Below the pieces are notes generated by a model, which saw nothing but the letters and a program-made list of their open reading frames with translations, made no database searches and was not told the DNA's origin. A DNA stretch of 64,000 nucleotides from Thermodesulfobacteriota bacterium (GTDB taxonomy: Bacteria; Desulfobacterota_D; UBA1144; Nemesobacterales; CSP1-2): contig DATMAT010000023.1 in the NCBI GenBank assembly GCA_035559815.1, forward strand, positions 124,001-188,000, written 5' to 3'. The position numbers were made by a program, and so were the translations under genes. Numbering within the stretch: the stretch's first letter is position 1; every line of letters starts with the position of its first letter. Below, piece by piece: positions 1 through 64,000 of this stretch.

Positions 1-1479
1 CAGGAGTTCGAAAACGGGGAAACGGCGATAAAAGGATATTTGAACCTCTTTGTTCGTGGAAAAACCCCGAAAGAAACAGAGAAATTAAAAGAAGTAGCAG
101 GAGGAATCTGGAGGGCTAAAAACTTTGAAATCCAGGAAGACCCTTACATTATGCTCCCACTTCTACTCCAGAGCCTGCCGCTGGGGCTTGAGCCTTTCCA
201 GGACAAGCTTATCAAAAGAGCAAAAACAATACCGAGCTCGGCGGGAGCCGCTCTTACCCCGGTAGCTATCGACTGGAAGGGATCGAGAGGAGGACCGCTT
301 ATTTTTATCTCAAGACGTGGACAGATTATGCAGGTGGACTTCTTTAAATCCTCTTCGAATTACAACTGTGTGATGTTTGCCCAGAGCGGGTCGGGAAAAT
401 CCTTTCTTACCTCCGATATTATCTCCGGCTACCTTGCAGAAGGTGCCCAGGTATTTGTTGTGGATATCGGGCGGTCATACGAGAAGCTCTGTAAGTATAT
501 AGGAGGGGATTTCATAGTATTTAGTGAGGATTCTAATATCTCGCTTAACCCCTTCTCGAACGTTGTAAATATAAAAGAGGACATGGAGCTTCTAAAACCC
601 CTCCTTTGCCAGATGGCCAGTCCCTCAAAAGTCCTCTCAGACCTTGAAAAATCCTATGTGGAGAAAGCAATAAAGGAATCGTGGAATGAAAAGGGACAAG
701 AGGCTGAAATTGATGATGTGGTGAGAAGGCTCGAAGCCATGGAAGACCCTTATCACCGGGCAAAAGACCTGGCCAGGATGCTCTATCCGTTCTCAGAGCA
801 TGGACAATACGGAAGGTTCTTTACCGGAAAAGCAAGCATATCATTCGGAAACTCCCTTACCCTCATAGAGCTCGAAGAGCTAAAGGGAAAGCCCGAGCTC
901 CAGAGCGCAATGCTTCTACTTATCATCTATCACATATCGCGGGCGATGTATCTCGGAGAAAGAGGAAGAAAGAAGCTTGCGGTGATAGATGAGGCCTGGG
1001 ACCTGCTGGGAGGGAAAATGGCCGCAGAATTTATCTCTCATGGTTACCGGAGGGCAAGAAAATACGGAGGGAGCTTTATTTCAATCACTCAGAGTCTTCT
1101 CGATTTCTATAGAGTGGGTTCGGTAGGGGAAGCTATAACAGAGAATTCCGCCTGGATGCTGATGCTGAGACAAAAGGGGGAAAGTCTTGAGGAGATAAAG
1201 AAGGGACGAAAGCTAATGCTTTCATCATATTTCTTGAATCTAGTCGAGAGTCTTACCACAGTTCCGGGGAGATATTCGGAGGTTTTCATCTACAATAGCG
1301 AAAGGGGAATGGGCCTCGGAAGATTTGTAGTAGACCCTTTCTCATACTGGCTCTACACAACCAAGCCGGATGAGGTTGCGCTTCTTAACAGATTGATCCG
1401 GGATGGATTAAGACTCGAGGAAGCAATTGGGAAATGTATTGAGGCCACAACGGATGAAAGGCAAAAGAGACAAGGGTAA
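1..1479 (+). CDS. traC: F-type conjugation ATPase TraC (5' end outside window)
   Basis: TraC is the VirB4-class cytoplasmic ATPase of F-type type IV secretion systems; it powers pilus assembly. The frame is open from base 1, so the start lies upstream and only the C-terminal part is seen. A Walker A motif (AQSGSGKS, nt about 379-402) and a Walker B strand (LAVIDEAWD, nt about 975-1001) are present. They are followed by the region about aligned positions in which TraC proteins read 'RRARKYGGSFISITQ'. The next genes, trbI and traW, follow as in the F plasmid order, which supports TraC over other VirB4 relatives. The internal TTG at 40 should not be taken as the start. Confidence 0.93.
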   Translation, partial: QEFENGETAIKGYLNLFVRGKTPKETEKLKEVAGGIWRAKNFEIQEDPYIMLPLLLQSLPLGLEPFQDKLIKRAKTIPSSAGAALTPVAIDWKGSRGGPLIFISRRGQIMQVDFFKSSSNYNCVMFAQSGSGKSFLTSDIISGYLAEGAQVFVVDIGRSYEKLCKYIGGDFIVFSEDSNISLNPFSNVVNIKEDMELLKPLLCQMASPSKVLSDLEKSYVEKAIKESWNEKGQEAEIDDVVRRLEAMEDPYHRAKDLARMLYPFSEHGQYGRFFTGKASISFGNSLTLIELEELKGKPELQSAMLLLIIYHISRAMYLGERGRKKLAVIDEAWDLLGGKMAAEFISHGYRRARKYGGSFISITQSLLDFYRVGSVGEAITENSAWMLMLRQKGESLEEIKKGRKLMLSSYFLNLVESLTTVPGRYSEVFIYNSERGMGLGRFVVDPFSYWLYTTKPDEVALLNRLIRDGLRLEEAIGKCIEATTDERQKRQG

Positions 1480-1497
1480 ATATGCTGAGGTAAGACC

Positions 1498-1824
1498 ATG
1501 TTAAAAAGTATTCTTTCGGGATTCTTAGGAGCAGTCATTGGGGGTGCTGTTGTTGCGGGATGGCTCTACTTTTTCTCACCAGAGCTCTATATCCTCGACA
1601 TAAAGGGAATTATTGACTCTGAAAGAGAGAAAATCGTGAAAGAGATGCAAGATGAGACTATTTCTCAGGAAGAAGCAGGAAAGGAAATAAATGCCTTCTT
1701 CGATGAATTTAATAGCGTACTGAAAGAGTACAGAAAAAAGGGACAGTTAATTATGGTTAAAGATGCCGTTCTTTCAGGGGGGAAAGACATCAGCGATGAA
1801 TTTAAAGGAAAGCTTGAAGAATGA
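1498..1824 (+). CDS. trbI: F-type conjugation protein TrbI
   Basis: This 108-residue inner-membrane protein has one transmembrane segment near residues 5-27, then a charged, mostly helical periplasmic part. The segment VKDAVLSGGKDISDEF near the C-terminus matches the conserved end of the F-type TrbI family, which contains the 'VLSGG' signature. TrbI is an accessory factor in F pilus assembly or retraction and sits between traC and traW in F-like plasmids, exactly as here. It starts 18 bases after traC and its 3' end overlaps the signal peptidase gene, so the genes are probably co-transcribed. Confidence 0.85.
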   Translation: MLKSILSGFLGAVIGGAVVAGWLYFFSPELYILDIKGIIDSEREKIVKEMQDETISQEEAGKEINAFFDEFNSVLKEYRKKGQLIMVKDAVLSGGKDISDEFKGKLEE

Positions 1825-2323
1825 GTTCTATGAGCTGAAACTCTCTTATTATTTTATGCCCCGGTGGCTTTGGATTACGCTTGGGGGAGTGGTTTTCTTT
1901 TTTGTCCTTCTCCCCCGCCTGGGAGTTACTTTTGCGGTGAACGCTTCCCCTTCTATTGATTATAAAGTATTCGCTATTATTAAAGGGACTGAGCCTCAAT
2001 GCGGTGGGCTTGGGGCTTTTTACTTCAATAGTCCCGACAATCCCTATTGGAGAGAAGGTACAAAGTTTATTAAGCGCTTTACCGGATGTCCGGGGGATAT
2101 ACTGGAGGTAAAAGGACTCTATTTCTATATCAACGGTCACGATGTCGGGACTGCCCGCGCTACAGATTCAAAAGGGATACCGGTAAAACATTTCGAGTGG
2201 AAGGGAAAAATTCCTGAAGGCTACTACTTTGTTATGGGAGATTATCAAACGAGCTATGACTCACGTTACTGGGGGTTTGTGAGAAAGGAATGGATAATAG
2301 GAAAGGCTTATCCATTATTCTAA
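1796..2323 (+). CDS. S26-family (TraF/TrhF-type) signal peptidase
   Basis: This 175-residue protein resembles the conjugative S26 peptidases (RP4 TraF type), which process pilin or other transfer proteins at the inner membrane. A transmembrane helix lies near residues 24-42. The likely nucleophile is Ser53 (NASPSIDYKVF), the general base is Lys93 in IKRFTGCPGD, and the C-terminal box reads MGDYQTSYDSRYWG. The ATG at 1796 is preferred over 1763: a GGGGGGA ribosome binding site lies 12 bases upstream, and the upstream 11 residues have no family character. It overlaps trbI by 29 bases. Several F-like systems place a TraF-type peptidase between trbI and traW. Confidence 0.85.
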   Translation: MNLKESLKNEFYELKLSYYFMPRWLWITLGGVVFFFVLLPRLGVTFAVNASPSIDYKVFAIIKGTEPQCGGLGAFYFNSPDNPYWREGTKFIKRFTGCPGDILEVKGLYFYINGHDVGTARATDSKGIPVKHFEWKGKIPEGYYFVMGDYQTSYDSRYWGFVRKEWIIGKAYPLF

Positions 2324-2327
2324 AAAG

Positions 2328-2549
2328 ATGGAAAAGAGGTACGGGAACTGGAAAAAGCAGATGAATTGGACATCAATTCTTATATTCTCTAGCGCACCTT
2401 TAGCCTTTTTCTCGAACGAAATTAGTAAGATTCTGGATCATACCTCACCCATATTAGGCATCTTGGTTTGGAGTTCTCTTATTTTATGGAATGGATTTGT
2501 ATTTGTTATGTGTGTGAAGGAGTTGTGGAAGGAATGGAAAAAAAGGTAA
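2328..2549 (+). CDS. Small two-helix membrane protein
   Basis: The 73-residue product has two hydrophobic segments (about residues 15-30 and 43-62), a basic N-terminus and a Lys/Trp-rich C-terminus. It begins 4 bases after the signal peptidase stop and overlaps traW by 16 bases, the tight packing expected of a translated operon member. I do not recognise its family. A small inner-membrane transfer accessory protein is the simplest reading; no function can be assigned. Confidence 0.55.
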   Translation: MEKRYGNWKKQMNWTSILIFSSAPLAFFSNEISKILDHTSPILGILVWSSLILWNGFVFVMCVKELWKEWKKR

Positions 2550-3154
2550 TTGCTCTAGGAATTGTCTTATTTGGTACTTTTGTTGTAGTCCGGCCCTGCG
2601 CGCTGCAGGCTGAGCCGAAAGACTTGGGAGTATATGGAAAGCTCTATCCCATAGAAGAGGTGGATTTGCTTGCCTACATTCAGGAACGAGCAAGGGAGGT
2701 AAACCCAGAAGAACTAAATAAGAAGATGAGAGAGGATTTTGAGCGTTCTTTAGAAGTATCCCTGAACATTCCTGAAGCAAAAGAGGTGAGAACGAGATAC
2801 GTTGACCCGTCAATCATTGTTACTTCCCCTGTCTATGACCATAAAGGCCATGTGATCGCGTCATCTGGCAGCATTAATCCACTTGAGAAGTTACAGCTTA
2901 CAAATACGATCGTAGCTTTAAAGGAGTCCCAGACGGAGATAATCCCCCAGCTGAAGAAATCCCATAAGAATCTTCTAGTGCTTCTTACTGACGGAAACCT
3001 CCCAAGAGCGGCCGAGAAGATAGGGCAAATGGTTTACAAGGGAGATAGCCATATACTGGAGAGGTTAGGGGTAGAGCGTGTGCCAAGCGTGATAACTCAG
3101 GAAGGGGTAAGATTAAAGGTGGAAGAGATTCCGGTCAAATCTAATTCTAGGTAG
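2534..3154 (+). CDS. traW: F-type conjugation periplasmic protein TraW
   Basis: TraW is a periplasmic pilus assembly protein that acts with TrbC and TraU. The 206-residue product starts at the ATG at 2534, with AAGGAG about 11 bases upstream. It has a signal peptide (residues 1 to about 24, likely cut after ALQA), and the mature protein opens with the TraW signature DLGVYGKLYPIEEVDLL. The C-terminal half has the thioredoxin-like fragment pattern known from TraW (LLVLLTDGNL, VERVPSVI). The 22 codons upstream of 2534 lie within the preceding gene and look non-native. It is the last gene of this transfer block; traU, its usual neighbour, lies 28 kb away on the other strand. Confidence 0.9.
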   Translation: MEKKVIALGIVLFGTFVVVRPCALQAEPKDLGVYGKLYPIEEVDLLAYIQERAREVNPEELNKKMREDFERSLEVSLNIPEAKEVRTRYVDPSIIVTSPVYDHKGHVIASSGSINPLEKLQLTNTIVALKESQTEIIPQLKKSHKNLLVLLTDGNLPRAAEKIGQMVYKGDSHILERLGVERVPSVITQEGVRLKVEEIPVKSNSR

Positions 3155-3438
3155 GGAGAGGATGCTTTTTGATTTATTTTTTCAATATATAAAAGCATAT
3201 TATGATTGTTCAGAAGTGAAATTAGTTTCCTCAGATTAGGTTCAAAAAGATATAACGCATTTTATACCAGAATTCTTTCTCGCCGACTATAGCCAGAGGG
3301 TTTTAAGGTCCTTATCTCCCTATATTCTTCTTTTCACCTTTCAATCTTTAACGTGTTTTTTTGAGTCCAGAAAGACGCCATGTCACTCTTTGATTAATCC
3401 AAAGCAGGATAAGTGCCCTAAACTATGTAAAAAATATA
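3155..3438. other. Non-coding junction between traW and the catabolic island
   Basis: No convincing gene is seen on either strand. An 8-base inverted repeat (ATGCTTTT at 3162-3169, AAAAGCAT at 3191-3198, 21-base spacer) just after traW may be a weak terminator or a relic of the event that separated traW from traU. This is the left end of the apparent inversion or insertion. Confidence 0.45.
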
Positions 3439-3533
3439 ACAAAGTAAAAAAAGCATTGACAAAGTAAAACAAAATATAATAAAATGGAGCAATGTTGGGC
3501 TAATAATAACAAAAAGAAGTGAGGAATTGAACA
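3439..3533 (+). promoter_or_regulatory. Probable promoter and operator of the catabolic operon
   Basis: A very AT-rich stretch precedes the aldehyde dehydrogenase. It contains TTGACA (3456-3461) and TATAAT (3475-3480), but only 13 bases apart, so these may not be one promoter. An 11-base direct repeat ACAAAGTAAAA occurs at 3439-3449 and 3459-3469. The start-to-start distance is 20 bases, about two helical turns, which suits a dimeric regulator on one face of the DNA. Confidence 0.4.
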
Positions 3534-4994
3534 ATGCCACCGCAGAAAGATATCAAAGAAAAGTGGGAATTGTGGGTAGGAGGTAAGAATATACCGGCAA
3601 AAAATGGCAAAGTAACCCATGTGACAAACCCTTATACAGGAGAGGTTATAGCAGAAGTAAGCATAGCTTCTAAAGAAGATGTTGAAGCTGCCATCGAAAG
3701 TGCACTCACAACTTTCAAATCTACTACGAAACACATGCCGTCCCACAAGGTAAGTGAGATTCTCTATAAGACATCTGGTCTAATAGCAGAGTTAAGTGAG
3801 GATTTTGCTCGCACTATATCGCTTGAAGCCGGAAAGCCGATTCGTGAATCCCGTGGAGAGGTCTCAAGGGCAGTTCAGGTGTTTCGGCTTGCGGCCGAAG
3901 AAGCAAATCGTATCAGTGGAGAAGTTGTTCCAACGGATGCTGTTGCAGGTGCTGAATCGCGTTTTGGCCTTGTAGTAAGAGAGCCCCTTGGAGTAATTGG
4001 GGCGATTGCCCCTTTTAACTTTCCATTAAATCTCGTCGTACACAAAGTGGCCCCAGCGATAGCCGCAAAAAATACGATAGTTCTAAAGCCCGCTGAAAAA
4101 ACTCCTCTCTCTTCCCTTAAGCTTGCCAGAGTACTTCATGAAGCAGGGCTCCCACCGGGAGCCTTAAATGTTGTTATGGGAAGTGGTCCAGAGGTAGGAA
4201 GCGTACTCGTCCAAGATGAAAGAGTTAGAATGATAACCTTTACTGGTAGTGTCCCTGTAGGAAAGGAAATAAAAGAAAAAAGCGGTCTAAAGAAAGTAAC
4301 CTTAGAACTCGGTGCAAACTCCCCGAATATTGTCTGTGCCGATGCCGATATCGACTCTGCCGCAAGAGCTCTGGTACCCGCCTCCTTTGCCTACGCAGGT
4401 CAGGTATGCATTTCCGCCCAGAGGATTCTTGTTCATAAAGATGTAGAAGAATTATTTCGCAGAACCTTTATTAACCTGGTAAAGAGCCTAAAAATAGGTG
4501 ATCCCCTGGAGGAGACCACTGATATGGGTCCGATGATATCAGAGTCGGAGGTGAGAAGAACTAAGGAGTGGGTAGACGAAGCAAAAAGGCAGGGAGCTAA
4601 GGTATTAATAGGCGGAACTGGAGAAGGAAACGTTTTCTACCCAACTGTTCTTTCCGATGTCAAACCCTCTATGAGAGTAGTATGTCAGGAGGTGTTCGCA
4701 CCTGTAGTTTCTATAATCCCATTTAGAACTAATGAGGAAGCAGTAGAGCTAGCTAATGATTCTACTTATGGGCTTCAGGCTGGTGTTTTTACTCAAAACT
4801 TAAACACCGCCCTCTACTTCGCCCAGGCATTGGAAGTAGGTGGGGTATGGATAAACGAGTCCACTATCTATCGCCAACAGAATGCCCCTTACGGCGGCGT
4901 GAAGATGAGCGGCCTGGGACGGGAAGGGGTAAAGTATACCATAGAAGAGATGACAGAACTTAAGTTTATTGGGATAAAGGGACCTTTTAGTTAA
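3534..4994 (+). CDS. NAD(P)-dependent aldehyde dehydrogenase
   Basis: A full-length ALDH-superfamily enzyme (486 residues) that would oxidise an aldehyde to the acid in the cytoplasm. The catalytic Cys292 lies in AGQVCISAQR, the general base Glu258 in TLELGANSP, and Asn162 in APFNFPLN. These segments resemble the lactaldehyde / sulfolactaldehyde / glyceraldehyde-3-phosphate-like branch more than betaine aldehyde dehydrogenases, so a small hydroxylated or sulfonated aldehyde is plausible. It is first in the plus-strand island, 18 bases ahead of the CoA-transferase-like pair. The substrate is not determined by sequence. Confidence 0.88.
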   Translation: MPPQKDIKEKWELWVGGKNIPAKNGKVTHVTNPYTGEVIAEVSIASKEDVEAAIESALTTFKSTTKHMPSHKVSEILYKTSGLIAELSEDFARTISLEAGKPIRESRGEVSRAVQVFRLAAEEANRISGEVVPTDAVAGAESRFGLVVREPLGVIGAIAPFNFPLNLVVHKVAPAIAAKNTIVLKPAEKTPLSSLKLARVLHEAGLPPGALNVVMGSGPEVGSVLVQDERVRMITFTGSVPVGKEIKEKSGLKKVTLELGANSPNIVCADADIDSAARALVPASFAYAGQVCISAQRILVHKDVEELFRRTFINLVKSLKIGDPLEETTDMGPMISESEVRRTKEWVDEAKRQGAKVLIGGTGEGNVFYPTVLSDVKPSMRVVCQEVFAPVVSIIPFRTNEEAVELANDSTYGLQAGVFTQNLNTALYFAQALEVGGVWINESTIYRQQNAPYGGVKMSGLGREGVKYTIEEMTELKFIGIKGPFS

Positions 4995-5012
4995 GAAAAT
5001 GAGGGAATGATT

Positions 5013-5951
5013 ATGGCAACGTATCCTATTTCAAACAAAGTTGTAAGCCTGGAAGATGCAGTCTTCTTAGTTCGAGATGGTGATAAGGTAGCTCTAGGGG
5101 GAGCACTTTCCCTCCGGGAACCTATGGCGCTTATAAGGGAAGTCATCAGACAGGATAAGCACAATTTGCATATTATAGGAAATGCTCATGGGATTGATGT
5201 GGATATGCTTTGTGGATCTGGGTGTGTAGGGGTAGCAGAAGTTACCTACGTAGGTTTTGAATTCGACTTTGGTATTGCTCTAAATTACAGAAGAGTTTGT
5301 GAATCCGGGAAGGTAAAAGTTTTAGAGAGTAACTGTGTAACTCTTATTAATCAACTTAGGGCTTCGGCATTTGGACTCCCCTTCGTGGCTCAACGCAGCT
5401 TTGGTGGGACAGATATTCTGAAACTTCATCCGGAGTTTAAAGAAATTGACTCCCCCTTCGATGGAGAAAAAGTAATTCTTGCTCCGTCACTAAAACCCGA
5501 TGTGGCATTGATTCATGCACAGTTTGCTGATACTTTAGGAAACGTTAGAATCGAAGAGCCCCTCACCTCCGACATTATACTTGCAAGAGCCTCAGAAAAG
5601 GTGATTATCTCCGCTGAAAAAGTGGTAAGCCCCGAGGAGATGAGATCTCTAAAACCAACCATACCTTACTTTGAGGTTACAGCAGTCGTAGAAGTCCCTT
5701 ATGGAGCACATCCCACTAATTGCTACCCTAATTACGCTTATGATAGAGAGCATATGGCAGAATACGTAAAAGCCACGGAGAAAGGTTTAGAAGAATTTAA
5801 GAAAGAATATCTTAATAAATATGTCTATGATGTATCCCAAGAAGAATATATCAGGCTTATAGGCGGAAAAGAAAAAATGAAAAAGCTTGAGGGATGGGGA
5901 AGGAGTGTCAGTGCCTGGAAGGAGATCTTTAGCGTTGGTGAAATGGCATGA
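5013..5951 (+). CDS. CoA-transferase family I alpha subunit (GctA/IpdA-like)
   Basis: The 312-residue product has the alpha-subunit fold of family I CoA-transferases, with the glycine-rich turn DKVALGGALSLREPMALI near the N-terminus and the mid-protein pattern LKPDVALIHAQFADTLGNVRIEE. The ATG at 5013 is favoured over 5007 because GAGGGA (5001-5006) is then correctly spaced. It overlaps the beta gene by four bases (ATGA), so the two are translationally coupled. In an epoxide-carboxylation cluster a CoA-transferase could activate acetoacetate or a homologue. The beta subunit, however, suggests the IpdAB hydrolase branch instead. Confidence 0.8.
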   Translation: MATYPISNKVVSLEDAVFLVRDGDKVALGGALSLREPMALIREVIRQDKHNLHIIGNAHGIDVDMLCGSGCVGVAEVTYVGFEFDFGIALNYRRVCESGKVKVLESNCVTLINQLRASAFGLPFVAQRSFGGTDILKLHPEFKEIDSPFDGEKVILAPSLKPDVALIHAQFADTLGNVRIEEPLTSDIILARASEKVIISAEKVVSPEEMRSLKPTIPYFEVTAVVEVPYGAHPTNCYPNYAYDREHMAEYVKATEKGLEEFKKEYLNKYVYDVSQEEYIRLIGGKEKMKKLEGWGRSVSAWKEIFSVGEMA

Positions 5952-6790
5952 ATAGCATATCTCAGTGCACAATAGATGAGCTCTTTATTAAGTTAATGGC
6001 TAATACCATAAAGGACGGGGAATTGCTCTTTTATGGTGGATCATCCCCGCTTGCAATGATAGCAGTACTTCTGGCTAAAAATACCCATGCTCCTCATATA
6101 GTACATATTGGGGGAAACCCTGGTGGGCTAGACCCTAACCCTCCCTTTCTTCCGCCTACTACTCATGACTGGACGATGCTTGAACAAAGCCTTGGTGTAC
6201 TTTCAATAGACTATGTTTTCGATTTAGGCTCACGAGGCGATATTGATAGGATGTTCCTTTCAGGTGCCCAGATCGATATGTATGGGAATACCAATGTAAC
6301 TGCAATCGGGGGTATCGAGAAGATCAAGGTAAAGCTTCCTGGAGGCGGAGGGGGAGCAAAGCTCTCGTGTGATGTAAAAAACCTGGTCCTTTGGACTACA
6401 AGACATCGAGCCCGGCAGTCTTCACGTGGGAAGGTCTTTACCATTGTTCCGAAGGTGGATTTCATAACTGCAGTTGGGCATAGAACTCCTAATGGGAGTA
6501 GGAAGGAACTCGGACTCTTGGGTAATGGCCCAGAGTGGGTAATTACCAATCTCGGTGTCTTTGATTTTGAGGAAAAAAGTAAGTCTATGAGGTTGAGATT
6601 CCTTTACCCGGATACCACTGTAGACGATGTCATTGCAAATACCGGTTTTGAACCAGTCATTCATCCTGATTTAAGAGTAGTCGAGCTTCCTTCTCCGGCT
6701 GAATTAGAGTTTATACGACAATTTGATTCTCTTGATATTCGTAAAAGAGAATTCCCTGAGGAGGAAATCGAAAGGAAATTCTCTTTGTAA
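5948..6790 (+). CDS. CoA-transferase family I beta subunit (GctB/IpdB-like)
   Basis: The 280-residue partner of the preceding gene shows the beta-subunit pattern FDLGSRGDIDRMFLSGAQID and the glycine-rich KVKLPGGGGGAKL loop. The S-E-N-G type motif that carries the catalytic glutamate of true family I CoA-transferases is not evident; the corresponding N-terminal region reads HIGGNPGGLDPNPP. Loss of this Glu is a known feature of IpdAB, which hydrolyses a ring-opened cyclic CoA ester rather than moving CoA. The pair may therefore be a hydrolase or retro-Claisen-type enzyme. This rests on motif inspection only. Confidence 0.75.
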   Translation: MNSISQCTIDELFIKLMANTIKDGELLFYGGSSPLAMIAVLLAKNTHAPHIVHIGGNPGGLDPNPPFLPPTTHDWTMLEQSLGVLSIDYVFDLGSRGDIDRMFLSGAQIDMYGNTNVTAIGGIEKIKVKLPGGGGGAKLSCDVKNLVLWTTRHRARQSSRGKVFTIVPKVDFITAVGHRTPNGSRKELGLLGNGPEWVITNLGVFDFEEKSKSMRLRFLYPDTTVDDVIANTGFEPVIHPDLRVVELPSPAELEFIRQFDSLDIRKREFPEEEIERKFSL

Positions 6791-6809
6791 ATATAGGAAC
6801 TAAATTAAG

Positions 6810-8942
6810 ATGAACCTCGATTTTTTCTTTACTCCCAAATCTGTTGCTATCATAGGAGCTTCCAACCGTAAGGGAAGCATGGGATATGTATTCATGGAAA
6901 ACATAACACAAGCAGGATATGAAGGAGAGATCTTCCCTATTAACCCTAACGAAGATGTGGTCTTTGGTCTTAAGGCTTATAGAGATATAAAGGATGTTCC
7001 TATTGATGTAGACCTGGCGGTTGTCCTTGTTCCTGCAGAGAAAGTGCCTGAAGTAATGAGTCAATGCGGTGAAAAGGAAGTAAAAGGTGCTGTAGTGATA
7101 AGCAGTGGATTTGCTGAAGCTGGAGAGGAGGGAGCACGATTACAGGAAAAATTGGTAGATACCTCGAAGAGATACGGAATAAGGGTTTTAGGTCCTAACT
7201 GCTTCGGTCTTTACAACTGTAATATCGGTTTGAATGTATCCCTTGCCTTAGGGTCTCCTGAGAGGGGTGGAAGGATCTCGCTGGTAACACAGAGTGGTGC
7301 TTATGGAATGGCTATATACACCTTTGCTCTAGACCACTCCATGAAGTTTGCAAAAATTATCGCTCCTGGGAATAAGTGCGACCTTCAGGATTATGAAATT
7401 CTTAGTTATTTAGGTCAAGACCCTGAATCAAAGGTTATATGTTTCCTAGCAGAGACGATTTCTAAGGGTAGAGAATTTTTTGAAATGGCAAGGGAGGTTA
7501 CCCCTAGAAAGCCTGTGATTCTGGTTAAAACCGGTCGTACAGAAGGCTCAAAAAGGGCAGCTCTTTCTCATACCGCATCACTTGCAGGAAATTTAGAAGC
7601 TTATAGGGCAGCTTTTCGGCAGGCTGGGATAATCGAAGTAAGAAGCGGTTTGGAGATGATAGACCTTGCCAAGGCTTTGGATTTCCAGCCACTTCCCCAT
7701 GGCAAGAGAGTTGGAATAGTAACGAACTCTGGCGGTACTGGAGTTGAGTTAACCGACCTGTTGGAAGAATCCGGTCTTGTGGTGCCCGAACTACCCAATG
7801 AATATCAGGATACATTAAGAAATGTGCTTCCGGCTTATGCCAGTCCTAGGAACCCCATAGATGTGACTCCCTTATGGAGCAGGTTCACCGAGCTCTATAG
7901 TAAGAGTATAGCGTCCCTTTTTGAATGTCCTGACATAGATATCATCATTCCTATACTCCTTCAAAGATCTGCGATGATGAAGGAGGTAGCCGAGGCGGTA
8001 AGGGATACCGTAGTTCATTACCAGAAGGTAAAGAAAGTTCAAAAACCTGTGTACGTCTGCTGGGTGAGCACCAGGGAGCATTTGAAAAATACGGAAATAC
8101 TCCAGTCAGCGGGAATACCCTGTTATGAGTGGCCGGAGAGGAGTGCAAGGATTGTGGGGTATATCGCTGGTTATGCAGACTATGTAAATAAGATTAAAAG
8201 TTTAGATGTAAGCACAACTCCACCACCACAAGCACGGAAAGAAAAAGTCAAAGAGATTCTCATGGAGGTCAGCAAAGAAAACAGAAACTACGTATTTGAG
8301 CCAGAAGTAAAGAAGATACTCTCACTTTATGGGATCAGAGTAACCAAAGAACGGATGTGTTCCTCATTTGATGAAGCAGTTAGGACAGCAAACGAAATCG
8401 GATACCCGGTGGTTTTAAAAGTGGTGTCCCCGGATGTAGTTCACAAATCTGATTCCGGTGGTGTTGAGATAGGAATAAAAAATGCTTCTCAACTTGAAGA
8501 GTCTTATATGAGAATTCAAAAGAACGTTCAATTAAAAACGCCTTCAGCCACGATCAAGGGGATTCTCGTTCAGGAAATGGTTAAAGGCAAAGAAGTAATA
8601 ATAGGATCGGTAAGAGATTCTAATTTTGGCCCCTTAATGGTATTCGGTATGGGAGGTATTTTTGTTGAGGCTTTGAGAGATGTGTCTTATAGACTGGCTC
8701 CCTTAACCGAACTCGAATCTCAAGAGATGATAGAGGAGATAAAAGGTTATCCATTATTAAGAGGTTATCGTGGTGAGAGGGGGGTCGACCTTGAAGAACT
8801 AAAGCGGACAGTGATGATGATTTCCTCCTTATTAGTTGATTTTCCAGAGATAAAAGAGATGGATTTAAACCCGGTTTTTGTGAATGAGAATGAAGTTATT
8901 GTGGCTGATGGAAGAATGTTTTTAGATAATCACAGAGATTAG
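6810..8942 (+). CDS. ADP-forming acyl-CoA synthetase (fused alpha/beta)
   Basis: This 710-residue protein interconverts an acid, CoA and ATP with acyl-CoA, ADP and phosphate. The order is a CoA-binding Rossmann domain (residues 1 to about 130, AIIGASNRKGS and VLGPNC), succinyl-CoA-ligase-like domains carrying the phospho-histidine His254 in ALSHTASLAG, and a C-terminal ATP-grasp domain (about 490-710, GYPVVLKVVSPDVVHKSD). It is intact and of normal fused length. It starts 19 bases after the CoA-transferase pair and ends 5 bases before xecD. It could activate a carboxylate product or make ATP from acyl-CoA. Confidence 0.9.
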   Translation: MNLDFFFTPKSVAIIGASNRKGSMGYVFMENITQAGYEGEIFPINPNEDVVFGLKAYRDIKDVPIDVDLAVVLVPAEKVPEVMSQCGEKEVKGAVVISSGFAEAGEEGARLQEKLVDTSKRYGIRVLGPNCFGLYNCNIGLNVSLALGSPERGGRISLVTQSGAYGMAIYTFALDHSMKFAKIIAPGNKCDLQDYEILSYLGQDPESKVICFLAETISKGREFFEMAREVTPRKPVILVKTGRTEGSKRAALSHTASLAGNLEAYRAAFRQAGIIEVRSGLEMIDLAKALDFQPLPHGKRVGIVTNSGGTGVELTDLLEESGLVVPELPNEYQDTLRNVLPAYASPRNPIDVTPLWSRFTELYSKSIASLFECPDIDIIIPILLQRSAMMKEVAEAVRDTVVHYQKVKKVQKPVYVCWVSTREHLKNTEILQSAGIPCYEWPERSARIVGYIAGYADYVNKIKSLDVSTTPPPQARKEKVKEILMEVSKENRNYVFEPEVKKILSLYGIRVTKERMCSSFDEAVRTANEIGYPVVLKVVSPDVVHKSDSGGVEIGIKNASQLEESYMRIQKNVQLKTPSATIKGILVQEMVKGKEVIIGSVRDSNFGPLMVFGMGGIFVEALRDVSYRLAPLTELESQEMIEEIKGYPLLRGYRGERGVDLEELKRTVMMISSLLVDFPEIKEMDLNPVFVNENEVIVADGRMFLDNHRD

Positions 8943-8947
8943 TAACT

Positions 8948-9706
8948 ATGAAGTTACAGGGAAAAGTAGCGATTGTTACAGGGGCAGGTTCAGGAATCGG
9001 AAGAGCTATTGCTGTTGCCTTCGGTAGAGAAGGCGCAAACGTTGCAATAGTAGATGTGAATCTGGAAGCGGCCAGAGAAACTGAGAGACAGGTTAATGAA
9101 ACCGGAAGCAAAAGCATAACAAAAAAGACAGATGTAACTAAATGGAGTGATGTAGATAACATGGCGACTGAAACCCTAATGAAATTCGGTCGGGTCGATG
9201 TATTGATAAACAACGTCGGAGTTCCAGGCTCTCAAGAGGCTATGATTCTTCACACCACACCCGAAGAGGAGTGGGATAGGGTAATAACTACCAATTTAAA
9301 GAGTGTCTATCTTTGCTCAAAACGAGTAATCCCAGAGATGATAAGACAAGGAGGAGGAAAAATCATTAACCTCTCCTCCACAGCGGGTATTGTAGCCTTC
9401 CCAGGGAGGGCAGCATATACGGCGTCTAAAGGGGGAGTGTCGCTTCTTACCAAAGCAATGGCACTTGATTACGCAAAACACAAAATTAACGTTAACGCCA
9501 TATGTCCGGGGATGGTCGAGACCTCCATGACCAAATGGCGGCTGGATAATCCTGGACTTAGAAAGGAGGTGGAAGACTGGATTCCATGGGGAAAGATAGG
9601 GATGCCAGAGGATATAAGCGGAGCGGCGGTTTTTCTTGCTTCGAGCGATTCTGACTACGTAACCGGGCATCTGCTTATTGTGGATGGCGGTTTACTTACT
9701 AGATAA
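8948..9706 (+). CDS. xecD: R-type 2-hydroxypropyl-CoM dehydrogenase homologue (SDR)
   Basis: A short-chain dehydrogenase of 252 residues with TGAGSGIG (11-18), catalytic Tyr157/Lys161 and nearby Ser143/144. It closely resembles the remembered Xanthobacter R-HPCDH (XecD). The segments LHTTPEEEW, VAFPGRAAYTASKG and CPGMVETSMTKWRLD match it nearly residue for residue. R154 (three before the Tyr) and R198 align with Arg152 and Arg196, which bind the CoM sulfonate in R-HPCDH. The expected reaction is oxidation of R-2-hydroxyalkyl-CoM to the ketone with NAD. It is packed between the acyl-CoA synthetase and the regulator. Alignment was done by eye from memory. Confidence 0.82.
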   Translation: MKLQGKVAIVTGAGSGIGRAIAVAFGREGANVAIVDVNLEAARETERQVNETGSKSITKKTDVTKWSDVDNMATETLMKFGRVDVLINNVGVPGSQEAMILHTTPEEEWDRVITTNLKSVYLCSKRVIPEMIRQGGGKIINLSSTAGIVAFPGRAAYTASKGGVSLLTKAMALDYAKHKINVNAICPGMVETSMTKWRLDNPGLRKEVEDWIPWGKIGMPEDISGAAVFLASSDSDYVTGHLLIVDGGLLTR

Positions 9707-9729
9707 AAACTCAGAACCAAGGAGGTTTA

Positions 9730-10467
9730 ATGATGGTAGACGAACCGAAGTTTCTAACCACTGAGGAGGCGGCAAAGCTTCTTAAGGTAAGTGAAGCTTC
9801 AATTAGAAGATGGTCTAATCAGGGTAAGCTCAAGTGTTATAGGATTGGAGGGAGAGGTGAAAGGCGATTTCTGTTAAGCGACCTATTAGAGTGCATTGAG
9901 ACATTCAAAGAAGAGGAAAGCAAGGCAAATCATTTTTCCCTCTTTTTCCGGAGTGAGAAAGAGCAGTTGGATGCGGTGGTTCCATTCTTAGCCGACTACC
10001 TCCAACGCGGTCATCGGGTGCTTTATGTTCGGGACGCAACCGAAGAAGAAAAGCTCTACTCCTTGCTAGAAGAAAGAAGAATTAATGTGAAGGAACTTAC
10101 GGCACGCGGGAGCTTATGCATATTTGACTCCTCAGAGGTTTACTTAAAAGACGGCTACTTCGATATGGAAAGGATGTTCTCTTTCTGGGAAACGGCTTTA
10201 GAAGAATCCTCAAAGATGGGCTACAGCAAGGTTTTTTGCTCAGGGGAGATGACCTGGTACTTAAAAGGTTTGCCCGGTGTTGAAACGATGATGGAATATG
10301 AAGCGAAGTTAAATCGTATTACCGACAACCATCCAGAGGTCACCATATTATGCCAGTATGACGTAAATCGCCTGAGTGGTGCTGTCGTAATAGATTCTGT
10401 TATCTCCCATCCGATGGTGCTTCTGGAGAACCGCTGTTACCGGGGTTATTACAACTATCCCACTTAG
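9730..10467 (+). CDS. HTH-MEDS (DcmR-type) transcriptional regulator
   Basis: The 245-residue protein has an excisionase/MerR-like helix-turn-helix at residues 6-55 (TTEEAAKLLKVSEASIRRW) and a C-terminal MEDS domain (about 70-240), the sensory domain described in methanogens, methylotrophs and DcmR. Typical MEDS segments are HFSLFFRSEKEQLDAVVPFL and the late CQYDVNRLSG. DcmR controls dichloromethane dehalogenase, so a role in sensing a small C1-C3 substrate or its adduct fits. GGAGG precedes the start. Its last codons are duplicated downstream as part of the tandem leader, which suggests it controls the xecA-like gene directly after it. Confidence 0.85.
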   Translation: MMVDEPKFLTTEEAAKLLKVSEASIRRWSNQGKLKCYRIGGRGERRFLLSDLLECIETFKEEESKANHFSLFFRSEKEQLDAVVPFLADYLQRGHRVLYVRDATEEEKLYSLLEERRINVKELTARGSLCIFDSSEVYLKDGYFDMERMFSFWETALEESSKMGYSKVFCSGEMTWYLKGLPGVETMMEYEAKLNRITDNHPEVTILCQYDVNRLSGAVVIDSVISHPMVLLENRCYRGYYNYPT

Positions 10468-10624
10468 GGGAAGGAGGTGATTGATCGGCTTGGTCATGCT
10501 GAGAGCTAGAGGACCAAGAGGCAAAAAAGAACAATAGCTTTGTTACAACTATCCCGCTTAGGGAAAGGAGGTGATTGATCAGCTTGGTATGCTGAAAGCT
10601 ACGAGAACCAAGAAAAAAAGAATG
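10451..10624 (+). repeat. Tandem duplicated leader with anti-SD and hairpin
   Basis: Two copies of an element of about 80-90 bases lie 94 bases apart (starting at 10451 and 10545), between the regulator and xecA. Each copy has the regulator's last codons (ACAACTATCC..CTTAGG), then AAGGAGGTGATTGATC, then a hairpin with a CTTGGT/ACCAAG stem (10489-10495 with 10512-10518; 10583-10588 with 10607-10612). GAAAGGAGGTGAT in copy 2 is complementary to the extreme 3' end of bacterial 16S rRNA over about 13 bases, longer than an ordinary ribosome binding site. Short reading frames start in each copy (for example a TTG frame at 10481 ending TAG at 10537), but they are not conserved between copies. Confidence 0.7.
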
Positions 10625-10666
10625 TAGGCATTAAGGAAACGAAAACACAAAGGGAGGTAAAAACCC

Positions 10667-11794
10667 ATGAAAGTAAGAGGTCAAGAGATAATGCTTCCCA
10701 CCACAATGGTGGGTAATTACCCGAACCCCAGGTGGTTTGATCACCTGGCTAGTTTTTCACATTTCTCTAACGTTCCTTACGGTGACCTTATAATGGACAC
10801 CCCAGAGGCTGAAGCATTTGAGGACGCTATGCTTGCTCTTGCTCATGACCAGGAAGCTGCAGGGCTTGATATTATCTGTGATGGGAGACTCCAGGCTGTG
10901 GGTGCTTACGGAAGAATTCTTTATTACTATCCTGAGAGGATGACGGGTTATGAGCCATACGGTCCGCTAATTGGACTTCCCATCTACAGCCGTCTTTACG
11001 CTCCTACATGTGTGGGTCCCATAAGGAGAAAAGTCCCTATGATGGTGCCTGTAGCAAAGGCTCTCAAGAAAGCGACGAACAAGCCTATTAAGATTCAGTA
11101 CACGGGTGTTCAGGTTCTGGCGCAAGCAACTAATGACAAGCACTATAACGATAAAAGAAAACTGGCCATGGATATTGCCGCTGCCTATAACGAAGATATC
11201 TTAGAACTCGATGAACTCGGCGTTGATTTTATCCAGATAGATGAGTTCACCTGGCCTTACATAATAGAGGATTGGGCTATTGATGCTTTCAATAGAGCAG
11301 TACAGGGAGTAAAGAAGGCAAAGATCGTGTGTCATGTTTGTTTCGGCAACTGGGGAGGAACACCCGGTTATTACCCAGATGAAACTGCTAAAACTGGAGA
11401 TGCTTATCCGATTCACCTCCGCAAGGGAGACAGTCCCAAAGGAGCCTGGGCTGTAATTCCTAGAGCTTACGACGCAAAAATAGACGTGCTCAATATAGAG
11501 TTTGGGCGCGAGAGGAATATTGACGACCTCAACGCATTCGACAAACATCCGCTTCCAAAGAATATGGATTTTTCTGCCGGTGTCCTTGATGTAAAGAGCA
11601 CAATTACTGAGACTGCAGAGGAAGTTGCCGGACGCATCAGGAAAGTACTGAGTCATGTCCCCGCCGATCGATTGGGTCTGACTACCGACTGTGGATTGAT
11701 TCTCCTTCAGCGGTATATCACTACCGAGAAGCTAAAGGCTCTGGTTGCCGGGGCTAATCTTGTAAGAGCTGAGCTTGCGAAGAAGGTAGCCTGA
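10667..11794 (+). CDS. xecA: Epoxyalkane:CoM transferase-like zinc protein, copy 1
   Basis: A 375-residue protein of the MetE C-terminal (vitamin-B12-independent methionine synthase) fold. The zinc motif His-x-Cys..Cys is seen as H223, C225 (CHVCFGNWGG) and C342 (TTDCGL). Epoxyalkane:CoM transferase (XecA, about 377 residues) is this family at this length, and uses zinc to activate the CoM thiol to open epoxides to 2-hydroxyalkyl-CoM. Sequence alone would also allow another thiol alkyltransferase; the carboxylase and both dehydrogenases beside it decide the call. GGGAGGT lies before the start, behind the duplicated leader. It shares its N-terminus (MKVRG..E..LPTTMVG) with the copy at 19037. 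Confidence 0.8.
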   Translation: MKVRGQEIMLPTTMVGNYPNPRWFDHLASFSHFSNVPYGDLIMDTPEAEAFEDAMLALAHDQEAAGLDIICDGRLQAVGAYGRILYYYPERMTGYEPYGPLIGLPIYSRLYAPTCVGPIRRKVPMMVPVAKALKKATNKPIKIQYTGVQVLAQATNDKHYNDKRKLAMDIAAAYNEDILELDELGVDFIQIDEFTWPYIIEDWAIDAFNRAVQGVKKAKIVCHVCFGNWGGTPGYYPDETAKTGDAYPIHLRKGDSPKGAWAVIPRAYDAKIDVLNIEFGRERNIDDLNAFDKHPLPKNMDFSAGVLDVKSTITETAEEVAGRIRKVLSHVPADRLGLTTDCGLILLQRYITTEKLKALVAGANLVRAELAKKVA

Positions 11795-11812
11795 AAAAGT
11801 TGTATTTGGTGA

Positions 11813-11843
11813 GGACAGGCTTCATTTAAAATGAAGTCTGTCC
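11813..11843 (+). terminator. Long hairpin after xecA
   Basis: GGACAGGCTTCAT and ATGAAGTCTGTCC pair over 13 positions with one G-U and a TTAAA loop. No good T-run follows, so this may be an mRNA-stabilising or attenuating hairpin, allowing strong xecA expression with partial read-through to the carboxylase gene, rather than a full terminator. Confidence 0.55.
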
Positions 11844-11979
11844 TTGGCAGATTGTGTAATTTATCGGCTTATCAGATTTAATTTTGAGTCGAAGGAGAAA
11901 TGAGTAAAGAAGGCTAGTTGTGAGATACATTACTGCAAAAAGGGGCTAGAAACATATTAGCTTTTGAGGAGGTATTAGC

Positions 11980-13470
11980 ATGAAGTTATACGATGGTTCA
12001 AAGCCAATTGATAACTATGACTCTTCGGTGAAGGAATACGATGCAATTTTCATCGGCGGCGGCGCCGGAGGAAGATTCGGCTCTAGCTATCTTAGAGCTA
12101 TGGGAGGTGAACAATTAACGATTGATAAGGATAACCATTTAGGTGGGAAATGTACTAAAAATGCATGTGTTATCCATCACTACCTTTTTGACATAGCGGT
12201 GGAGCTTGATTTTGCAAGGCTCTTTGATAATAAAAAGTGGTATCCAAAGATACCAGTAAGTAACGGAAAAGTAGAGATGGTGCCTATGATTAAGGATTTT
12301 CTCGAAGGAAGAAATCATGCATATGACATAATGTATTACCAGAGCAAACATCAACTAGGTCTCAAGTTTATTCTTAATCGAAAAGCAGAAGTTATCGATA
12401 AAAACACTGTAGAAGTTGAAGGGAAAATTTTTAAGACCAAGAACCTTGTTGTAGGTACAGGCTCAAGGGCAGCAATTCCAAACGTTCCAGGAAACAACCT
12501 TAATGGGGTTTATACATACGAAAGCTTCCTTGACTTGGACTATGAACCAAATAATGTAGTGGTGGTTGGTGCATCCAAGACAGGTATTCCCTGGGCATCT
12601 TTCTTTAATGCTGTAGGTTGCAATACTACCTTAGTTGAAATGACTCCTATTCTTTCTGCTTTTAATCTGGATGAAGACGTAAAGCAGTATGTCATCGAGG
12701 GAATGAAGTTTAGGGGTATGAGGATAATGGACAACACAATGCTTATGAGTATTAACGGAAACGGCCATGTGGAGTCTGTAACTGTCAGGGGAAAAGATGG
12801 AAAGGAGGAGACGATAAAGGCAGACATGGTATTTCTTGGAACCGGATGTATTCCAAACTCCGAGATAACCAAACCTCTAGATATTCAGATCGGGAATAGA
12901 AATGAGATTGTTGTCGATAAGACAATGAGAACAACCGCTTCGGGGGTTTACGCAATAGGGGATGTTACGGGAGGCCCAATGGAGATGTGGAAAGCAAGGA
13001 AAGCTGGTATGGTGGCGGCAAAGAACATATTAGGAACTCACGCTGAGCTTGATACGGAATTCTTTCCAGATTTTCTTCATACCACTTACGAAATAACGTG
13101 GATAGGTATGACAGAAAAGGAAGCGAAGGAGAAGCTTGAGAAAGTTTTTGTAATAAGGATGCCGGTGAAGGATTTTCCTGGCCTTTGCCCGATTCCTCTA
13201 GCGGAAAGGTCTATGTTGTTGAGTCATATACGAACGGGGCTTAACGGATTTCAGAAGGTCATCTACGATGCAAAGACGAGGAAATTGATAGGAGCTCAAC
13301 ATGTGGGGTACGGAGCCAAAGATTCATTCCAGTATCTGGAGTACTTAATTCGTAATGGCGCGACAATAGATGATATGGCTAATCTGAATGAGCTATTTTT
13401 AAATCCTACCCATTTCATACAGCTATCTAGATTAAGGGCGGGTATGAAATCCTTGGAGGATCTGTCATAG
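11980..13470 (+). CDS. xecC: 2-ketopropyl-CoM oxidoreductase/carboxylase homologue
   Basis: A 496-residue FAD disulfide oxidoreductase that closely matches the remembered Xanthobacter 2-KPCC. The N-terminus EYDAIFIGGGAGGRFGSSYL, the redox pair C58-x4-C63 and the C-terminus ELFLNPTHFIQLSRLRAG are almost the same. F473 and H478 match Phe501 and His506, the unusual pair that replaces the His-Glu dyad of ordinary disulfide reductases and favours carboxylation over protonation. VVVGASKTG is the nucleotide site, again in the 2-KPCC form. Expected reaction: cleavage of 2-ketopropyl-CoM with NADPH and CO2 to acetoacetate and CoM. It is about 27 residues shorter at the N-terminus than XecC. GAGGAGG lies before the start. 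Confidence 0.9.
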   Translation: MKLYDGSKPIDNYDSSVKEYDAIFIGGGAGGRFGSSYLRAMGGEQLTIDKDNHLGGKCTKNACVIHHYLFDIAVELDFARLFDNKKWYPKIPVSNGKVEMVPMIKDFLEGRNHAYDIMYYQSKHQLGLKFILNRKAEVIDKNTVEVEGKIFKTKNLVVGTGSRAAIPNVPGNNLNGVYTYESFLDLDYEPNNVVVVGASKTGIPWASFFNAVGCNTTLVEMTPILSAFNLDEDVKQYVIEGMKFRGMRIMDNTMLMSINGNGHVESVTVRGKDGKEETIKADMVFLGTGCIPNSEITKPLDIQIGNRNEIVVDKTMRTTASGVYAIGDVTGGPMEMWKARKAGMVAAKNILGTHAELDTEFFPDFLHTTYEITWIGMTEKEAKEKLEKVFVIRMPVKDFPGLCPIPLAERSMLLSHIRTGLNGFQKVIYDAKTRKLIGAQHVGYGAKDSFQYLEYLIRNGATIDDMANLNELFLNPTHFIQLSRLRAGMKSLEDLS

Positions 13471-13481
13471 GGGGTGGGAAT

Positions 13482-13670
13482 ATGCCGATTTATTCACTGA
13501 GTTGTCAAAGCTGCGGCCATCGTTTTGAGACCCTGTACTTTAAGGGATTAAGGCTTCCAGATAAGTGGGTTTGTACACGCTGTGAAAGTGAAGATGTGGT
13601 ACTGGAGGGGGAAACACCCCATCCTTGGGAGCAAGAACACGGAGGGGGTTCATGTCCGTGTTGTTTTTGA
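13482..13670 (+). CDS. FmdB-like zinc ribbon protein
   Basis: This 62-residue protein has two knuckles, CQSCGHRFE and CTRCESED, in the pattern of FmdB-family small zinc ribbons, plus a short CPCCF tail after a glycine-rich stretch. FmdB proteins were first noted as possible regulators of formamidase and amidase genes and often sit beside catabolic operons. It begins 12 bases after the carboxylase gene and is probably co-transcribed. A regulatory or metal-handling role is possible but not shown. Confidence 0.72.
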   Translation: MPIYSLSCQSCGHRFETLYFKGLRLPDKWVCTRCESEDVVLEGETPHPWEQEHGGGSCPCCF

Positions 13671-13684
13671 GAATTGAATGTTTT

Positions 13685-13760
13685 TGCCACGGTGTTCACA
13701 GAGAACACAGAGAGATTTTAGTAAAGGGTTTGATTAATCAATCCACTCCGTAAACTCTAT
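13685..13760. repeat. Dispersed GCCACGGTGTTCACAGAGAA-type repeat
   Basis: GCCACGGTGTTCACAGAGAA runs on into CACAGAGAG (13686-13714), and CTTCGTGGCT lies at about 13765. Repeats of this kind, with facing arms rich in 'CACAGAGAACACAGAG', are scattered in many environmental bacterial genomes. Here it occupies the gap before xecE and may form a weak long-range hairpin. Confidence 0.45.
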
Positions 13761-13797
13761 ATACTTCGTGGCTAAAAACAATAAAAGGAGATTAATA

Positions 13798-14556
13798 ATG
13801 AGACTAAAGTATAAAGTTGCTATTATCACTGGAAGCGGCTCAGGTATAGGTAAAGCTGCGGCTCTTATGTTCGCGAGAGAGGGAGCGAAAGTTATTGTAG
13901 CTGATATTGATGAAGCTGCAGCAAAAAAGACAGTAGAAGAGATCAAAATTCAAGGCGGTGAGAGTACTTTCTTTCAGGTTGATGTCACCAAAGAACTACA
14001 GGTAAAGCAGATGATCGATGTGACAGAAGAGAGATTTGGTCGTCTTGATGTTCTTTTTAACAATGCTGGAATGCAAAATATCGGAAGCATCTTAGAGGTT
14101 AAAGAAGAGGATTGGAATAAGGTTTTTGATGTTAACGTCAAGAGTGTATTCTTCTGCTCCAGGCATGCAGTGCCCCTTATGATCCGAAACGGAGGGGGTT
14201 CTATTATAAACGTTTCTTCAGTAGCAGGTGTGGTAGGAGTACCCAAGCTTGCTGCTTATTGTGCCGCAAAGGGCGCCGTGGCGCTTTTGACTAAGAATAT
14301 GGCTTTAGATCTTGCTTCCCATAAGATTCGGGTAAATTGTTTAGTTCCCGGCACCACATTAACTCCTCTCATACAAGATTTGCTAAAGACAGATGATACT
14401 GAAGAAAAACGTCGCGCCCGGCTTGCAAAGTATCCTATAGGAAGGTACGGCAACCCGGAGGACATTGCAGCCGCGGCACTTTTTCTCGCTTCGGATGAGG
14501 CCTCTTTTATCACGGGGTCATCTCTTGTAGTTGATGGAGGAATGACAGCGATGTGA
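13798..14556 (+). CDS. xecE: S-type 2-hydroxypropyl-CoM dehydrogenase homologue (SDR)
   Basis: A 252-residue short-chain dehydrogenase with TGSGSGIG and the catalytic Tyr154/Lys158. It resembles remembered Xanthobacter S-HPCDH (XecE): AGVVGVPKLAAYCAAKGA and RLAKYPIGRYGNPEDIA are near-identical segments, and both end in VDGGMTA plus one residue. R208 and K211 keep the Arg-x-x-Lys spacing of Arg211/Lys214, which bind the CoM sulfonate in S-HPCDH. It would oxidise the S enantiomer left by the R enzyme at 8948. The ATG at 13798 is chosen because AAAGGAG sits at 13784-13790; the longer reading from 13768 adds residues without family support. Confidence 0.83.
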   Translation: MRLKYKVAIITGSGSGIGKAAALMFAREGAKVIVADIDEAAAKKTVEEIKIQGGESTFFQVDVTKELQVKQMIDVTEERFGRLDVLFNNAGMQNIGSILEVKEEDWNKVFDVNVKSVFFCSRHAVPLMIRNGGGSIINVSSVAGVVGVPKLAAYCAAKGAVALLTKNMALDLASHKIRVNCLVPGTTLTPLIQDLLKTDDTEEKRRARLAKYPIGRYGNPEDIAAAALFLASDEASFITGSSLVVDGGMTAM

Positions 14557-14567
14557 GGGCCGTCACG

Positions 14568-14601
14568 GGTAGGAAACGCATATATGTGTTATGCGCCTAC
14601 C
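14568..14601 (+). other. Two-stem hairpin between xecE and the next operon
   Basis: GGTAGG (14568-14573) pairs with CCTACC (14596-14601), and CGCATA (14577-14582) with TATGCG (14590-14595), around a TATGTGT loop with a one-sided AAA bulge. No T-run follows on the plus strand. It could be a processing site, a stabiliser or a protein-binding RNA element separating two expression units. Confidence 0.5.
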
Positions 14602-14656
14602 AGATGAGGAAATAAAAAAAACCAAGATGTAGTTTATTGTCTTCTGGTGAATTTAA

Positions 14657-15589
14657 ATGCGATCTGAGGAGTACTTCGACAGAAAATTGTATATAAAAGA
14701 AAGAGAAACAAATATTGCGCGCTATCAAGATAAAGTGAGAAATAATGAAAGAATCCCCTCGTTTGAGGAGTTAGTAGAACCGCTCCCTCTACACTCTCCT
14801 AAGAGGTGGTATTACGGGGCGGTATCGCTCCTTCTGCAAACAATCAGTACGTTTTCGGAAGGAATAAAAATCGGCTACACGCACGGTTTTGATTCAGGAA
14901 TGATTATGAACTACATCTATGAAAATGAGCCTCATGGAAAACTCTACATCGGACGGCTAATAGATAAAGCGTTTTTAAATCAGATTACTTGTAAAGCCTT
15001 TAGGGCTGTAAAACAAATCACGCAGAATGTTCTTATTGATTACCTTGAGGAGAGAAAAAACAAGCCGACTTTTATCGTAGACTTAGCTTCAGGCAAAGCT
15101 GACTATATCTATGATGTTTTAAGAGACGGGCAATACAAGGATGTTAAAGTCCTTTTACGGGATATAGACAGGGTGGCGCTCGAGGAGAGTAAAGGTATTG
15201 CTGAAAAGAGAGGGCTCCTAAAGCAAATCCGCTTCGAGCAGGGTGATGCGCTTGATGTCGAGTGTCTCAAATCGATTCCCCTAAACCCCAACCTTGTAAT
15301 TGAGATCGGTCTTTATGGAATTATACATGACGACGACCTAATACGCAGGCATCTTTGTGATCTGAGAGAGTTTCTTAATCCGGAAGCACTTCTATTTAAT
15401 GTCCAGACTTACAACCCTCAGATAGAACTCATTGCAAGGGCACTCAAGAATCGAGATGGAGAGAGGTGCGTTTGGCATCTGCGCTCCGCAGAGCAGATAG
15501 TAAAATGGGCAGAGCAGGCTGGATTTAAAGAGCCGAAAGTCACCATGGATCCCTACGGAGTTTATGCAGTGGTTATGATGAGAAATTAA
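14657..15589 (+). CDS. Class I SAM-dependent methyltransferase-like protein
   Basis: The 310-residue product has an N-terminal helical half of unknown role and a C-terminal Rossmann-like domain. That domain has motif I VDLASGKADYIYDVL (about 143-157), an acidic strand end LLRDID, and RFEQGDALD, which together are typical of class I methyltransferases. The substrate is unknown. It opens the second block of the island and is followed after 14 bases by the aminotransferase-fold gene, so the two probably act in one pathway. It could also use SAM for something other than methyl transfer. Confidence 0.62.
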   Translation: MRSEEYFDRKLYIKERETNIARYQDKVRNNERIPSFEELVEPLPLHSPKRWYYGAVSLLLQTISTFSEGIKIGYTHGFDSGMIMNYIYENEPHGKLYIGRLIDKAFLNQITCKAFRAVKQITQNVLIDYLEERKNKPTFIVDLASGKADYIYDVLRDGQYKDVKVLLRDIDRVALEESKGIAEKRGLLKQIRFEQGDALDVECLKSIPLNPNLVIEIGLYGIIHDDDLIRRHLCDLREFLNPEALLFNVQTYNPQIELIARALKNRDGERCVWHLRSAEQIVKWAEQAGFKEPKVTMDPYGVYAVVMMRN

Positions 15590-15603
15590 TGTAGGGGCAA
15601 CTA

Positions 15604-16989
15604 ATGAAAAAGGAGAGATTTGTTCTAGGATGGGAAGATGAAACTCAAGCTTTGTCAGCTTTGAAGTGTATTTTATCAAATAGAATTAAGTCCGTAATGG
15701 AGAGCCCTCATGGTATGTGGAACTATATGAGCTATCGTGATGCCATACAGATACTAGATATGAATCCTCAGGAGGTATATAGAGAGGGTAGAGTTGACCT
15801 GGACCCTAAAGAATGGGCTGATCTGGGCTGGATGACTTGCTATGCCGGTCCGCCTGAGAGCGCAGTGATGGTTATGCAAAAATGCACAACTGCAGAAAAT
15901 ATGAATCCATACTCCCCGGATCTTATAAATCCCCTTCGGGATGTGTCCGCCCGAACAAAGTTCAAGCGAGAAAGAGATAGGACCTTCGAAGTTATTGGGA
16001 CTGAAGGAGCGCAGGCCGGGATTTCCTATACTCTTCAAACATTTGTTAATCCCGGAGACGAAGTTATCATAACAGACCCCGGCTATTTTCACTTTGAGTC
16101 AGCGATCCTTATGGCAGGTGGAGTCCCCATAAGGATTCCTCTTACGGAACAAAAAGGTTATCGCTTGAACCCTGATGAGGTTGAAGAGAGAATTACGCCC
16201 CGCACAAAGGTTGTTTTGTTATGCAACCCGTTGAATCCATTCGGTACGGTGCAGACAAAGGACGAGTTGATTGCTCTGGCGGAGATAGCTCAAAATCGGA
16301 ATATCGTAATAATAGATGACATCACTCATAACACTCACCGGATTGACCCAAATGCTACTCACTATCCAATGGCTTCTTTGTGGAAAGAGACGAATGTAGA
16401 TAATGTAGTTTCAACCTTCAGCGTTTCCCATGGCTACGGTATGGCCGGCGTTCGTCTAGGGTTTCTGGCTGGACATCCAGACCTAATGAGAGCATGCCTT
16501 ATGGCAAAGGTTGCTTTAACCCGACTCAACACGAATTTAGTTGCCCAATACGGAGCTTTGGCCGCTTTGCAGGATGAGGAATATGTAAGAAAATCTGAGG
16601 CCATTATTCGCCGAAATTACACTCATGTTAAAGAAACGGTTAGCCAAACACCCGGCGTATCAATACCCGTGGAACCTAAATATGGATTTTCTATGGTCAT
16701 TGACGTCTCGAAAACCGGCGTGAGCGCTCAGGAGTTGACTGTAGCTTTATTTAAGCACCGGGTGGCTGTATATCCGGGAGATGGATTAGGCAATATAGGC
16801 GCAACCGAGTATATTCGGCTTAATCTTTCAAGGCCGGATATGTGGGCTCTTGAGCATTTCAGAGAGTCCCTACCCAAAGCTATTTCTGAAGCGCAGACCG
16901 GTGTTTATCGAAAGGGGGTAATACGATTCTTTGAGCAAAAGGGGACCGAGCGGGCAAGAAGGATTTTAAAGAAGCTAAAGGGTGGATGA
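15604..16989 (+). CDS. Aminotransferase-fold protein lacking the PLP lysine
   Basis: A 461-residue fold-type I (class I/II) aminotransferase relative. Familiar elements are TDPGYFHFESA, LLCNPLNPFGT (PLP ring contacts), VIIDDI and a C-terminal YIRLNLSRPD carrying the substrate-binding Arg. The usual Schiff-base motif S-K-x-Y-G-M-A-G reads SVSHGYGMAGVRLG, so the lysine is His276 (codon CAT at 16429-16431). The rest is intact, with no frameshift nearby. It may bind PLP or PMP without transamination, do PLP-independent chemistry, or use another lysine. It lies between a methyltransferase-like and a luciferase-like gene, 3 bases from the latter. Confidence 0.8.
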   Translation: MKKERFVLGWEDETQALSALKCILSNRIKSVMESPHGMWNYMSYRDAIQILDMNPQEVYREGRVDLDPKEWADLGWMTCYAGPPESAVMVMQKCTTAENMNPYSPDLINPLRDVSARTKFKRERDRTFEVIGTEGAQAGISYTLQTFVNPGDEVIITDPGYFHFESAILMAGGVPIRIPLTEQKGYRLNPDEVEERITPRTKVVLLCNPLNPFGTVQTKDELIALAEIAQNRNIVIIDDITHNTHRIDPNATHYPMASLWKETNVDNVVSTFSVSHGYGMAGVRLGFLAGHPDLMRACLMAKVALTRLNTNLVAQYGALAALQDEEYVRKSEAIIRRNYTHVKETVSQTPGVSIPVEPKYGFSMVIDVSKTGVSAQELTVALFKHRVAVYPGDGLGNIGATEYIRLNLSRPDMWALEHFRESLPKAISEAQTGVYRKGVIRFFEQKGTERARRILKKLKGG

Positions 16990-16992
16990 GAA

Positions 16993-17931
16993 ATGAAACG
17001 AATTGCAACTGTTTCACCTGTTCGGGGATGTAGTGTTGAGGATCTCCGCGCTCTTGCTAGTGAAAACGAGGAAGCAGGATTCGAGGCGATATTTTCTCCT
17101 GAGCTTCCGCCATATAGTGCTATCGCCAATGCCCAGGTCTTTGCCGAAGTAACATCCAAAATAAAGATCGGCACTTGGATTACCAATATTTACATGCGCC
17201 GTCCCGTGATGTGCGCCGCTGAGGCGCTCACAGTTCAAGAGATTTCTGGTGGAAGGATGGTGCTTGGAGTCGGTGTAAGCCATAAACCCGTAAATGAGCG
17301 TTTTGGAATTGATATGGGAGACCCAATTGAGGAGATGCGTAAATATGTATTGGCGGTAAGGTCATTTGAAGATGGCAGTTCACCGCTTTTGACTATTAAG
17401 AGAGAGATTGCTCCCTTTCCAATTTACATTTCTGGGCTTACAGAGAGAGCGGCGGAACTAGCAGGAGAAGTGGCGGATGGCTTTATGCCTAATCTTGCAA
17501 CTCCCGATCATATTAGGAAACTAACCAATGCTGTTAGAAGAGGTGCGGAAAAGGCAGGTCGTTCACCTCAAGATATAGAAATTACAAACGGAATTTATTC
17601 CTTCATTTCAGACGACTTAGAAAGCGCTTATAGGGCTGCTGCAAGTGCCTTTGTAGGCTATGCAAGGCTTCCATTCTATCAGCGTCTTTTTAGAAACGTA
17701 GGTTTCGAGGACATTGTTGACAAGATAAGGTCAGGTGTGGAGCCTTCTGAGGCGTTTACTCAAGAATTCCTTGATACAATGGCACTGATTGGTCCTGAAG
17801 AGAGATGCCGTAAGAAGTTAGAAAAACACAGAGAGGCAGGAGTCGAGCTTCCCGTTATTGTGCCATACCCTGTCGGTAAACAGAGCCATATTGAAGTGAT
17901 GAAAAGAACAACTCGAACATTTTCAGAATAA
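16993..17931 (+). CDS. Luciferase-like (LLM class) flavin/F420 oxidoreductase
   Basis: A 312-residue TIM-barrel protein of the luciferase-like monooxygenase / F420-dependent reductase family. The pattern KIKIGTWITNIYMRRP, then the substrate-barrel segment ISGGRMVLGVGVSHKPV, and later PIYISGLTERAAELAGEVADG are typical. Members use FMN with O2 (monooxygenase or desulfonating types such as SsuD) or F420H2 (methylene-H4MPT reductase-like). The cofactor cannot be told here. In this thiol/sulfonate context either a C-S or C-N redox step is conceivable. Confidence 0.8.
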   Translation: MKRIATVSPVRGCSVEDLRALASENEEAGFEAIFSPELPPYSAIANAQVFAEVTSKIKIGTWITNIYMRRPVMCAAEALTVQEISGGRMVLGVGVSHKPVNERFGIDMGDPIEEMRKYVLAVRSFEDGSSPLLTIKREIAPFPIYISGLTERAAELAGEVADGFMPNLATPDHIRKLTNAVRRGAEKAGRSPQDIEITNGIYSFISDDLESAYRAAASAFVGYARLPFYQRLFRNVGFEDIVDKIRSGVEPSEAFTQEFLDTMALIGPEERCRKKLEKHREAGVELPVIVPYPVGKQSHIEVMKRTTRTFSE

Positions 17932-17989
17932 CAGGAACCACGGACTGTATATTAACACTTGGGCTAAACTGATTAAGGTGGAATGAATC

Positions 17990-18970
17990 ATGAAAATTAA
18001 AAAGGGGATCTTGGAACTTATAGGGAACACGCCCCTCGTTAAACTTGAAAAAATAACAGAAGGTCTAAACGCAGAGATATACCTTAAACTGGAGTCTTTT
18101 AACCCTACCGGAAGTATCAAAGATAGGGTCGCCCTTTATTTTATAGAAGATGCAGAGAAGCGAGGTGACCTTAAGCCAGGGGATGTTATTGTAGAAGCTA
18201 CTTCAGGAAACACGGGCACGTCACTTGCTATGGTGGCTGCAGTTAAAGGTTACAGATGTATGCTTGTACTACCTGAAACGGTAAGCACAGAAAAAATTAA
18301 AGCACTTAGAGCTTTCGGAGCGGAAGTGATTCTTACTCCAGCAGGGCTTCTATTCGACGATGAGAGGAGTTACTACAGTGTAGCAGAGAAAATTGCTAAA
18401 CAAAGAAGTGGAGCTTACCTCAATCAGTATTTTAATCCTATCAATCCTGAATCTCATTTTAGAACTACTGGTCCGGAGATTTGGAGAGACACGAATGGAG
18501 AGGTGGATGTAGTTATCTGTGGTATAGGAACAGGGGGCACAATTTCAGGAATTGGGCGATACCTTAAGGGGAAAAAAGCCAATGTAAAGGTTATCGGTGT
18601 TGAGCCCGTAGGCTCGGTTTATCGTACCTATTTAAGGAGCGGAAAAGTTGAGAAGGCTACTAAATTCAAAATAGAGGGAATAGGGAAAAATTTTATTCCC
18701 GGGGTTATTGATTTTCATTATATCGACGATGTGATTCAGGTAGATGATGAAGAGTCATTTAAAATGGTAGAGACCTTGATGAAGGATGAGGGAATACTTG
18801 CTGGCGGTTCAGGCGGCGCAGCAATAGCTGGGGCTCTTAAGTACGCTCAATATGCCGATAAGAAAGAGTATATTGTGACGATTCTTCCGGATACAGGGTT
18901 GAAGTATCTTTCTAAGTCTTCTGAGGCTCATTTTCTACAGGCTACTTTTCTTAAGAGCGCAGACGGATAG
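17990..18970 (+). CDS. Cysteine-synthase-like PLP enzyme (fold type II)
   Basis: The 326-residue product has the O-acetylserine sulfhydrylase / cystathionine beta-synthase core. PLP Lys44 lies in NPTGSIKDRVALYF, the phosphate/substrate loop is TSGNTGTS (71-78), and CGIGTGGTISGIGRYL binds the PLP phosphate. These enzymes replace a beta leaving group with sulfide, thiols or, in cysteate synthases, sulfite. A PLP enzyme does the thiolation step of bacterial CoM synthesis, so a role in making the thiol used by the neighbouring transferases is attractive but unproven. Housekeeping cysteine synthesis is the alternative; its location argues against that. Confidence 0.82.
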   Translation: MKIKKGILELIGNTPLVKLEKITEGLNAEIYLKLESFNPTGSIKDRVALYFIEDAEKRGDLKPGDVIVEATSGNTGTSLAMVAAVKGYRCMLVLPETVSTEKIKALRAFGAEVILTPAGLLFDDERSYYSVAEKIAKQRSGAYLNQYFNPINPESHFRTTGPEIWRDTNGEVDVVICGIGTGGTISGIGRYLKGKKANVKVIGVEPVGSVYRTYLRSGKVEKATKFKIEGIGKNFIPGVIDFHYIDDVIQVDDEESFKMVETLMKDEGILAGGSGGAAIAGALKYAQYADKKEYIVTILPDTGLKYLSKSSEAHFLQATFLKSADG

Positions 18971-19036
18971 GGCCCTACTTTATTATCAAAGGGATATGTG
19001 ACAAATGAACAGAAATAGACCTACGAGGATCCTAAT

Positions 19037-20092
19037 ATGAAAGTAAGGGGAGAAGAAATTCTACTTCCGACAACAATGGTAGGATCTTATCCAAGGCCAC
19101 ATTGGCTCACAGGGAAAGTCTTCGGAGAATTCGATGAACCTGACTTCATAGATTATTTGACCAAGGAATACTACGAAGATGCGGTTATGCTCTGTGTAAA
19201 AGAGCAAGAGGATGCAGGGCTTGATATCGTGACTGACGGACAGCTCTATCTGGAATCTGAAACTACACATGAATACGGTCAGGTGTTTCATTTTATGGCT
19301 CACCATCTAAGTGGATTTAAGAAATTTGGTGAGCCTATTTCCATTGAACTTTATAAAAAGTTCCACGCGCCCGTCGTTCATGACAAGATCCATTGGGGCA
19401 GACCTATTTTAGCGCCAGTTCTAGAAGCGACGAAGGCAGCCACCAAAAAACCTATCAAGATTGCCTGTCAAGGTCCCCTTTTTCTCGCTTTTTGTTGCAC
19501 AGACCGATACTATGGTGATATAAAGCCATTGGCTATGGATATAGCCCGTGCGTATAATGAAGAATTTAAGGACCTCGCCCGAAGAGGCCTTGATTTAATC
19601 CAGATTCATGAGCCACTTACATTTTATGTAGAAGCCTTAGGAGCACAGTACTGGTTTATTGATGTGCTTAATACAGCATTCGATGGAGTGAAGGCCTACA
19701 AGGTATGGCATATATGCTATGGGAACCAGGGAGGCAACCCAGGGGTATCAAAGACTCAAGGAAATATAATGTTCCCGTTTGCATATGATGCTAACGTAGA
19801 TCAGATTCATATTGAACTTAAGAGTAGAGATTCAGATGATCTTAAGTACTTGAAGAGCTTCCCTAAAGATAAGGACCTTGGGATTGGCGCTATTAATGTG
19901 AAGACCTTTGTTGTTGAAACCCCACAGGAAGTTGCGAATGTTGTTCGAGAATCCATGAAAATTGTCCCGCCTGAAAGAATCTGTGTTAGCACAGATTGTG
20001 GTTTATTGAACCTTAAGCGTGAACATGCCAGGCGCAAGCTCAAAGCCCTTGTTGAAGGAACAAAGATTGTCCGCACCGAGGTCAGCAAGTAA
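19037..20092 (+). CDS. Epoxyalkane:CoM transferase-like zinc protein, copy 2
   Basis: A 351-residue MetE-fold zinc protein related to the gene at 10667: both open MKVRG-E-LPTTMVG, keep the zinc motif (here H225, C227, C321) and end LKALV.G....R.E. It differs where the substrate would sit: residues 21-45 and the WHICYGNQGG/QIHEPLTF region replace CHVCFGNWGG/QIDEFTW. It is placed among cofactor-type genes, not with the carboxylase. It could act on a different epoxide, use a different thiol, or transfer an alkyl group during cofactor assembly. GAGGATC precedes the start. Confidence 0.75.
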   Translation: MKVRGEEILLPTTMVGSYPRPHWLTGKVFGEFDEPDFIDYLTKEYYEDAVMLCVKEQEDAGLDIVTDGQLYLESETTHEYGQVFHFMAHHLSGFKKFGEPISIELYKKFHAPVVHDKIHWGRPILAPVLEATKAATKKPIKIACQGPLFLAFCCTDRYYGDIKPLAMDIARAYNEEFKDLARRGLDLIQIHEPLTFYVEALGAQYWFIDVLNTAFDGVKAYKVWHICYGNQGGNPGVSKTQGNIMFPFAYDANVDQIHIELKSRDSDDLKYLKSFPKDKDLGIGAINVKTFVVETPQEVANVVRESMKIVPPERICVSTDCGLLNLKREHARRKLKALVEGTKIVRTEVSK

Positions 20093-20127
20093 AGTCTTTA
20101 TCTAAATCTAGATTAATGAAATAAAAG

Positions 20128-21483
20128 ATGCCCCCAAATAAGCGGTTAGTGGTTATAGGTGGAGTTGCTGCAGGACTCAGTGCTGCAAGTCGTGTAAAGC
20201 GCCAACGTCCCGAGTTCGAGGTTATTGTCTTTGAAAAATCCCCTTATGTTTCCTATGGGGCATGCGGACTCCCATACTATATAGGAGGACTGGTTAATGA
20301 CCCTATGGAACTTATTGCTGTCCCTCTGGAAACATTTAGAAATAAAAGAGGACTTGACGTAAGAGTCATGCATGAGGCTCGGAGCATAGATACTGAAAGA
20401 GGGTTGGTTACTGTGAAGAATATAAGTGATCGAGAAGGGTTTGAGATTTCTTATGACTATCTCGTAATCTCAACGGGGGCTTATCCGATAAAGCCTAATC
20501 TTCCTGGAACTATGCTTGAGGGGGTTTTCTTTATGAGAACCCTTGAAGACGGAATAGAGCTCAGTCGCTTTATTAAGAAAAGGTCTCCAAAGAAGGTTGC
20601 TGTTATAGGTGGGGGATACATAGGGATGGAGATGGTTGAGGCTTTTCGAGAGAAGGGGTTTCAAGTTACGGTCGTTGAGAAGCTTCCGCGTGTGTTGAGT
20701 AACTTTGATATTGAGATTTCAGAAAGAGTTCATAAGAAACTTGAAGAAAAGGGGGTAAAGCTCATTCTGGGTTCTGGGGTAAAGGCTTTAAAGGGAAAGG
20801 GTTGGGTGCAAGAAGTTATAACCGAAAGAGAAACGGTTGAGGTTGATATGGTGCTCTTAGGAGTAGGTGTAAGACCACAGTCTTCGCTGGCAAAGGAGGC
20901 CGGAATTGAGCTTGGAGAAACGGGTGCTATAAAGGTCAATCAAAAGATGGAGACTAATATTCCGGGGATTTATGCTTGCGGTGACTGTGCGGAAGTTTAT
21001 CATAGAATCTTAAGAAGAAATGTCTGGATTCCATTGGGAGACACCGCAAACAAGCAGGGAAGAGTTGCGGGAGCAAATATAGCAGGCGAAAATCTTGCCT
21101 TTCCCGGTATAATTGGCACAGCCGCTACAAAGTTATTTGAACTTGAGCTTGCACGTACTGGTCTTGGAGAGGAGGAAGCAAAAGAAGAAGGATTTGATAT
21201 TATAACGAGCTTAATAGAGGCCCACACACGTGCACATTACTATCCGGGGCGAAAGCCGATAATGATAAAGCTCATAGCTGAAAGGGGTACAAAAAAACTT
21301 ATCGGAGCACAAGCGATAGGAGGAGAAGGAGTGGCAAAGAGAATAGATGTTTTTGCCACAGCTATTTGGGCTGGACTAACCTTGGACGAAATAGCATGGC
21401 TTGACTTAACTTATGTACCGCCCGTTGCTCCTGTATGGGACCCTATACTTGTTGCCGCTCAATTGGGAATGAAAGGAAATTAG
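20128..21483 (+). CDS. CoA-disulfide-reductase-like FAD oxidoreductase
   Basis: A 451-residue pyridine nucleotide-disulfide reductase of the single-cysteine type (CoA-disulfide reductase / NADH oxidase / persulfide reductase). FAD binding is at VVIGGVAAGLSAAS, the redox-active Cys46 at SYGACGLPYY, NAD(P) binding at AVIGGGYIGMEMVEAF, and YACGDCAEV is the second FAD contact. It lacks a C-terminal rhodanese domain. Such enzymes reduce low-molecular-weight disulfides. Beside CoM-dependent enzymes it may keep the thiol cofactor reduced or reduce a mixed disulfide in its synthesis. Confidence 0.85.
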   Translation: MPPNKRLVVIGGVAAGLSAASRVKRQRPEFEVIVFEKSPYVSYGACGLPYYIGGLVNDPMELIAVPLETFRNKRGLDVRVMHEARSIDTERGLVTVKNISDREGFEISYDYLVISTGAYPIKPNLPGTMLEGVFFMRTLEDGIELSRFIKKRSPKKVAVIGGGYIGMEMVEAFREKGFQVTVVEKLPRVLSNFDIEISERVHKKLEEKGVKLILGSGVKALKGKGWVQEVITERETVEVDMVLLGVGVRPQSSLAKEAGIELGETGAIKVNQKMETNIPGIYACGDCAEVYHRILRRNVWIPLGDTANKQGRVAGANIAGENLAFPGIIGTAATKLFELELARTGLGEEEAKEEGFDIITSLIEAHTRAHYYPGRKPIMIKLIAERGTKKLIGAQAIGGEGVAKRIDVFATAIWAGLTLDEIAWLDLTYVPPVAPVWDPILVAAQLGMKGN

Positions 21484-21527
21484 CACTTAATAGAAGAAAA
21501 TATAAAACAAGGGAAAGAAAACTAAAC

Positions 21528-22094
21528 ATGAGCATACGTAATCCTGAAAAATTGAAAGAGGTTCTTTCAGACCCTAAGCGCCTTGCAAGGGCTTTTAGTA
21601 GACACACTTATGGAATGCTTGCCTGGGTGGATTTATTTGGAAGTAAGCTAAAATCCATTAAAGATATTGAAACAAAAACCGTTGCCGCTCGAATAATCGC
21701 CGATAACGCAAGGCATGCAAAACTCTTTTCCGACAGAGCCAGGGAGCTAGGGGAAAAGCCTGAAACATACAGACCCCCCGATATCGGCCAGAGGATTTAT
21801 GACATTCTTGAAGAATACCAAGACCCTTTTGATGATTTTGCCTATGCTTGGGGTTCTCTTATACATTTTTCATCCTTGCTAAAGGTTTACCATAGCGTCG
21901 CTGATCCAAAGAGTCGAGCAGTAATAGAAGAAGTTCAAGGAGACGTTAATGAGCACCTGTATTTTTTGGAGAAATATTTTAAAACAAACGCGGATACACC
22001 TGAAAAGAAGAGACGCGCTGAAGAAATAAAAGCGATTGCCGACAAAATCTACGCTGATAGAGAAGATGAGGAGATAAAATGGTACACCTCATAA
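21528..22094 (+). CDS. Ferritin-like four-helix protein
   Basis: A 188-residue all-helical protein with helices of ferritin-like size. Candidate metal ligands recur as IADNARHAKLFSDRA and EVQGDVNEHLYFLEKYF (Glu..Glu-His). The first helix lacks an obvious Glu ligand, so a full di-iron site is not certain. The ATG at 21528 is chosen; the upstream extension to 21435 overlaps the previous gene by 49 bases and reads as low-complexity basic sequence. It may be a non-haem iron or dimanganese oxygenase/reductase partner of the neighbouring genes. I do not recognise the family. Confidence 0.6.
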   Translation: MSIRNPEKLKEVLSDPKRLARAFSRHTYGMLAWVDLFGSKLKSIKDIETKTVAARIIADNARHAKLFSDRARELGEKPETYRPPDIGQRIYDILEEYQDPFDDFAYAWGSLIHFSSLLKVYHSVADPKSRAVIEEVQGDVNEHLYFLEKYFKTNADTPEKKRRAEEIKAIADKIYADREDEEIKWYTS

Positions 22095-22118
22095 AAAAGT
22101 GAATACCTTTTTATTTGA

Positions 22119-23372
22119 ATGCGGATGGACAAGATAGACGGTGTTCCTATTGATAGACTTGTTAAGGATTATGGTTCACCTCTTTTTGTCGTTTCTGCTA
22201 AGGCCCTTAGAACCAATACTAAAATATTCCAAAAGGAATTTTCTAAAAAGTATCCAAAAGTAGTAGTCGCCTATTCATACAAAACCAACTATCTCTCTGG
22301 GGTGCTTAATATAATCCACAAGGAGGGTGCTTGGGCAGAGGTCGTTTCGGGTTTTGAGTATGGTTTAGCAAGAAATCTTGGTGTATCTGGAGAGTCAGTA
22401 ATTTTTAATGGTCCATGTAAAAGGAAAGAAGAACTCAGGAAGGCATCTATCGAGGGTGCTTTGATAAATGTAGACCATCTCAATGAACTTAAAATGTTAG
22501 AAGAAATCGCTTCCGAGTTCGGAAGAACACTCGATATAGGTATCAGAGTTAACGTGGATGTGGGTATTCATCAGTTGCCGGATAGATTCGGCTTCAATTT
22601 TGAATCTGGGGAGGCATTTCGTGTGGTCGAGAGATGCATGGAAAAGAAGCTACTCAAAATAGCGGGAATCCATGTTCATTTGACCAGCTATATAATTGAG
22701 TCCGGTGTCGCGGAGAATGACATTCCGGTGAAACAGATGAGGCTAATCTGGCCGAAGAGTTCCGATATGTACGGGATAGCAACAAGGAAGGTCGTCAATT
22801 TTGCGGAAGAAATCAGAAAAAGGTTGGGTGTGATAATTAGGTATTTGGATTTGGGGGGTGGCTTTCCTGGTGTCGATGTACTCGATTCTTACGTGTATGC
22901 CATAGTCGAGTCGCTCTTAGAGGGATTTGGAGATCAAGATTTGCCGGTTCTCATACTGGAGCCGGGAAGGGCGATTGTCAGGGATGCTATACAACTCATT
23001 GCAACTGTAGTTGGTGTTAAGCACTTTCCAGATGGAGAAAGGGGTGTGATAGTCGATGCCGGGATTAACCTACTTCCCACCTCTTTCTGGAGATGGCAGG
23101 AGATAGAGACGGTAGACGAATTACCTGGCCTGTTGAAAGAAACCACGGTTTATGGTCCGCTTTGCCTTCAGACAGACATAATAAGTAAAACAAGGCTCCC
23201 TGAACTCAAAGCAGGAGATAAACTCCTTATAAAAAATGTTGGGGCTTATAATATTTCTCAATCTAGTTCATTTATATTCCCTCGTCCCTCTGTCATTCTT
23301 ATAGAGGATGGTGAAATAAGGGTTCTAAGAAGATCTGAGACAGTAAGCGACATATTCTTATTCGAAAAATAA
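22119..23372 (+). CDS. Fold-type III PLP decarboxylase (LysA-like)
   Basis: A 417-residue relative of diaminopimelate/ornithine decarboxylases. PLP Lys55 is in VVAYSYKTNYL. The barrel signatures are GIHVHLTSY, the glycine loop LDLGGGFPGV and ILEPGRAIV; the late catalytic Cys is in VYGPLCLQTD. DAP decarboxylase normally has CESSD here; CLQTD and an unusual mid-barrel segment (LIWPKSSDM) point to another amino acid or amino-sulfonate substrate. It closes the plus-strand block. Decarboxylation of a cysteate- or cysteine-adduct-like intermediate would fit a CoM-type pathway, but this is a guess. Confidence 0.82.
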   Translation: MRMDKIDGVPIDRLVKDYGSPLFVVSAKALRTNTKIFQKEFSKKYPKVVVAYSYKTNYLSGVLNIIHKEGAWAEVVSGFEYGLARNLGVSGESVIFNGPCKRKEELRKASIEGALINVDHLNELKMLEEIASEFGRTLDIGIRVNVDVGIHQLPDRFGFNFESGEAFRVVERCMEKKLLKIAGIHVHLTSYIIESGVAENDIPVKQMRLIWPKSSDMYGIATRKVVNFAEEIRKRLGVIIRYLDLGGGFPGVDVLDSYVYAIVESLLEGFGDQDLPVLILEPGRAIVRDAIQLIATVVGVKHFPDGERGVIVDAGINLLPTSFWRWQEIETVDELPGLLKETTVYGPLCLQTDIISKTRLPELKAGDKLLIKNVGAYNISQSSSFIFPRPSVILIEDGEIRVLRRSETVSDIFLFEK

Positions 23373-23627
23373 TAGATGTAATATCTTCGAACGCTCGCTA
23401 AGAGGAGAAGAGGTTTTTAAAACGAATTGGAGTTTTCCTTTCCTGCATAACCTAATGCTTGTCTGAAGTTCTCCTACTTATCTGTCTGACATATAACAAG
23501 ATATCTTCTCTCTGTGAATGGCATGGTTTTTTTTGGAAAGAGCCACAGGAAAACAAGCTTTGCAGCTCGCCGCAAACTTGACAATTCTTTCCTTAATGTT
23601 CTATCTTTACTATTAGAGGTGAGCTTT

Positions 23628-24083
23628 ATGAGTTTTACTGTTGTGCTTCTTCTTATCTGTTTTCCTGTCCTGGCTATTTGCGCCTTCGCCATGTATATAG
23701 GTATGAGCGGGTTAGAAAAGAAGAAAGAAAAAAGGGTGAAGGATAGGAAAGCCCTTGAAAATCAGTTGATCTGGAACGGAATGTGGAAGCTCGTAGGAGC
23801 AGACCTGGTTACCTTGGATAAGGCTATATGTTTTCTTCTTGAAGATCAGAGGGCAAGAGCCGGTATGAGCCATGAGGAGAGGATGAAGAAAGCCGGTCTA
23901 CTGAGCAAGTATAAATCTACTTTAGAAGAACCAGAGAAAAAGATATATACGACCAATAATAGGTTTGGAAATTGGAATGGGTGGGGTTATGGTTGGAATG
24001 AACAGTATTCTGGACCAAAAGTTATTAATCCTCCTGGAAAACCCCAGAATTTTTCACTCTCCGATTTTGAATGGTTCGCCTAA
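23628..24083 (+). CDS. Membrane-anchored hypothetical protein
   Basis: A 151-residue protein with an N-terminal transmembrane segment (about residues 3-24), a Lys/Glu-rich linker and a Trp/Gly/Asn-rich stretch (FGNWNGWGYGWNEQY) near the C-terminus. The ATG at 23628 has GAGGTGA 7-8 bases upstream; the longer reading from 23514 has no such signal. It ends 13 bases from the end of traG, which runs the opposite way. It could be an element-encoded surface or entry-exclusion-type protein because of its position beside traG, but no homology is recognised. Confidence 0.55.
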   Translation: MSFTVVLLLICFPVLAICAFAMYIGMSGLEKKKEKRVKDRKALENQLIWNGMWKLVGADLVTLDKAICFLLEDQRARAGMSHEERMKKAGLLSKYKSTLEEPEKKIYTTNNRFGNWNGWGYGWNEQYSGPKVINPPGKPQNFSLSDFEWFA

Positions 24084-24096
24084 GAGTACTTAGCCT

Positions 24097-27000
24097 TTAT
24101 TTTCCTCTATTTCTATATTCTTCAGGCACAACGACCTTGTTATTAAGTGACTCTGGCTGTTCCTCGGGTGGATTTCCTATTATAACCGTCTTCGTTTTAC
24201 CGCCAGGTTCCTGAACAGACTTCTCATAGACTTGCGGTACATAGGGATCAGACACGACCTCACTTGTTCTTTGCCCGTGTTCTGGGTCATACCCGGTCAG
24301 AGCGTTGCCTGTTGCTCTGGGCAGGCTGGGAGAAAAATCGAAGATCTCTCCTTGAGTCCTGTTTCTTTCACTTTGAAATTCAGTTTGTACGTGTCCCCTA
24401 TCATGCTGGATATTTTCGTATCCATGCTCTACATGTGACCTGATTTGGTCAACTTCTTGCTGAACACCCAGGGTTTGCGGAATAGTTACCCCACCACTCC
24501 CTAAAGGGCGTCTTTCTCCTTCGCCAAAGTTTACTACCGAGTTTATGTTGCTAGGCTCCTGGAGCTGAAAGCTCTCTAATTGATTTCTATCCACATTTGG
24601 GAGAATAAGACCTACGCCTGCAGCGACGGTCGGTGTGCCTCCAAATCGTTCTTCATTAAATACTCTTTGTTGGTACTCAGAAACCGCATTTCTAAATCTT
24701 TGGGCGTTAGTCGATTCGGGGTTATGTACATAGTCGTAAAAAGCTCTATTGAGATCCTCAGAATTAGCAAACCTACTGGCGATTTCAGGAGTAAGATTGA
24801 AGCTGGAACTGACCCCACCTGATACAGTTGTTGCCTGGACTCTCTCAAGGCTTTGAGCTTGTTGCAACTGACCGGAAGCTTCATTATAAAAGGCTCGGGC
24901 ATCAGTTATGCCTGAAGTTTTTTCGCTTCCGCCAAACGTACCACTTTGGGTTGATGTGCCAAGCTCGGTAGATGTTCCAAACCTATCGGTAATACTGAGA
25001 AGGTTAGAATAATCGCTCTTATTAGCCGAGTCTATTGCATTCTGCAGAGATTGGGAAAGTCGGGAACTATCCTGGAACCCTTCCTGATATTGGGTTTGTC
25101 CTCTTAGTGCACCTCTAATATTCCCAAGTATTCCAAGTCCAGCTCCGCCGCCCTCACCCAAACCAAATGTTCCACTCAATCCCCCGCTGAGTCCCAATTC
25201 TTTTGCCCCTAGGGCAGTAAGGGCATAGTTTAGCGCTGTATCCCTGTCCACTCCTGTTGCGTGACGGATATTGTCTGCTATAGATTGCAGTCTGTTTAGC
25301 GAGTCTGCCTGTTGTCCGGTAAGTGAAACTAATTCCCCAGTCCTCAGATTCCTAAATTGGTTGTGACTGTTACCAACCCTCGAAAGCTGGCTTATCTGAG
25401 ATGAAAGAGACAAGACGCTTCTGTTAACGTTAGACAAAGCCGAGCTTCTCAGGTCGCTTATCCTCTCTCCAATCTGGGAATTTATGTCTGTGCTCCCTAC
25501 GATACCAAACGGGAAATTTCCGGTATTAAGTTCGTGTGCAGGTAGATCACCATACCCCGAAAATTTATCTACCGCGCCTTTAGCAACCAACGCGGTCCGG
25601 TCATCTTTATTCGCGTTGATATTATTGAAGCTTGCGACACCGATACTCGAAGAACCAAGCGTAACGTTCCCGAGCGCCGTGCTTGTCCCTGCACCCTGAG
25701 CTATCCCCGTAGTGGGTCCAAGAAGCTGTTGCAAGGCCCCCACTATCGCATGTGCACTCTGGCTGACAATAAAGTAGGAGATAAAGGGAACTACTAGAGT
25801 GGCCAGTCCGGCAACAGCAACAGCCGTCTGAGTTTCATGAGCAAGGGCAGGATTTGTGAGGATTGAAAGCTGACCTCCTACTACCCCGGGAAGGAGGCGC
25901 TGCATAGAAAGATTGGCGAAGAGATTTACTATTGCGTAAATGGGGTTCCAGAACTCCAGCCAGAGTAGAATAGTCAAATAAGCAGGAAAAATTCTGTTTA
26001 TCAAGGGTGTCATCATGAGAAAGAGCACTATGGGGAATATCCCGTACATTATTCCCTGCAATAGCCCTCTGATTACGGGAAGGGTCTTTTTGGCCATTTC
26101 CCCCATAACCACAAAGGCGCTCTTTTGCTGTGCCTGCGCTTCCGACACTGCGATAGCAAGAAGCGTAGCATCTGCCCCTGTGGCAGCCGCCTGCGCTTTA
26201 AATGCATCCCCGAATACATTGATCAGGGCATTTTGAATGACTATATCCTTTGCGCTGAAAGAAAGTTGAGAAAGGTCGGAATACGCAACCTCAACAATGC
26301 CCTCAAGAGTTCCTGTAGTAGTGCCGAATATAGAGTTCTCAAGGGTGGTAAGCCACTGAGGATAGTAAGTGCTAATGCAATTTTGGATCCGTGGATATGC
26401 GTCCCGGCAAAGCATAAGGTCCGGAAGTCCCTCTACTTCCCCGCAGGAGGCAGAGACATAGATTTGGGCATAACGAGTAGAATCGGTTGCCAAGTCATTC
26501 AGGAGATTTGAGGATTCCAGAAGTGCCTTCTCTGATACACTTCCATCGAGAATGTCATAAAACGTGCAGTTTCTTATAAAGTCTACAAAACTCCTTCTTA
26601 GGTTGGGCTCAGGAATAATGAAGCTGGTAGAGCGTCTCATGAGGTCTCCACCCTGAAGATAGCCGTTACTTGCATATTGTAGAGGCCCTGGAATGGTGAA
26701 TGCGGATTCCATGATTCTGGTAAGGGCATCCCCGATCCTGGAGGTTACCGAAGCAAAAATACCTACCCCTGCAGGCACACTTCCGATCACCTTATTGGCA
26801 GAAGGATCAAGCCGGTCATTGATCGCCACATCTACCTTGACACCGAAGAGGGATAGATACACAATCACCGCTGCGAAGAACCAGGCGGCGTTGAATTGCC
26901 GCTGGAACATGATACTTAGTACTGCAACAAGAAGTCCGATGACAAGACCAAGCCTGAGGAGTCCGTTTAAGTCTCCTCCGCCCGCCAAAATTGCAACGGA

Positions 27001-27132
27001 GTTTAAGACTTCTCCTATAAACTGCCCATTTCCGTAGGTGTTAATCTCAAATGCAGGTGCTGCGTAGGAAATAGAGGGAAGAAGAAAAAGAGAAATTCCT
27101 CCGAAAACCATGACTAGTTTATTTAATTTCAT
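24097..27132 (-). CDS. traG: F-type mating-pair stabilisation protein TraG
   Basis: TraG spans the inner membrane, works in pilus assembly through its N-terminal part, and in mating-pair stabilisation and entry exclusion through its C-terminal part. The 1011-residue product has a signal/transmembrane start, several hydrophobic segments up to about residue 470 (for example LGLVIGLLVAVLSIMF and YGIFPIVLFLMMTPLINRIF), then a long Gln/Ser/Asn-rich region with little hydrophobicity, the usual TraG layout. It is last in the block traU-trbC-x-traF-traH-traG, and starts 13 bases after traH ends. Confidence 0.88.
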   Translation of the reverse strand: MKLNKLVMVFGGISLFLLPSISYAAPAFEINTYGNGQFIGEVLNSVAILAGGGDLNGLLRLGLVIGLLVAVLSIMFQRQFNAAWFFAAVIVYLSLFGVKVDVAINDRLDPSANKVIGSVPAGVGIFASVTSRIGDALTRIMESAFTIPGPLQYASNGYLQGGDLMRRSTSFIIPEPNLRRSFVDFIRNCTFYDILDGSVSEKALLESSNLLNDLATDSTRYAQIYVSASCGEVEGLPDLMLCRDAYPRIQNCISTYYPQWLTTLENSIFGTTTGTLEGIVEVAYSDLSQLSFSAKDIVIQNALINVFGDAFKAQAAATGADATLLAIAVSEAQAQQKSAFVVMGEMAKKTLPVIRGLLQGIMYGIFPIVLFLMMTPLINRIFPAYLTILLWLEFWNPIYAIVNLFANLSMQRLLPGVVGGQLSILTNPALAHETQTAVAVAGLATLVVPFISYFIVSQSAHAIVGALQQLLGPTTGIAQGAGTSTALGNVTLGSSSIGVASFNNINANKDDRTALVAKGAVDKFSGYGDLPAHELNTGNFPFGIVGSTDINSQIGERISDLRSSALSNVNRSVLSLSSQISQLSRVGNSHNQFRNLRTGELVSLTGQQADSLNRLQSIADNIRHATGVDRDTALNYALTALGAKELGLSGGLSGTFGLGEGGGAGLGILGNIRGALRGQTQYQEGFQDSSRLSQSLQNAIDSANKSDYSNLLSITDRFGTSTELGTSTQSGTFGGSEKTSGITDARAFYNEASGQLQQAQSLERVQATTVSGGVSSSFNLTPEIASRFANSEDLNRAFYDYVHNPESTNAQRFRNAVSEYQQRVFNEERFGGTPTVAAGVGLILPNVDRNQLESFQLQEPSNINSVVNFGEGERRPLGSGGVTIPQTLGVQQEVDQIRSHVEHGYENIQHDRGHVQTEFQSERNRTQGEIFDFSPSLPRATGNALTGYDPEHGQRTSEVVSDPYVPQVYEKSVQEPGGKTKTVIIGNPPEEQPESLNNKVVVPEEYRNRGK

Positions 27133-27145
27133 ATCTTTTCCACCC

Positions 27146-28516
27146 TTACCTTATTTGAACCGTGTTATTGTCTTTTCCAAAGTTGTACTGGGCCAATATT
27201 CCGGAGGACTCGAGGTTCTGTGTGAGCCTCCTTTCCAGAAAGTCCAGGGTCTTGAGCAGGGAGTCGAAGTTTTGAAGCTTTGTCTCAGACTTGCCTAACT
27301 CATTATAGGCCATATCATAGACCTGTTTAGAATCCCGGTAGAAGCTATCAAGAGCCTCTTTGCTTCCGGCGACTCCGTTAAGCCCGGCACTCTGAAGTCC
27401 CTGGGTGGTATGTCTAAAGGCCATGTCGAACCAGTAAGTTGCGGCCAGAATGGCGATTGAATCCGAGTACTGCTCGATGAAGCTCTTTCCAGCCGGCACC
27501 GGATACCCGCTTGTAACGTTCAGAAACTTCCAGACAGGGGAAGGGAGCGCCTCGATGAACTGTTTGATCTCGTCACTGGGCTCGCTCTTTGTAATGATGG
27601 CCATAAAAGCCTCTTCGAGCTTTGATTTCACCATTTGTTTAAATCCATCAATTGTTTCAGAGACCTCTGTCGGGTTTAGGCATTCTGATCCATCGCACTG
27701 ATAGCGCATCACCGGACCTCCGTTTACAAGGTCTGAGACAGTGAGTAAAGGTGCTTTAGACGTTGCTGAATCATTTGTTACAATCACCGTTCCTGTCGTG
27801 CTCATTATGTACTGTCTTAAATCGTCAGGAACATCTAGCTGTTGTAATGCCCTCCATACGAGGTTGCCCTCGGGATTAGCGCGCACTGCATCATCTCCTG
27901 AGGCAGAGGCCTGGGCGCTTGTCAGGTCATCGGCACATGCTCGCCATGCAGAAATAAAATCTTCAAAACCACCCGAAGCATTTCCGATTTGAGCGCATCT
28001 ACCCCACTGTCCGGTGCGGATCGCGCTTGCGAGACCGAATACCCCTTTAGCCACGCTTTCTCCCGCTTGACAGGTGTTTATCGCCAGTTGATTTGCTGAG
28101 CGGCTAACATCCTCTAGCCACTGTAAGACATCGTAGCAGGAAGGACAGAGGGTTTTTATTGCCAGCATGAATCCATAGCTGAGCGCGGAGGTGCCAATGG
28201 TCTTTAACTTTTGAATCAGCTCATCAACGTTTATGTAGGAGAACGCTCCAAGGAATACATCTATTCCCTGACAGCCAGCGCGAATACTGGGAAGGCTTAC
28301 GGTAAAAGGCTGAAGGGTATCATATGGGGTTCTGATGGATAATGAGCCGCCGGTAACGTATCCACGGGACTGGGTTTCGTATATGCCTGGTTCAGTAACG
28401 GCACTCCCTTCAAATCCAAGACGGTTAAACATATCCTGGACCTGGGAGTTGAGATCGGCCAGGGCAGGTGTGGAAATAGTCAATGCTATAGTAAAAACCA
28501 AAGTTATAAATCTCAT
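27146..28516 (-). CDS. traH: F-type conjugation protein TraH
   Basis: TraH is a periplasmic/outer-membrane pilus assembly protein. The 456-residue product has a signal peptide (cleaved near ALA-D, residue 21) and the hallmark TraH segments AGCQGIDVFLGAFSYINVD, LKTLCPSC-type cysteines (TLCPSCYDVLQWLE) and NTCQAGESVAKG. It overlaps traF by 4 bases and precedes traG, the standard F order. It is full length. Confidence 0.93.
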   Translation of the reverse strand: MRFITLVFTIALTISTPALADLNSQVQDMFNRLGFEGSAVTEPGIYETQSRGYVTGGSLSIRTPYDTLQPFTVSLPSIRAGCQGIDVFLGAFSYINVDELIQKLKTIGTSALSYGFMLAIKTLCPSCYDVLQWLEDVSRSANQLAINTCQAGESVAKGVFGLASAIRTGQWGRCAQIGNASGGFEDFISAWRACADDLTSAQASASGDDAVRANPEGNLVWRALQQLDVPDDLRQYIMSTTGTVIVTNDSATSKAPLLTVSDLVNGGPVMRYQCDGSECLNPTEVSETIDGFKQMVKSKLEEAFMAIITKSEPSDEIKQFIEALPSPVWKFLNVTSGYPVPAGKSFIEQYSDSIAILAATYWFDMAFRHTTQGLQSAGLNGVAGSKEALDSFYRDSKQVYDMAYNELGKSETKLQNFDSLLKTLDFLERRLTQNLESSGILAQYNFGKDNNTVQIR

Positions 28517-29445
28517 CTCGACACCTCCTCTGTCTGTAAGAAGAGGCTTGTTGGATTCTTAACAGACCTGGTTTTGAAGAAGGTCTCTAAAGAGCTATCA
28601 CTGGTCTCTTCCTGTAAAGCGGGCGAGGCTCCTATCCCGTTATTCCCCGATAGAAATGCTTGTGTCGGGGGATAGTCTTGCCGGTTTATTCCTAAAATTT
28701 GCTGTCCTACTAGATAGAGCCTTTTTTCCAGCTCATCATAGGAAACAAGTCCTGTGCTCACTCTTATTACCTTGTCAGGGGGAACAAGGAGAAACAGGGC
28801 GGGAACTTCGGTTACCCCTAAGTTTCTAGCCTGGCCTCTATCAACCTGATAATCTCCCCAATCGGGTAGTCCTGCTCCGTCCAGGGATACTGCCATTATC
28901 CCAATCGGGTAATTCTGTTGAAGGACTTTGAGTAATCTCGATTCCTCCTGACAGTAGGGGCATGCGGTCGTAAAAAAGAATATAAGCTCGCCTGACTGAG
29001 AGAGTTTTGTGATCACCTCACGCATGGAGTTCTTGTCCTCTGCAGTTGCAAGTTGGATCCCAAGACTGGAGGTGGGATGACGAACAGTCTCGTCTAGCTG
29101 AGGATTTTCCCATAGTGTACTTCTCCAAACTTCTGCAAACTGTTGGCTGCGGTCGAGCATCAGTTTCTGATAAGCCATATATTCGCGAACGTTCTCAGGG
29201 GTGGGATCAAGAACTGCGCGGTTGAAAAGCTCTTCCCCTCTCTTCCTTATATCTTCTACCGTTAGCGGTGAAGCCTGGGTTTGCTCATGCGGCAGTTCGG
29301 CTTTCTTTTCCTGGAGTTCTTTGATGATCTCGTACCAAAACCATCCACGATGGTGCTCATCGAAGTATCTGTATTCTTCAGCTCTTACTCTAAGCGTGGA
29401 AAGAGGTAATAAAAGAAGGACTAAAGTGACTGAAGTTTTATACAT
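28513..29445 (-). CDS. traF: F-type conjugation thioredoxin-like protein TraF
   Basis: The 310-residue periplasmic TraF has a signal peptide (1 to about 22), the N-terminal TraF motif RGWFWYE and a thioredoxin-like domain with an intact CPYC pair (C162, C165, FFFTTACPYCQEESR). F plasmid TraF has lost this CxxC, whereas other F-like systems keep it, so this version is likely a working disulfide oxidoreductase. It may help fold the Cys-rich TraU, TraH and the Cys-rich protein upstream. The cis-Pro loop VTEVPALFLL is also present. Confidence 0.9.
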   Translation of the reverse strand: MYKTSVTLVLLLLPLSTLRVRAEEYRYFDEHHRGWFWYEIIKELQEKKAELPHEQTQASPLTVEDIRKRGEELFNRAVLDPTPENVREYMAYQKLMLDRSQQFAEVWRSTLWENPQLDETVRHPTSSLGIQLATAEDKNSMREVITKLSQSGELIFFFTTACPYCQEESRLLKVLQQNYPIGIMAVSLDGAGLPDWGDYQVDRGQARNLGVTEVPALFLLVPPDKVIRVSTGLVSYDELEKRLYLVGQQILGINRQDYPPTQAFLSGNNGIGASPALQEETSDSSLETFFKTRSVKNPTSLFLQTEEVSR

Positions 29446-29459
29446 TCCCGTATCACCTT

Positions 29460-30053
29460 CTAATTAACATTGGCAAGGGTCTGCAAATAAGGTTGGGCAA
29501 ACTCAAAATCGCTATTTGGCTGATATGTAGTATCAAAACAGTCAGCGCTTAACTCGCACCTTATCTCTCCGCTGCAACTAACCGTTGTCTTCTTCGTCGT
29601 GCATTCACTGTCAACACACTGATCCTGAATCTGACAGTCTTTATATGTATCCGCTATGGCCTGCTGTATGGATTCATAATTCATGATAGTGGGATCAGAG
29701 TCCGTTATTACAAACACAGGATGAGTGTTTGCGCTCTCTTGGATAAACTGCGCTTCAGGAGGAGAGGGGGTTTCTACATCTCCATTATCGCTGTATTGAG
29801 GAACATTTCCCAGATTGGATGACTTGGGAATGAGACTATTATGATTCTGGCTCTCTAGTTGACCTGAAAAGCTCTCTCCCTGAGAAAGTCCGGTATCAAC
29901 GTCTGAGGCCAAAGCAGCCGGTAGTTGATAATAGATAGCGCCTAGACTAAGCCTGTCCTGAGCAGAGGCGAAGGAGACTAAGAACAAAAAATTAATTATT
30001 AGGTATCTAAAGACCAACGACCAATGACCAACGACTAATCTAGTTTTTCTCAT
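29460..30053 (-). CDS. Cys-rich secreted protein in the traN position
   Basis: The gene lies between trbC and traF where F-like operons carry traN, but the product is only 197 residues (TraN of F is about 600). It has a signal peptide whose coding sequence overlaps a dispersed GGTCATTGGTC repeat, a low-complexity middle, and a C-terminal block with six cysteines (DCQIQDQCVDSEC, then SCSGEIRCELSADC). It may be a short TraN analogue or the surviving N-terminal part of one; no downstream remnant is visible, since traF starts 14 bases later. It overlaps the end of trbC by 14 bases. Confidence 0.6.
   Translation of the reverse strand: MRKTRLVVGHWSLVFRYLIINFLFLVSFASAQDRLSLGAIYYQLPAALASDVDTGLSQGESFSGQLESQNHNSLIPKSSNLGNVPQYSDNGDVETPSPPEAQFIQESANTHPVFVITDSDPTIMNYESIQQAIADTYKDCQIQDQCVDSECTTKKTTVSCSGEIRCELSADCFDTTYQPNSDFEFAQPYLQTLANVN
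30008..30041. repeat. TTAGTCGTTGGTCATTGGTC repeat in a signal-peptide codon run
   Basis: On the minus strand TTAGTCGTTGGTCATTGGTC is followed by GTTGGTCTTTA, with units of GTC.TTGGTC. It encodes residues 6-15 (LVVGHWSLVF) of the Cys-rich secreted protein, i.e. the start of its signal peptide. A related repeat is found at 30698-30763 in trbC. Confidence 0.75.
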
Positions 30054-30786
30054 GATAGAAATCCTCCTTGAGAAGTTTCAGGTACTTCTCAACGCCCTTA
30101 TCTTCCTTTGCAATAATCCCTAGGCCATAATCAAGGGATACATTGCCCCTAACCTTGATGTAGTCCTGGGAACAGCCCTCCTGATCCTGCTCTCCCGTTA
30201 CATACACGATCTCTGGGACTGCATCGACATGAAAGCACCTGAAAAGCACAGGATGAATCCATACCTCGACCTGATAACTTTCTTCCTCAAATCCTGTGGT
30301 GCCTGTCCTGCGTTCAAACGAAGGGAGCCCAGTCGAACTACGCTTAAGAAGCTCGGAAGCTTTGAGCATTGTCGCCCTAAGTCCTATATCCTCGTTCATT
30401 CCCCTTAGCACCATCACTGCCCCGGTTTTCTCGGCTTCAGAAACTACAGCCTTCAAGCTTCCCTCAGGCATGGAGAATGAAAAGAAGTAGAAGAGCTTTG
30501 CGTTTGCGGTTTTGTTTTGTGGGCCATCTTCATCTACTTGTAAAAATTCTTCTGCTTTTTGCTGGTCTGGTTTTAGGAAACTTTTTAGGGCTTCTGTTGC
30601 CTTTTCTTCCTGAGGTTTTTGAAAGTTCCTTAGAATCTCCTTTACCTGATTAAGCTCTTCCTGTGTTGGCTCTCTTTTTATATCTTGAGCCATAGTAGTC
30701 ATTAGTCCTTGGTCATTGGTCGTTAGGCTAAAAACCAAGGACAAAAGACAAACGACTAAAGAACACAGCAGTCTTTTTTTCTCCAT
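30040..30786 (-). CDS. trbC: F-type pilus assembly protein TrbC
   Basis: TrbC is a periplasmic partner of TraW in F pilus assembly. The family pattern is clear: LFYFFSFSMPEGSLKAVVSE, VLRGMNEDIG and the late FHVDAVPEIVYV. The start at 30786 (MEKKRLLC) gives a signal peptide ending near MAQD; the longer frame from 30840 runs through traU. With this start it overlaps the end of traU by 31 bases. The signal-peptide codons are almost entirely an imperfect palindrome of the GGTCATTGGTC type, so the repeat has either supplied or replaced the original signal sequence. Confidence 0.88.
   Translation of the reverse strand: MEKKRLLCSLVVCLLSLVFSLTTNDQGLMTTMAQDIKREPTQEELNQVKEILRNFQKPQEEKATEALKSFLKPDQQKAEEFLQVDEDGPQNKTANAKLFYFFSFSMPEGSLKAVVSEAEKTGAVMVLRGMNEDIGLRATMLKASELLKRSSTGLPSFERRTGTTGFEEESYQVEVWIHPVLFRCFHVDAVPEIVYVTGEQDQEGCSQDYIKVRGNVSLDYGLGIIAKEDKGVEKYLKLLKEDFYHEKN
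30698..30763. repeat. Palindromic GGTCNTTGGTC repeat inside trbC
   Basis: Left arm ATTAGTCCTTGGTCATTGGT plus CGTTAGG and right arm TAAAAACCAAGGACAAAAGA plus CAAACGACTAAA are imperfect reverse complements over about 26 bases. The element could form a long hairpin in DNA or mRNA and translates as the trbC signal peptide. Confidence 0.72.
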
Positions 30787-31745
30787 AGTACAAGTGTCCA
30801 ATCCTCTCCGAGTCCGGGATACCAGTGGCCCGGCGCCCATCTAATTGTTATCCGTCCTAAAGGAAATACCCTCCCAGGGCCTGGATATGCAATCTGAAGC
30901 TTGTACTGCGATTTGACTATGATAGGAGCAGGAACGGAACTACACAGGGCCTCTTCTCCTACAGTCTTTCTCTCAAGCCCTAAACGGTGGTGCTTATCAA
31001 TTACCCTTGTTGCAGTTAGTGTATACACGCCAGGCAGGTCTCCGGACTCGCTTACAGTCCCGGTTAAGGGATACATGCTCCCCCAGGAACCGGCACACCA
31101 GAAGAGCTCGTCTATGGGAAATCCAAAAGATGCGCTTACTGCATCCGCGGCACATACGGCCTGTGCTACCGGGTTTGCAAAAAGGGCGGCTTCGGGATTA
31201 ATTAGAGCAGAGAGCTCATCGTTGTTCCATAGGGGATCGAACTCGCTCATATAGACAAGGCTGATGTTGCTGCCTGAAAAACAGGCAAAATCGGTGAATA
31301 GATTTAATATCGCAAACACGGGGTAAATGTAGTAGTGGACGTGAAGAAAGGAAGAAGATTCACCTCTATCTGCCGTGGAAGCATGGGCACCACGCTTTGC
31401 GAAAGAGGGCAGGGGAAGAGTAATTCCACCAAGAGAAGGAAAACACCCGGGACCCCTTACTACTTCAATTAGACGCCTTGGCTCCCAGAATGAGACCTTG
31501 ATTCCTATTCTGGGGATGGGGCCGTCAAAGCAGATACAGAAAGGAGGAAAAGGGGATACGGTGTTTGTATCTTCCCCGATTGGAATTATTGGTATTCCGC
31601 CTATTTTTATGGGAAATACTCCTAGCCAGTCCACGTCGGTTAGCGGGTTAAAGATCCTTCCGCCACAGGTTGCTTCACCTCGTGAAGGTGAGGGAAGAAT
31701 AAGACAGGTAATAAGAATCAGTAAAAGAGGGATTCTCCATTTCAT
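30756..31745 (-). CDS. traU: F-type conjugation protein TraU
   Basis: TraU is a periplasmic protein required for DNA transfer and pilus assembly. The 329-residue product has a signal peptide (to about residue 23) and the well-kept TraU N-terminus CGGRIFNPLTDVDWLGVFPI, then FCICFDGPIPRIGIKVSFWE and the GMYPLTG-like WGSMYPLTG region with paired cysteines. It heads the minus-strand transfer block. In the F order it should directly follow traW, which here ends at 3154 on the opposite strand. Confidence 0.93.
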   Translation of the reverse strand: MKWRIPLLLILITCLILPSPSRGEATCGGRIFNPLTDVDWLGVFPIKIGGIPIIPIGEDTNTVSPFPPFCICFDGPIPRIGIKVSFWEPRRLIEVVRGPGCFPSLGGITLPLPSFAKRGAHASTADRGESSSFLHVHYYIYPVFAILNLFTDFACFSGSNISLVYMSEFDPLWNNDELSALINPEAALFANPVAQAVCAADAVSASFGFPIDELFWCAGSWGSMYPLTGTVSESGDLPGVYTLTATRVIDKHHRLGLERKTVGEEALCSSVPAPIIVKSQYKLQIAYPGPGRVFPLGRITIRWAPGHWYPGLGEDWTLVLWRKKDCCVL

Positions 31746-31787
31746 GCAATTATTTATAAAAGGGGATCGGGCAGAAAGCTATAGGGG

Positions 31788-31824
31788 AAATACGGCAAGT
31801 TGAGGCAGGCTTTTTGCCGTATTT
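31788..31824 (-). promoter_or_regulatory. 11-bp inverted repeat upstream of traU
   Basis: AAATACGGCAA (31788-31798) and TTGCCGTATTT (31814-31824) pair perfectly around a 15-base spacer, about 40 bases before the traU start. A third partial copy, ATTCGGCAAG, follows at about 31832. It could be an operator for the transfer block or a mark of the rearrangement that split the operon. Confidence 0.45.
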
Positions 31825-31936
31825 AGATTGAAATTCGGCAAGAAAATTACAAATTGCTAAATTTATAGAAGAAATGATAAAATCTCATGGTCTGCAATAG
31901 ATCGCTATGTATTGAAATTATTGTGAATAATTTATC

Positions 31937-32791
31937 ATGGGCAAGAAAGTACATAAGAATTTGATGAAGGGAAACTATGGCGAACACCTGGTTGCACATA
32001 TTCTCAGTGAGTTTTGCTTTGTACGACCTGTAGTTGGACATACTGATATCGGAGTGGATTTGTATTGTGAATCGATAATTGATGGTATTCCTTTTCTACA
32101 TTTTTGGGTTCAAGTAAAAAGTTCAGAAGATATTCCGAATGAAGAAAGGCAGGTTAAATTTAGATTCGATACTTCTAGTCTTGAGTATTGGGAAAAGCAA
32201 CCCGTTCCGGTTTTATCCTTGTTAGTTCCGATTAAATGGCCACCCGAAAAAATTGCATTTATACATGTCGTTGATATCAGCTTCTCAATTCTTGAAAAAG
32301 GAATAAATAAGGGAAAGACACAGGTTTTAAAGTCACTACCTAACTATGCTCTTCCCATATCAGACTCTAAACAACTTTCAAGTAAACTTAATAAACTTCT
32401 GGTAGAGCATATGCCAATCACTATTTCTGCGATGTATGCAAGAGAGGGCTTTATTTACGCCGCACCTAAGCCGAAAGAAGAACATACAAAATATTATGCT
32501 GGTCATTTTCTTTCTAGGTATATTCATAAAATAGGAGAACGTACTAGACAAGCGGTAACTTTTGGAGAGCTTAAGAAAGACGAACATTATGAAGTTCACG
32601 AGGCACTTGGCTTACTTAATGAGGCTGAAGGAAAACTAACCAAGGCAAAATCTTGTTATCAAAGGGCGATCAAGTCTATAATGGGTGACCCTAAAATTAA
32701 CTATAACCAGCCGCCTTGGTCTGAAGTTGTGGAGAGATTGCAAGAGCGCAAAAGAAAGTTGAATAATCCAATGCGGAAGAGTACCTTTTGA
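31937..32791 (+). CDS. DUF4365-like putative nuclease
   Basis: The first about 150 residues of this 284-residue protein follow the DUF4365 restriction-endonuclease-like pattern: GNYGEHLVAHILSEF with Glu, TDIGVDLYCE with Asp, and FWVQVKSSED with Q-x-K, i.e. a PD-(D/E)xK-type site. The C-terminal part holds a tetratricopeptide-like stretch (LGLLNEAEGKLTKAKSCYQ). Such proteins are frequent in defence islands and are thought to cut DNA. It is the first gene beyond the transfer block and is transcribed away from it. Confidence 0.7.
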   Translation: MGKKVHKNLMKGNYGEHLVAHILSEFCFVRPVVGHTDIGVDLYCESIIDGIPFLHFWVQVKSSEDIPNEERQVKFRFDTSSLEYWEKQPVPVLSLLVPIKWPPEKIAFIHVVDISFSILEKGINKGKTQVLKSLPNYALPISDSKQLSSKLNKLLVEHMPITISAMYAREGFIYAAPKPKEEHTKYYAGHFLSRYIHKIGERTRQAVTFGELKKDEHYEVHEALGLLNEAEGKLTKAKSCYQRAIKSIMGDPKINYNQPPWSEVVERLQERKRKLNNPMRKSTF

Positions 32792-32999
32792 AGACTTCCA
32801 TCCAGATTTTGACGGATTTAAAAGTGCCGGGTTGAACAATCTTGGTCTAGACAGTTACAGCATAGGCCAAAGTGAGAAGTTTCTAGCTATCCGGTCATTT
32901 GTTAATGAGAGTAGGTGAATTAGGCTGCTAGGAGAATATGAACCCGACCTTAAAGGATTTAAGCTATTTTATTCTTGGTATATATTAAGAAATAGCTAG
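32784..32999 (+). pseudogene. Decayed coding remnant
   Basis: The frame from 32784 reads as protein-like sequence (PFEDFHPDFDGFKSAGLNNL), interrupted by one TGA, then LLGEYEPDLKGFKLF to a stop at 32999. The two halves share a P-D-x-x-G-F-K pattern, suggesting either a repeated motif or fragments of one gene. It overlaps the end of the DUF4365-like gene by eight bases in another frame, so it could also be the frameshifted C-terminus of that gene. The family is not recognised. Confidence 0.35.
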
Positions 33000-33017
33000 G
33001 ATTAAGGGAGACAAAAT

Positions 33018-34016
33018 ATGTTCAAAAAATTCCATAACATAATATCGTTATTATTGGTTGTATTCCCCCTAGTAGGATCTTCATTATTTATTACAAACGC
33101 CTACGCACAACAAAACAAAGAAGTACAAGATTTGGTCAAAACGATAGGAGATGTCAATAAACAAGTTGAAAATTTCGATATGGCTTTAGGTGAACTAGGG
33201 AAAAGAATAGAGATGATTGAAAAGAACCTTGAGGGTGATTTAACGGCGGATCAAAAGTTGAAACTTGCACAACAACTTGCTGATATATCCCAGAAGAATT
33301 TGGCTACTCCAACCTTATTACTCTCAGCGTTAGGAGTATTTTTAGTTATAGGTGGTTTTGTCTTACGTAGTATAACTCTGGACAAAGTAAAAGCATTAGA
33401 GAAGGAAATCCAAAACAAAAAAGCAATGATAGAAACAAAGCTTATTGAAATTAAATCCTCTCTTGATGAAGATATTAAACAAATCAGAGAAGTTTTAGAA
33501 GCAGAGGGAGAAAAACTTACGAAATTAAGAATGTCAAATCATTGGGGACTTGGTTTATTATACAACTATCTATCAGTGGATCTATTTAAAGAAGGTAATG
33601 TTTCAGAAGCTACAAGGTACGGAGAGTTGGGCTTAGAAAATCTTATAGAAGGGCGTGATTCACAAAAGGAAATAGCTGATAGAGTAATCGCTACTGCCAA
33701 GGCTAACCTGGCTTATTATTATGCCTACGCAGATAGAACTGAAATGAGAACTATCTGCAAGGATTGGCTAGATGAGGGATTGCCTATCTTTCGAAAGCTA
33801 GGCGAAATAGCATTTATAGAGACTTTTTTATTTGTTTACCAAAAATTTGGTACCGATATCGATGAGCTTAAAAAATGGTTACAAGTTTATGAAGATTATA
33901 AAGATAAAATCGCGACTTTTTCAGACATAGATGAAAGGACTAGGTCAAGTTACGAGAATCACTACAAGGAGATAAAAAAGAAAATAAGTTCTCCTTCCCC
34001 TAGCAATGGAGTCTAG
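33018..34016 (+). CDS. Membrane protein with coiled coil and helical-repeat domain
   Basis: A 332-residue protein with a signal peptide (cleaved near AYAQQ), a coiled coil (about 35-75), one transmembrane helix (about 98-115), a second coiled coil (about 122-170) and a C-terminal tetratricopeptide-like helical region. GGGAG lies 10 bases before the ATG. I do not recognise a family. The layout (periplasmic coil, one membrane span, cytoplasmic helical repeats) is that of a signalling or scaffold protein. Its place between DUF4365 and BREX genes suggests, without proof, a defence-island passenger. Confidence 0.6.
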   Translation: MFKKFHNIISLLLVVFPLVGSSLFITNAYAQQNKEVQDLVKTIGDVNKQVENFDMALGELGKRIEMIEKNLEGDLTADQKLKLAQQLADISQKNLATPTLLLSALGVFLVIGGFVLRSITLDKVKALEKEIQNKKAMIETKLIEIKSSLDEDIKQIREVLEAEGEKLTKLRMSNHWGLGLLYNYLSVDLFKEGNVSEATRYGELGLENLIEGRDSQKEIADRVIATAKANLAYYYAYADRTEMRTICKDWLDEGLPIFRKLGEIAFIETFLFVYQKFGTDIDELKKWLQVYEDYKDKIATFSDIDERTRSSYENHYKEIKKKISSPSPSNGV

Positions 34017-34656
34017 ATTTTTATATCAAAACTAAAATAACCTCGGGGGAGGTGGTGGTATGCCTTTAGGTGTGTATGCCCTGAACCACATGGATTTTAA
34101 CCTCCTTTTAATTTTAAGACCCATTTTTAGAATAAGTTAATCATCATTAACAGATAATCAAATCTAACTTGCAAAAACTATGCCGTTAGTTTTATTTTTT
34201 GCGGCGTTCATAATATACTGAAAACATTGTGGATTTGTTATTCTCAAATTACTAACTGTATTCGATCTTACACATTTTGCTGTGTATTACAACACAATTG
34301 GTTAAGTTTTACGCTCTTTGTCATTTTTACTCTTTAATAACGCAATAAACACCTTAACATTTACAAATCAAATGTAAATAGGAAGTCGAGACCTATATTA
34401 AGTATAGCATAACCGAGTATCTAAGATAGTTAGATGCCACTTTCGAGCTCTAGGGTTCAGGCATCAGACATGAGCTTGACGCCAGCGTTCTCGATAGGCT
34501 TTTGCCTTTCTCAACTTTGGGTTTACGAAAATTGGGTCGCTGCCGACAAGGCAGTTATCCAAATTGTAAGCTGCGGGTGTTGTCAGGAAAGCAGGGGCTG
34601 ACAAAAGTCATTCCATGTCCATTGACTAGACTATCAATTTTTGCTTTAATTGAGTA
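34017..34656. promoter_or_regulatory. Region upstream of BREX with an inverted repeat
   Basis: This stretch of about 640 bases has no convincing gene. ATTTACA (34359-34365) and TGTAAAT (34373-34379) form a perfect inverted repeat with a 7-base spacer, a possible operator about 280 bases before brxA. On the minus strand a short frame around 34440-34600 looks protein-like (for example FVNPKLRKAKAYRERW) but has no ATG and may be a relic. Confidence 0.35.
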
Positions 34657-35286
34657 ATGCTGGGGAGCAATACTATTCATTCTCTCAAACAAAAGAGGGT
34701 TTACAATGGCGAAATTGTGGCCGGGTCTCTGTTAATCCCTGAAAGCAGGAAAATCGCGCGATTACTCATGGGTAATGTTGATGATGAGAAATGGCATAGG
34801 GCTATCATGATTGACAATATTCTTCAAAAAAGAAGCCCATCGACGGCAAAGCGGGAAGCAGCTTTAATAAAAAATCGCCTGGGATTAATGAAGCCGGAGC
34901 TGTGGGAAATGATTGAAAAAGGCACATCAGAAATTAGCACACAGGCCGTCCTGGCATCTGCGATTAAGCACAGTAGATTGCTCGGGGATTTTATGGATAG
35001 GGTAGTTCGGCAACATTGGCAGACCTTCAACCATAAGATTTCCAACACTGATTGGGCAAATTTTTGGGAGATCTGTTCTCAAATAGACCCGGGGATTTTA
35101 GAATGGTCTGAGACGACTTATAGCAAGTTGAGACAAGTTGTCTTCAGAATTCTATTTGAGGCGAAGTACCTGGATGGTACGAGGACGCTAAAGCTCCAGC
35201 CTGTTACGATAGTTCCCGAGGTCAGAAGCTATTTGATCAAAAACTCAGAAAGCTATGTGCTCCGATGCATGGAAGTAACCCAATAA
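34657..35286 (+). CDS. brxA: BREX protein BrxA
   Basis: A 209-residue BrxA (DUF1819) protein, the first gene of type 1 BREX phage-defence loci, with a DNA-binding fold. Matching segments are SLLIPESRKIARLLM, RSPSTAKREAALIKNRL and the C-terminal RQVVFRILFEAKYLD. The next gene is brxB and the full BREX order follows. No good Shine-Dalgarno is seen before 34657; the start is by family length. Confidence 0.88.
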   Translation: MLGSNTIHSLKQKRVYNGEIVAGSLLIPESRKIARLLMGNVDDEKWHRAIMIDNILQKRSPSTAKREAALIKNRLGLMKPELWEMIEKGTSEISTQAVLASAIKHSRLLGDFMDRVVRQHWQTFNHKISNTDWANFWEICSQIDPGILEWSETTYSKLRQVVFRILFEAKYLDGTRTLKLQPVTIVPEVRSYLIKNSESYVLRCMEVTQ

Positions 35287-35300
35287 ACCAGAGGCGTGAG

Positions 35301-35873
35301 ATGAGTTCCTTAAAAAATCGTCTCAATCAAATCCTTCCTCGAATTACCTCGGATGAGTTTTTAAAAAGTAAAGGTTTGGGTAACGAGATCGCATTCTACA
35401 TATTTGACTATCCCCCGGAAGAGGAAATGGAGGTTCGTAAACATATCCAATTTGTTCTCAATTACCTCAAGAAAAATAGGCCTGAATTGAAAGTTAAGCA
35501 TATAAACCTTTTTTCGCTCTTGGTTGACTATTTAAAGTCCAGAAATCTTCTGGAACGAGCGCTCCAAATACAAAAAACAAAAGGCGATAAGGAATTATTA
35601 AAGGCTTTAAAACTCACGCTAGACGGGGATAAAATAGCACGAGTTTTCATCGATGCAGCCGAACCGCAAACCCAAGATTTGGTTATTATCTCAGGGGTTG
35701 GAAACGCTTGGCCGCTCATAAGGAGCCATAATTTACTTAACAATCTTCATTCTCATATGGGTAAAACTCCTCTTATAATGTTTTATCCCGGCATGTTTAC
35801 CGGTAACGGCCTTCGCCTCTTCGGCAGGCTTAAAGAAAGCAATTATTATAGGGCTTTCAAGTTAGTTCCCTAA
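35301..35873 (+). CDS. brxB: BREX protein BrxB
   Basis: A 190-residue BrxB (DUF1788) protein; the C-terminal signature ISGVGNAWPLIRSHNLLNNL and PLIMFYPGMFTGNGLRLFG is diagnostic. The ATG at 35301 is preferred to 35265 because GAGGCGTGAG lies just before it and BrxB proteins begin with a short Leu-rich helix (SSLKNRLNQIL). The role in BREX is not settled; it is needed for defence. The gene lies 31 bases before brxC. Confidence 0.88.
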   Translation: MSSLKNRLNQILPRITSDEFLKSKGLGNEIAFYIFDYPPEEEMEVRKHIQFVLNYLKKNRPELKVKHINLFSLLVDYLKSRNLLERALQIQKTKGDKELLKALKLTLDGDKIARVFIDAAEPQTQDLVIISGVGNAWPLIRSHNLLNNLHSHMGKTPLIMFYPGMFTGNGLRLFGRLKESNYYRAFKLVP

Positions 35874-35904
35874 TCAAAAAATTTTTTGAGGGAGGGACCC
35901 CCAG

Positions 35905-38900
35905 GTGCAAATTAAAGACATATTTGCGAAGGACATTTTAAGGCCCATTAACGGCGTCGTAATGGCTGACCAGCAGGATGAATTCGTAGTCTGGCAAGAG
36001 CTTGAAGAATACGTCGTTACTAAAGAACTGGATAATCATTTTAAGAAATTCTTCGAAGCTTACTTCCAGGGGTTTGATTCCCCGGTTGACCCGGAAGTAA
36101 CCGGACGTATGGGTATTTGGGTATCTGGATTTTTCGGCTCCGGCAAGTCTCATTTTATTAAAATCCTGTCTTATCTGATATCGAATAGAGAGGTTAGAAA
36201 TCCTAAGAATGGTCGCTCAAGAAAGGCTATTGATTTTTTCGAAAGTAAAATAAAGGACCCACTTTTTCTTGCAGATTTTAAGAAACTAGCTCGCAGTCCC
36301 GCCGATGTGATCTTATTTAACATAGACAGCAAGGCTGATGCCCGTGATGGAAGAGGAGCGGTTCTCAATACATTCTGGAGGGTTTTCAATGAAAAGCGAG
36401 GCTTCTCCCCGGGTTCGTTGCACCTCGCAGAGATCGAAGGGTATCTTGAAAAACAAAACAAGTATGAAGAGTTTAGAAAAGTCTTTAGAAGCACTTATGG
36501 CTCGGATTGGGAGAAAGAGAGGGACGCATACAGCTTACTTAAAGATGAGATTGTAGAAGCGTTATCCGAAGTGCTAGGTAAGGACAGGAAGTATGCAGAG
36601 GAATGGTTTGAGAAATCTGAACAGCAATTTGTCATAAGTCCAGAGAGATTTGCCAATCAGGTTAAAGAGTATCTCGATACAAAAGGGACTAAACATAGAA
36701 TTATTTTTCTTGTTGACGAAGTAGGACAATTTATCGGAAATGATACCCACTTGATGCTAAACCTTCAGACGCTTGTCGAAGACCTGGGTCGAATTTGCCA
36801 GGGCAGAGCGCTGGTTGTAGTAACCTCTCAGGAAGATATTGACGCTGTAATCGGCCAGCTTAAGTCGGCCAAGGATCATGATTTCTCCAAAATACAGGGG
36901 AGGTTTAAAACGAGGATTTCTCTTTCCAGCTCCAATACCGATGAGGTTATTCAGATAAGGCTGCTTGAAAAGAAGGAAAAAGCCCGACAGGAGCTCCTCG
37001 ATTTATACGCGGACAAGGGAGATATAATCAAGAATCAGCTTAGCTTTACTCAAGACACCCCAACTTTTAAAAATTACTCAGGCGGCGAAGACTTTGTAGC
37101 CAACTATCCCTTCACACCCTATCAGTTCCAGCTTGTTCAGAAGATTTTTGAATCCATCCGTAAGGCGGGGGCAACGGGACTACACCTAAGCCGTGGAGAA
37201 AGGTCCATGCTTGACGCCTTTCAAAGTGCAGCCAAGATTGTCTCGGGGCAGAATATCGGCTGCTTGGTTCCCCTTTATCACTTTTATCCCTGTATAGAGA
37301 GTTTCTTGGACACGAGCGTCAAGCGGAGCATTGAACAGGCCGGCGAAAACAGAGGATTGCAAAATCCGTTTGATGTCCAGATATTACAAACGCTCTTTCT
37401 AATCCGCTACGTTAACACCATGAAACCGACCATTGACAACCTGGTGACTCTCTCAATAAATGAGGTTGATACAGATCGCCTGTCCCTAAAGCGTAATATA
37501 CAAGATTCATTGAATCGCTTGGAAAAAGAGAACCTTATAAGTAGGAATGGCGACCTTTATTATTTCCTGACTGATGAGGAAAGGGAGGTTTCCAGGGAAA
37601 TAAAAAACGTTGAGATTTCCTCTTCGGAGGAAACAAAATTATTGGGTGAAGTTATTTTTGATGAGATTCTAAAAGGCAAAAACAAGCATCGTTATATTCC
37701 ATACCGCAATGATTATGCTCTTAACCGTATTTGCGATTCACAGTTTCACGGCAGCAAAGCTGAAAACGAGTTATCGTTAGAGTTCATAACTCCGCTATTT
37801 GAAGAATACAGTGAGTATAATCAAGCTAAATGTATATTGCGCAGCTCCGAGTACAATGATCGAATATTAATTAAGATTCCAGACAACCAGGAACTAACAC
37901 TTGAGGTTAGAAGGTATTTACAAACCGAGAAATTTATTAGACTGAGAAATGATGCTGCAGCTTCACAAACCTTAAAACAAATACTACGGGATAAAGCAGA
38001 TGAAAACAGGCAGCGTAAGCTAAGGATAACAGCCTTGTTAGATGAACTTATACTTAATTCTGAATACTATGTCCTCGGACAAAGCCTGACAATCAAGGCA
38101 AACAAAAGCCAGAGCGCTATTGAAGAGGCTCTCGATTTTCTGATCAAGAATATATTTAGGAAATTCAGCTACCTCAAACTTCATGATAATCCACAAGCTG
38201 AGATCAAAGCTGTTCTTTATGCCGATGATTTGGCCCAACAACAGCTAAAGCTAGATGTTGGTGAAAATCCTACGGAGGATTTAAAAGAGGTTATGAGGTA
38301 TATAGACCTCAAACTGGGAAGCAACCAGCCAGTATTACTGGATCAATTAGTTAACCATTTTAGCAAGAGGGATTACGGATGGCCGGAGTGGGAGACTGTA
38401 TTGATTGCAGCGAAATTATTCATGGCCGGGAGCATTCAATTCGTCACAACGGAGGGAGAGAACCTATCACCAAAGGACGCATTAAGTCCTCTTACTAAGA
38501 CCCATCAATGGAAAACAGTCAGAATCTTCAAGCGCAAGAAAAGAGGGGAGGAGGAAATAAAGAAGGCTCGCGATCTGGGAAAAGAACTCTTTGGCACAAT
38601 AGGGCCTGACGGGCAAGACCAGCTCGCACAGTTTCTTAAGGAGCAGCTTGCCTCTTGGAGAAGAGACTTGGAAAGGTTTCAGCCTATAGCAAATACCGGT
38701 AAGTATCCGGGGCGAAACGAAATTAGAGAGTGTTTAGATTTAACAGAGAAGCTGCACGATATTTACGATTCCTACGAGTTCATTGGCTCATTTAACGAGA
38801 AGAAGAACGAACTCTTGAAAGCCCATGATGATATTCATGATATAAAGGGTTTCTATACCAATCAGATTAAAGCCTGGGATTTAATGCAGGAGGCCCTCCA

Positions 38901-39462
38901 TCAATACGACCAGAACATAACCTCTCTTGAAAAAGATCCCGAAGCAGCCCAGTCTCTTAGCAAGCTTCGACAAATCTTTGAATCTCCGAAACCTTATGGG
39001 GAGATAAAAAACGTAACGGGTCTGATTGCTAAGGTTAAAGAGGTTAATGATTCAATTGTTGAGAGGGAGCGTAAATCTGCACTGACTAAGGTTGAAGAAA
39101 AGATCAATCAATTAAACAAGGTATTGAACGAAAAAAAGGCTGATACGGATTTAAGGAACAGGACACTCTATCCTATTCAGGAAATTAAAAGAAAAATAGG
39201 GAGTGAAACAAGCGTTCCCAAAATCTCTTATCTCTCGGGAGATGAATTAACCGAATGTTTCCATAAGGCCCTAGAAGATATCGAGATTGCACTGCAGAAG
39301 AATGAAGACCAACCCATCAAGCAGGTAAAAACGTTGAAACCAGCTTCCTTATTCACTAAAACCTACATTGAGACTCAGGATGATGTAGAGGAATACCTTG
39401 ATAATTTAAGGAAAGAATTGATGGATGCCATTAAGAATAACAAAAGGGTAAGACTTGTATAA
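35905..39462 (+). CDS. brxC: BREX ATPase BrxC
   Basis: BrxC (1185 residues) is the large AAA-type ATPase of BREX, needed for both host methylation and phage exclusion. The Walker A is WVSGFFGSGKSHF (about 71-83), followed by ATPase segments such as IIFLVDEVGQF and FKTRISLSSSNTDEVIQIRL. The C-terminal third is long coiled coil. It starts with GTG at 35905 behind GGGAGGGACC, and the N-terminus MQIKDIFAKDILRPINGVV is typical of the family. It is full length and intact. Confidence 0.92.
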   Translation: MQIKDIFAKDILRPINGVVMADQQDEFVVWQELEEYVVTKELDNHFKKFFEAYFQGFDSPVDPEVTGRMGIWVSGFFGSGKSHFIKILSYLISNREVRNPKNGRSRKAIDFFESKIKDPLFLADFKKLARSPADVILFNIDSKADARDGRGAVLNTFWRVFNEKRGFSPGSLHLAEIEGYLEKQNKYEEFRKVFRSTYGSDWEKERDAYSLLKDEIVEALSEVLGKDRKYAEEWFEKSEQQFVISPERFANQVKEYLDTKGTKHRIIFLVDEVGQFIGNDTHLMLNLQTLVEDLGRICQGRALVVVTSQEDIDAVIGQLKSAKDHDFSKIQGRFKTRISLSSSNTDEVIQIRLLEKKEKARQELLDLYADKGDIIKNQLSFTQDTPTFKNYSGGEDFVANYPFTPYQFQLVQKIFESIRKAGATGLHLSRGERSMLDAFQSAAKIVSGQNIGCLVPLYHFYPCIESFLDTSVKRSIEQAGENRGLQNPFDVQILQTLFLIRYVNTMKPTIDNLVTLSINEVDTDRLSLKRNIQDSLNRLEKENLISRNGDLYYFLTDEEREVSREIKNVEISSSEETKLLGEVIFDEILKGKNKHRYIPYRNDYALNRICDSQFHGSKAENELSLEFITPLFEEYSEYNQAKCILRSSEYNDRILIKIPDNQELTLEVRRYLQTEKFIRLRNDAAASQTLKQILRDKADENRQRKLRITALLDELILNSEYYVLGQSLTIKANKSQSAIEEALDFLIKNIFRKFSYLKLHDNPQAEIKAVLYADDLAQQQLKLDVGENPTEDLKEVMRYIDLKLGSNQPVLLDQLVNHFSKRDYGWPEWETVLIAAKLFMAGSIQFVTTEGENLSPKDALSPLTKTHQWKTVRIFKRKKRGEEEIKKARDLGKELFGTIGPDGQDQLAQFLKEQLASWRRDLERFQPIANTGKYPGRNEIRECLDLTEKLHDIYDSYEFIGSFNEKKNELLKAHDDIHDIKGFYTNQIKAWDLMQEALHQYDQNITSLEKDPEAAQSLSKLRQIFESPKPYGEIKNVTGLIAKVKEVNDSIVERERKSALTKVEEKINQLNKVLNEKKADTDLRNRTLYPIQEIKRKIGSETSVPKISYLSGDELTECFHKALEDIEIALQKNEDQPIKQVKTLKPASLFTKTYIETQDDVEEYLDNLRKELMDAIKNNKRVRLV

Positions 39463-39491
39463 TCATAAATCCAATCTGACAGTATCAGAAA

Positions 39492-42400
39492 ATGAACACC
39501 TCCAAGATCAAAGCGTATGCCCCAAGAGCTAGAAGGGATTTTATACAAGCGGTAACAGACAAAGCCAATATTCTAGGCCTATCTGCTAAAGATATCCTCC
39601 CAGAAGAAGTAAAGGGAGATATCGCCGTTATAGGAGGAAGGCCTTTCCCCAAAAGCGTAGAGCAACTCAGGCAGAAGATAATACACCGAATAGAGGTGGA
39701 GGGATTTAATCAAGTAATGGAGTCAGTAGCCTATACCTGGTTTAACCGGTTTATGGCATTAAGGTACCTGGAGCTCCACGACTACCTAGATCACGGTTAT
39801 AGAGTGTTAAGCAACAGGTCTGGGTCAGAAACCCCTGAGATTCTTGAGAAGGCCGCAGAGGTTAATCTGCCCGGGCTTGATAAGGAGAAGGTGATAGAGC
39901 TGCGCCTGGCAGGGAACAAGGATAACGAGCTTTACCAGATGCTAATAGTAGCCCAGTGCAATGCCTTGCACCGTGCTATGCCATTTCTCTTTGAGCCGAT
40001 AAACCATGAGACGGAGCTGCTAATACCAGAGAATCTCCTCCATTCAAGTTCGCCAATCCGTAAGATGGTGAATGAGATAGACGAGGAGGATTGGAAAGAG
40101 GTAGAGATTATAGGATGGATTTACCAGTTCTATATATCTGAGAGGAAAGACGAATTGATGAAGGCAAAGAAGCCTTACAAGGCGGATGAGATCCCGGCGG
40201 TAACCCAGCTATTTACCCCTAACTGGATAGTGAAGTATCTTGTTCAGAACAGCTTGGGGAGGCAGTGGCTAGCTACATATCCCGATTCACCTCTCAGGGA
40301 GAAGATGGAGTATTACATAGAGCCAGCCGAGCAGGAGCCTGAGGTAAAGAGACAGCTTGAGGAGATAACGCCAAAGGAATTAAACCCTGAGGAGATAACA
40401 GTATTAGATCCAGCCTGCGGGTCCGGGCATATACTGGTAGAGGCATACAACATATTCAAAGAGATTTATCTGGAGAGGGGTTACAGGCTAAGGGATATAC
40501 CGAGGATTATCTTGGAGAAGAATCTGTATGGATTGGATATTGATGACAGGGCAGCACAACTTGCCGGGTTCGCGCTTTTAATGAAGGCGAGGGCGGACGA
40601 TAGGAACATTCTGGGTAATGGTGACCCACCGCGTATAAATGTAATGGCGATAGCGGGGAGCGAGGGGATAGATGCGGAGAGGATAGCAAACGCCTTAATC
40701 CATGACAAGAGCCGACCTTTAGTATCCGACAGCGATCTATTTCCTGAAACGAAGAGTCAGAAAGTATTGACTGCAAAAGAGAAAACCGAAGTAAGCAAAA
40801 GAGACATAATAGACCTAATAGAGCTATTTAAACTGGGCAAAACATTAGGATCACTCATAACGGTTCCCGAAAAGACAGAGAACAATCTTAGAAAAATACA
40901 ACCTTTATTAAAGGAAAAACTAGAGAGTAGAGACTTATTTACACAAGAGGCCGCAAAAACATTACAACCATTTATTCAACAAGCTATTAGTTTATCCAAG
41001 AAATACGATTGTGTTATGACTAATCCTCCTTACATGGGAAATAAGTATTTCAACAAAATATTAAAACAAGAAATGATAAGTAATTTTAAGGAAGGAAAAA
41101 ATGATTTGTGTGGTTGTTTTATAATAAGGAGTTTAACTTTCACAAAGACCTTCGGTTCAATATCGATGATAACAATACCGAATTGGTTATTTATCTCTGG
41201 TTTCGAAGATTTAAGAAAAATGGTAATAGAGAAATGCTTTATAGATAGTTTAATTCACATTGGAAGAGGAGTTTGGGGGGCAGATTTTGGAAGCTGTTCA
41301 TATACACTGAGGAATTATAGATTGAAAGAATACAAGGGGACATTTAGGAAGCTATTTAACAAACTAAGTATAGTTTCCAACAATGATCTTCTGAGAGAAA
41401 AATATTTTAGGGCCGAAAATTATTTAGCTAGTACTGCTGATTTTCAAAAGATCCCTGGCTACAAGATATCTTATTGGATGGATAAAAAGACAATAAATAT
41501 TTTCGATAACTCGAACCTGTTATTTGAAGTTGCAGGTATTAAACAAGGTCTTGCAACAGGTGATAACACAAGATTTCTGAGGTTTTGGTATGAAGTTGCT
41601 TCCGAAAAGATTGGATTTAACATACCGAATCAGTCTGAAGCAAGCATATTTGACAAAAAATGGTTTCCCTACAACAAGGGAGGAGGTTATAGAAAATGGT
41701 ACGGAAATTTTGAATTTGTGGTAGATTGGGCTGATGATGGATATGAAATTAGAAATTTATTCGATAAAGATGGGAAGATACTTTCACGTCCGCAGAACAG
41801 AGAATACTATTTTAAAAGGTCCATATCGTGGTCCAAGGTTACGATAGGACAAATTTCGTTCAGATTTATCCCACAAGGATTCATTTTTGATGTTGCAGGC
41901 TGTTCAATATTCCCAAATGAAGATTTAGATTTTTATAAGATTCTTGGTCAGTTGAACAGTAAGGTTATCAATATATTTCTATCTGATATATCAGGTAGTG
42001 TAAATTACGAAGTTGGTGATATTTCAAATGTGCCGTTCGATAGAGATTTAATCTCAAGCAATGGGAAAATTGTTTTTATTGCTAATGAGGCAATAGAGAT
42101 CGCCAAATTGGATTGGGACTCGTTTGAAACGTCCTGGGATTTTCGGACTTTACCTTGGGCTGGTGGTAAGTTAAAAGGAAAGAGTGCTCGTGAATCCTTT
42201 GAAAACTGGAAAAGGTATTCAATTGAGCAAACGAGAAGGATGAAGGAACTGGAAGAGGAAAATAACCGTATCTTTATCGAGGTCTACGGTCTTCAGGAAG
42301 AGTTGACACCGGAAGTGCCTGAAGAACAAATTACGCTTGCGGTTAATCCAAAATACCGCTATGGAAACAATTATAGCGAAGAAGAACTCTGGCAACGGTT

Positions 42401-43154
42401 CAGGGAGGATTCCGTTAAGGAATTAATCTCCTATGCTATTGGCTGCATGATGGGTAGGTATAGTCTGGATGAGCCCGGATTAGTTTATGCTTATAGTGGG
42501 AATGAAGGTTTTGATCCGTCGAGATATAAGACTTTTCCTGTAGATGCTGACGGAATCATTCCAATAATGGACGAGGAGTGGTTTTCTGATGATGCTGCTA
42601 ACCGTTTTGTTGAATTCTTAAAAGCGGTCTGGTCTCCCGAAACGATTAAAGAAAATCTCGACTTTGTTGCTGAGAGTCTAGGGCAGAAAAAAGAAGAGTC
42701 GTCTCTCGAAACTATACGTAGATATTTAAACAATGAATTCTTCAAAGATCACCTCAGAACTTACAAAAAGCGTCCGATATACTGGCTTTTCTCAAGCGGG
42801 AAATATAAGGCCTTTGAGTGCCTTGTTTACCTACATCGCTATAACGAAGCGACATTATCCCGGATGAGGAGTGAGTATGTAACGCCGCTTCAGGGGAAAT
42901 TAAATGCGAGGATTGAGTATCTTGAGAACGAGAAAGAGTCTGCAAAATCGGCCTCAGCTCAGAAGAAGTTACAGAGGGAGATTGACCTGTTAAGGAAGAA
43001 GCAGGCAGAACTCTCAGCGTTTGACGATGAGCTAAGGCATTATGCCGATATGAGGATAAACCTGGACCTGGATGATGGGGTGAAGGTTAACTATGCGAAG
43101 TTCGGGAATCTATTAGCTGAGGTTAAAACGGTAACCGGGGATAAGGGAGATTAG
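39492..43154 (+). CDS. pglX: BREX adenine methyltransferase PglX
   Basis: PglX (1220 residues) methylates adenine at a non-palindromic site to mark host DNA in type 1 BREX. Motif I is VLDPACGSGHILVEAY and motif IV is MTNPPYMGN; the second half is the target-recognition region followed by a coiled coil and a conserved tail (DLDDGVKVNYAKFG). Codon use changes to a more AT-rich style around 40.8-42.1 kb, in the target-recognition part, which is common where recognition domains are exchanged. It is intact. Confidence 0.93.
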   Translation: MNTSKIKAYAPRARRDFIQAVTDKANILGLSAKDILPEEVKGDIAVIGGRPFPKSVEQLRQKIIHRIEVEGFNQVMESVAYTWFNRFMALRYLELHDYLDHGYRVLSNRSGSETPEILEKAAEVNLPGLDKEKVIELRLAGNKDNELYQMLIVAQCNALHRAMPFLFEPINHETELLIPENLLHSSSPIRKMVNEIDEEDWKEVEIIGWIYQFYISERKDELMKAKKPYKADEIPAVTQLFTPNWIVKYLVQNSLGRQWLATYPDSPLREKMEYYIEPAEQEPEVKRQLEEITPKELNPEEITVLDPACGSGHILVEAYNIFKEIYLERGYRLRDIPRIILEKNLYGLDIDDRAAQLAGFALLMKARADDRNILGNGDPPRINVMAIAGSEGIDAERIANALIHDKSRPLVSDSDLFPETKSQKVLTAKEKTEVSKRDIIDLIELFKLGKTLGSLITVPEKTENNLRKIQPLLKEKLESRDLFTQEAAKTLQPFIQQAISLSKKYDCVMTNPPYMGNKYFNKILKQEMISNFKEGKNDLCGCFIIRSLTFTKTFGSISMITIPNWLFISGFEDLRKMVIEKCFIDSLIHIGRGVWGADFGSCSYTLRNYRLKEYKGTFRKLFNKLSIVSNNDLLREKYFRAENYLASTADFQKIPGYKISYWMDKKTINIFDNSNLLFEVAGIKQGLATGDNTRFLRFWYEVASEKIGFNIPNQSEASIFDKKWFPYNKGGGYRKWYGNFEFVVDWADDGYEIRNLFDKDGKILSRPQNREYYFKRSISWSKVTIGQISFRFIPQGFIFDVAGCSIFPNEDLDFYKILGQLNSKVINIFLSDISGSVNYEVGDISNVPFDRDLISSNGKIVFIANEAIEIAKLDWDSFETSWDFRTLPWAGGKLKGKSARESFENWKRYSIEQTRRMKELEEENNRIFIEVYGLQEELTPEVPEEQITLAVNPKYRYGNNYSEEELWQRFREDSVKELISYAIGCMMGRYSLDEPGLVYAYSGNEGFDPSRYKTFPVDADGIIPIMDEEWFSDDAANRFVEFLKAVWSPETIKENLDFVAESLGQKKEESSLETIRRYLNNEFFKDHLRTYKKRPIYWLFSSGKYKAFECLVYLHRYNEATLSRMRSEYVTPLQGKLNARIEYLENEKESAKSASAQKKLQREIDLLRKKQAELSAFDDELRHYADMRINLDLDDGVKVNYAKFGNLLAEVKTVTGDKGD

Positions 43155-43195
43155 AATGCTATTCTTCTTATAACATATATTAAGTGAATTGGTTC

Positions 43196-45823
43196 ATGGA
43201 TATAAAGCAAGTAAAAGATAGCTTGAATAAAATCTTCAAAGAAAAGGATACGAGAATAGTCTTCTGGTATGACACTGAGAGGGAGTTCGAGGAAGTAATT
43301 CCTTCCCTTGAGCTTGACGGTATCGGACTAATCCGGCTTGACGAAACTTCTCCACTTGAGGTCAAAATAAAGCTTGAGCTTGAGGACAAAGAGGGGAAGT
43401 ATATTGTTTATTCTCCATCTCCGGAACCTGATCCTGAGGAGGATTGGCTCCTGGATATTCGGCTTTACAGCTATACCTTCCATGCGGATAGGGCTTCTCT
43501 TCTTCTTAACGAACTGGGTCTAAAGAATCAGACAATGCGTTCCTATTTAAAGGAAAGGCATAGTTTTTTCCGAAGCCAGGACAGGCTAAAGAAGCTTCAA
43601 AAATGGGTTACCCCTGACGACACAGAGGATGATATTGACCTTAAAATGCTTGCAGTTCTTGCCAGGTCAGATCACCCTGACTTCTTTTCAAGTTTGATGA
43701 AGCTCTTTGATAGCTTTTGCTCAGATGGGGATTTTAATCCACATGATGATTCTAAGATATGGGAAGATATCGAAAAGCACGGACTGGTACAGTCCTTCTG
43801 GAAAATTGCTGAAAGGACGTTTGGCCATGTAAATGACTCTCCCGCTATTCAGGACTTTATCATAAGGCTTATTGTCGCCGATCTTGCCAATAGTTTGAAA
43901 ACCAACTTCCCCAGCAGCCTTAAACACTTTCTCTTAGAAAACGAGTCACAGCGTTTAAACGCCTCGGTTTTTCTTTCACAATGGCGTACAAATCTAGACC
44001 ATTATCAGAGCTACAAGATAATATCCAATTATTATTCGAAGGAACTCAGGGTTGAAGATTTAATCAGGGACCTTGAGGTGGATGATTTACTCGACGTGAT
44101 GACGTTTGAAGCAGTAGAGCAAAAGATCATAAAGGATTTAAGAGACAAGATCGTTGACCTTAACCTCGGTATTTATTCCGATGAATTTAAAGAAATAATT
44201 AGGAAAAGGCTTGATGGGCAATGGGCCGGAAAAGTACTGGGAGTCACGGAAGGGACTAATCTCTATCGAAGCACATACCAGGCTCTAGAGACCGCTATCG
44301 GCCTATTGGGGTTAAGGAATAAATGCGATCCCGGATTTAGTTACCCCTCGGCTGAAGCAATGTTTCGGAGCTACACAAACGAGCTTTATCTCTTTGACCA
44401 ATTTTATAGAAAATTCCATGAATATGCAGATAAGGTCGAGCTGGGCGGCTGGGATATCTTAAAGAAACTGGATGACGCTGTAGAAGATTGCTACAACGAT
44501 TGGTTCATTTCCCATTTGGCTCTCACCTGGGGAAGTTTTATAGAAAAAGGAAGTGAGAGGGGGTTAATAAAGGAGTGGTCGCTCCCTGGTATAAAGAATC
44601 AATACAATTTCTACGAATTCTATGTTGAAAACGTCATAAAGACGACCTCCAGGAATAGAATTTTCGTGATTATAAGTGATGGTCTCAGATATGAGGCGGC
44701 GGAAGAGCTAACCCGCCTAATAAACGGAAGGTACAGGTTTAGAGCAAAGATTGATGCGATGCTGGGTGTACTGCCGAGCTATACTGGGCTGGGAATGGCC
44801 GTTCTATTACCGCATAAGACTTTAACCTATAAAGATAAAAATTCACCTGAAATTCTCGTGGATGGTCTTCCATCCAGCACACTAGAGCAGAGGAGTAAAA
44901 TCCTGGCTAGGGTTAAGGGAACTACCATTAAAGCCGAGGACCTGTTTTCGATGAACAAGGATGAAGGAAGGGAATTCGTCAAGCCTCACCAGATTATTTA
45001 CATCTATCATAATAAAATCGACGCCATCGGAGACAAAGCTTCATCGGAGTCAAATACATTTAATGCCGTGAGTGAAACCGTCGAATATCTAATTAGTTTG
45101 ACCAGTTTTATAATAAACAGTCTCAATGGCAGTTATGTGATCATAACTGCAGATCATGGGTTTCTCTATATGAACAGGACACCCAGGTCTATAGATAAAA
45201 GCGTCCTGGACAGGCAGCCGCCTGAGACATTGCTTTCTAACAACAGGTACATACTAGGGAGAAGCCTGGGAAAATCCACCAAGGTTTGGAAAGGAAGCAC
45301 GAAGGTTACTTCCGGGACGGATGATGATATGGAATTCTGGCTTCCCAAGGGAGCGAACAGGTTTAATTTTTTTGGAGGGGCCAGATATTTCCATGGTGGA
45401 GCCATGTTGCAGGAGATTGTAGTACCGGTGGTTACTGTAGAGGAGATTGAAGGTAAAGAAGCTGAGAAAACAGAGGTTAGGAAAGTAGGCGTCTCACTCC
45501 TTGGCACTCGAAAGAAATTAGTAACCAACATACACCGCTTTGAATTCATCCAGACTGATCCGGTATCTGAAAGAGTCAAACCGAGGACTCTACAGATCTC
45601 GATCCGAGATGGCGAGGAATTGATAAGCAACGAGGAAACTGTTACTTTTGATAGCATCTCTTCATCAATGGATGAGAGGAAAAAATCGGTAAAGCTGATT
45701 CTTAAGGCAGGCAGATTTGACAGCAAAAAAGAGTATTATTTGGTCTTAAGGGATGCCGAGACAAAAATCGAATATGATCGCATCCCGGTATTTATCGATT
45801 TGGCTATTAGCAAGGAATTCTAG
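43196..45823 (+). CDS. pglZ: BREX phosphatase-fold protein PglZ
   Basis: PglZ is the alkaline-phosphatase-superfamily component present in all BREX types; recent work suggests metal-dependent nuclease or phosphodiesterase activity. The 875-residue protein shows IISDGLRYEAAEEL and IITADHGFLYMN, the metal-binding segments of the fold, plus NRFNFFGGARYFHGGAMLQE near the C-terminus. ATG 43196 (MDIKQ) is preferred over the GTG at 43184. No frameshift was seen. Confidence 0.92.
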   Translation: MDIKQVKDSLNKIFKEKDTRIVFWYDTEREFEEVIPSLELDGIGLIRLDETSPLEVKIKLELEDKEGKYIVYSPSPEPDPEEDWLLDIRLYSYTFHADRASLLLNELGLKNQTMRSYLKERHSFFRSQDRLKKLQKWVTPDDTEDDIDLKMLAVLARSDHPDFFSSLMKLFDSFCSDGDFNPHDDSKIWEDIEKHGLVQSFWKIAERTFGHVNDSPAIQDFIIRLIVADLANSLKTNFPSSLKHFLLENESQRLNASVFLSQWRTNLDHYQSYKIISNYYSKELRVEDLIRDLEVDDLLDVMTFEAVEQKIIKDLRDKIVDLNLGIYSDEFKEIIRKRLDGQWAGKVLGVTEGTNLYRSTYQALETAIGLLGLRNKCDPGFSYPSAEAMFRSYTNELYLFDQFYRKFHEYADKVELGGWDILKKLDDAVEDCYNDWFISHLALTWGSFIEKGSERGLIKEWSLPGIKNQYNFYEFYVENVIKTTSRNRIFVIISDGLRYEAAEELTRLINGRYRFRAKIDAMLGVLPSYTGLGMAVLLPHKTLTYKDKNSPEILVDGLPSSTLEQRSKILARVKGTTIKAEDLFSMNKDEGREFVKPHQIIYIYHNKIDAIGDKASSESNTFNAVSETVEYLISLTSFIINSLNGSYVIITADHGFLYMNRTPRSIDKSVLDRQPPETLLSNNRYILGRSLGKSTKVWKGSTKVTSGTDDDMEFWLPKGANRFNFFGGARYFHGGAMLQEIVVPVVTVEEIEGKEAEKTEVRKVGVSLLGTRKKLVTNIHRFEFIQTDPVSERVKPRTLQISIRDGEELISNEETVTFDSISSSMDERKKSVKLILKAGRFDSKKEYYLVLRDAETKIEYDRIPVFIDLAISKEF

Positions 45824-45835
45824 GCTTGAGTAATC

Positions 45836-47869
45836 ATGGAGAACGAAGTAAGCCTCGATCAGTTACTTAACCAGCATTTTGCAGGACGCGTAGTCCGCAA
45901 AGACCTGACCAAGCTCCTCAAGGAAGGAGCGAATGTGCCTGTATATGTCCTCGAATACCTATTGGGTATGTACTGTGCATCCGACGACGAGGGTGTGATT
46001 GAGGACGGCCTTGAGACCGTAAAGCGCATCTTGGCTGAGAATTACGTACGCCCGGATGAAGCGGAAAAGGTTAAGTCCAAGATCCGGGAACTGGGAAGTT
46101 ACAAGATAATCGACAAGGTGACTGTCAAATTAAACGAGAAGAGAGACGTATATGAAGCTACCCTCTCAAACCTAGGAGTGAAGGCAATTGATATATCCAG
46201 CGAGATAGTGAAGAAATACGAAAAGCTTCTTGTAGGCGGCATCTGGTGTATTATAAGCCTCAAGTATTTCTATGACGAGGGCTCTAAGAGTTCCCCTTTC
46301 ATTATCGATCAGCTAAATCCGATACAAATGCCTAACCTGGATATGGACGTTGTATTCGAGGGACGGAAGGCTTTCACGGAAGCTCAGTGGATTGATGTGC
46401 TATTGAGGTCCACAGGCCTTGAACCGACCATGTTTGAGGATCGGGTAAAATGGCATTTTCTTGCCAGGTTAATCCCGCTCGTCGAGAACAACTACAACAT
46501 TTGTGAGCTCGGTCCCAGGGGAACGGGTAAAAGCCATATATATAAAGAGATCAGTCCTAACTCGATACTGGTCTCTGGCGGACATACGACAGTAGCCAAT
46601 CTATTCTACAACATGAGCACGCGGAAGGTTGGGCTGGTGGGGTTATGGGATGTAGTGGCCTTTGATGAGGTAGCCGGAATAAAATTTCCTGACGATGACG
46701 GTGTCCAGATTATGAAGGATTTCATGGCTTCGGGCTCCTTCTCCAGAGGCCGTGAGCTTATAAACGCCAATGCCTCGATGGTCTTTGTCGGAAATCTAAA
46801 CCAGAGTGTTGATACCCTGGTTAAGACCGGACATTTATTTGCTCCATTTCCGGAGGCAATGATTGATTCGGCGTTTTTTGACCGCATGCATGCCTATCTG
46901 CCCGGATGGGAGATTCCCAAAATGCGTCCTGAGTATTTTACCAATCAGTATGGATTGATAGTGGATTATCTTGCCGAATTTCTCCGGGAGATGCGTAAGT
47001 GGAATTATTCGGATGCTATCGATAAACATTTTAAACTCGGGAATAACCTTAACCAAAGGGATGTTATTGCGGTAAGGAAGACAGTCTCCGGGCTATTAAA
47101 ATTACTATACCCGCAGGGGGATTTCGGCAAGGAGGCAGTGGAACGCTGTCTTATATATGCACTTGAGTCTAGAAGGCGGGTTAAAGAACAGCTAAAGAAG
47201 ATAGGCGGTATGGAGTTCTACGATGTGCATTTCAGTTACATCGACAATGAATCCCTGGAAGAAAAATTCGTAAGCGTTCTTGAGCAGGGCGGGGGATCAC
47301 TTATTCCCGAAGGTCCTCCGAAACCCGGAACTTTGTATACGGTAGCCCTTGGTGCTCATGGTCTACTCGGCCTTTATAGACTTGAGCTTCAGGTCGTGGG
47401 AGGAAGCGGGAAACTCTCAATTTCGGGAGTGAGCTCAAGTTCGCAGGCCAGGGAAGCGATCAAGGTTGGTTATGATTACTTTAAAGCCAATATGTCAAAG
47501 GTCAGCGTTTCATACAAGGCTGGCGATCATGACTATCATTTACACATTGTGGAACTGCACAATACCGGTCCTACTAATGTTTTGACCTTGGCTAGTTTTG
47601 TGGCTTTATGTTCCGCACTGATGGGAAGGCCAGTTCAAAGTCAGATGGTCATACTGGGAAGCATGAGCCTGGGTGGTAACATTGTTCCTGCCGAGAATCT
47701 GGCGGAGTGCCTCCAGGTAGCTTTTGACTGTGGTGCGAAACGTATCTTAATTCCGATGAGCAGCGTGAAGGATATCCCTACTATCCCCGGGGAGCTTTTT
47801 ACCAAATTCCAAACCAGCTTTTACGCCGATCCAATTGATGCGGTATTTAAGGCCTTGGGGGTGGAGTGA
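45836..47869 (+). CDS. brxL: BREX Lon-like ATPase/protease BrxL
   Basis: BrxL (677 residues) completes type 1 BREX. It combines an AAA+ ATPase (Walker A CELGPRGTGKSHIYKEI; Walker B VVAFDEVAGIKFPDDDG) with a Lon-like protease domain carrying the Ser in LGSMSLGGNIVPAE and the Lys in CGAKRILIPMSS. It binds DNA as a barrel-shaped oligomer in studied systems. It starts 12 bases after pglZ and ends the BREX operon. Confidence 0.92.
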   Translation: MENEVSLDQLLNQHFAGRVVRKDLTKLLKEGANVPVYVLEYLLGMYCASDDEGVIEDGLETVKRILAENYVRPDEAEKVKSKIRELGSYKIIDKVTVKLNEKRDVYEATLSNLGVKAIDISSEIVKKYEKLLVGGIWCIISLKYFYDEGSKSSPFIIDQLNPIQMPNLDMDVVFEGRKAFTEAQWIDVLLRSTGLEPTMFEDRVKWHFLARLIPLVENNYNICELGPRGTGKSHIYKEISPNSILVSGGHTTVANLFYNMSTRKVGLVGLWDVVAFDEVAGIKFPDDDGVQIMKDFMASGSFSRGRELINANASMVFVGNLNQSVDTLVKTGHLFAPFPEAMIDSAFFDRMHAYLPGWEIPKMRPEYFTNQYGLIVDYLAEFLREMRKWNYSDAIDKHFKLGNNLNQRDVIAVRKTVSGLLKLLYPQGDFGKEAVERCLIYALESRRRVKEQLKKIGGMEFYDVHFSYIDNESLEEKFVSVLEQGGGSLIPEGPPKPGTLYTVALGAHGLLGLYRLELQVVGGSGKLSISGVSSSSQAREAIKVGYDYFKANMSKVSVSYKAGDHDYHLHIVELHNTGPTNVLTLASFVALCSALMGRPVQSQMVILGSMSLGGNIVPAENLAECLQVAFDCGAKRILIPMSSVKDIPTIPGELFTKFQTSFYADPIDAVFKALGVE

Positions 47870-48061
47870 TATTTTGAATTTTGTTTCTAAGACTTGGACA
47901 TTTTAGGCATAATGAAATACGAAAGAAATCTATAATACTATAATCCATTTGGAGACAATAAAATAGATCAATCTAATTTGCTAGTTAAGGTAAATCCAAG
48001 AAATTAATACAGATTTTAGTTGTTTTCTCCTTTTCCCTTGACTGGAAGTGTCTCCAATTCT

Positions 48062-48877
48062 TTATTTATTGCTTTTCCTATATTTTTTGCCTAATTTTGA
48101 TAAGTCTTTGTTCAGAGTTTCGAAAGCAGATGAAATTTTTACTTTAACCTTTGTTTTTTTATCAAAAAGCTTAAATGTTTTCTCAACATACTCTGCGGCT
48201 CGATATAAGTAATCAAAATCAGGAGCTAGATCAGGTACAATAGGAATTCTATGATAACGATGTAATGGGTTTGAACAATTTTTCAAGTTGTATTTACAGA
48301 CATGGTTCCACATACTATGGGTACAAGAACTAAAAGGTGTAAAAGCAAAATCGTAAATGTCCTTACAGTTAGCTTCTTCTGCCATTTTTCTAGTATCAAT
48401 CCCCGCCCAGCCACCTACATCCACTTCTGTAAGGAAAGTAAATCTTTGAGAATTAATCCATTCCTCTATACTTACTAACAACTGATGTTTTTCAACATCT
48501 TCTCCTAAGCTCTTAAGGTGAGCTTTATAATGCTCAAGCATTAATTTTTCCCTTCCTAAACCATATAAAATAAACTTTCTTGCTCTGTCGATTGGTTCCT
48601 CAAAAATCCATGCAAGATTAATATATGTGTCTACCATTGTACGAAGTATAATCGGGGCCAAATGTGCATTCCAGGTTGAAGGTGCGTTAGCCAAATTAGA
48701 TGCTAAACTTACCTGTCTTGCCATGAGAGCACCTATTACCTCATACTTTTCCATTTGTGAAAAATCCAAAGCCCATCCTTTGTATCTTTGAAGTAATTCA
48801 GTACGAATCGTTTTGACATACTTGTTCATCATATTAGAAATTTCCTTGGAAAAGGAGCTTGTATTTCTCTTTTTCAT
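48062..48877 (-). CDS. DUF5677-like hypothetical protein
   Basis: A 271-residue largely helical protein. The segment APIILRTMVDTYINLAWIF and the following RARKFILYGLGREKL resemble DUF5677-type proteins found beside defence genes. The start at 48877 (MKKRNTSS) lies 4 bases past the stop of the gene before it; the longer reading from 49042 runs inside that gene. The two probably form a two-gene operon on the minus strand. No catalytic residues are recognised. Confidence 0.6.
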   Translation of the reverse strand: MKKRNTSSFSKEISNMMNKYVKTIRTELLQRYKGWALDFSQMEKYEVIGALMARQVSLASNLANAPSTWNAHLAPIILRTMVDTYINLAWIFEEPIDRARKFILYGLGREKLMLEHYKAHLKSLGEDVEKHQLLVSIEEWINSQRFTFLTEVDVGGWAGIDTRKMAEEANCKDIYDFAFTPFSSCTHSMWNHVCKYNLKNCSNPLHRYHRIPIVPDLAPDFDYLYRAAEYVEKTFKLFDKKTKVKVKISSAFETLNKDLSKLGKKYRKSNK

Positions 48878-48881
48878 CTTT

Positions 48882-49646
48882 TCACTCGTAGTCACAAGAC
48901 TCAAGTTCGAGTCCTCTATTCCAAAAATAGGTCGACCAAGGTGAAGATTTTTTATTTTGTTCAAATCCAAAGAAAGCAGTAGTTGTTGCTCTGACGCTTG
49001 CAGCAATCCTAATTGATTCTTCGGTTTCTGGATAGTCGGCAACCGCTGGGAAATTAGCTAGTGAGGTTTTACTATCTAAGACCAACATTTCGGTACAGAA
49101 GGCAATATAGACTGCGTTGGCCTGTATACGTGTTGAAGGGATTCCAGTCCTATCAAACATTCTAGATAAAAGGAGTTTAAATTTCCCCAAAATTTCGCGG
49201 GGTTTCTTAGTTCTAGGGAGCCTATCTCCGAAAAGGAAATCTAAGGGGCATTTGGGATAGAAAGCTCCAAGAGGAAAGAGCGCCTTTTGTAATAGCTCTA
49301 ATTCATTTGATGACCTCAGAAAGGTTATGATTTTATTTCTCTGATTTTTCTTTAATATACTATATGAACTGGTTGACGCAAACCAAATTTTATTAGGTTG
49401 ATCATTTACAGTCGCTGCTGCTTTCGCTAATGACAAAGCTAAGGCTGCACCAGTTTTATAATCATAAAACTCATTCAATAAACCTAACCACAATAATTCC
49501 GGTAGAATGTAATCTAACCACACTACTTCTTCTAAATTACTTACTTTTTGCAAAAACGGAGGTATAAACCTTTTTCCCACCCTTTGGTGGTCAGATAGAA
49601 TTCGTTTTATTTTCTCGGTTTTATTTCCAAAATTCTTTTTGCCCAT
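48882..49646 (-). CDS. Hypothetical protein, partner of the DUF5677-like gene
   Basis: A 254-residue protein with a basic N-terminus (NKTEKIKRILSDHQRVGKRF), a mostly helical body and no membrane segment, and no motif I recognise. Its stop is 4 bases from the start of the DUF5677-like gene, so the pair is likely translated together. Pairs of this type often accompany BREX or restriction loci; the function is unknown. Confidence 0.55.
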   Translation of the reverse strand: MGKKNFGNKTEKIKRILSDHQRVGKRFIPPFLQKVSNLEEVVWLDYILPELLWLGLLNEFYDYKTGAALALSLAKAAATVNDQPNKIWFASTSSYSILKKNQRNKIITFLRSSNELELLQKALFPLGAFYPKCPLDFLFGDRLPRTKKPREILGKFKLLLSRMFDRTGIPSTRIQANAVYIAFCTEMLVLDSKTSLANFPAVADYPETEESIRIAASVRATTTAFFGFEQNKKSSPWSTYFWNRGLELESCDYE

Positions 49647-49965
49647 CGGGAAATTGGTTGTTCATTAGGTTAAAAACAAATTTAATACACAGATTATTAT
49701 TGCTCTACTAGTAAGTCAAGCCAAGAAAGATAGTTAAACAAAACAGGAACTTAGAGAAAAGACGGGCTGGCCTCAATATTTAACCTGAGGGGAGTGGGAG
49801 TGTAAAAAATTGATATTTCTTCCTCCACATACTTTTGATGATTGCCTAGTAAATAAAGATTATCTTAACCAGCTGTCTCAAATTTTGCGTTTATCAGAAA
49901 GTGTTTCTTAATAGCCCAGTGCCGTGTGTACCACCATGAGTTAAGCGGTACGGCAATTTACTAAA
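49647..49965. other. Intergenic region
   Basis: No gene seen. It should carry the promoter of the minus-strand pair ending at 48062, in the AT-rich part near 49660-49700, and the 3' end signals of the Ntn-hydrolase gene. No clear terminator hairpin was found. Confidence 0.3.
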
Positions 49966-50868
49966 TTAGCCTAAGAAAAAGAACTTAAGGCCTTTTAAGA
50001 TCCATCCCGCACAGACTCCAGCAGGCCCATGGTAGACCCCTCTTGCCGAAGGATGCGGACTGTAAATATACTGCGGTCCTAAAGGACGTTCGCGAGGTGC
50101 AACAAAATCGGTGAGTTCGCTTGCATTACTTAGAGGAATGGGCACGGAGCCGTAGGAGGGATTACCTGGTGTCAAGCCATCACGTGTGAGAATCGTTACC
50201 ATTATATTTAAACCCACAGTCTGATCCAGATGGCTTACGTCACGGACAGCACGCGTTAGTATACGGCCTATGGCATGAGGGCCGCATCTATGATCAAAGC
50301 ATTGTCGCAAAGAGCGCAATAGGCTTCGTTCAATCTGGCTGGGAACGAGGGCACCGGCAGTTCTAAGAACAAATGGTTGGTTAATTCTTCTGTAGACCGC
50401 AAGCGAAAAGTGCTGTGAGGCCGAGGCAAGCCATGTTCCGTCACTACCCAAGAAATTTGATACTACAGCGTAGAAAGACTCTATTTCGGGTGTGGGTTGT
50501 TTTTTTCGGTCTTCGACAAACCTGGTAAATCCGACTATGACGAAAGCAATTCTCTTCAAGGCCCCTTCAGTTTCAGGAGCAGTCCAGGGCCAGTTTATAC
50601 GACGCATGGCATTAGTGGCATCTGTTTGAAGCTTTTTCACACCATTCCACAGTGACTCCGTACCCGACAGACATTCGAGTACCCACTCATCGGTCGGCTG
50701 ACCTCCTATACGTGCCAGACCTGTATATGCGATTGCAGACTGGCCACAGAAGAAGATAGCCTTGTTAGCATCATCCTCGATGACTTGGCCAGTGGGAAAT
50801 GACGTCAGCCGACGGTCTGACGCTTGAACCACAAAGTCTCGTGCGATAACACTTAGGATCAAAGTCAT
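49966..50868 (-). CDS. Proteasome-beta-like Ntn hydrolase
   Basis: Starting at 50868 the product (300 residues) opens MTLILSVIARDFVVQASDRR. If Met is removed, Thr becomes residue 1, Asp falls at 17 and Arg at 19, as in proteasome beta subunits, with Lys35 (DDANKAIFF) near the usual Lys33. The next strands (AIAYTGLARIGG) also fit the 20S/HslV-like Ntn fold. The C-terminal half is extra and unrecognised. The upstream 34 residues of the longer frame look spurious and would bury the Thr. A free-standing protease or amidase in a defence island is the likely reading. Confidence 0.65.
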   Translation of the reverse strand: MTLILSVIARDFVVQASDRRLTSFPTGQVIEDDANKAIFFCGQSAIAYTGLARIGGQPTDEWVLECLSGTESLWNGVKKLQTDATNAMRRINWPWTAPETEGALKRIAFVIVGFTRFVEDRKKQPTPEIESFYAVVSNFLGSDGTWLASASQHFSLAVYRRINQPFVLRTAGALVPSQIERSLLRSLRQCFDHRCGPHAIGRILTRAVRDVSHLDQTVGLNIMVTILTRDGLTPGNPSYGSVPIPLSNASELTDFVAPRERPLGPQYIYSPHPSARGVYHGPAGVCAGWILKGLKFFFLG

Positions 50869-51552
50869 TGACTGACCCGGAGTTCGGAAACTACATCTAT
50901 AAAGATGAGGGATGGTATGAGGGTCTGACGGATCACACAAAGAATTACCTCGTGGCACTTGGTTCGACACATCTCTCTTACCTTCCTATGATGACAATTT
51001 AGACACACTTTCCATCCAAGGAGCTGTCCAGGTCTAATGGCGCAGATCTAGTTACTGCAGGTTGTCAGTTCTGTCTGCCTATTACCGATAAATAGAGCTT
51101 TCTTGCACAATGGGAGATGCAAGTCCAATTCGACATCTTTTCAGGCAATTTTTCAAGTCATACTATTTTACTATAAAATTGCTTTAGCCATACCTACAAA
51201 TGCACAATTGTTTGTTGGGCTTCTACCAAATGCTTTTATATCAAATCCGACAGTTTATTAGGTACGCTCTTGGCACTAATGGGGGCACGCCTTGATTGTG
51301 AATTCAGGCTTGAAGAATAGAGGAATGCACGCCTTTTTCGCTGAAGAACGCTTTATCGTGTGGTTTTACCTTCCAGTAGGCAAGGAGTTTATTTTTGGGC
51401 AGTTTTCTATTTCCTCATCTTGACCCGAAATTAGGTTTTTTGTATTCTGAGTAATAATTAGATTAAGCAATGATTTGCAGAATACTATCCTTTTTCGGAT
51501 AATATGCTGCATTTTTGCAGGTTAATTATTAATAGCTAGTGATAGCAAATAC
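50869..51552. other. Intergenic region with degenerate repeat
   Basis: No gene seen. A stretch at about 51296-51390 (GAATTCAGGCTTGAAGAATA and on through CACGCCTTTTTCG..AACGCTTTATCGTG) resembles, loosely, 56352-56440 at the other side of the region. This may be a diverged copy of a transposable or recombination remnant. Confidence 0.3.
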
Positions 51553-52191
51553 ATGACCATTTCGATAGAAGAAGATGTAAAGAACCAGTACGCTAAGTTC
51601 TTCGAGAAAGGTGATTGGCATATTTTTAAAAGAGCTGCCGAATATTATCTTGAAAATGCTGCGAGGGTTTCGACGAGTGATATCAGGTATGAAGCGAAGG
51701 CTCTCAAACTATTGAGAAGAAACATTCAAAAAAGACTCTATATCGGCATAGCTTGTGAGTTGTTATTGAAGTCACTATATCTGAAAAACGGATACTGTAT
51801 TAATAAACTGAAAAGAAATCGAAAGATTGCTGAGCGATATCCGTATCGATTTTCTCAAATTAACCAAGATGACTTTGATGTAACTGAGACTTTTCTATTT
51901 AATAAGTTAATGGAAGGCCTGTATGAGATTATTGATTTTGGACCGAACAAATTAACTGTAGATAAAGGTTTTAGGATTGCCAAAGTATTCAGAAACAAAG
52001 AAGGACATGTAGTCGTATTATGGCATGATTATGAGCCACAGAATTATCGTGATATTGAGGCAGCTCTTGCCGGGTTCTATAAAGTGGTGTTTTCTGAAGA
52101 CTTGAGAGTTAGGTTCTCCGTACGTGAAGGCGAAAAGGCAGAGTTTAAAATTAGCAAAATCGCTGACAAAGAGCTGAAGAAGGGCACGTAG
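51553..52191 (+). CDS. HEPN-like putative RNase
   Basis: A 212-residue helical protein. LYIGIACELLLKSLYLKNGY is the typical first helix of a HEPN fold, and KVFRNKEGHVVVLW carries an R-x4-H motif (Arg-Asn-x-x-x-His), the RNase signature of toxin-type HEPN proteins. No nucleotidyltransferase antitoxin lies beside it. It could be a stand-alone abortive-infection toxin. The start at 51553 has no strong ribosome binding site. Confidence 0.55.
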   Translation: MTISIEEDVKNQYAKFFEKGDWHIFKRAAEYYLENAARVSTSDIRYEAKALKLLRRNIQKRLYIGIACELLLKSLYLKNGYCINKLKRNRKIAERYPYRFSQINQDDFDVTETFLFNKLMEGLYEIIDFGPNKLTVDKGFRIAKVFRNKEGHVVVLWHDYEPQNYRDIEAALAGFYKVVFSEDLRVRFSVREGEKAEFKISKIADKELKKGT

Positions 52192-52207
52192 GTAAGAAAA
52201 AAGACGG

Positions 52208-52276
52208 AGTCATGTCTACAAAGGGCTGTTACCCAAATGAATTTTATTTCCAATTTCTCAATTAGTTTCTGAAGCT
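52208..52276. repeat. Direct repeat A, left copy
   Basis: About 69 bases centred on CCCAAATGAATTTTATTTCC and ending AATTAGTTTCTGAAGCT. It is nearly the same as 56265-56332 in the same orientation (roughly 85% identical by eye). The two copies bracket the pentapeptide, coiled-coil, HEPN and small hypothetical genes. Confidence 0.75.
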
Positions 52277-52400
52277 CAACGAGGTCTGCAGAAAAATGTG
52301 AGAACTGACTTCAAGAATTGTGTACCATATCAGATTTAGATCCTCAAATCCTGTTACTAGTGCTTTTGCCGGACAATCAGAAAGACGAACAGATTAGCCA

Positions 52401-53655
52401 ATGAAAAGGTCATTTACCTTAGAACAGTTATTACCTATCATCTTAATTTCATTTTTTATATTCTTAGTGTTCGTATTTTTATTGTGGAAAATTCCAGAAT
52501 TGCAGTTAACTTCTTTAAAAGCCACCATTGGGATAGAAAAAACTATTGAGCTTGAAAACGAACTCAGAAAAACATGGGCACAAATCTTGGGTGGGGCTTT
52601 TATCCTCATTGGATTATTTCTAACAGGGTTAACCGTATGGTCCCGATGGAAAACCTTAGAAGTTGCTGAAGAAGGTCAAATAACAGAGCGCTTCACTCGA
52701 GCAATTGATCAACTAGGAAGTGATAAACTAGAAATACGTCTAGGTGGAATTTATGCCCTAGAGCGGATTGCGAGGGATTCAGAAAAAGATCATTGGCCAA
52801 TTTTGGAAGTCTTATCCGCCTATGTTCGGGAAAATGCACCTGGATCATCAAAAGAGGGGTCTACGAAAAACGAAATACCGAAAGAATTTAAATCACCAGC
52901 TAAATCATCCGACGATTTTCTGACTGAACTTGCTCAAAGACCAAACCCCAAAACCGACATTCAGGCAATACTTACTGTTATAGGGCGGTGCAAGTCGTCC
53001 TTCGGAGGAGTAGATAGAGGAATTGATCTAATACGTACAAATCTTGGAGGAGCAAATCTCAGAGGTTAATTTAAGAAAAACAAGCCTATGGGACTGCAAT
53101 CTAGAGCACGCCGATCTAACTAAAGCCGATTTAGAAGCATCAAACCTTTTTGGTACTAACTTGGAGGGAGCTTCCTTAATTGATGCAAACCTTAAGCATG
53201 TTATATTTAGCAAGGCCAACCTCAAAAAAGCAAAACTTATAGACGTCAATCTTGAAAGTGCTAACCTTAATTCGGCTATTCTGAAAGAGGCGATTCTTTC
53301 GCGTGTAAATCTAGAGAATGCACAGGTTAATCATGCTAACTTTGAAGGAGCATCCCTTAAAGGAGCTAACCTTCATAATGCTGGGGCTTGGGGAGCCGTA
53401 TTTAGGAAAGCCTATTTAAAAGACGCAAATCTAGAGGGAGCAAATTTTCAAGAAGCTCATCTTGAAGAGGTAAATCTTATTAATGCAAACTTGAAAGGAA
53501 CATACTTGCGTTTTGCTCATCTAGAAGGGGCAAACCTTAAGGAGGCAAAAGGACTTACCCATGAACAGCTCGAACACACATTCATGGACAGAGACACTCA
53601 ACTCCCTGACTATCTGATTGCTCAAGCTGATACAACGGATAAGTCCGCTAAATGA
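52401..53655 (+). pseudogene. Frameshifted membrane pentapeptide-repeat protein
   Basis: The first frame (52401-53069) has two transmembrane helices (about residues 8-28, 61-80) and a helical linker, and ends in TNLGGANLRG, just as pentapeptide repeats begin. The second frame (to 53655) continues with about 25 A(D/N)LxX repeats. Pentapeptide register is kept if AGAGGTTAAT originally read AGAGGNNGTTAAT-like, i.e. two bases are missing near 53066. One protein of about 415 residues is therefore split by a 2-base deletion, or by a sequencing error. Intact relatives are membrane-bound pentapeptide proteins of unknown role, common in defence islands. Confidence 0.72.
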
Positions 53656-53779
53656 AGGAATTTATATTTCTATGTCTGCAAAGAGTGCATTGCGGTCACG
53701 AAAAAAAACAATAAAACGAGCTTTAGATTGATATGTTTATTGCCAACTAAAGCAAGTAGAATAGTTGGGTAAATGCAAC

Positions 53780-54895
53780 ATGGTTGAAATTGAAGAGGTT
53801 CTTAAAGAGATAAAAAAGATTTATAAGAGGCTTTATAAGATAGACAGCGACATTTTGACACTCCGAGGAATTGCACGGCCTCAAACACCTCCTACTGAGG
53901 AGGAAGAAGAAATGCCTACTTGGCTCCTGCCTGAGGCAGACCATAAACCCGATGAACTTGTAAAAGTATATTTGCCTGAGCTTAACCTCGAATATCAAAT
54001 AAACGGAACATACCACAACCATAAGGAGACCATGGCATGGGTAGCTACCGCCTTCTATCTACCGACTGTTATTGTTTTCGGATATAAAGCTGGAGAGATC
54101 CTTCACTCTTGCCATTCTAAACTACTTCTTCCTGTTTTTCTTTCATTTATTTTTATTCTGGGATTTATATTTGTGAATATGCAGCTTCGAAAACGGTGGG
54201 ACGCTGCAAACAGAATTACGATAATACAGCAATTCAGGAATTTATTGATTAGTAGTCCAGAAAAATATAAGAATAAAATCAAAGAATATAAGGAAAAATA
54301 TGAAAAGAAGATCAAAAACTGTGAGAAAAAGTTCAAGGAACTACCAATCGTAATTCAGCAAATCAGGAACTCAGAATATAGGAAAAAGATCGAAGAATAT
54401 AAAGATAAGATCAAAAAATATGAGAATAAAGATGCAACCTTAATAGAGCTTATTGACGAAGAGGCTGCATTCAATATGCAAAAGCGGAGGAATGCAATTA
54501 AATGTTTCTTTCTCCTGCAGAAGTTTGATGACCGACTAAAAACCGAATTAGTTACTTACCTTGTGCTTATTATTGGAACTGTTATTGCTTTCTATTTAGC
54601 TTTTGTGATGGCAAACTCACAAGTAGTTGCCATTAGTGAGGATAAGTATGATGAGCTGAAGACAATAATTCAATCAATAAAAGTATCAATCCAACAGCTT
54701 CCACTTGACCCTGATCAGAAATCTGAGCTTGAATCTCAATTAATAACAGTCGAGACCCAGTTATCTTCTCCCAAACCAAAATTTATAATCATAAATGAGT
54801 CTGTTAATTCAATTAGAAGAATTCTTGAAGGAGTTTCAAGAATAGAGTTGGCACGAACTCTATTAAGGCAAATAGAGTTCTTACGGCAAAAATAG
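53780..54895 (+). CDS. Coiled-coil membrane protein
   Basis: A 371-residue protein with an acidic N-terminal coil, two transmembrane segments (about 87-105 and 115-135), a very Lys/Glu-rich coiled coil (about 155-225), a third transmembrane segment (about 260-280) and a C-terminal helical tail. ATG 53780 is chosen over the upstream TTG at 53765. No family is recognised; the architecture suggests a membrane sensor or pore-type effector. Confidence 0.5.
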   Translation: MVEIEEVLKEIKKIYKRLYKIDSDILTLRGIARPQTPPTEEEEEMPTWLLPEADHKPDELVKVYLPELNLEYQINGTYHNHKETMAWVATAFYLPTVIVFGYKAGEILHSCHSKLLLPVFLSFIFILGFIFVNMQLRKRWDAANRITIIQQFRNLLISSPEKYKNKIKEYKEKYEKKIKNCEKKFKELPIVIQQIRNSEYRKKIEEYKDKIKKYENKDATLIELIDEEAAFNMQKRRNAIKCFFLLQKFDDRLKTELVTYLVLIIGTVIAFYLAFVMANSQVVAISEDKYDELKTIIQSIKVSIQQLPLDPDQKSELESQLITVETQLSSPKPKFIIINESVNSIRRILEGVSRIELARTLLRQIEFLRQK

Positions 54896-54934
54896 CGGCT
54901 TGGAAAATTCTTTTAATAGCAAGGAGCCTTAACT

Positions 54935-54988
54935 ATGAGCGATGTCAAAGAACTCTTAGATTTCGAGAGATACCCACTAGAGTACTAG
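54935..54988 (+). pseudogene. Seventeen-codon truncated ORF
   Basis: AAGGAG lies 9 bases before the ATG at 54935; the product reads MSDVKELLDFERYPLEY. It looks like the start of a longer enzyme cut short by a stop, or a small leader peptide. Low certainty. Confidence 0.25.
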
Positions 54989-55047
54989 GAAGTACCGATT
55001 GCGATCATAGACTTTTAATTAAAAAATTTAAGAAAAAGGGGGTAGAA

Positions 55048-55743
55048 ATGGGCAAATCTCAAAGCGGTAGAACAATGTTAGAAAAAGATCCTAATCTTGA
55101 TGACCTTATAGATTACATATCAAATCAAAAGCAAGATAAAAATCCACAAGAAATCCAGAGTAAATATTTGCGTCTAACTGAAGAAAGGAATGCCCTTGAT
55201 TACTTGGAGAAAGCTTATGATTACATTCGTCAAGTTGAAAAGGATGAGTGGGCTTGGAAATGGGTAATTCTTGCTTTACATAGTGCTCTTTATGGTTTCG
55301 CGATCTGCGCTTCCATGGGATCTAGTTCCGACTGGGTCGCTCCTGTAATAAAAAAGGGCAAGAACAAAGGTCAGAGACAGCTTATAAGTATCGGTAAGGC
55401 TTTGGAGTTTTGTCAAAATCCAAGTTGGATGAAAATATATGTCCATAGCAAGCACCTTACTTTATCAAAACAGCAAGAAGAGTCTATCGATAAGCTCAAG
55501 AACTGGTTTAGAGATGAATTTGAACATTATAAACCTGTAAGATGGTCTATTGAGCTTCATGGTATGCCCCAAATTTGCATAGATGTTTTGGAGGTTATTC
55601 GCTTTCTTGCTCTTGAGACTGGTAATTGTATTCATCTAACTCAAACTCAGATTAAGAAAATCGGTTACATAGTTACATATGGAAAACGAATGTTGGAGAG
55701 AAGTCAGCTTTATAAAGAGTTCAAGCAAGAGGAGAATAATTAG
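55048..55743 (+). CDS. HEPN-like protein
   Basis: A 231-residue soluble helical protein. WVILALHSALYGFAICAS resembles the first HEPN helix and LKNWFRDEFEHYKPVRW contains Arg-x4-His followed by a Pro, as in many HEPN RNase motifs (F-R-x-x-x-x-H-x-x-P). GGGGG stands 8-12 bases before the ATG. It is the second HEPN-like gene within 4 kb, and only distantly similar to the first. Confidence 0.5.
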   Translation: MGKSQSGRTMLEKDPNLDDLIDYISNQKQDKNPQEIQSKYLRLTEERNALDYLEKAYDYIRQVEKDEWAWKWVILALHSALYGFAICASMGSSSDWVAPVIKKGKNKGQRQLISIGKALEFCQNPSWMKIYVHSKHLTLSKQQEESIDKLKNWFRDEFEHYKPVRWSIELHGMPQICIDVLEVIRFLALETGNCIHLTQTQIKKIGYIVTYGKRMLERSQLYKEFKQEENN

Positions 55744-55821
55744 GGTTATGATGAACGGAAAGAAGGAGTGTAGGCTGATATTCTTATCGTTGTGTCTGCG
55801 ATCGTTTTAAGGGGGTGTTAA

Positions 55822-56175
55822 GTGAGGGATAAACAAAAATATTTGGAGATTAGACAAAAGATTATCAAACCTACAATGGAAAGACTCAAGACTGAATATG
55901 AAGCCAAGGGTTATAAATGTCAAATTGGTGCGATTAAACCACCTGATGTCACCGAAGGAAGCCGCCAAGGAACAAGAATAATCCGTTCAACATATGGAGC
56001 CATATCTCTAACCGTATATGATGAGGATTCTTCACTCGGAACCGTATCCATATTTCTATCAGATAGCGGCTCAGTTGTTGTAAAAGAGATGGATGTAATA
56101 TTTGGACATAAATATAACCTCGATGAGATTACACCTGAGGTGGTTGAAAATGAAATCCGAAAAGTCTTTGGATAA
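55822..56175 (+). CDS. Small hypothetical protein
   Basis: A 117-residue protein starting at GTG (AAGGGGGTG lies about 8 bases upstream), with a Lys-rich helical N-terminus and a beta-rich C-terminal half (GAISLTVYDEDSSLGTVSIF). No motif recognised. It follows the HEPN-like gene by about 80 bases and could be its antidote by position only. Confidence 0.45.
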   Translation: MRDKQKYLEIRQKIIKPTMERLKTEYEAKGYKCQIGAIKPPDVTEGSRQGTRIIRSTYGAISLTVYDEDSSLGTVSIFLSDSGSVVVKEMDVIFGHKYNLDEITPEVVENEIRKVFG

Positions 56176-56264
56176 ATAAACAATGTATTGGATGGTGAGT
56201 AGAGGTATAGAAGAAATTTGCAGTTGACTCTTAACTCGAAACCTACCGAGGAACGAAGGATGGG

Positions 56265-56332
56265 GTTGTGTCTAAAAAGACTATTGCCCAAATGAATTTT
56301 ATTTCCAATTTTTTTAATTAGTTTCTGAAGCT
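56265..56332. repeat. Direct repeat A, right copy
   Basis: The partner of 52208-52276, same orientation, sharing GCCCAAATGAATTTTATTTC and AATTAGTTTCTGAAGCT. The rest of 56176-56624 holds this repeat, a degenerate repeat shared with about 51296-51390, and two terminators, but no gene. Confidence 0.75.
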
Positions 56333-56379
56333 AAAAGTCCAGGGTCAGAGCTTGGAATCGTGAATGCAGGCATAAAGAA

Positions 56380-56400
56380 GAAAAAGGGCGTACCCTTTTT
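56380..56400. terminator. AAAAAGGGCGTACCCTTTTT hairpin
   Basis: An AAAAAGGG/CCCTTTTT stem around CGTA with A- and T-runs; it could terminate transcription from either side, most simply that of the genes ending at 56175. Confidence 0.6.
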
Positions 56401-56562
56401 GTTGGATAATGCTTTTCACGGGTAGCTTCTCCATTGGGGAGCACCTGATTAACAGCAGTGATAACTTTTCATAATTTTTAGATTATCTCCTATCAAAAGA
56501 TTTTTCTTCTTTAGCGAATGAGCCCATGAAAGTTCCAGGCTTAATATAATATAATTCTAAAA

Positions 56563-56590
56563 TAAAAAAGGCGAGCCTTGCGACTCGCCT
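56563..56590 (-). terminator. Intrinsic terminator of the DNA-metabolism operon
   Basis: On the minus strand AGGCGAG pairs with CTCGCCT (56584-56590 with 56570-56576) and is followed by TTTTTTATTTT. It lies about 35 bases after the helicase stop codon. Confidence 0.85.
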
Positions 56591-56624
56591 GAAAACCCTA
56601 CTTTGGTGATATAGGGTTTAGTTA

Positions 56625-58757
56625 TCAGAACAGGGCAAACTGTACCTGCTTACCCCGTTCCTTCAGGAGCTTTTCTATATCCCCTTCGGCAACCTCTAGC
56701 CTGGTTACCTTCTTTTTTCTAGGTTTTGTGGACTCAATAACATCCACTGTAAGAACGCGGTTTCCTACCTGGGTAACTGTTTTAGAAATGTCTCTTACGG
56801 TAGCTCTCTTCTCGTTCCCTGTAAGATCCGCTTCGATTTCCTTTTTACGTGTTCTTGCCCAAACATCTGATAGGGACTCTTTTTCTTCAAGCCCCTCCAC
56901 CAGGGCGCGGGCAAGCTCAAGCACCATCGAGCCTTCAGCTTGCGATAATGACTGAAGACCCTTATCCGACAGCTCCCCTTCGACTACGAGCGCCGTCTCC
57001 AACTTCGATGCGGTGAGCCTCAAAGCCTTCTCCTGCATGGTGTTCCTGTAGCATAGATAGATCACCCGGACCGGCTTGGTTTGACCTATCCGCCATGACC
57101 TTCGGGAAGCCTGCCTCAGGGTGTAGATGCTGTATCCGGTTTCGTAAAAAACGATGGTTGGAAACTGATACAAATCCAATCCCGTCTTTACTACTTCAGG
57201 ATTGCAGATAAGAACATCCACACCCTTTTGGACCGTGGTTTCAATCCACTGCTCCCGCTTTTCAGGGGGAACAGTATAACTCTTGAGTACCTCCGTTTTA
57301 TACCCGCCTTGTTGAAGCAGCTCCTTGAGCCTTGGGGTAATATCGCGGGTATCGGTGAAAGTGCAGTAAACGAGCACCCGCCTTCCTTCCCGCTTTTCTC
57401 TCCTTACTATATCCAGGAGCTCTGCCTCTTTGGGCATTACTCCATCTACAGGAAGGTTGGCAAGCACTTCCTTTTGACCGGAGATTTCAACTTCTATCTC
57501 GTTCCTTCTAAAAACAGCGTCGGGAACGAGCAAGAGTCCCTGTAGATAGGAAGCCAGATTCTTCCGGCCTCCATATCTCAGGCTTTGTTTTACTATGTCA
57601 CGTAAGGCATTCTCCAGCTCCCCGTATTCTTCTGCCTGGCTATCCTCCATATCCAGGGTTATTACCTGTTCCTCATAAGGAGGAAGGGCTTCGGCAACGT
57701 CAGAGAGCCTGATAAACACCGCATTTGACAGCACAAAGTGAGGTAACAGAAGCGGGCTTATTCCGGGTAAGGGTTTTACCCGGACGTTCCTCTTTCTAGC
57801 CCTTCCGTACCTGTAATCTTCTTCTTCCACTTCCTTGATTATTCGCTCTATAAACCCATAGTCGTCCTGGAACCGGGTTACCGAAACGTGGTTGTACTTC
57901 CGTTCTTTCATTGCAGGTGTGTGTGTCCGCCAGAGCAGGTTAAACAGATTGTATGCATAACCGCCCAGGAAAGTTCCGGTAAGGAGAATCCGCTTTTCTA
58001 TACAGGATGCAAGCTCACCAAGTGCTTGACCCTGGACGGAATCCCCTTTGTACTCATGCACCTCGTCGGCGATGAGTATGTGGAAGAATCCCTTTAGCCA
58101 CTTTCTTATGAAAGTAGCAAGGGCGAATCTCTTGGGAGGTGTAGCTTCCCATAAAGGTTCTTTGCATTCTTCGCACTTTTTACGGTTTCTCTCTGAAAGC
58201 GGTTTGTCCTCTTCAAAAAAAGCGCCGCATGAAGGACAGGCGTATTTCCCAGCGCGTTTTGTCCAAACCGGCTTCCACGAATGATTGAGTTTGGCTCTCT
58301 CCCTGGAGAGAATCCAGAACTCATGCACGGAGGGTTTTTCAGGTTTGGTCCTCTTCAGGGAAAGAACCTGACTAAGTTCTTTAAGTTGAATTACCTTTGC
58401 CTCGGGAATGTTAGACCTGATTTCCCTTTCCCACTTCAATACCAGATGAGGGGGACAGATGACCAGTATTCTCTTGGGGTTCCGGAAAAGAGAAACAGTT
58501 GATATAGAAATCTGGGTTTTCCCTGTGCCCATTTCACCCACAACGTAAACTGAATTCTGATACTTTAGGGCATCGAAGACAGCCTGAGCGGTGTGAGCTT
58601 GGGCAGGGTAGGGTGTGCGTCCGAGGTTCTGAAATTCCCCGGAAATTTCCTCTTTGTGAGTATAGATAGGCTTCATTGTGTGCAGTACCTTCTTCTGTAG
58701 AGCTTCTGAGAAGGTTTGAATAAAATTGGATAGATTCATGCTTTCTATGGTTTGCAT
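56625..58757 (-). CDS. SNF2-type helicase/ATPase
   Basis: A 710-residue superfamily 2 (SNF2/Rad54-like) DNA translocase. The Walker A is VGEMGTGKTQIS (73-84), the DEAH-box equivalent is LIADEVHEYKG, and motif VI is SRRSWRIGQTKPV with the R-x-G-Q typical of SNF2 proteins. A zinc ribbon is inserted between the lobes (CPSCGAFFEED..CEECKEPLW). The C-terminal 100 residues are basic and unrecognised. It is the last gene of the minus-strand DNA-metabolism block and probably serves replication or repair of the element. Confidence 0.85.
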   Translation of the reverse strand: MQTIESMNLSNFIQTFSEALQKKVLHTMKPIYTHKEEISGEFQNLGRTPYPAQAHTAQAVFDALKYQNSVYVVGEMGTGKTQISISTVSLFRNPKRILVICPPHLVLKWEREIRSNIPEAKVIQLKELSQVLSLKRTKPEKPSVHEFWILSRERAKLNHSWKPVWTKRAGKYACPSCGAFFEEDKPLSERNRKKCEECKEPLWEATPPKRFALATFIRKWLKGFFHILIADEVHEYKGDSVQGQALGELASCIEKRILLTGTFLGGYAYNLFNLLWRTHTPAMKERKYNHVSVTRFQDDYGFIERIIKEVEEEDYRYGRARKRNVRVKPLPGISPLLLPHFVLSNAVFIRLSDVAEALPPYEEQVITLDMEDSQAEEYGELENALRDIVKQSLRYGGRKNLASYLQGLLLVPDAVFRRNEIEVEISGQKEVLANLPVDGVMPKEAELLDIVRREKREGRRVLVYCTFTDTRDITPRLKELLQQGGYKTEVLKSYTVPPEKREQWIETTVQKGVDVLICNPEVVKTGLDLYQFPTIVFYETGYSIYTLRQASRRSWRIGQTKPVRVIYLCYRNTMQEKALRLTASKLETALVVEGELSDKGLQSLSQAEGSMVLELARALVEGLEEKESLSDVWARTRKKEIEADLTGNEKRATVRDISKTVTQVGNRVLTVDVIESTKPRKKKVTRLEVAEGDIEKLLKERGKQVQFALF

Positions 58758-58804
58758 AGATTGGGTTCCTCCTTTTTGTTAGTTTGCTTGATTTGTTGAT
58801 TTGC

Positions 58805-58860
58805 AGGTTTGTTTAAAAAACCGGCCTTTTGTGACAGGAAGGGGAAAGGAACTCAGTTCT
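58805..58860 (-). terminator. Possible terminator
   Basis: On the minus strand an imperfect GGGGA..GAAC/GTTC..CCCC hairpin is followed by GGCCGGTTTTTT, downstream of the gene ending at 58875. It may reduce read-through into the helicase gene. Confidence 0.4.
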
Positions 58861-58874
58861 CTCTCCCCGTTTGA

Positions 58875-59390
58875 TTAAAGAAGTTTCCTCAGTCCTGAAA
58901 TACTCTTTGAGATAACTCCTTTTAGGCTCTCATAATCAATCCTTATCCAGCCCCCGAGGATGTTGTATCCGTCGATAGGCTCGAAGGATTCTGTGTCATA
59001 GACCCACTGCCAGAGCCATTCGCTCCACTCAGGCAGGAATGGGATTTCTCCCATTACCCTTTCCGTTAGCCTCCGTTTAAGCTCACTTTCATCGCGTCCC
59101 ACTACTGCATGGGTAGATAAATCAGATGGATGAACGAGCGTGTGGATTATATGCGGTGCAAGCCTTCTGGTTTTAATACGGTAGCTCGGGAAATTAGCAT
59201 CCCTTCTTATGGATAGACCGGCATCATCGCCGAAATAGAGTGGATGGCCTTCTACGAACGCGGCGGAAGCCCCTTTCACCGTAGATTCGCTTCCGGCAAG
59301 TGAAAGGAGCACGCAGGATTTTGTGCCGAAGCTCTTCTCGAATAAAAGAGCATCGGCAAATACGTTTCCAAAAGATTTACAGATTATCAT
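58875..59390 (-). CDS. Hypothetical protein
   Basis: A 171-residue soluble protein with no recognised motif. It has a strand-rich N-terminal half and a Trp-rich acidic segment (FLPEWSEWLWQWVYDTE). It lies between the helicase and methyltransferase genes of the element block and has the block's base composition. Similar small unknowns are usual between early genes of large plasmids and phages. Confidence 0.55.
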   Translation of the reverse strand: MIICKSFGNVFADALLFEKSFGTKSCVLLSLAGSESTVKGASAAFVEGHPLYFGDDAGLSIRRDANFPSYRIKTRRLAPHIIHTLVHPSDLSTHAVVGRDESELKRRLTERVMGEIPFLPEWSEWLWQWVYDTESFEPIDGYNILGGWIRIDYESLKGVISKSISGLRKLL

Positions 59391-59478
59391 GGGCTATCTC
59401 CTTAGTAGAGTTTTTATGAATGAAACCCCATCCGAGGAGGTATTTTTGCCTCTTTCCCGGACAGGGTTTCAAAACTTC

Positions 59479-59493
59479 TCCCCGGCCCGGGGA
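59479..59493 (-). terminator. CCCCGG/CCGGGG palindrome after the methyltransferase
   Basis: A tight GC-rich palindrome followed on the minus strand by AAGTTTT, 22 bases after the methyltransferase stop. Its small loop makes it a weak candidate. Confidence 0.35.
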
Positions 59494-59514
59494 CTTGTTG
59501 AATCTTAGGGCTTT

Positions 59515-60543
59515 TTATTTGATTTCGTGGAATGAACCACTTTGAAGGTCAAGGGCTAAAATCCCGACCTCGACCTTTTCGATTTCTTTTATGGTTCTTA
59601 CTTCCCTTCCTTGCTCGTCCACATCCACTTCTTCTGTCCGTTCGGTTACCCTTCTGGTCCTGCCCTTTAAAACAAGGTCATAACCCTGAGTGTTAAGGCG
59701 TCCGTCCAGGTAGCCCGAGGCCAAAAGAAGCGCTAAATGCCCCTTGCGAAGAGGCATAATAGGACGGCATTCCAGATTCCCGCTAATCTCCTTCCAGAAC
59801 TCATCCCAGAGAAAGCTTCCTGAAACCAGGCTGGCTGCTTCCTCCTCTTCCACGTCCATTGAAAGGAAATACTGCGGCTGACCCGCCGAACAGGGTAGTT
59901 GATAATTGGGCTCATCCTGCATGGAAAGGACTGGTGTATCTATCTCGCCCTTTCCGACTGCAAGAAGTCTGTGCCTTTGAAATTCGTCGGGCACGGACTT
60001 CGGTTTCTTCTTTCCGAGGAGGACTACTTGATTGAAGACCTCGTAGTCCTCAGGCGGGAATTTAAATACCCGGATATCCTCATACCAGTTTGAAATGTAG
60101 GTTGAGGATTTACTGAGAATATGAACGGGAACTATGAACACCAAGATGCCCCTGTCTGCAAGCTTGTGTGTGAACCGGGTAAGAAATTGATGTTCCAGTC
60201 TTTCTGATTTCTCCCCCTCTTCCCTTACTGCCCAATCGTAGGGTGGGTTGAGGAATAACAGGGAAAAGGCTTTGTCCGAGATCTTTGTCCTGATAGCATC
60301 GGCTATCAGGACAGTCCCTAATAACCTCCGTGATTGAAGACCTCTCTCACGGTCAACCTCAACTCCATAGGTCCTTCCCGCCAGGGATAAACCTAAAAAC
60401 TGGAGCGGAGTGCCGTCCCCGCAGCAGGGATCGAGGAACTTGCATTCCCTCTCTGCAGGGAAAACGTAGGAAGCTATTATCGGGATAAGGTGTTCAGGGG
60501 TTGGATAAAACCCCAGCTTGGCCTGGCTTTCCAATCTAGCCAT
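59515..60543 (-). CDS. DUF6094-like N6-adenine methyltransferase
   Basis: The 342-residue product has motif I FLDPCCGDGTPLQFL and motif IV FLNPPYDW (NPPY, adenine-N6 class), separated as in gamma-type MTases, then a variable C-terminal half. It matches the DUF6094 class found in plasmid and ICE early regions. It starts behind AAAAAGGAGGTATCACAA, the leader shared by the genes of this block. It may protect the element from host restriction or mark its own DNA. Confidence 0.8.
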   Translation of the reverse strand: MARLESQAKLGFYPTPEHLIPIIASYVFPAERECKFLDPCCGDGTPLQFLGLSLAGRTYGVEVDRERGLQSRRLLGTVLIADAIRTKISDKAFSLLFLNPPYDWAVREEGEKSERLEHQFLTRFTHKLADRGILVFIVPVHILSKSSTYISNWYEDIRVFKFPPEDYEVFNQVVLLGKKKPKSVPDEFQRHRLLAVGKGEIDTPVLSMQDEPNYQLPCSAGQPQYFLSMDVEEEEAASLVSGSFLWDEFWKEISGNLECRPIMPLRKGHLALLLASGYLDGRLNTQGYDLVLKGRTRRVTERTEEVDVDEQGREVRTIKEIEKVEVGILALDLQSGSFHEIK

Positions 60544-60587
60544 TTGTGATACCTCCTTTTTGTTTGGTTTGCTTATTTAGGTGTTGA

Positions 60588-60905
60588 TTAACTACACTTG
60601 GACCAACCGCACCCCATGCAGGTAGAACAGCTACCTTGTTTCTGTGTCGGACTGCTGCATAAAGGACAAGGTTCTCCGCTAATTTGGGGCTTGGAATGGG
60701 TTGGAGAGGAAAGAAATTCTCCTTCTCCTTTTTTGATGCCATTATTGCTAAAGAGAAGGTACACGCGAATGCTCTGAAGGCGGTCCGCAAGCTCCTCTTT
60801 TAGCAATTTGGGCATAGTAGAGAATCCCTTCTCTGAAGAAAGGATCGTTGCCGTTAGACCTTCGAGAGACATAACGGCGCTTTTGAAGTCTTGTAACTGC
60901 TTCAT
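60588..60905 (-). CDS. Small zinc-ribbon protein
   Basis: A 105-residue protein with an N-terminal helical part and a C-terminal zinc ribbon: CPLCSSPTQKQGSCSTCMGC followed by GWSKCS. The ribbon is like that at the C-terminus of B12-dependent ribonucleotide reductases, but no reductase domain is present. AAGGAGGT lies before the ATG, with a GGTACGTACC palindrome at 60923-60932 just upstream. The overlapping frame at 60536-60790 is rejected. Confidence 0.62.
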   Translation of the reverse strand: MKQLQDFKSAVMSLEGLTATILSSEKGFSTMPKLLKEELADRLQSIRVYLLFSNNGIKKGEGEFLSSPTHSKPQISGEPCPLCSSPTQKQGSCSTCMGCGWSKCS

Positions 60906-60943
60906 GATTGTATACCTCCTTGGTACGTACCTTGTTTTGGGGC

Positions 60944-61393
60944 TTAGTAAAAAAGATCAGGATGGGTTTGTCTTATGCTTGCCCACCTGTTTTTATGAGT
61001 GGTAATGATATGGTCATGGACGGAAATCTCTAACTGCTTTCCTACCCCAACCAGGCATCTGGTAATGGATAGGTCCTCCGGGGATGGAGTAAGATTCCCG
61101 CTTGGATGGTTATGCCCAAGGATTACTCCTGCCGCATTTGACAAGAGAGCAAACTTGAATACTTCCCTGGGCGATGCGAGTGTTGCATTGAGGGTTCCTA
61201 TATGGGCTATATTTAATCCCACAGGACAATTTTGGATGTCCACTGCTAGTACGACAAGGTGTTCCCTGTCTTTGTGCTTTAGCAATGAACATATTAACTT
61301 GGCTGATGCTTCGCTGTTGTTGAGGGCAGTTGCTTCAAACGGCAGCTTCCTCTCCCGAACGAGCTTCAGACCATAGACTTGTACCTTTAACAT
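60944..61393 (-). CDS. RadC/JAB-domain protein
   Basis: A 149-residue MPN/JAB domain protein of the RadC family without the N-terminal helix-hairpin-helix domain, as usual for plasmid- and ICE-borne versions. The JAMM motif is complete: Glu in the N-terminal part, then GHNHPSGNLTPSPEDLSI. The role of RadC proteins is uncertain (recombination or repair has been suggested); they are common markers of mobile elements. AAAAGGAGGTG precedes the start. Confidence 0.85.
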   Translation of the reverse strand: MLKVQVYGLKLVRERKLPFEATALNNSEASAKLICSLLKHKDREHLVVLAVDIQNCPVGLNIAHIGTLNATLASPREVFKFALLSNAAGVILGHNHPSGNLTPSPEDLSITRCLVGVGKQLEISVHDHIITTHKNRWASIRQTHPDLFY

Positions 61394-61680
61394 GATTCAC
61401 CTCCTTTTGTTGGATTACCTTAAAAACTCAAAAACTTAGAAATAGACTCAGAAACGCTTAAACTCACAAAAACAAAAGAACAAAAAACAATCTTTAGTAT
61501 TGCCGGGATTACATGCTTGAATATTTAATTTTCAAAGAACGGAAACAAAAGAATGGTTCGTAATGCACCATCGGCATTAGCCAAAAGCTCCGGACGCTTT
61601 GTTGGAACAGTCAAGAAGAAAAAACGGAAGGGGGAATATTGCTATTCCCCCCGGGAACTCCCATAAGGAGTTATTGAATC
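61394..61680. other. Intergenic region with terminator of dnaN
   Basis: An inverted repeat GGGGGAATA/TATTCCCCC (about 61630-61650) is followed on the minus strand by CCGTTTTTTCTT, a good intrinsic terminator for dnaN. The rest (about 61420-61600) is A-rich and may hold the promoter for the genes at 56.6-61.4 kb. Confidence 0.65.
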
Positions 61681-62746
61681 TCAATCCCGCGATATAGTGG
61701 GCATAACGACGTACAGAAAAGACGGGTTTTCATTAATCTTGATTTGGCAGGGACGGTTCGGACTTAGCACAAGCTCGACCGTGTTGTCGTCCGTTCCACG
61801 GTTTAGAGGCTCAAGAAGGTAGTGGAGCTGAAAGCCGATCTCCCCCTTCCCACGAGCCTTCAATAGTATCAACAACCCCGGCTATCTCATCGTCTTCCCC
61901 GTGAGATTTGGCTGTTATTTCAAGCGCGTTTCCCTTCCCTCTGATCTTTACATCCTGGGCTCCTAGAGCTTTACAGAAATCAAGCTGGGAACGGAAAGTA
62001 GAAAGGGAAAGAAAAAGGGATGTGCCGGAGAGATCCTGAATTATTGTCTTATAGTCGGGATACTTTCCGTCAATCAGTCTGATAGTGAGTGATGTGTTTA
62101 AACTAGAAAAAGTAATGTGATTCTTTTGTTTTGCCCAGCTTAGCTCTTCTTCAAACAGGTTTTTCACAGCCTGAACCCCTTTCCTTGGAAGGATAGTTTC
62201 TTCAGGAAGGGAAAGTCCGGGGACGGTTACTCTTGCCAGCCTGCACCCGTCTGTGGCCACTAACTCTTCGTGTCCAACATACACGCCATTTAAATAGGCC
62301 CGGCTGTTATCATTAGCACAGCTATAAGCAACGTGAGCCAAAGCGGTGGCAAGAGTATCTGAAGATACATTGCCTTCCATCTTCTTGGCGATTTCTAAAA
62401 GAGGAAAATCCTCTTTTGAAAGTCCGGCAAGCAGGTATTTTGATTTGCCAGACTCAAGCCTAACCCAGTCGTTATTTTGCTTTTCCAGGGTTATCTCTCC
62501 CTCTTCAAGCTCTTTTACAATCAGGAATAGCTTCCTTCCCGGGAGACAAATACTTCCACGTCTTTCAGTTTCCGCATTGACCTCCTTTACAAGACTTAAC
62601 TCAAGGTCGGTGGCCGAAACCCGGAGTGAACCGTTCGCTTCGAGCAAAACATGCTGAAGAATAGGAAGGGTTGATCTAGATTCTGCTACCTCTATTGCGT
62701 CCTTCAACGCAGAAATAAAGTTTGCTCTTGTTATTCTTATTTTCAT
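61681..62746 (-). CDS. dnaN: DNA polymerase III sliding clamp DnaN (frameshifted)
   Basis: The first 300 residues read as a beta clamp: NFISALKDAIEVAESRSTLP at the start, VSATDLELSLVKEV, and FSSLNTSLTIRLIDGKYPDY in domain III. In this frame the protein then ends early in unrelated residues. The correct C-terminus (GEIGFQLHYLLEPL ... FLYVVMP) lies in another frame ending at 61681. Removing one G from the G5 run (C5 at 61842-61846 on the plus strand) joins them to about 354 residues, near normal clamp length. Cause: sequencing or assembly error, true mutation, or slippage on the run. An element-borne clamp suggests partly self-sufficient replication. Confidence 0.85.
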
Positions 62747-63660
62747 GTGTGGTTACCTCCTTTTTGTTGGTTTTTTTGCTTGATGTACTCCCGGTACTGA
62801 TGACACAAATCTCTGACAGGACAGTACTTCTTTATCCTGCCTTTGATTACCTTGCCTTCACACCTTGTTCGAGCGCCCGGACGGGTTTCGATAAAGTGGC
62901 CATTGCCTTTTTGTACATCCAAAAATTGGCCGGCTTCATCTTGAGTCTCGAATACCCGGAGAGCGGTTTTTCTTCCATGCTTCTTCACGGCGTACTTTGT
63001 GGGGCTCTCCCACATTTCCTCCGAAGTGCAGGGTGTGAGCTGATTATCAGGAAGGGTTTCGTTGGCTTTAAGAAGCTCTATTCTCTTTACGAGAAATTTC
63101 TCTTGAGCTTCATGATCCCATAATGCAATTAGAATTACTTGGACCTCGGTTTCCGGATAATCCGGGTATCTTTCTGCTTCGCTGGCGCTCCAGTCGCGGA
63201 ACATGGCCACGATCTCCAGCTCCGTAACAGTCAGTCCTATGGTCCCTAGAAGATAGGCATAGGAATTCAACCGCTCAGTCCATTCCTTCATGGTATTCCC
63301 GCAAACAACAGACCAGGCGGAAGTGACTTTGTAGTCGCTTAGCTTTCCTTCGGTGTAATAGAGGTCAAACTGCCCGGAAATAAAACGCCCCGCCATGATA
63401 GCGTGTATGCGTTTTTCCTTTATAGTGTGCGGCTGGCTTCCTTTCTCCAATATGTAGTGAACTGCTTTGCCCAGTAAACTCCATATCTTGTCGGAAATAT
63501 CCTCGACTATCTCATGGGCATGGCGCTGTTTTAGAAGCGTTAGTTGAGGTGGGTTCACCAGGTCAGAAATCGAATAATCAGCATGGCCTTTTGAATACTT
63601 ATCGTTTTTAACTGCCTCATAGAATACTGAAGGCAGACCTAAATTGTTGGTAAGCGGCAT
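62743..63660 (-). CDS. RecB/Cas4-like PD-(D/E)xK nuclease
   Basis: The 305-residue product follows the RecB-nuclease pattern: GKAVHYILEKG (His68), SGQFDLYY (Asp99) and LSDYKVTSAW (Asp109, Lys111), then a Gln/Tyr helix (LNSYAYLLG). Near the C-terminus RCEG..KKYCPVRDLCHQY supplies cysteines that could bind an iron-sulfur cluster, as in Cas4/AddB. No CRISPR genes are near, so it is probably a DNA end-processing nuclease of the element. Its stop overlaps the start of dnaN by four bases. Confidence 0.8.
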   Translation of the reverse strand: MPLTNNLGLPSVFYEAVKNDKYSKGHADYSISDLVNPPQLTLLKQRHAHEIVEDISDKIWSLLGKAVHYILEKGSQPHTIKEKRIHAIMAGRFISGQFDLYYTEGKLSDYKVTSAWSVVCGNTMKEWTERLNSYAYLLGTIGLTVTELEIVAMFRDWSASEAERYPDYPETEVQVILIALWDHEAQEKFLVKRIELLKANETLPDNQLTPCTSEEMWESPTKYAVKKHGRKTALRVFETQDEAGQFLDVQKGNGHFIETRPGARTRCEGKVIKGRIKKYCPVRDLCHQYREYIKQKNQQKGGNHT

Positions 63661-63687
63661 GATGCACCTCCTTTATGTTTGTTTTTG

Positions 63688-63719
63688 GAAAAAAGGGGAG
63701 GGCAGACAAGAGTCTGCCC
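63688..63719 (-). terminator. Intrinsic terminator after the SWIM gene
   Basis: On the minus strand GGGCAGAC pairs with GTCTGCCC around a four-base loop and is followed by CTCCCCTTTTTTCC. It lies 12 bases after the stop at 63731. Confidence 0.85.
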
Positions 63720-63730
63720 CAAAATGGTTC

Positions 63731-64000
63731 CTACAAACTTTGAATAAGCTGCTTAAAGCCTTCCCTCAGATGTTGAAAAGCTTCGACTTGACATCTCAGC
63801 TTGTAGTTTTCTTCGGCAACCTTCCGAAGTTTATCTTCAAGCTGTTTGATTTGGTGCTCAAACTTTACTTCGAGGTCGATACGAAGCTCAGATTCTTTTA
63901 ACTCCATTCTTTTCTGGAGTCTTGCGGCAAAGATATGCTTGCATATCCGGCCTGTCTTGGAATAGGGATTGTTGAAATCGGGGCATTCACAGCTTTCGAA
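63731..64000 (-). CDS. SWIM zinc-finger protein, C-terminal part
   Basis: The frame is open from the window edge to a TAG at 63731 (89 residues seen; the start lies beyond 64000). It opens with SCECPDFNNPYSKTGRICKH, a C-x-C..C-x-H SWIM zinc finger, then a Lys/Glu-rich coiled coil and the end FKQLIQSL. SWIM domains bind DNA or proteins and are found next to SNF2 helicases. A SNF2 gene is in the same block, so the two may act together. The missing N-terminus prevents a firmer call. Confidence 0.7.
   Translation of the reverse strand, partial: FESCECPDFNNPYSKTGRICKHIFAARLQKRMELKESELRIDLEVKFEHQIKQLEDKLRKVAEENYKLRCQVEAFQHLREGFKQLIQSL

Follow-up and report, generated by a model that had tools for sequence, protein, structure and literature searches.

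The window, a 64,000-nt stretch of contig, carries what we read, with a probability of about 0.78, as a CoM-dependent epoxide catabolic module on a tRNA-Thr-integrated conjugative element of a probably aerobic Dadabacterium. The observations behind this reading are homology, the clades of XecA, XecD and XecE, most active-site residues, a conserved gene order and an att repeat. The host is an uncultured Dadabacterium (Dadabacteria order) with several haem-copper oxidase family genes in its genome. The literature searched yielded no report tying Dadabacteria to epoxide metabolism, so the module would bring a further phylum into CoM-dependent epoxide metabolism and extend the compared clusters, which lie mainly on plasmids, to a conjugative element integrated in a chromosome.

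Gene content and order of the module

The four genes xecD, xecA, xecC and xecE at 8948-14556 are open reading frames on the + strand, and PDB matches (XecC, XecD, XecE), identity to Py2 XecA and the gene order in a second genome bear out the four Xec homologues proposed in the first-pass annotation. The functional module is broader than this core: the cargo spans ~3.5-23.4 kb of the window. Upstream of the core it includes an aldehyde dehydrogenase (ALDH), a CoA-transferase and an NDP-forming acyl-CoA synthetase, and downstream, among other genes, those for a CoA-disulfide-reductase-like protein and a second XecA-like protein.

1-1479, + strand: C-terminal part of TraC, F-type T4SS ATPase (whole gene C23:123029-125479; Pfam P-loop_TraG 2.1e-35, TraC_F_IV 3.6e-6)
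2468-3154, + strand: TraW, last transfer gene ahead of the cargo (TIGR02743 4e-32)
3534-4994, + strand: ALDH, first gene of the catabolic cargo (NCBIfam ALDH families; the matches shown all fall short of the curated cut-off)
5007-6790, + strand: two-subunit CoA-transferase (A 5007-5951, B 5948-6790; similarity to the pNOCA01 pair)
6810-8942, + strand: NDP-forming acyl-CoA synthetase (AcCoA-syn-alpha 1.7e-139)
8948-9706, + strand: XecD, (R)-2-hydroxypropyl-CoM dehydrogenase homologue (best PDB match 2CFC; clade; R154/R198 kept)
9730-10467, + strand: HTH + MEDS-domain regulator (PF14417 2e-41, PF12728 2.3e-13)
10667-11794, + strand: XecA, epoxyalkane:CoM transferase (XecA/EtnE clade; Zn ligands H223, C225, C342)
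11980-13470, + strand: XecC, 2-KPCC homologue (1MO9; residues below)
13768-14556, likely start 13798, + strand: XecE, (S)-2-hydroxypropyl-CoM dehydrogenase homologue (4GH5; XecE clade)
14657-15589, + strand: methyltransferase PF12147 (MT20; 5.9e-61)
15604-16989, + strand: PLP aminotransferase-fold enzyme (AT), xec-linked subfamily (PF00155 5.2e-36)
16993-17931, + strand: luciferase-like flavin (F420 LLM class) oxidoreductase
17990-18970, + strand: cystathionine beta-synthase / cysteine (cysteate) synthase-like PLP enzyme (CBS-like), xec-linked subfamily
19037-20092, + strand: second MetE/XecA-like zinc protein, XecA2 (PF01717 3.4e-29)
20128-21483, + strand: CoA-disulfide-reductase-like flavoprotein (TIGR03385 4.8e-153)
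21525-22094, + strand: ferritin-like protein (bacterioferritin 1NF4 profile match 8e-4)
22119-23372, + strand: fold-III PLP decarboxylase (DAP / N-citrylornithine decarboxylase-like)
24097-31745, − strand: TraG, TraH, TraF, TrbC and TraU, the second half of the F-type transfer operon, inverted
34657-47869, + strand: type I BREX defence (brxA, brxB, brxC, pglX, pglZ, brxL; PADLOC)

Among 58 genomes of the phylum, XecA occurs in just one besides the host. This second Dadabacterium (G035, locus L013) has the same order, ACS-xecD-MEDS-xecA-xecC-xecE, at 71-80% identity, and the recurrence of this order excludes chance. Its copies are 74% identical for the synthetase and 79% for XecA2, which groups with a second Actinomycetospora copy (97/95). 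CoA-transferase subunits A and B are 49% and 48% identical to the pNOCA01 pair beside EtnE, both being present also in Actinomycetospora, and the synthetase is 41% identical to the pNOCA01 copy. Homologues of the CoA-disulfide-reductase-like protein (38-43%) lie in the Actinomycetospora and pNOCA01 clusters, an LLM gene lies near 2-KPCC on pNOCA01 (only 27% identical) and pMYCCH.01, an ALDH gene adjoins 2-KPCC on pMYCCH.01, and MEDS regulators are found in other CoM/epoxide clusters too.

Trees place XecA, XecD and XecE with their known counterparts

For XecC, XecD and XecE, the enzymes with a solved counterpart, the top PDB match is the respective Xanthobacter enzyme, and the PDB search with XecA returned no solved orthologue. 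Specifically, XecD matches R-HPCDH (2CFC, 2.4e-67), while XecE matches 4GH5/4ITU (2.6e-63), entries labelled only short-chain dehydrogenase that are the S-HPCDH of Xanthobacter Py2. XecA shares 60.5% identity with Py2 XecA (367 aligned residues) and 81% with the copy of the second Dadabacterium, and lies in a seven-row XecA/EtnE clade (99/99) separate from methionine-synthase-like proteins, grouped with Py2 XecA. XecD falls in its clade with 99/99, and XecE groups with actinobacterial copies at 96/89, rising to 99/99 once Py2 is included. The trees do not put the proteins outside the Xec clades, an outcome that would have spoken against the first-pass annotation; the exact place of XecC in the rooted tree has no inner support.

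The residues agree with these assignments. The XecA zinc ligands H223, C225 and C342, correctly named earlier, align in 12 of 12 rows; because methionine-synthase-like relatives are among these rows, the ligands are necessary and unspecific for XecA/EtnE. XecD keeps R154/R198, the sulfonate-binding Arg pair (Py2 R152/R196), and R208/K211 of XecE align with the Py2 Arg/Lys sulfonate-binding pair (R211/K214), of which actinobacterial XecE relatives retain the Lys only. Generic SDRs or lipoamide dehydrogenase in place of Xec proteins are ruled out by the best-hit gap, the clades and the residues.

The source of CoM

An apparently CoM-dependent pathway, with the tested CoM-synthesis families nonetheless absent from both genomes, poses a sharp cofactor question. 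ComA (phosphosulfolactate synthase, PF02679; the bacterial CoM entry step) was not found in the host or second Dadabacterial genome, with PF02679 controls positive in B. subtilis, M. jannaschii and Actinomycetospora. HcyBio (ComF/COG1900, PF01837; the last archaeal CoM step) was likewise not found in either genome, with a positive control, and archaeal-type CoM synthesis was rejected on this absence. To our knowledge, one bacterial and two archaeal CoM routes have been described. The module had been called complete, a term that is not supported, given the missing ComA and HcyBio and an XecC that lacks the H84/H137 dyad.

Where the Nocardioides and Mycolicibacterium plasmids carry CoM-synthesis genes, the present locus has a block of Dadabacteria type, with genes for PLP enzymes, a methyltransferase and a ferritin-like protein. 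The chance is close to even that the host imports CoM from its environment (e.g. from methanogens) and that this MT20/AT/CBS-like/ferritin-like/decarboxylase block makes something unrelated. Many Dadabacteria without XecA carry a related cluster, and genome G037 keeps MT20-AT although xecE and LLM remain just as fragments. Against uptake, the xec-linked AT and CBS-like enzymes form their own clades common to the host and the second Dadabacterium (100/99 and 100/100, respectively), indicating that both travel with the module. Within the block, MT20 is paired with the aminotransferase in Dadabacteria, the xec-linked CBS-like enzyme has the loop TSGNTG versus TSGNMG in the chromosomal copies read, and the decarboxylase has a homologue in a Dadabacterial chromosomal cluster. 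Modelled from its single sequence with moderate confidence, the ferritin-like protein has no PDB match below E 0.001, its best fold match being the ferritin-like 3EZ0 of unknown function (weak, E 1.8e-3).

It seems quite unlikely that CoM, or a thiol sulfonate resembling it, is made by the block or its xec-linked AT/CBS-like subfamilies through a route different from those described, with the linked XecC using a Tyr-Lys pair, not His-His; such a route might, for example, add sulfite to a serine derivative, by analogy with cysteate synthesis. Should the block provide CoM, the smallest organic cofactor known would gain a further biosynthetic route; otherwise, the finding would imply that microbes cross-feed CoM.

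XecC, a 2-KPCC homologue whose His dyad is replaced

XecC matches 2-KPCC (1MO9) at 1.5e-137, the next family following at 1.7e-33, and by sequence is clearly a 2-KPCC homologue. In the alignment it retains C58/C63, M118, R32, R340, F473 and H478, so that C58-x4-C63, F473 and H478 had been identified correctly. Residues R32 and R340 correspond to the CoM sulfonate-binding arginines (Py2 R56, R365), and F473/H478 to the 2-KPCC Phe-His (F501/H506), where other disulfide oxidoreductases carry His-Glu. The first-pass annotation did not mention that the catalytic water-binding dyad His84/His137 is replaced by Lys60/Tyr115. The XecC of the second Dadabacterium likewise has K and Y at these positions, while His-His is intact in the 8 other 2-KPCCs aligned. 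Mutation of H137 reportedly nearly abolishes the Xanthobacter enzyme (work attributed to Kofoed et al. 2011). With the dyad missing, CO2-dependent acetoacetate formation by XecC is not to be assumed, and from its residues we class the protein as a homologue of 2-KPCC in which the dyad is altered, rather than as an established carboxylase.

XecC could instead be a reductase, Tyr115-Lys60 protonating the enolate, much as Tyr-Lys pairs act in other oxidoreductases, to give a ketone and recycled CoM in a detoxification or different-substrate route, which we consider somewhat unlikely. The shared dyad replacement speaks for it, as does the pocket (AYDIMYYQSK versus PHGIMNFQSK). It is opposed by the retained F473/H478, a pair held to block protonation, and by the CoA-transferase and synthetase genes, which suggest an acid product. 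The two Dadabacterial genomes are thus a natural experiment on which 2-KPCC residues decide enolate carboxylation.

Proposed pathway, substrate and epoxide source

For the epoxide catabolic module, we infer each catalytic step as follows. The zinc enzyme XecA would use the CoM thiol to open a short-chain epoxide, XecD and XecE would each oxidise one hydroxyalkyl-CoM enantiomer to the ketone, and XecC, as an NADPH:disulfide oxidoreductase, would split the thioether, freeing CoM and releasing an enolate. The enolate would then be either carboxylated with CO2, giving a beta-keto acid such as acetoacetate, or protonated to a ketone, the replacement of the His dyad by Lys/Tyr leaving both outcomes plausible. 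The acid would then be activated by the CoA-transferase and acyl-CoA synthetase, the CoA-disulfide-reductase-like enzyme may hold CoM reduced, and the MEDS protein would act as regulator.

An ethene or vinyl chloride epoxide in place of propene oxide is an unlikely substrate. ALDH, CoA-transferase and synthetase would then be an ethene-type arm (2-oxoethyl-CoM to acetyl-CoA), with XecC accessory. The ALDH/CoA-transferase/synthetase/CoADR set is also on the pNOCA01 and pMYCCH plasmids, Methylohalobius crimeensis carries a similar gene set, and the CoA-transferase is an ethene feature (PMC6440738). Against this, the R- and S-specific dehydrogenases are both present with intact sulfonate-binding residues, needless for an achiral ethene product, and XecA groups with Py2 XecA (90/92).

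The window had been described as free of alkene monooxygenase, and this extends to the whole genome for the soluble diiron type (PF02332), not found in the host or the second Dadabacterium, with a positive control in Actinomycetospora. The pMMO/AMO type (PF02461) had no match in a search in which no positive control rang. As epoxide source, a P450 is a weak candidate: in sequence the host's one P450 comes closest to structures of plant carotenoid hydroxylase and of bacterial proteins titled 'putative P450', and the second Dadabacterium lacks it.

Comparison with known epoxide clusters

A matching gene complement lies on the alkene plasmids pXAUT01, pNOCA01 and pMYCCH.01/02. Xanthobacter autotrophicus Py2 (xecA, C, D, E on pXAUT01) has the same four enzymes at 45-61% identity, with zinc ligands, cysteines and sulfonate-binding residues kept here, and likewise bears them on a conjugative replicon; in contrast to the Dadabacterial locus, an alkene monooxygenase and comA-type genes for CoM synthesis lie next to them, and the Py2 2-KPCC has H84/H137. 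The ethene/vinyl chloride plasmids pNOCA01 (Nocardioides JS614) and pMYCCH.01/.02 (Mycolicibacterium chubuense NBB4) share ALDH, CoA-transferase A/B, NDP-forming synthetase, two SDRs, EaCoMT, 2-KPCC, LLM, CoADR-like and MEDS genes, whereas their CoM biosynthesis block and diiron monooxygenase give way here to the MT20/AT/CBS-like/ferritin-like/decarboxylase genes. The epoxyethane cluster of M. crimeensis is also CoM-dependent, with a MEDS regulator and no dedicated alkene monooxygenase, but differs in its five known CoM biosynthesis genes and in pMMO, the proposed epoxide source (PMC11507031).

The module rides on an integrative conjugative element

The module rides on a ~114.5-kb integrative conjugative element within tRNA-Thr: the integrase adjoins tRNA-Thr, and a 45-bp direct (att) repeat lies 114 kb away. 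The cargo is flanked by F-type transfer genes, as stated earlier, with TraC/TraW upstream and TraG/H/F/TrbC/TraU downstream, and the element has an F-type T4SS and an SXT-type TraD coupling protein. No relaxase or TraN was recognised on the element, the HD-domain protein after TraD (L005:7470-8930) matched no relaxase model, and the search of relatives turned up no empty site, the right-flank gene being present in 6 of 6 without tRNA-Thr within about 1.5 kb. The earlier proposal of movement by conjugation is likely, and the element is probably self-mobile. The parallel drawn with megaplasmids holds for the conjugative context and not for the replicon, since tRNA genes, minC/minD-like genes and att repeats mark a chromosomal contig with an integrated element.

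Like SXT/R391-type and other F-type (MPF_F) elements, it has a tyrosine integrase, TraA-L-E-K-B-V-C-W, U-TrbC-F-H-G and SXT-type TraD; here, in contrast, the cargo splits the transfer operon, the second half is inverted, integration is in tRNA-Thr, and relaxase and TraN are not recognised. That the module or element is foreign to the host genome, through misassembly or binning (79 contigs, estimated contamination 3.8%), is very improbable, given a contig unbroken over 373 kb, an attL adjoining minC/minD-like genes, a right-flank gene 56-65% identical to its counterpart in 6 of 6 family relatives, and the module in the second Dadabacterium. Phage or viral carriage was rejected, XecC being missing from phage records and XecA relatives from viral contigs. 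The BREX system lies on the same element, outside the epoxide module.

Identity and active sites of the Xec proteins

The CoM-dependent epoxide module is real, and new are its phylum, its location on an integrative conjugative element (ICE), an XecC dyad altered alike in two lineages, and the lack of those known CoM-synthesis families that were looked for. The first-pass annotation placed xecA, xecC, xecD and xecE correctly, all four on the + strand, and its naming of them holds at the level of homology. In a search of all PDB chains, XecC has Xanthobacter 2-KPCC as its top match (1MO9, 1.5e-137; next protein family, 1.7e-33), XecD has Xanthobacter R-hydroxypropyl-CoM dehydrogenase (R-HPCDH; 2CFC, 2.4e-67), and XecE has Xanthobacter S-HPCDH (4GH5/4ITU, 2.6e-63). 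The PDB search found no solved orthologue of XecA (epoxyalkane:CoM transferase, EaCoMT), which shares 60.5% identity with Xanthobacter autotrophicus Py2 XecA over 367 aligned residues. In agreement with the annotated names, phylogenetic trees place XecA inside the XecA/EtnE clade (99/99), separate from methionine-synthase-like proteins, XecD inside the XecD clade (99/99), and XecE inside the XecE clade (99/99 with Py2, 96/89 with actinobacterial copies). The inner branching order of the rooted XecC tree is unresolved, so the membership of XecC is based on its top PDB match and its residues.

XecC was aligned with sequences from Py2, Nocardioides JS614, Mycolicibacterium NBB4, Actinomycetospora and two MAGs. 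Window XecC retains Py2 residues R56, C82, C87, M140, M361, R365, F501, H506 and Q509 (R32, C58, C63, M118, M336, R340, F473, H478 and Q481 in window numbering), while H84 is replaced by K60 (codon AAA, window 12157) and H137 by Y115 (codon TAT, window 12322). XecC of Candidatus Dadabacteria CR02bin9 carries the identical K/Y replacement, and both positions are His in all eight other 2-KPCCs compared. A 2011 paper by Kofoed et al., cited in PMC6440738, refers in its title to histidines that form a catalytic dyad. The two are reportedly H84 and H137, and loss of H137 reportedly comes close to abolishing activity. The Tyr-Lys pair could do work comparable to that of the His dyad. The alignments further show that XecA retains the zinc-site residues H223, C225 and C342, that XecD retains the CoM-binding arginines (R154 and R198), and that XecE has R208 and K211, matching Py2.

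The module lies on an ICE

The contig bearing the window (C23, 373,737 bases; window, C23:124001-188000) contains an ICE of ~114.5 kb, a size given by a repeat of the tRNA-Thr 3′ end. Its features are as follows (window coordinates unless prefixed).

C23:106576-106650, tRNA-Thr(CGT), adjoined by a tyrosine integrase
2468-3154, TraW
3534-23372, catabolic cargo
24097-31745, second half of the transfer operon, inverted
29460-30053, Cys-rich 197-aa protein at the expected place of TraN, matching no TraN model
34657-47869, complete type I BREX system (brxA, B, C, pglX, pglZ, brxL)
60944-61393, RadC-like protein, by eye
61811-62746, beta sliding clamp (DnaN-like), by eye
C23:191758-210833, immediately to the right of the window, a pair of very large genes encoding 2538 and 3728 aa; by eye, the 2538-aa product resembles an SpvB/TcaC-type toxin-complex component
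C23:221086-221130, repeat of the 45-base tRNA-Thr 3′ end, one mismatch

As first proposed, F-type transfer genes flank the cargo, with TraA, L, E, K, B, V, C and W before it and TraU, TrbC, F, H and G after it; the operon is split between TraW and TraU, and the cargo occupies the gap. The ICE also encodes an SXT-type TraD, and the HD-domain protein following TraD is a candidate relaxase. Neither a relaxase nor TraN was recognised on the ICE, and no empty integration site was found in relatives.

The cargo comprises, in order, ALDH, CoA-transferases A and B, NDP-forming acyl-CoA synthetase, xecD, a MEDS regulator, xecA, xecC, xecE, a methyltransferase (MT20), a PLP aminotransferase-fold enzyme (AT), a luciferase-like flavin oxidoreductase (LLM), a cystathionine beta-synthase-like protein (CBS-like), xecA2, and CoA-disulfide-reductase-like (CoADR-like), ferritin-like and DAP-decarboxylase-like proteins. 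The accessory genes are mostly known company, since plasmids pNOCA01 (Nocardioides JS614) and pMYCCH.01/.02 (Mycolicibacterium NBB4) jointly share with the cargo ALDH, the CoA-transferases, the synthetase, two SDRs, EaCoMT, 2-KPCC, LLM, the CoADR-like protein and the MEDS regulator, although the pNOCA01 LLM is just 27% identical to that of the window. In contrast, the CoM-synthesis block and diiron monooxygenase of these plasmids are missing from the window module.

Host and distribution

The host genome (3.97 Mb, 98% complete) contains several haem-copper oxidase family genes, and the host is therefore probably aerobic. XecA occurs in 2 of 58 genomes of the phylum, the host and CR02bin9, which belong to one order. 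In CR02bin9, ACS-xecD-MEDS-xecA-xecC-xecE share a contig and a second contig holds AT-CBS-xecA2-CoADR-ferritin-like, with 71–80% identity to the window. A further genome of the same genus (G037:C203, L087:4216-6935) has only the final 81 residues of xecE, MT20, AT and the initial 19 residues of LLM; these stand in module order and are a remnant of the module.

Epoxide source and CoM supply

The reported absence of an alkene monooxygenase from the window is borne out and, for the soluble diiron family (PF02332), extends to the whole host genome and CR02bin9, while the positive control matched in Actinomycetospora. PF02461 gave no match, but none was obtained in a positive control either. The host has one P450 and CR02bin9 none. 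A similar cluster without alkene monooxygenase in Methylohalobius crimeensis provides a published precedent (PMC11507031).

ComA (PF02679; positive controls matched) and PF01837, the family of the last step of the archaeal CoM route (PMC12068725), are absent from the host genome and CR02bin9. The MT20, AT, CBS-like, ferritin-like and decarboxylase genes stand in place of the CoM-synthesis block, and it is conceivable, if improbable, that they make CoM. They are related to a chromosomal cluster, ferritin-like-MT20-AT-(CBS)-decarboxylase, found in most of the AT-bearing genomes read; AT itself occurs in 22 of 44 genomes of the order. A role solely in CoM supply is disfavoured, because the cluster is present in many genomes without XecA and MT20-AT outlasts the xec genes in the G037 remnant. 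The xec-linked AT and CBS each form their own clade (100/99 and 100/100), and the CBS loop reads TSGNTG in xec-linked copies and TSGNMG in all six readable chromosomal copies; the ferritin-like and decarboxylase genes form no xec-linked clades. The host's chromosomal cluster, whose decarboxylase is of fold III, lies on G000:C51 (L083:8793-13005; relatives, L084-L100), and the ICE bears a second set.

Homologues of 2-KPCC in which the active site is fully kept also occur in a Candidatus Rokuibacteriota MAG (L015 2789-4348) and a Bradyrhizobiaceae MAG (L014 9890-11449). Neither stretch holds an EaCoMT or HPCDH orthologue (distant SDRs only, in L014), and neither genome matches ComA or PF02332. 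Are these 2-KPCCs used outside alkene metabolism? By eye, the rokubacterial gene is accompanied by an omega-aminotransferase and by ABC transporter genes resembling the nitrate/sulfonate type.
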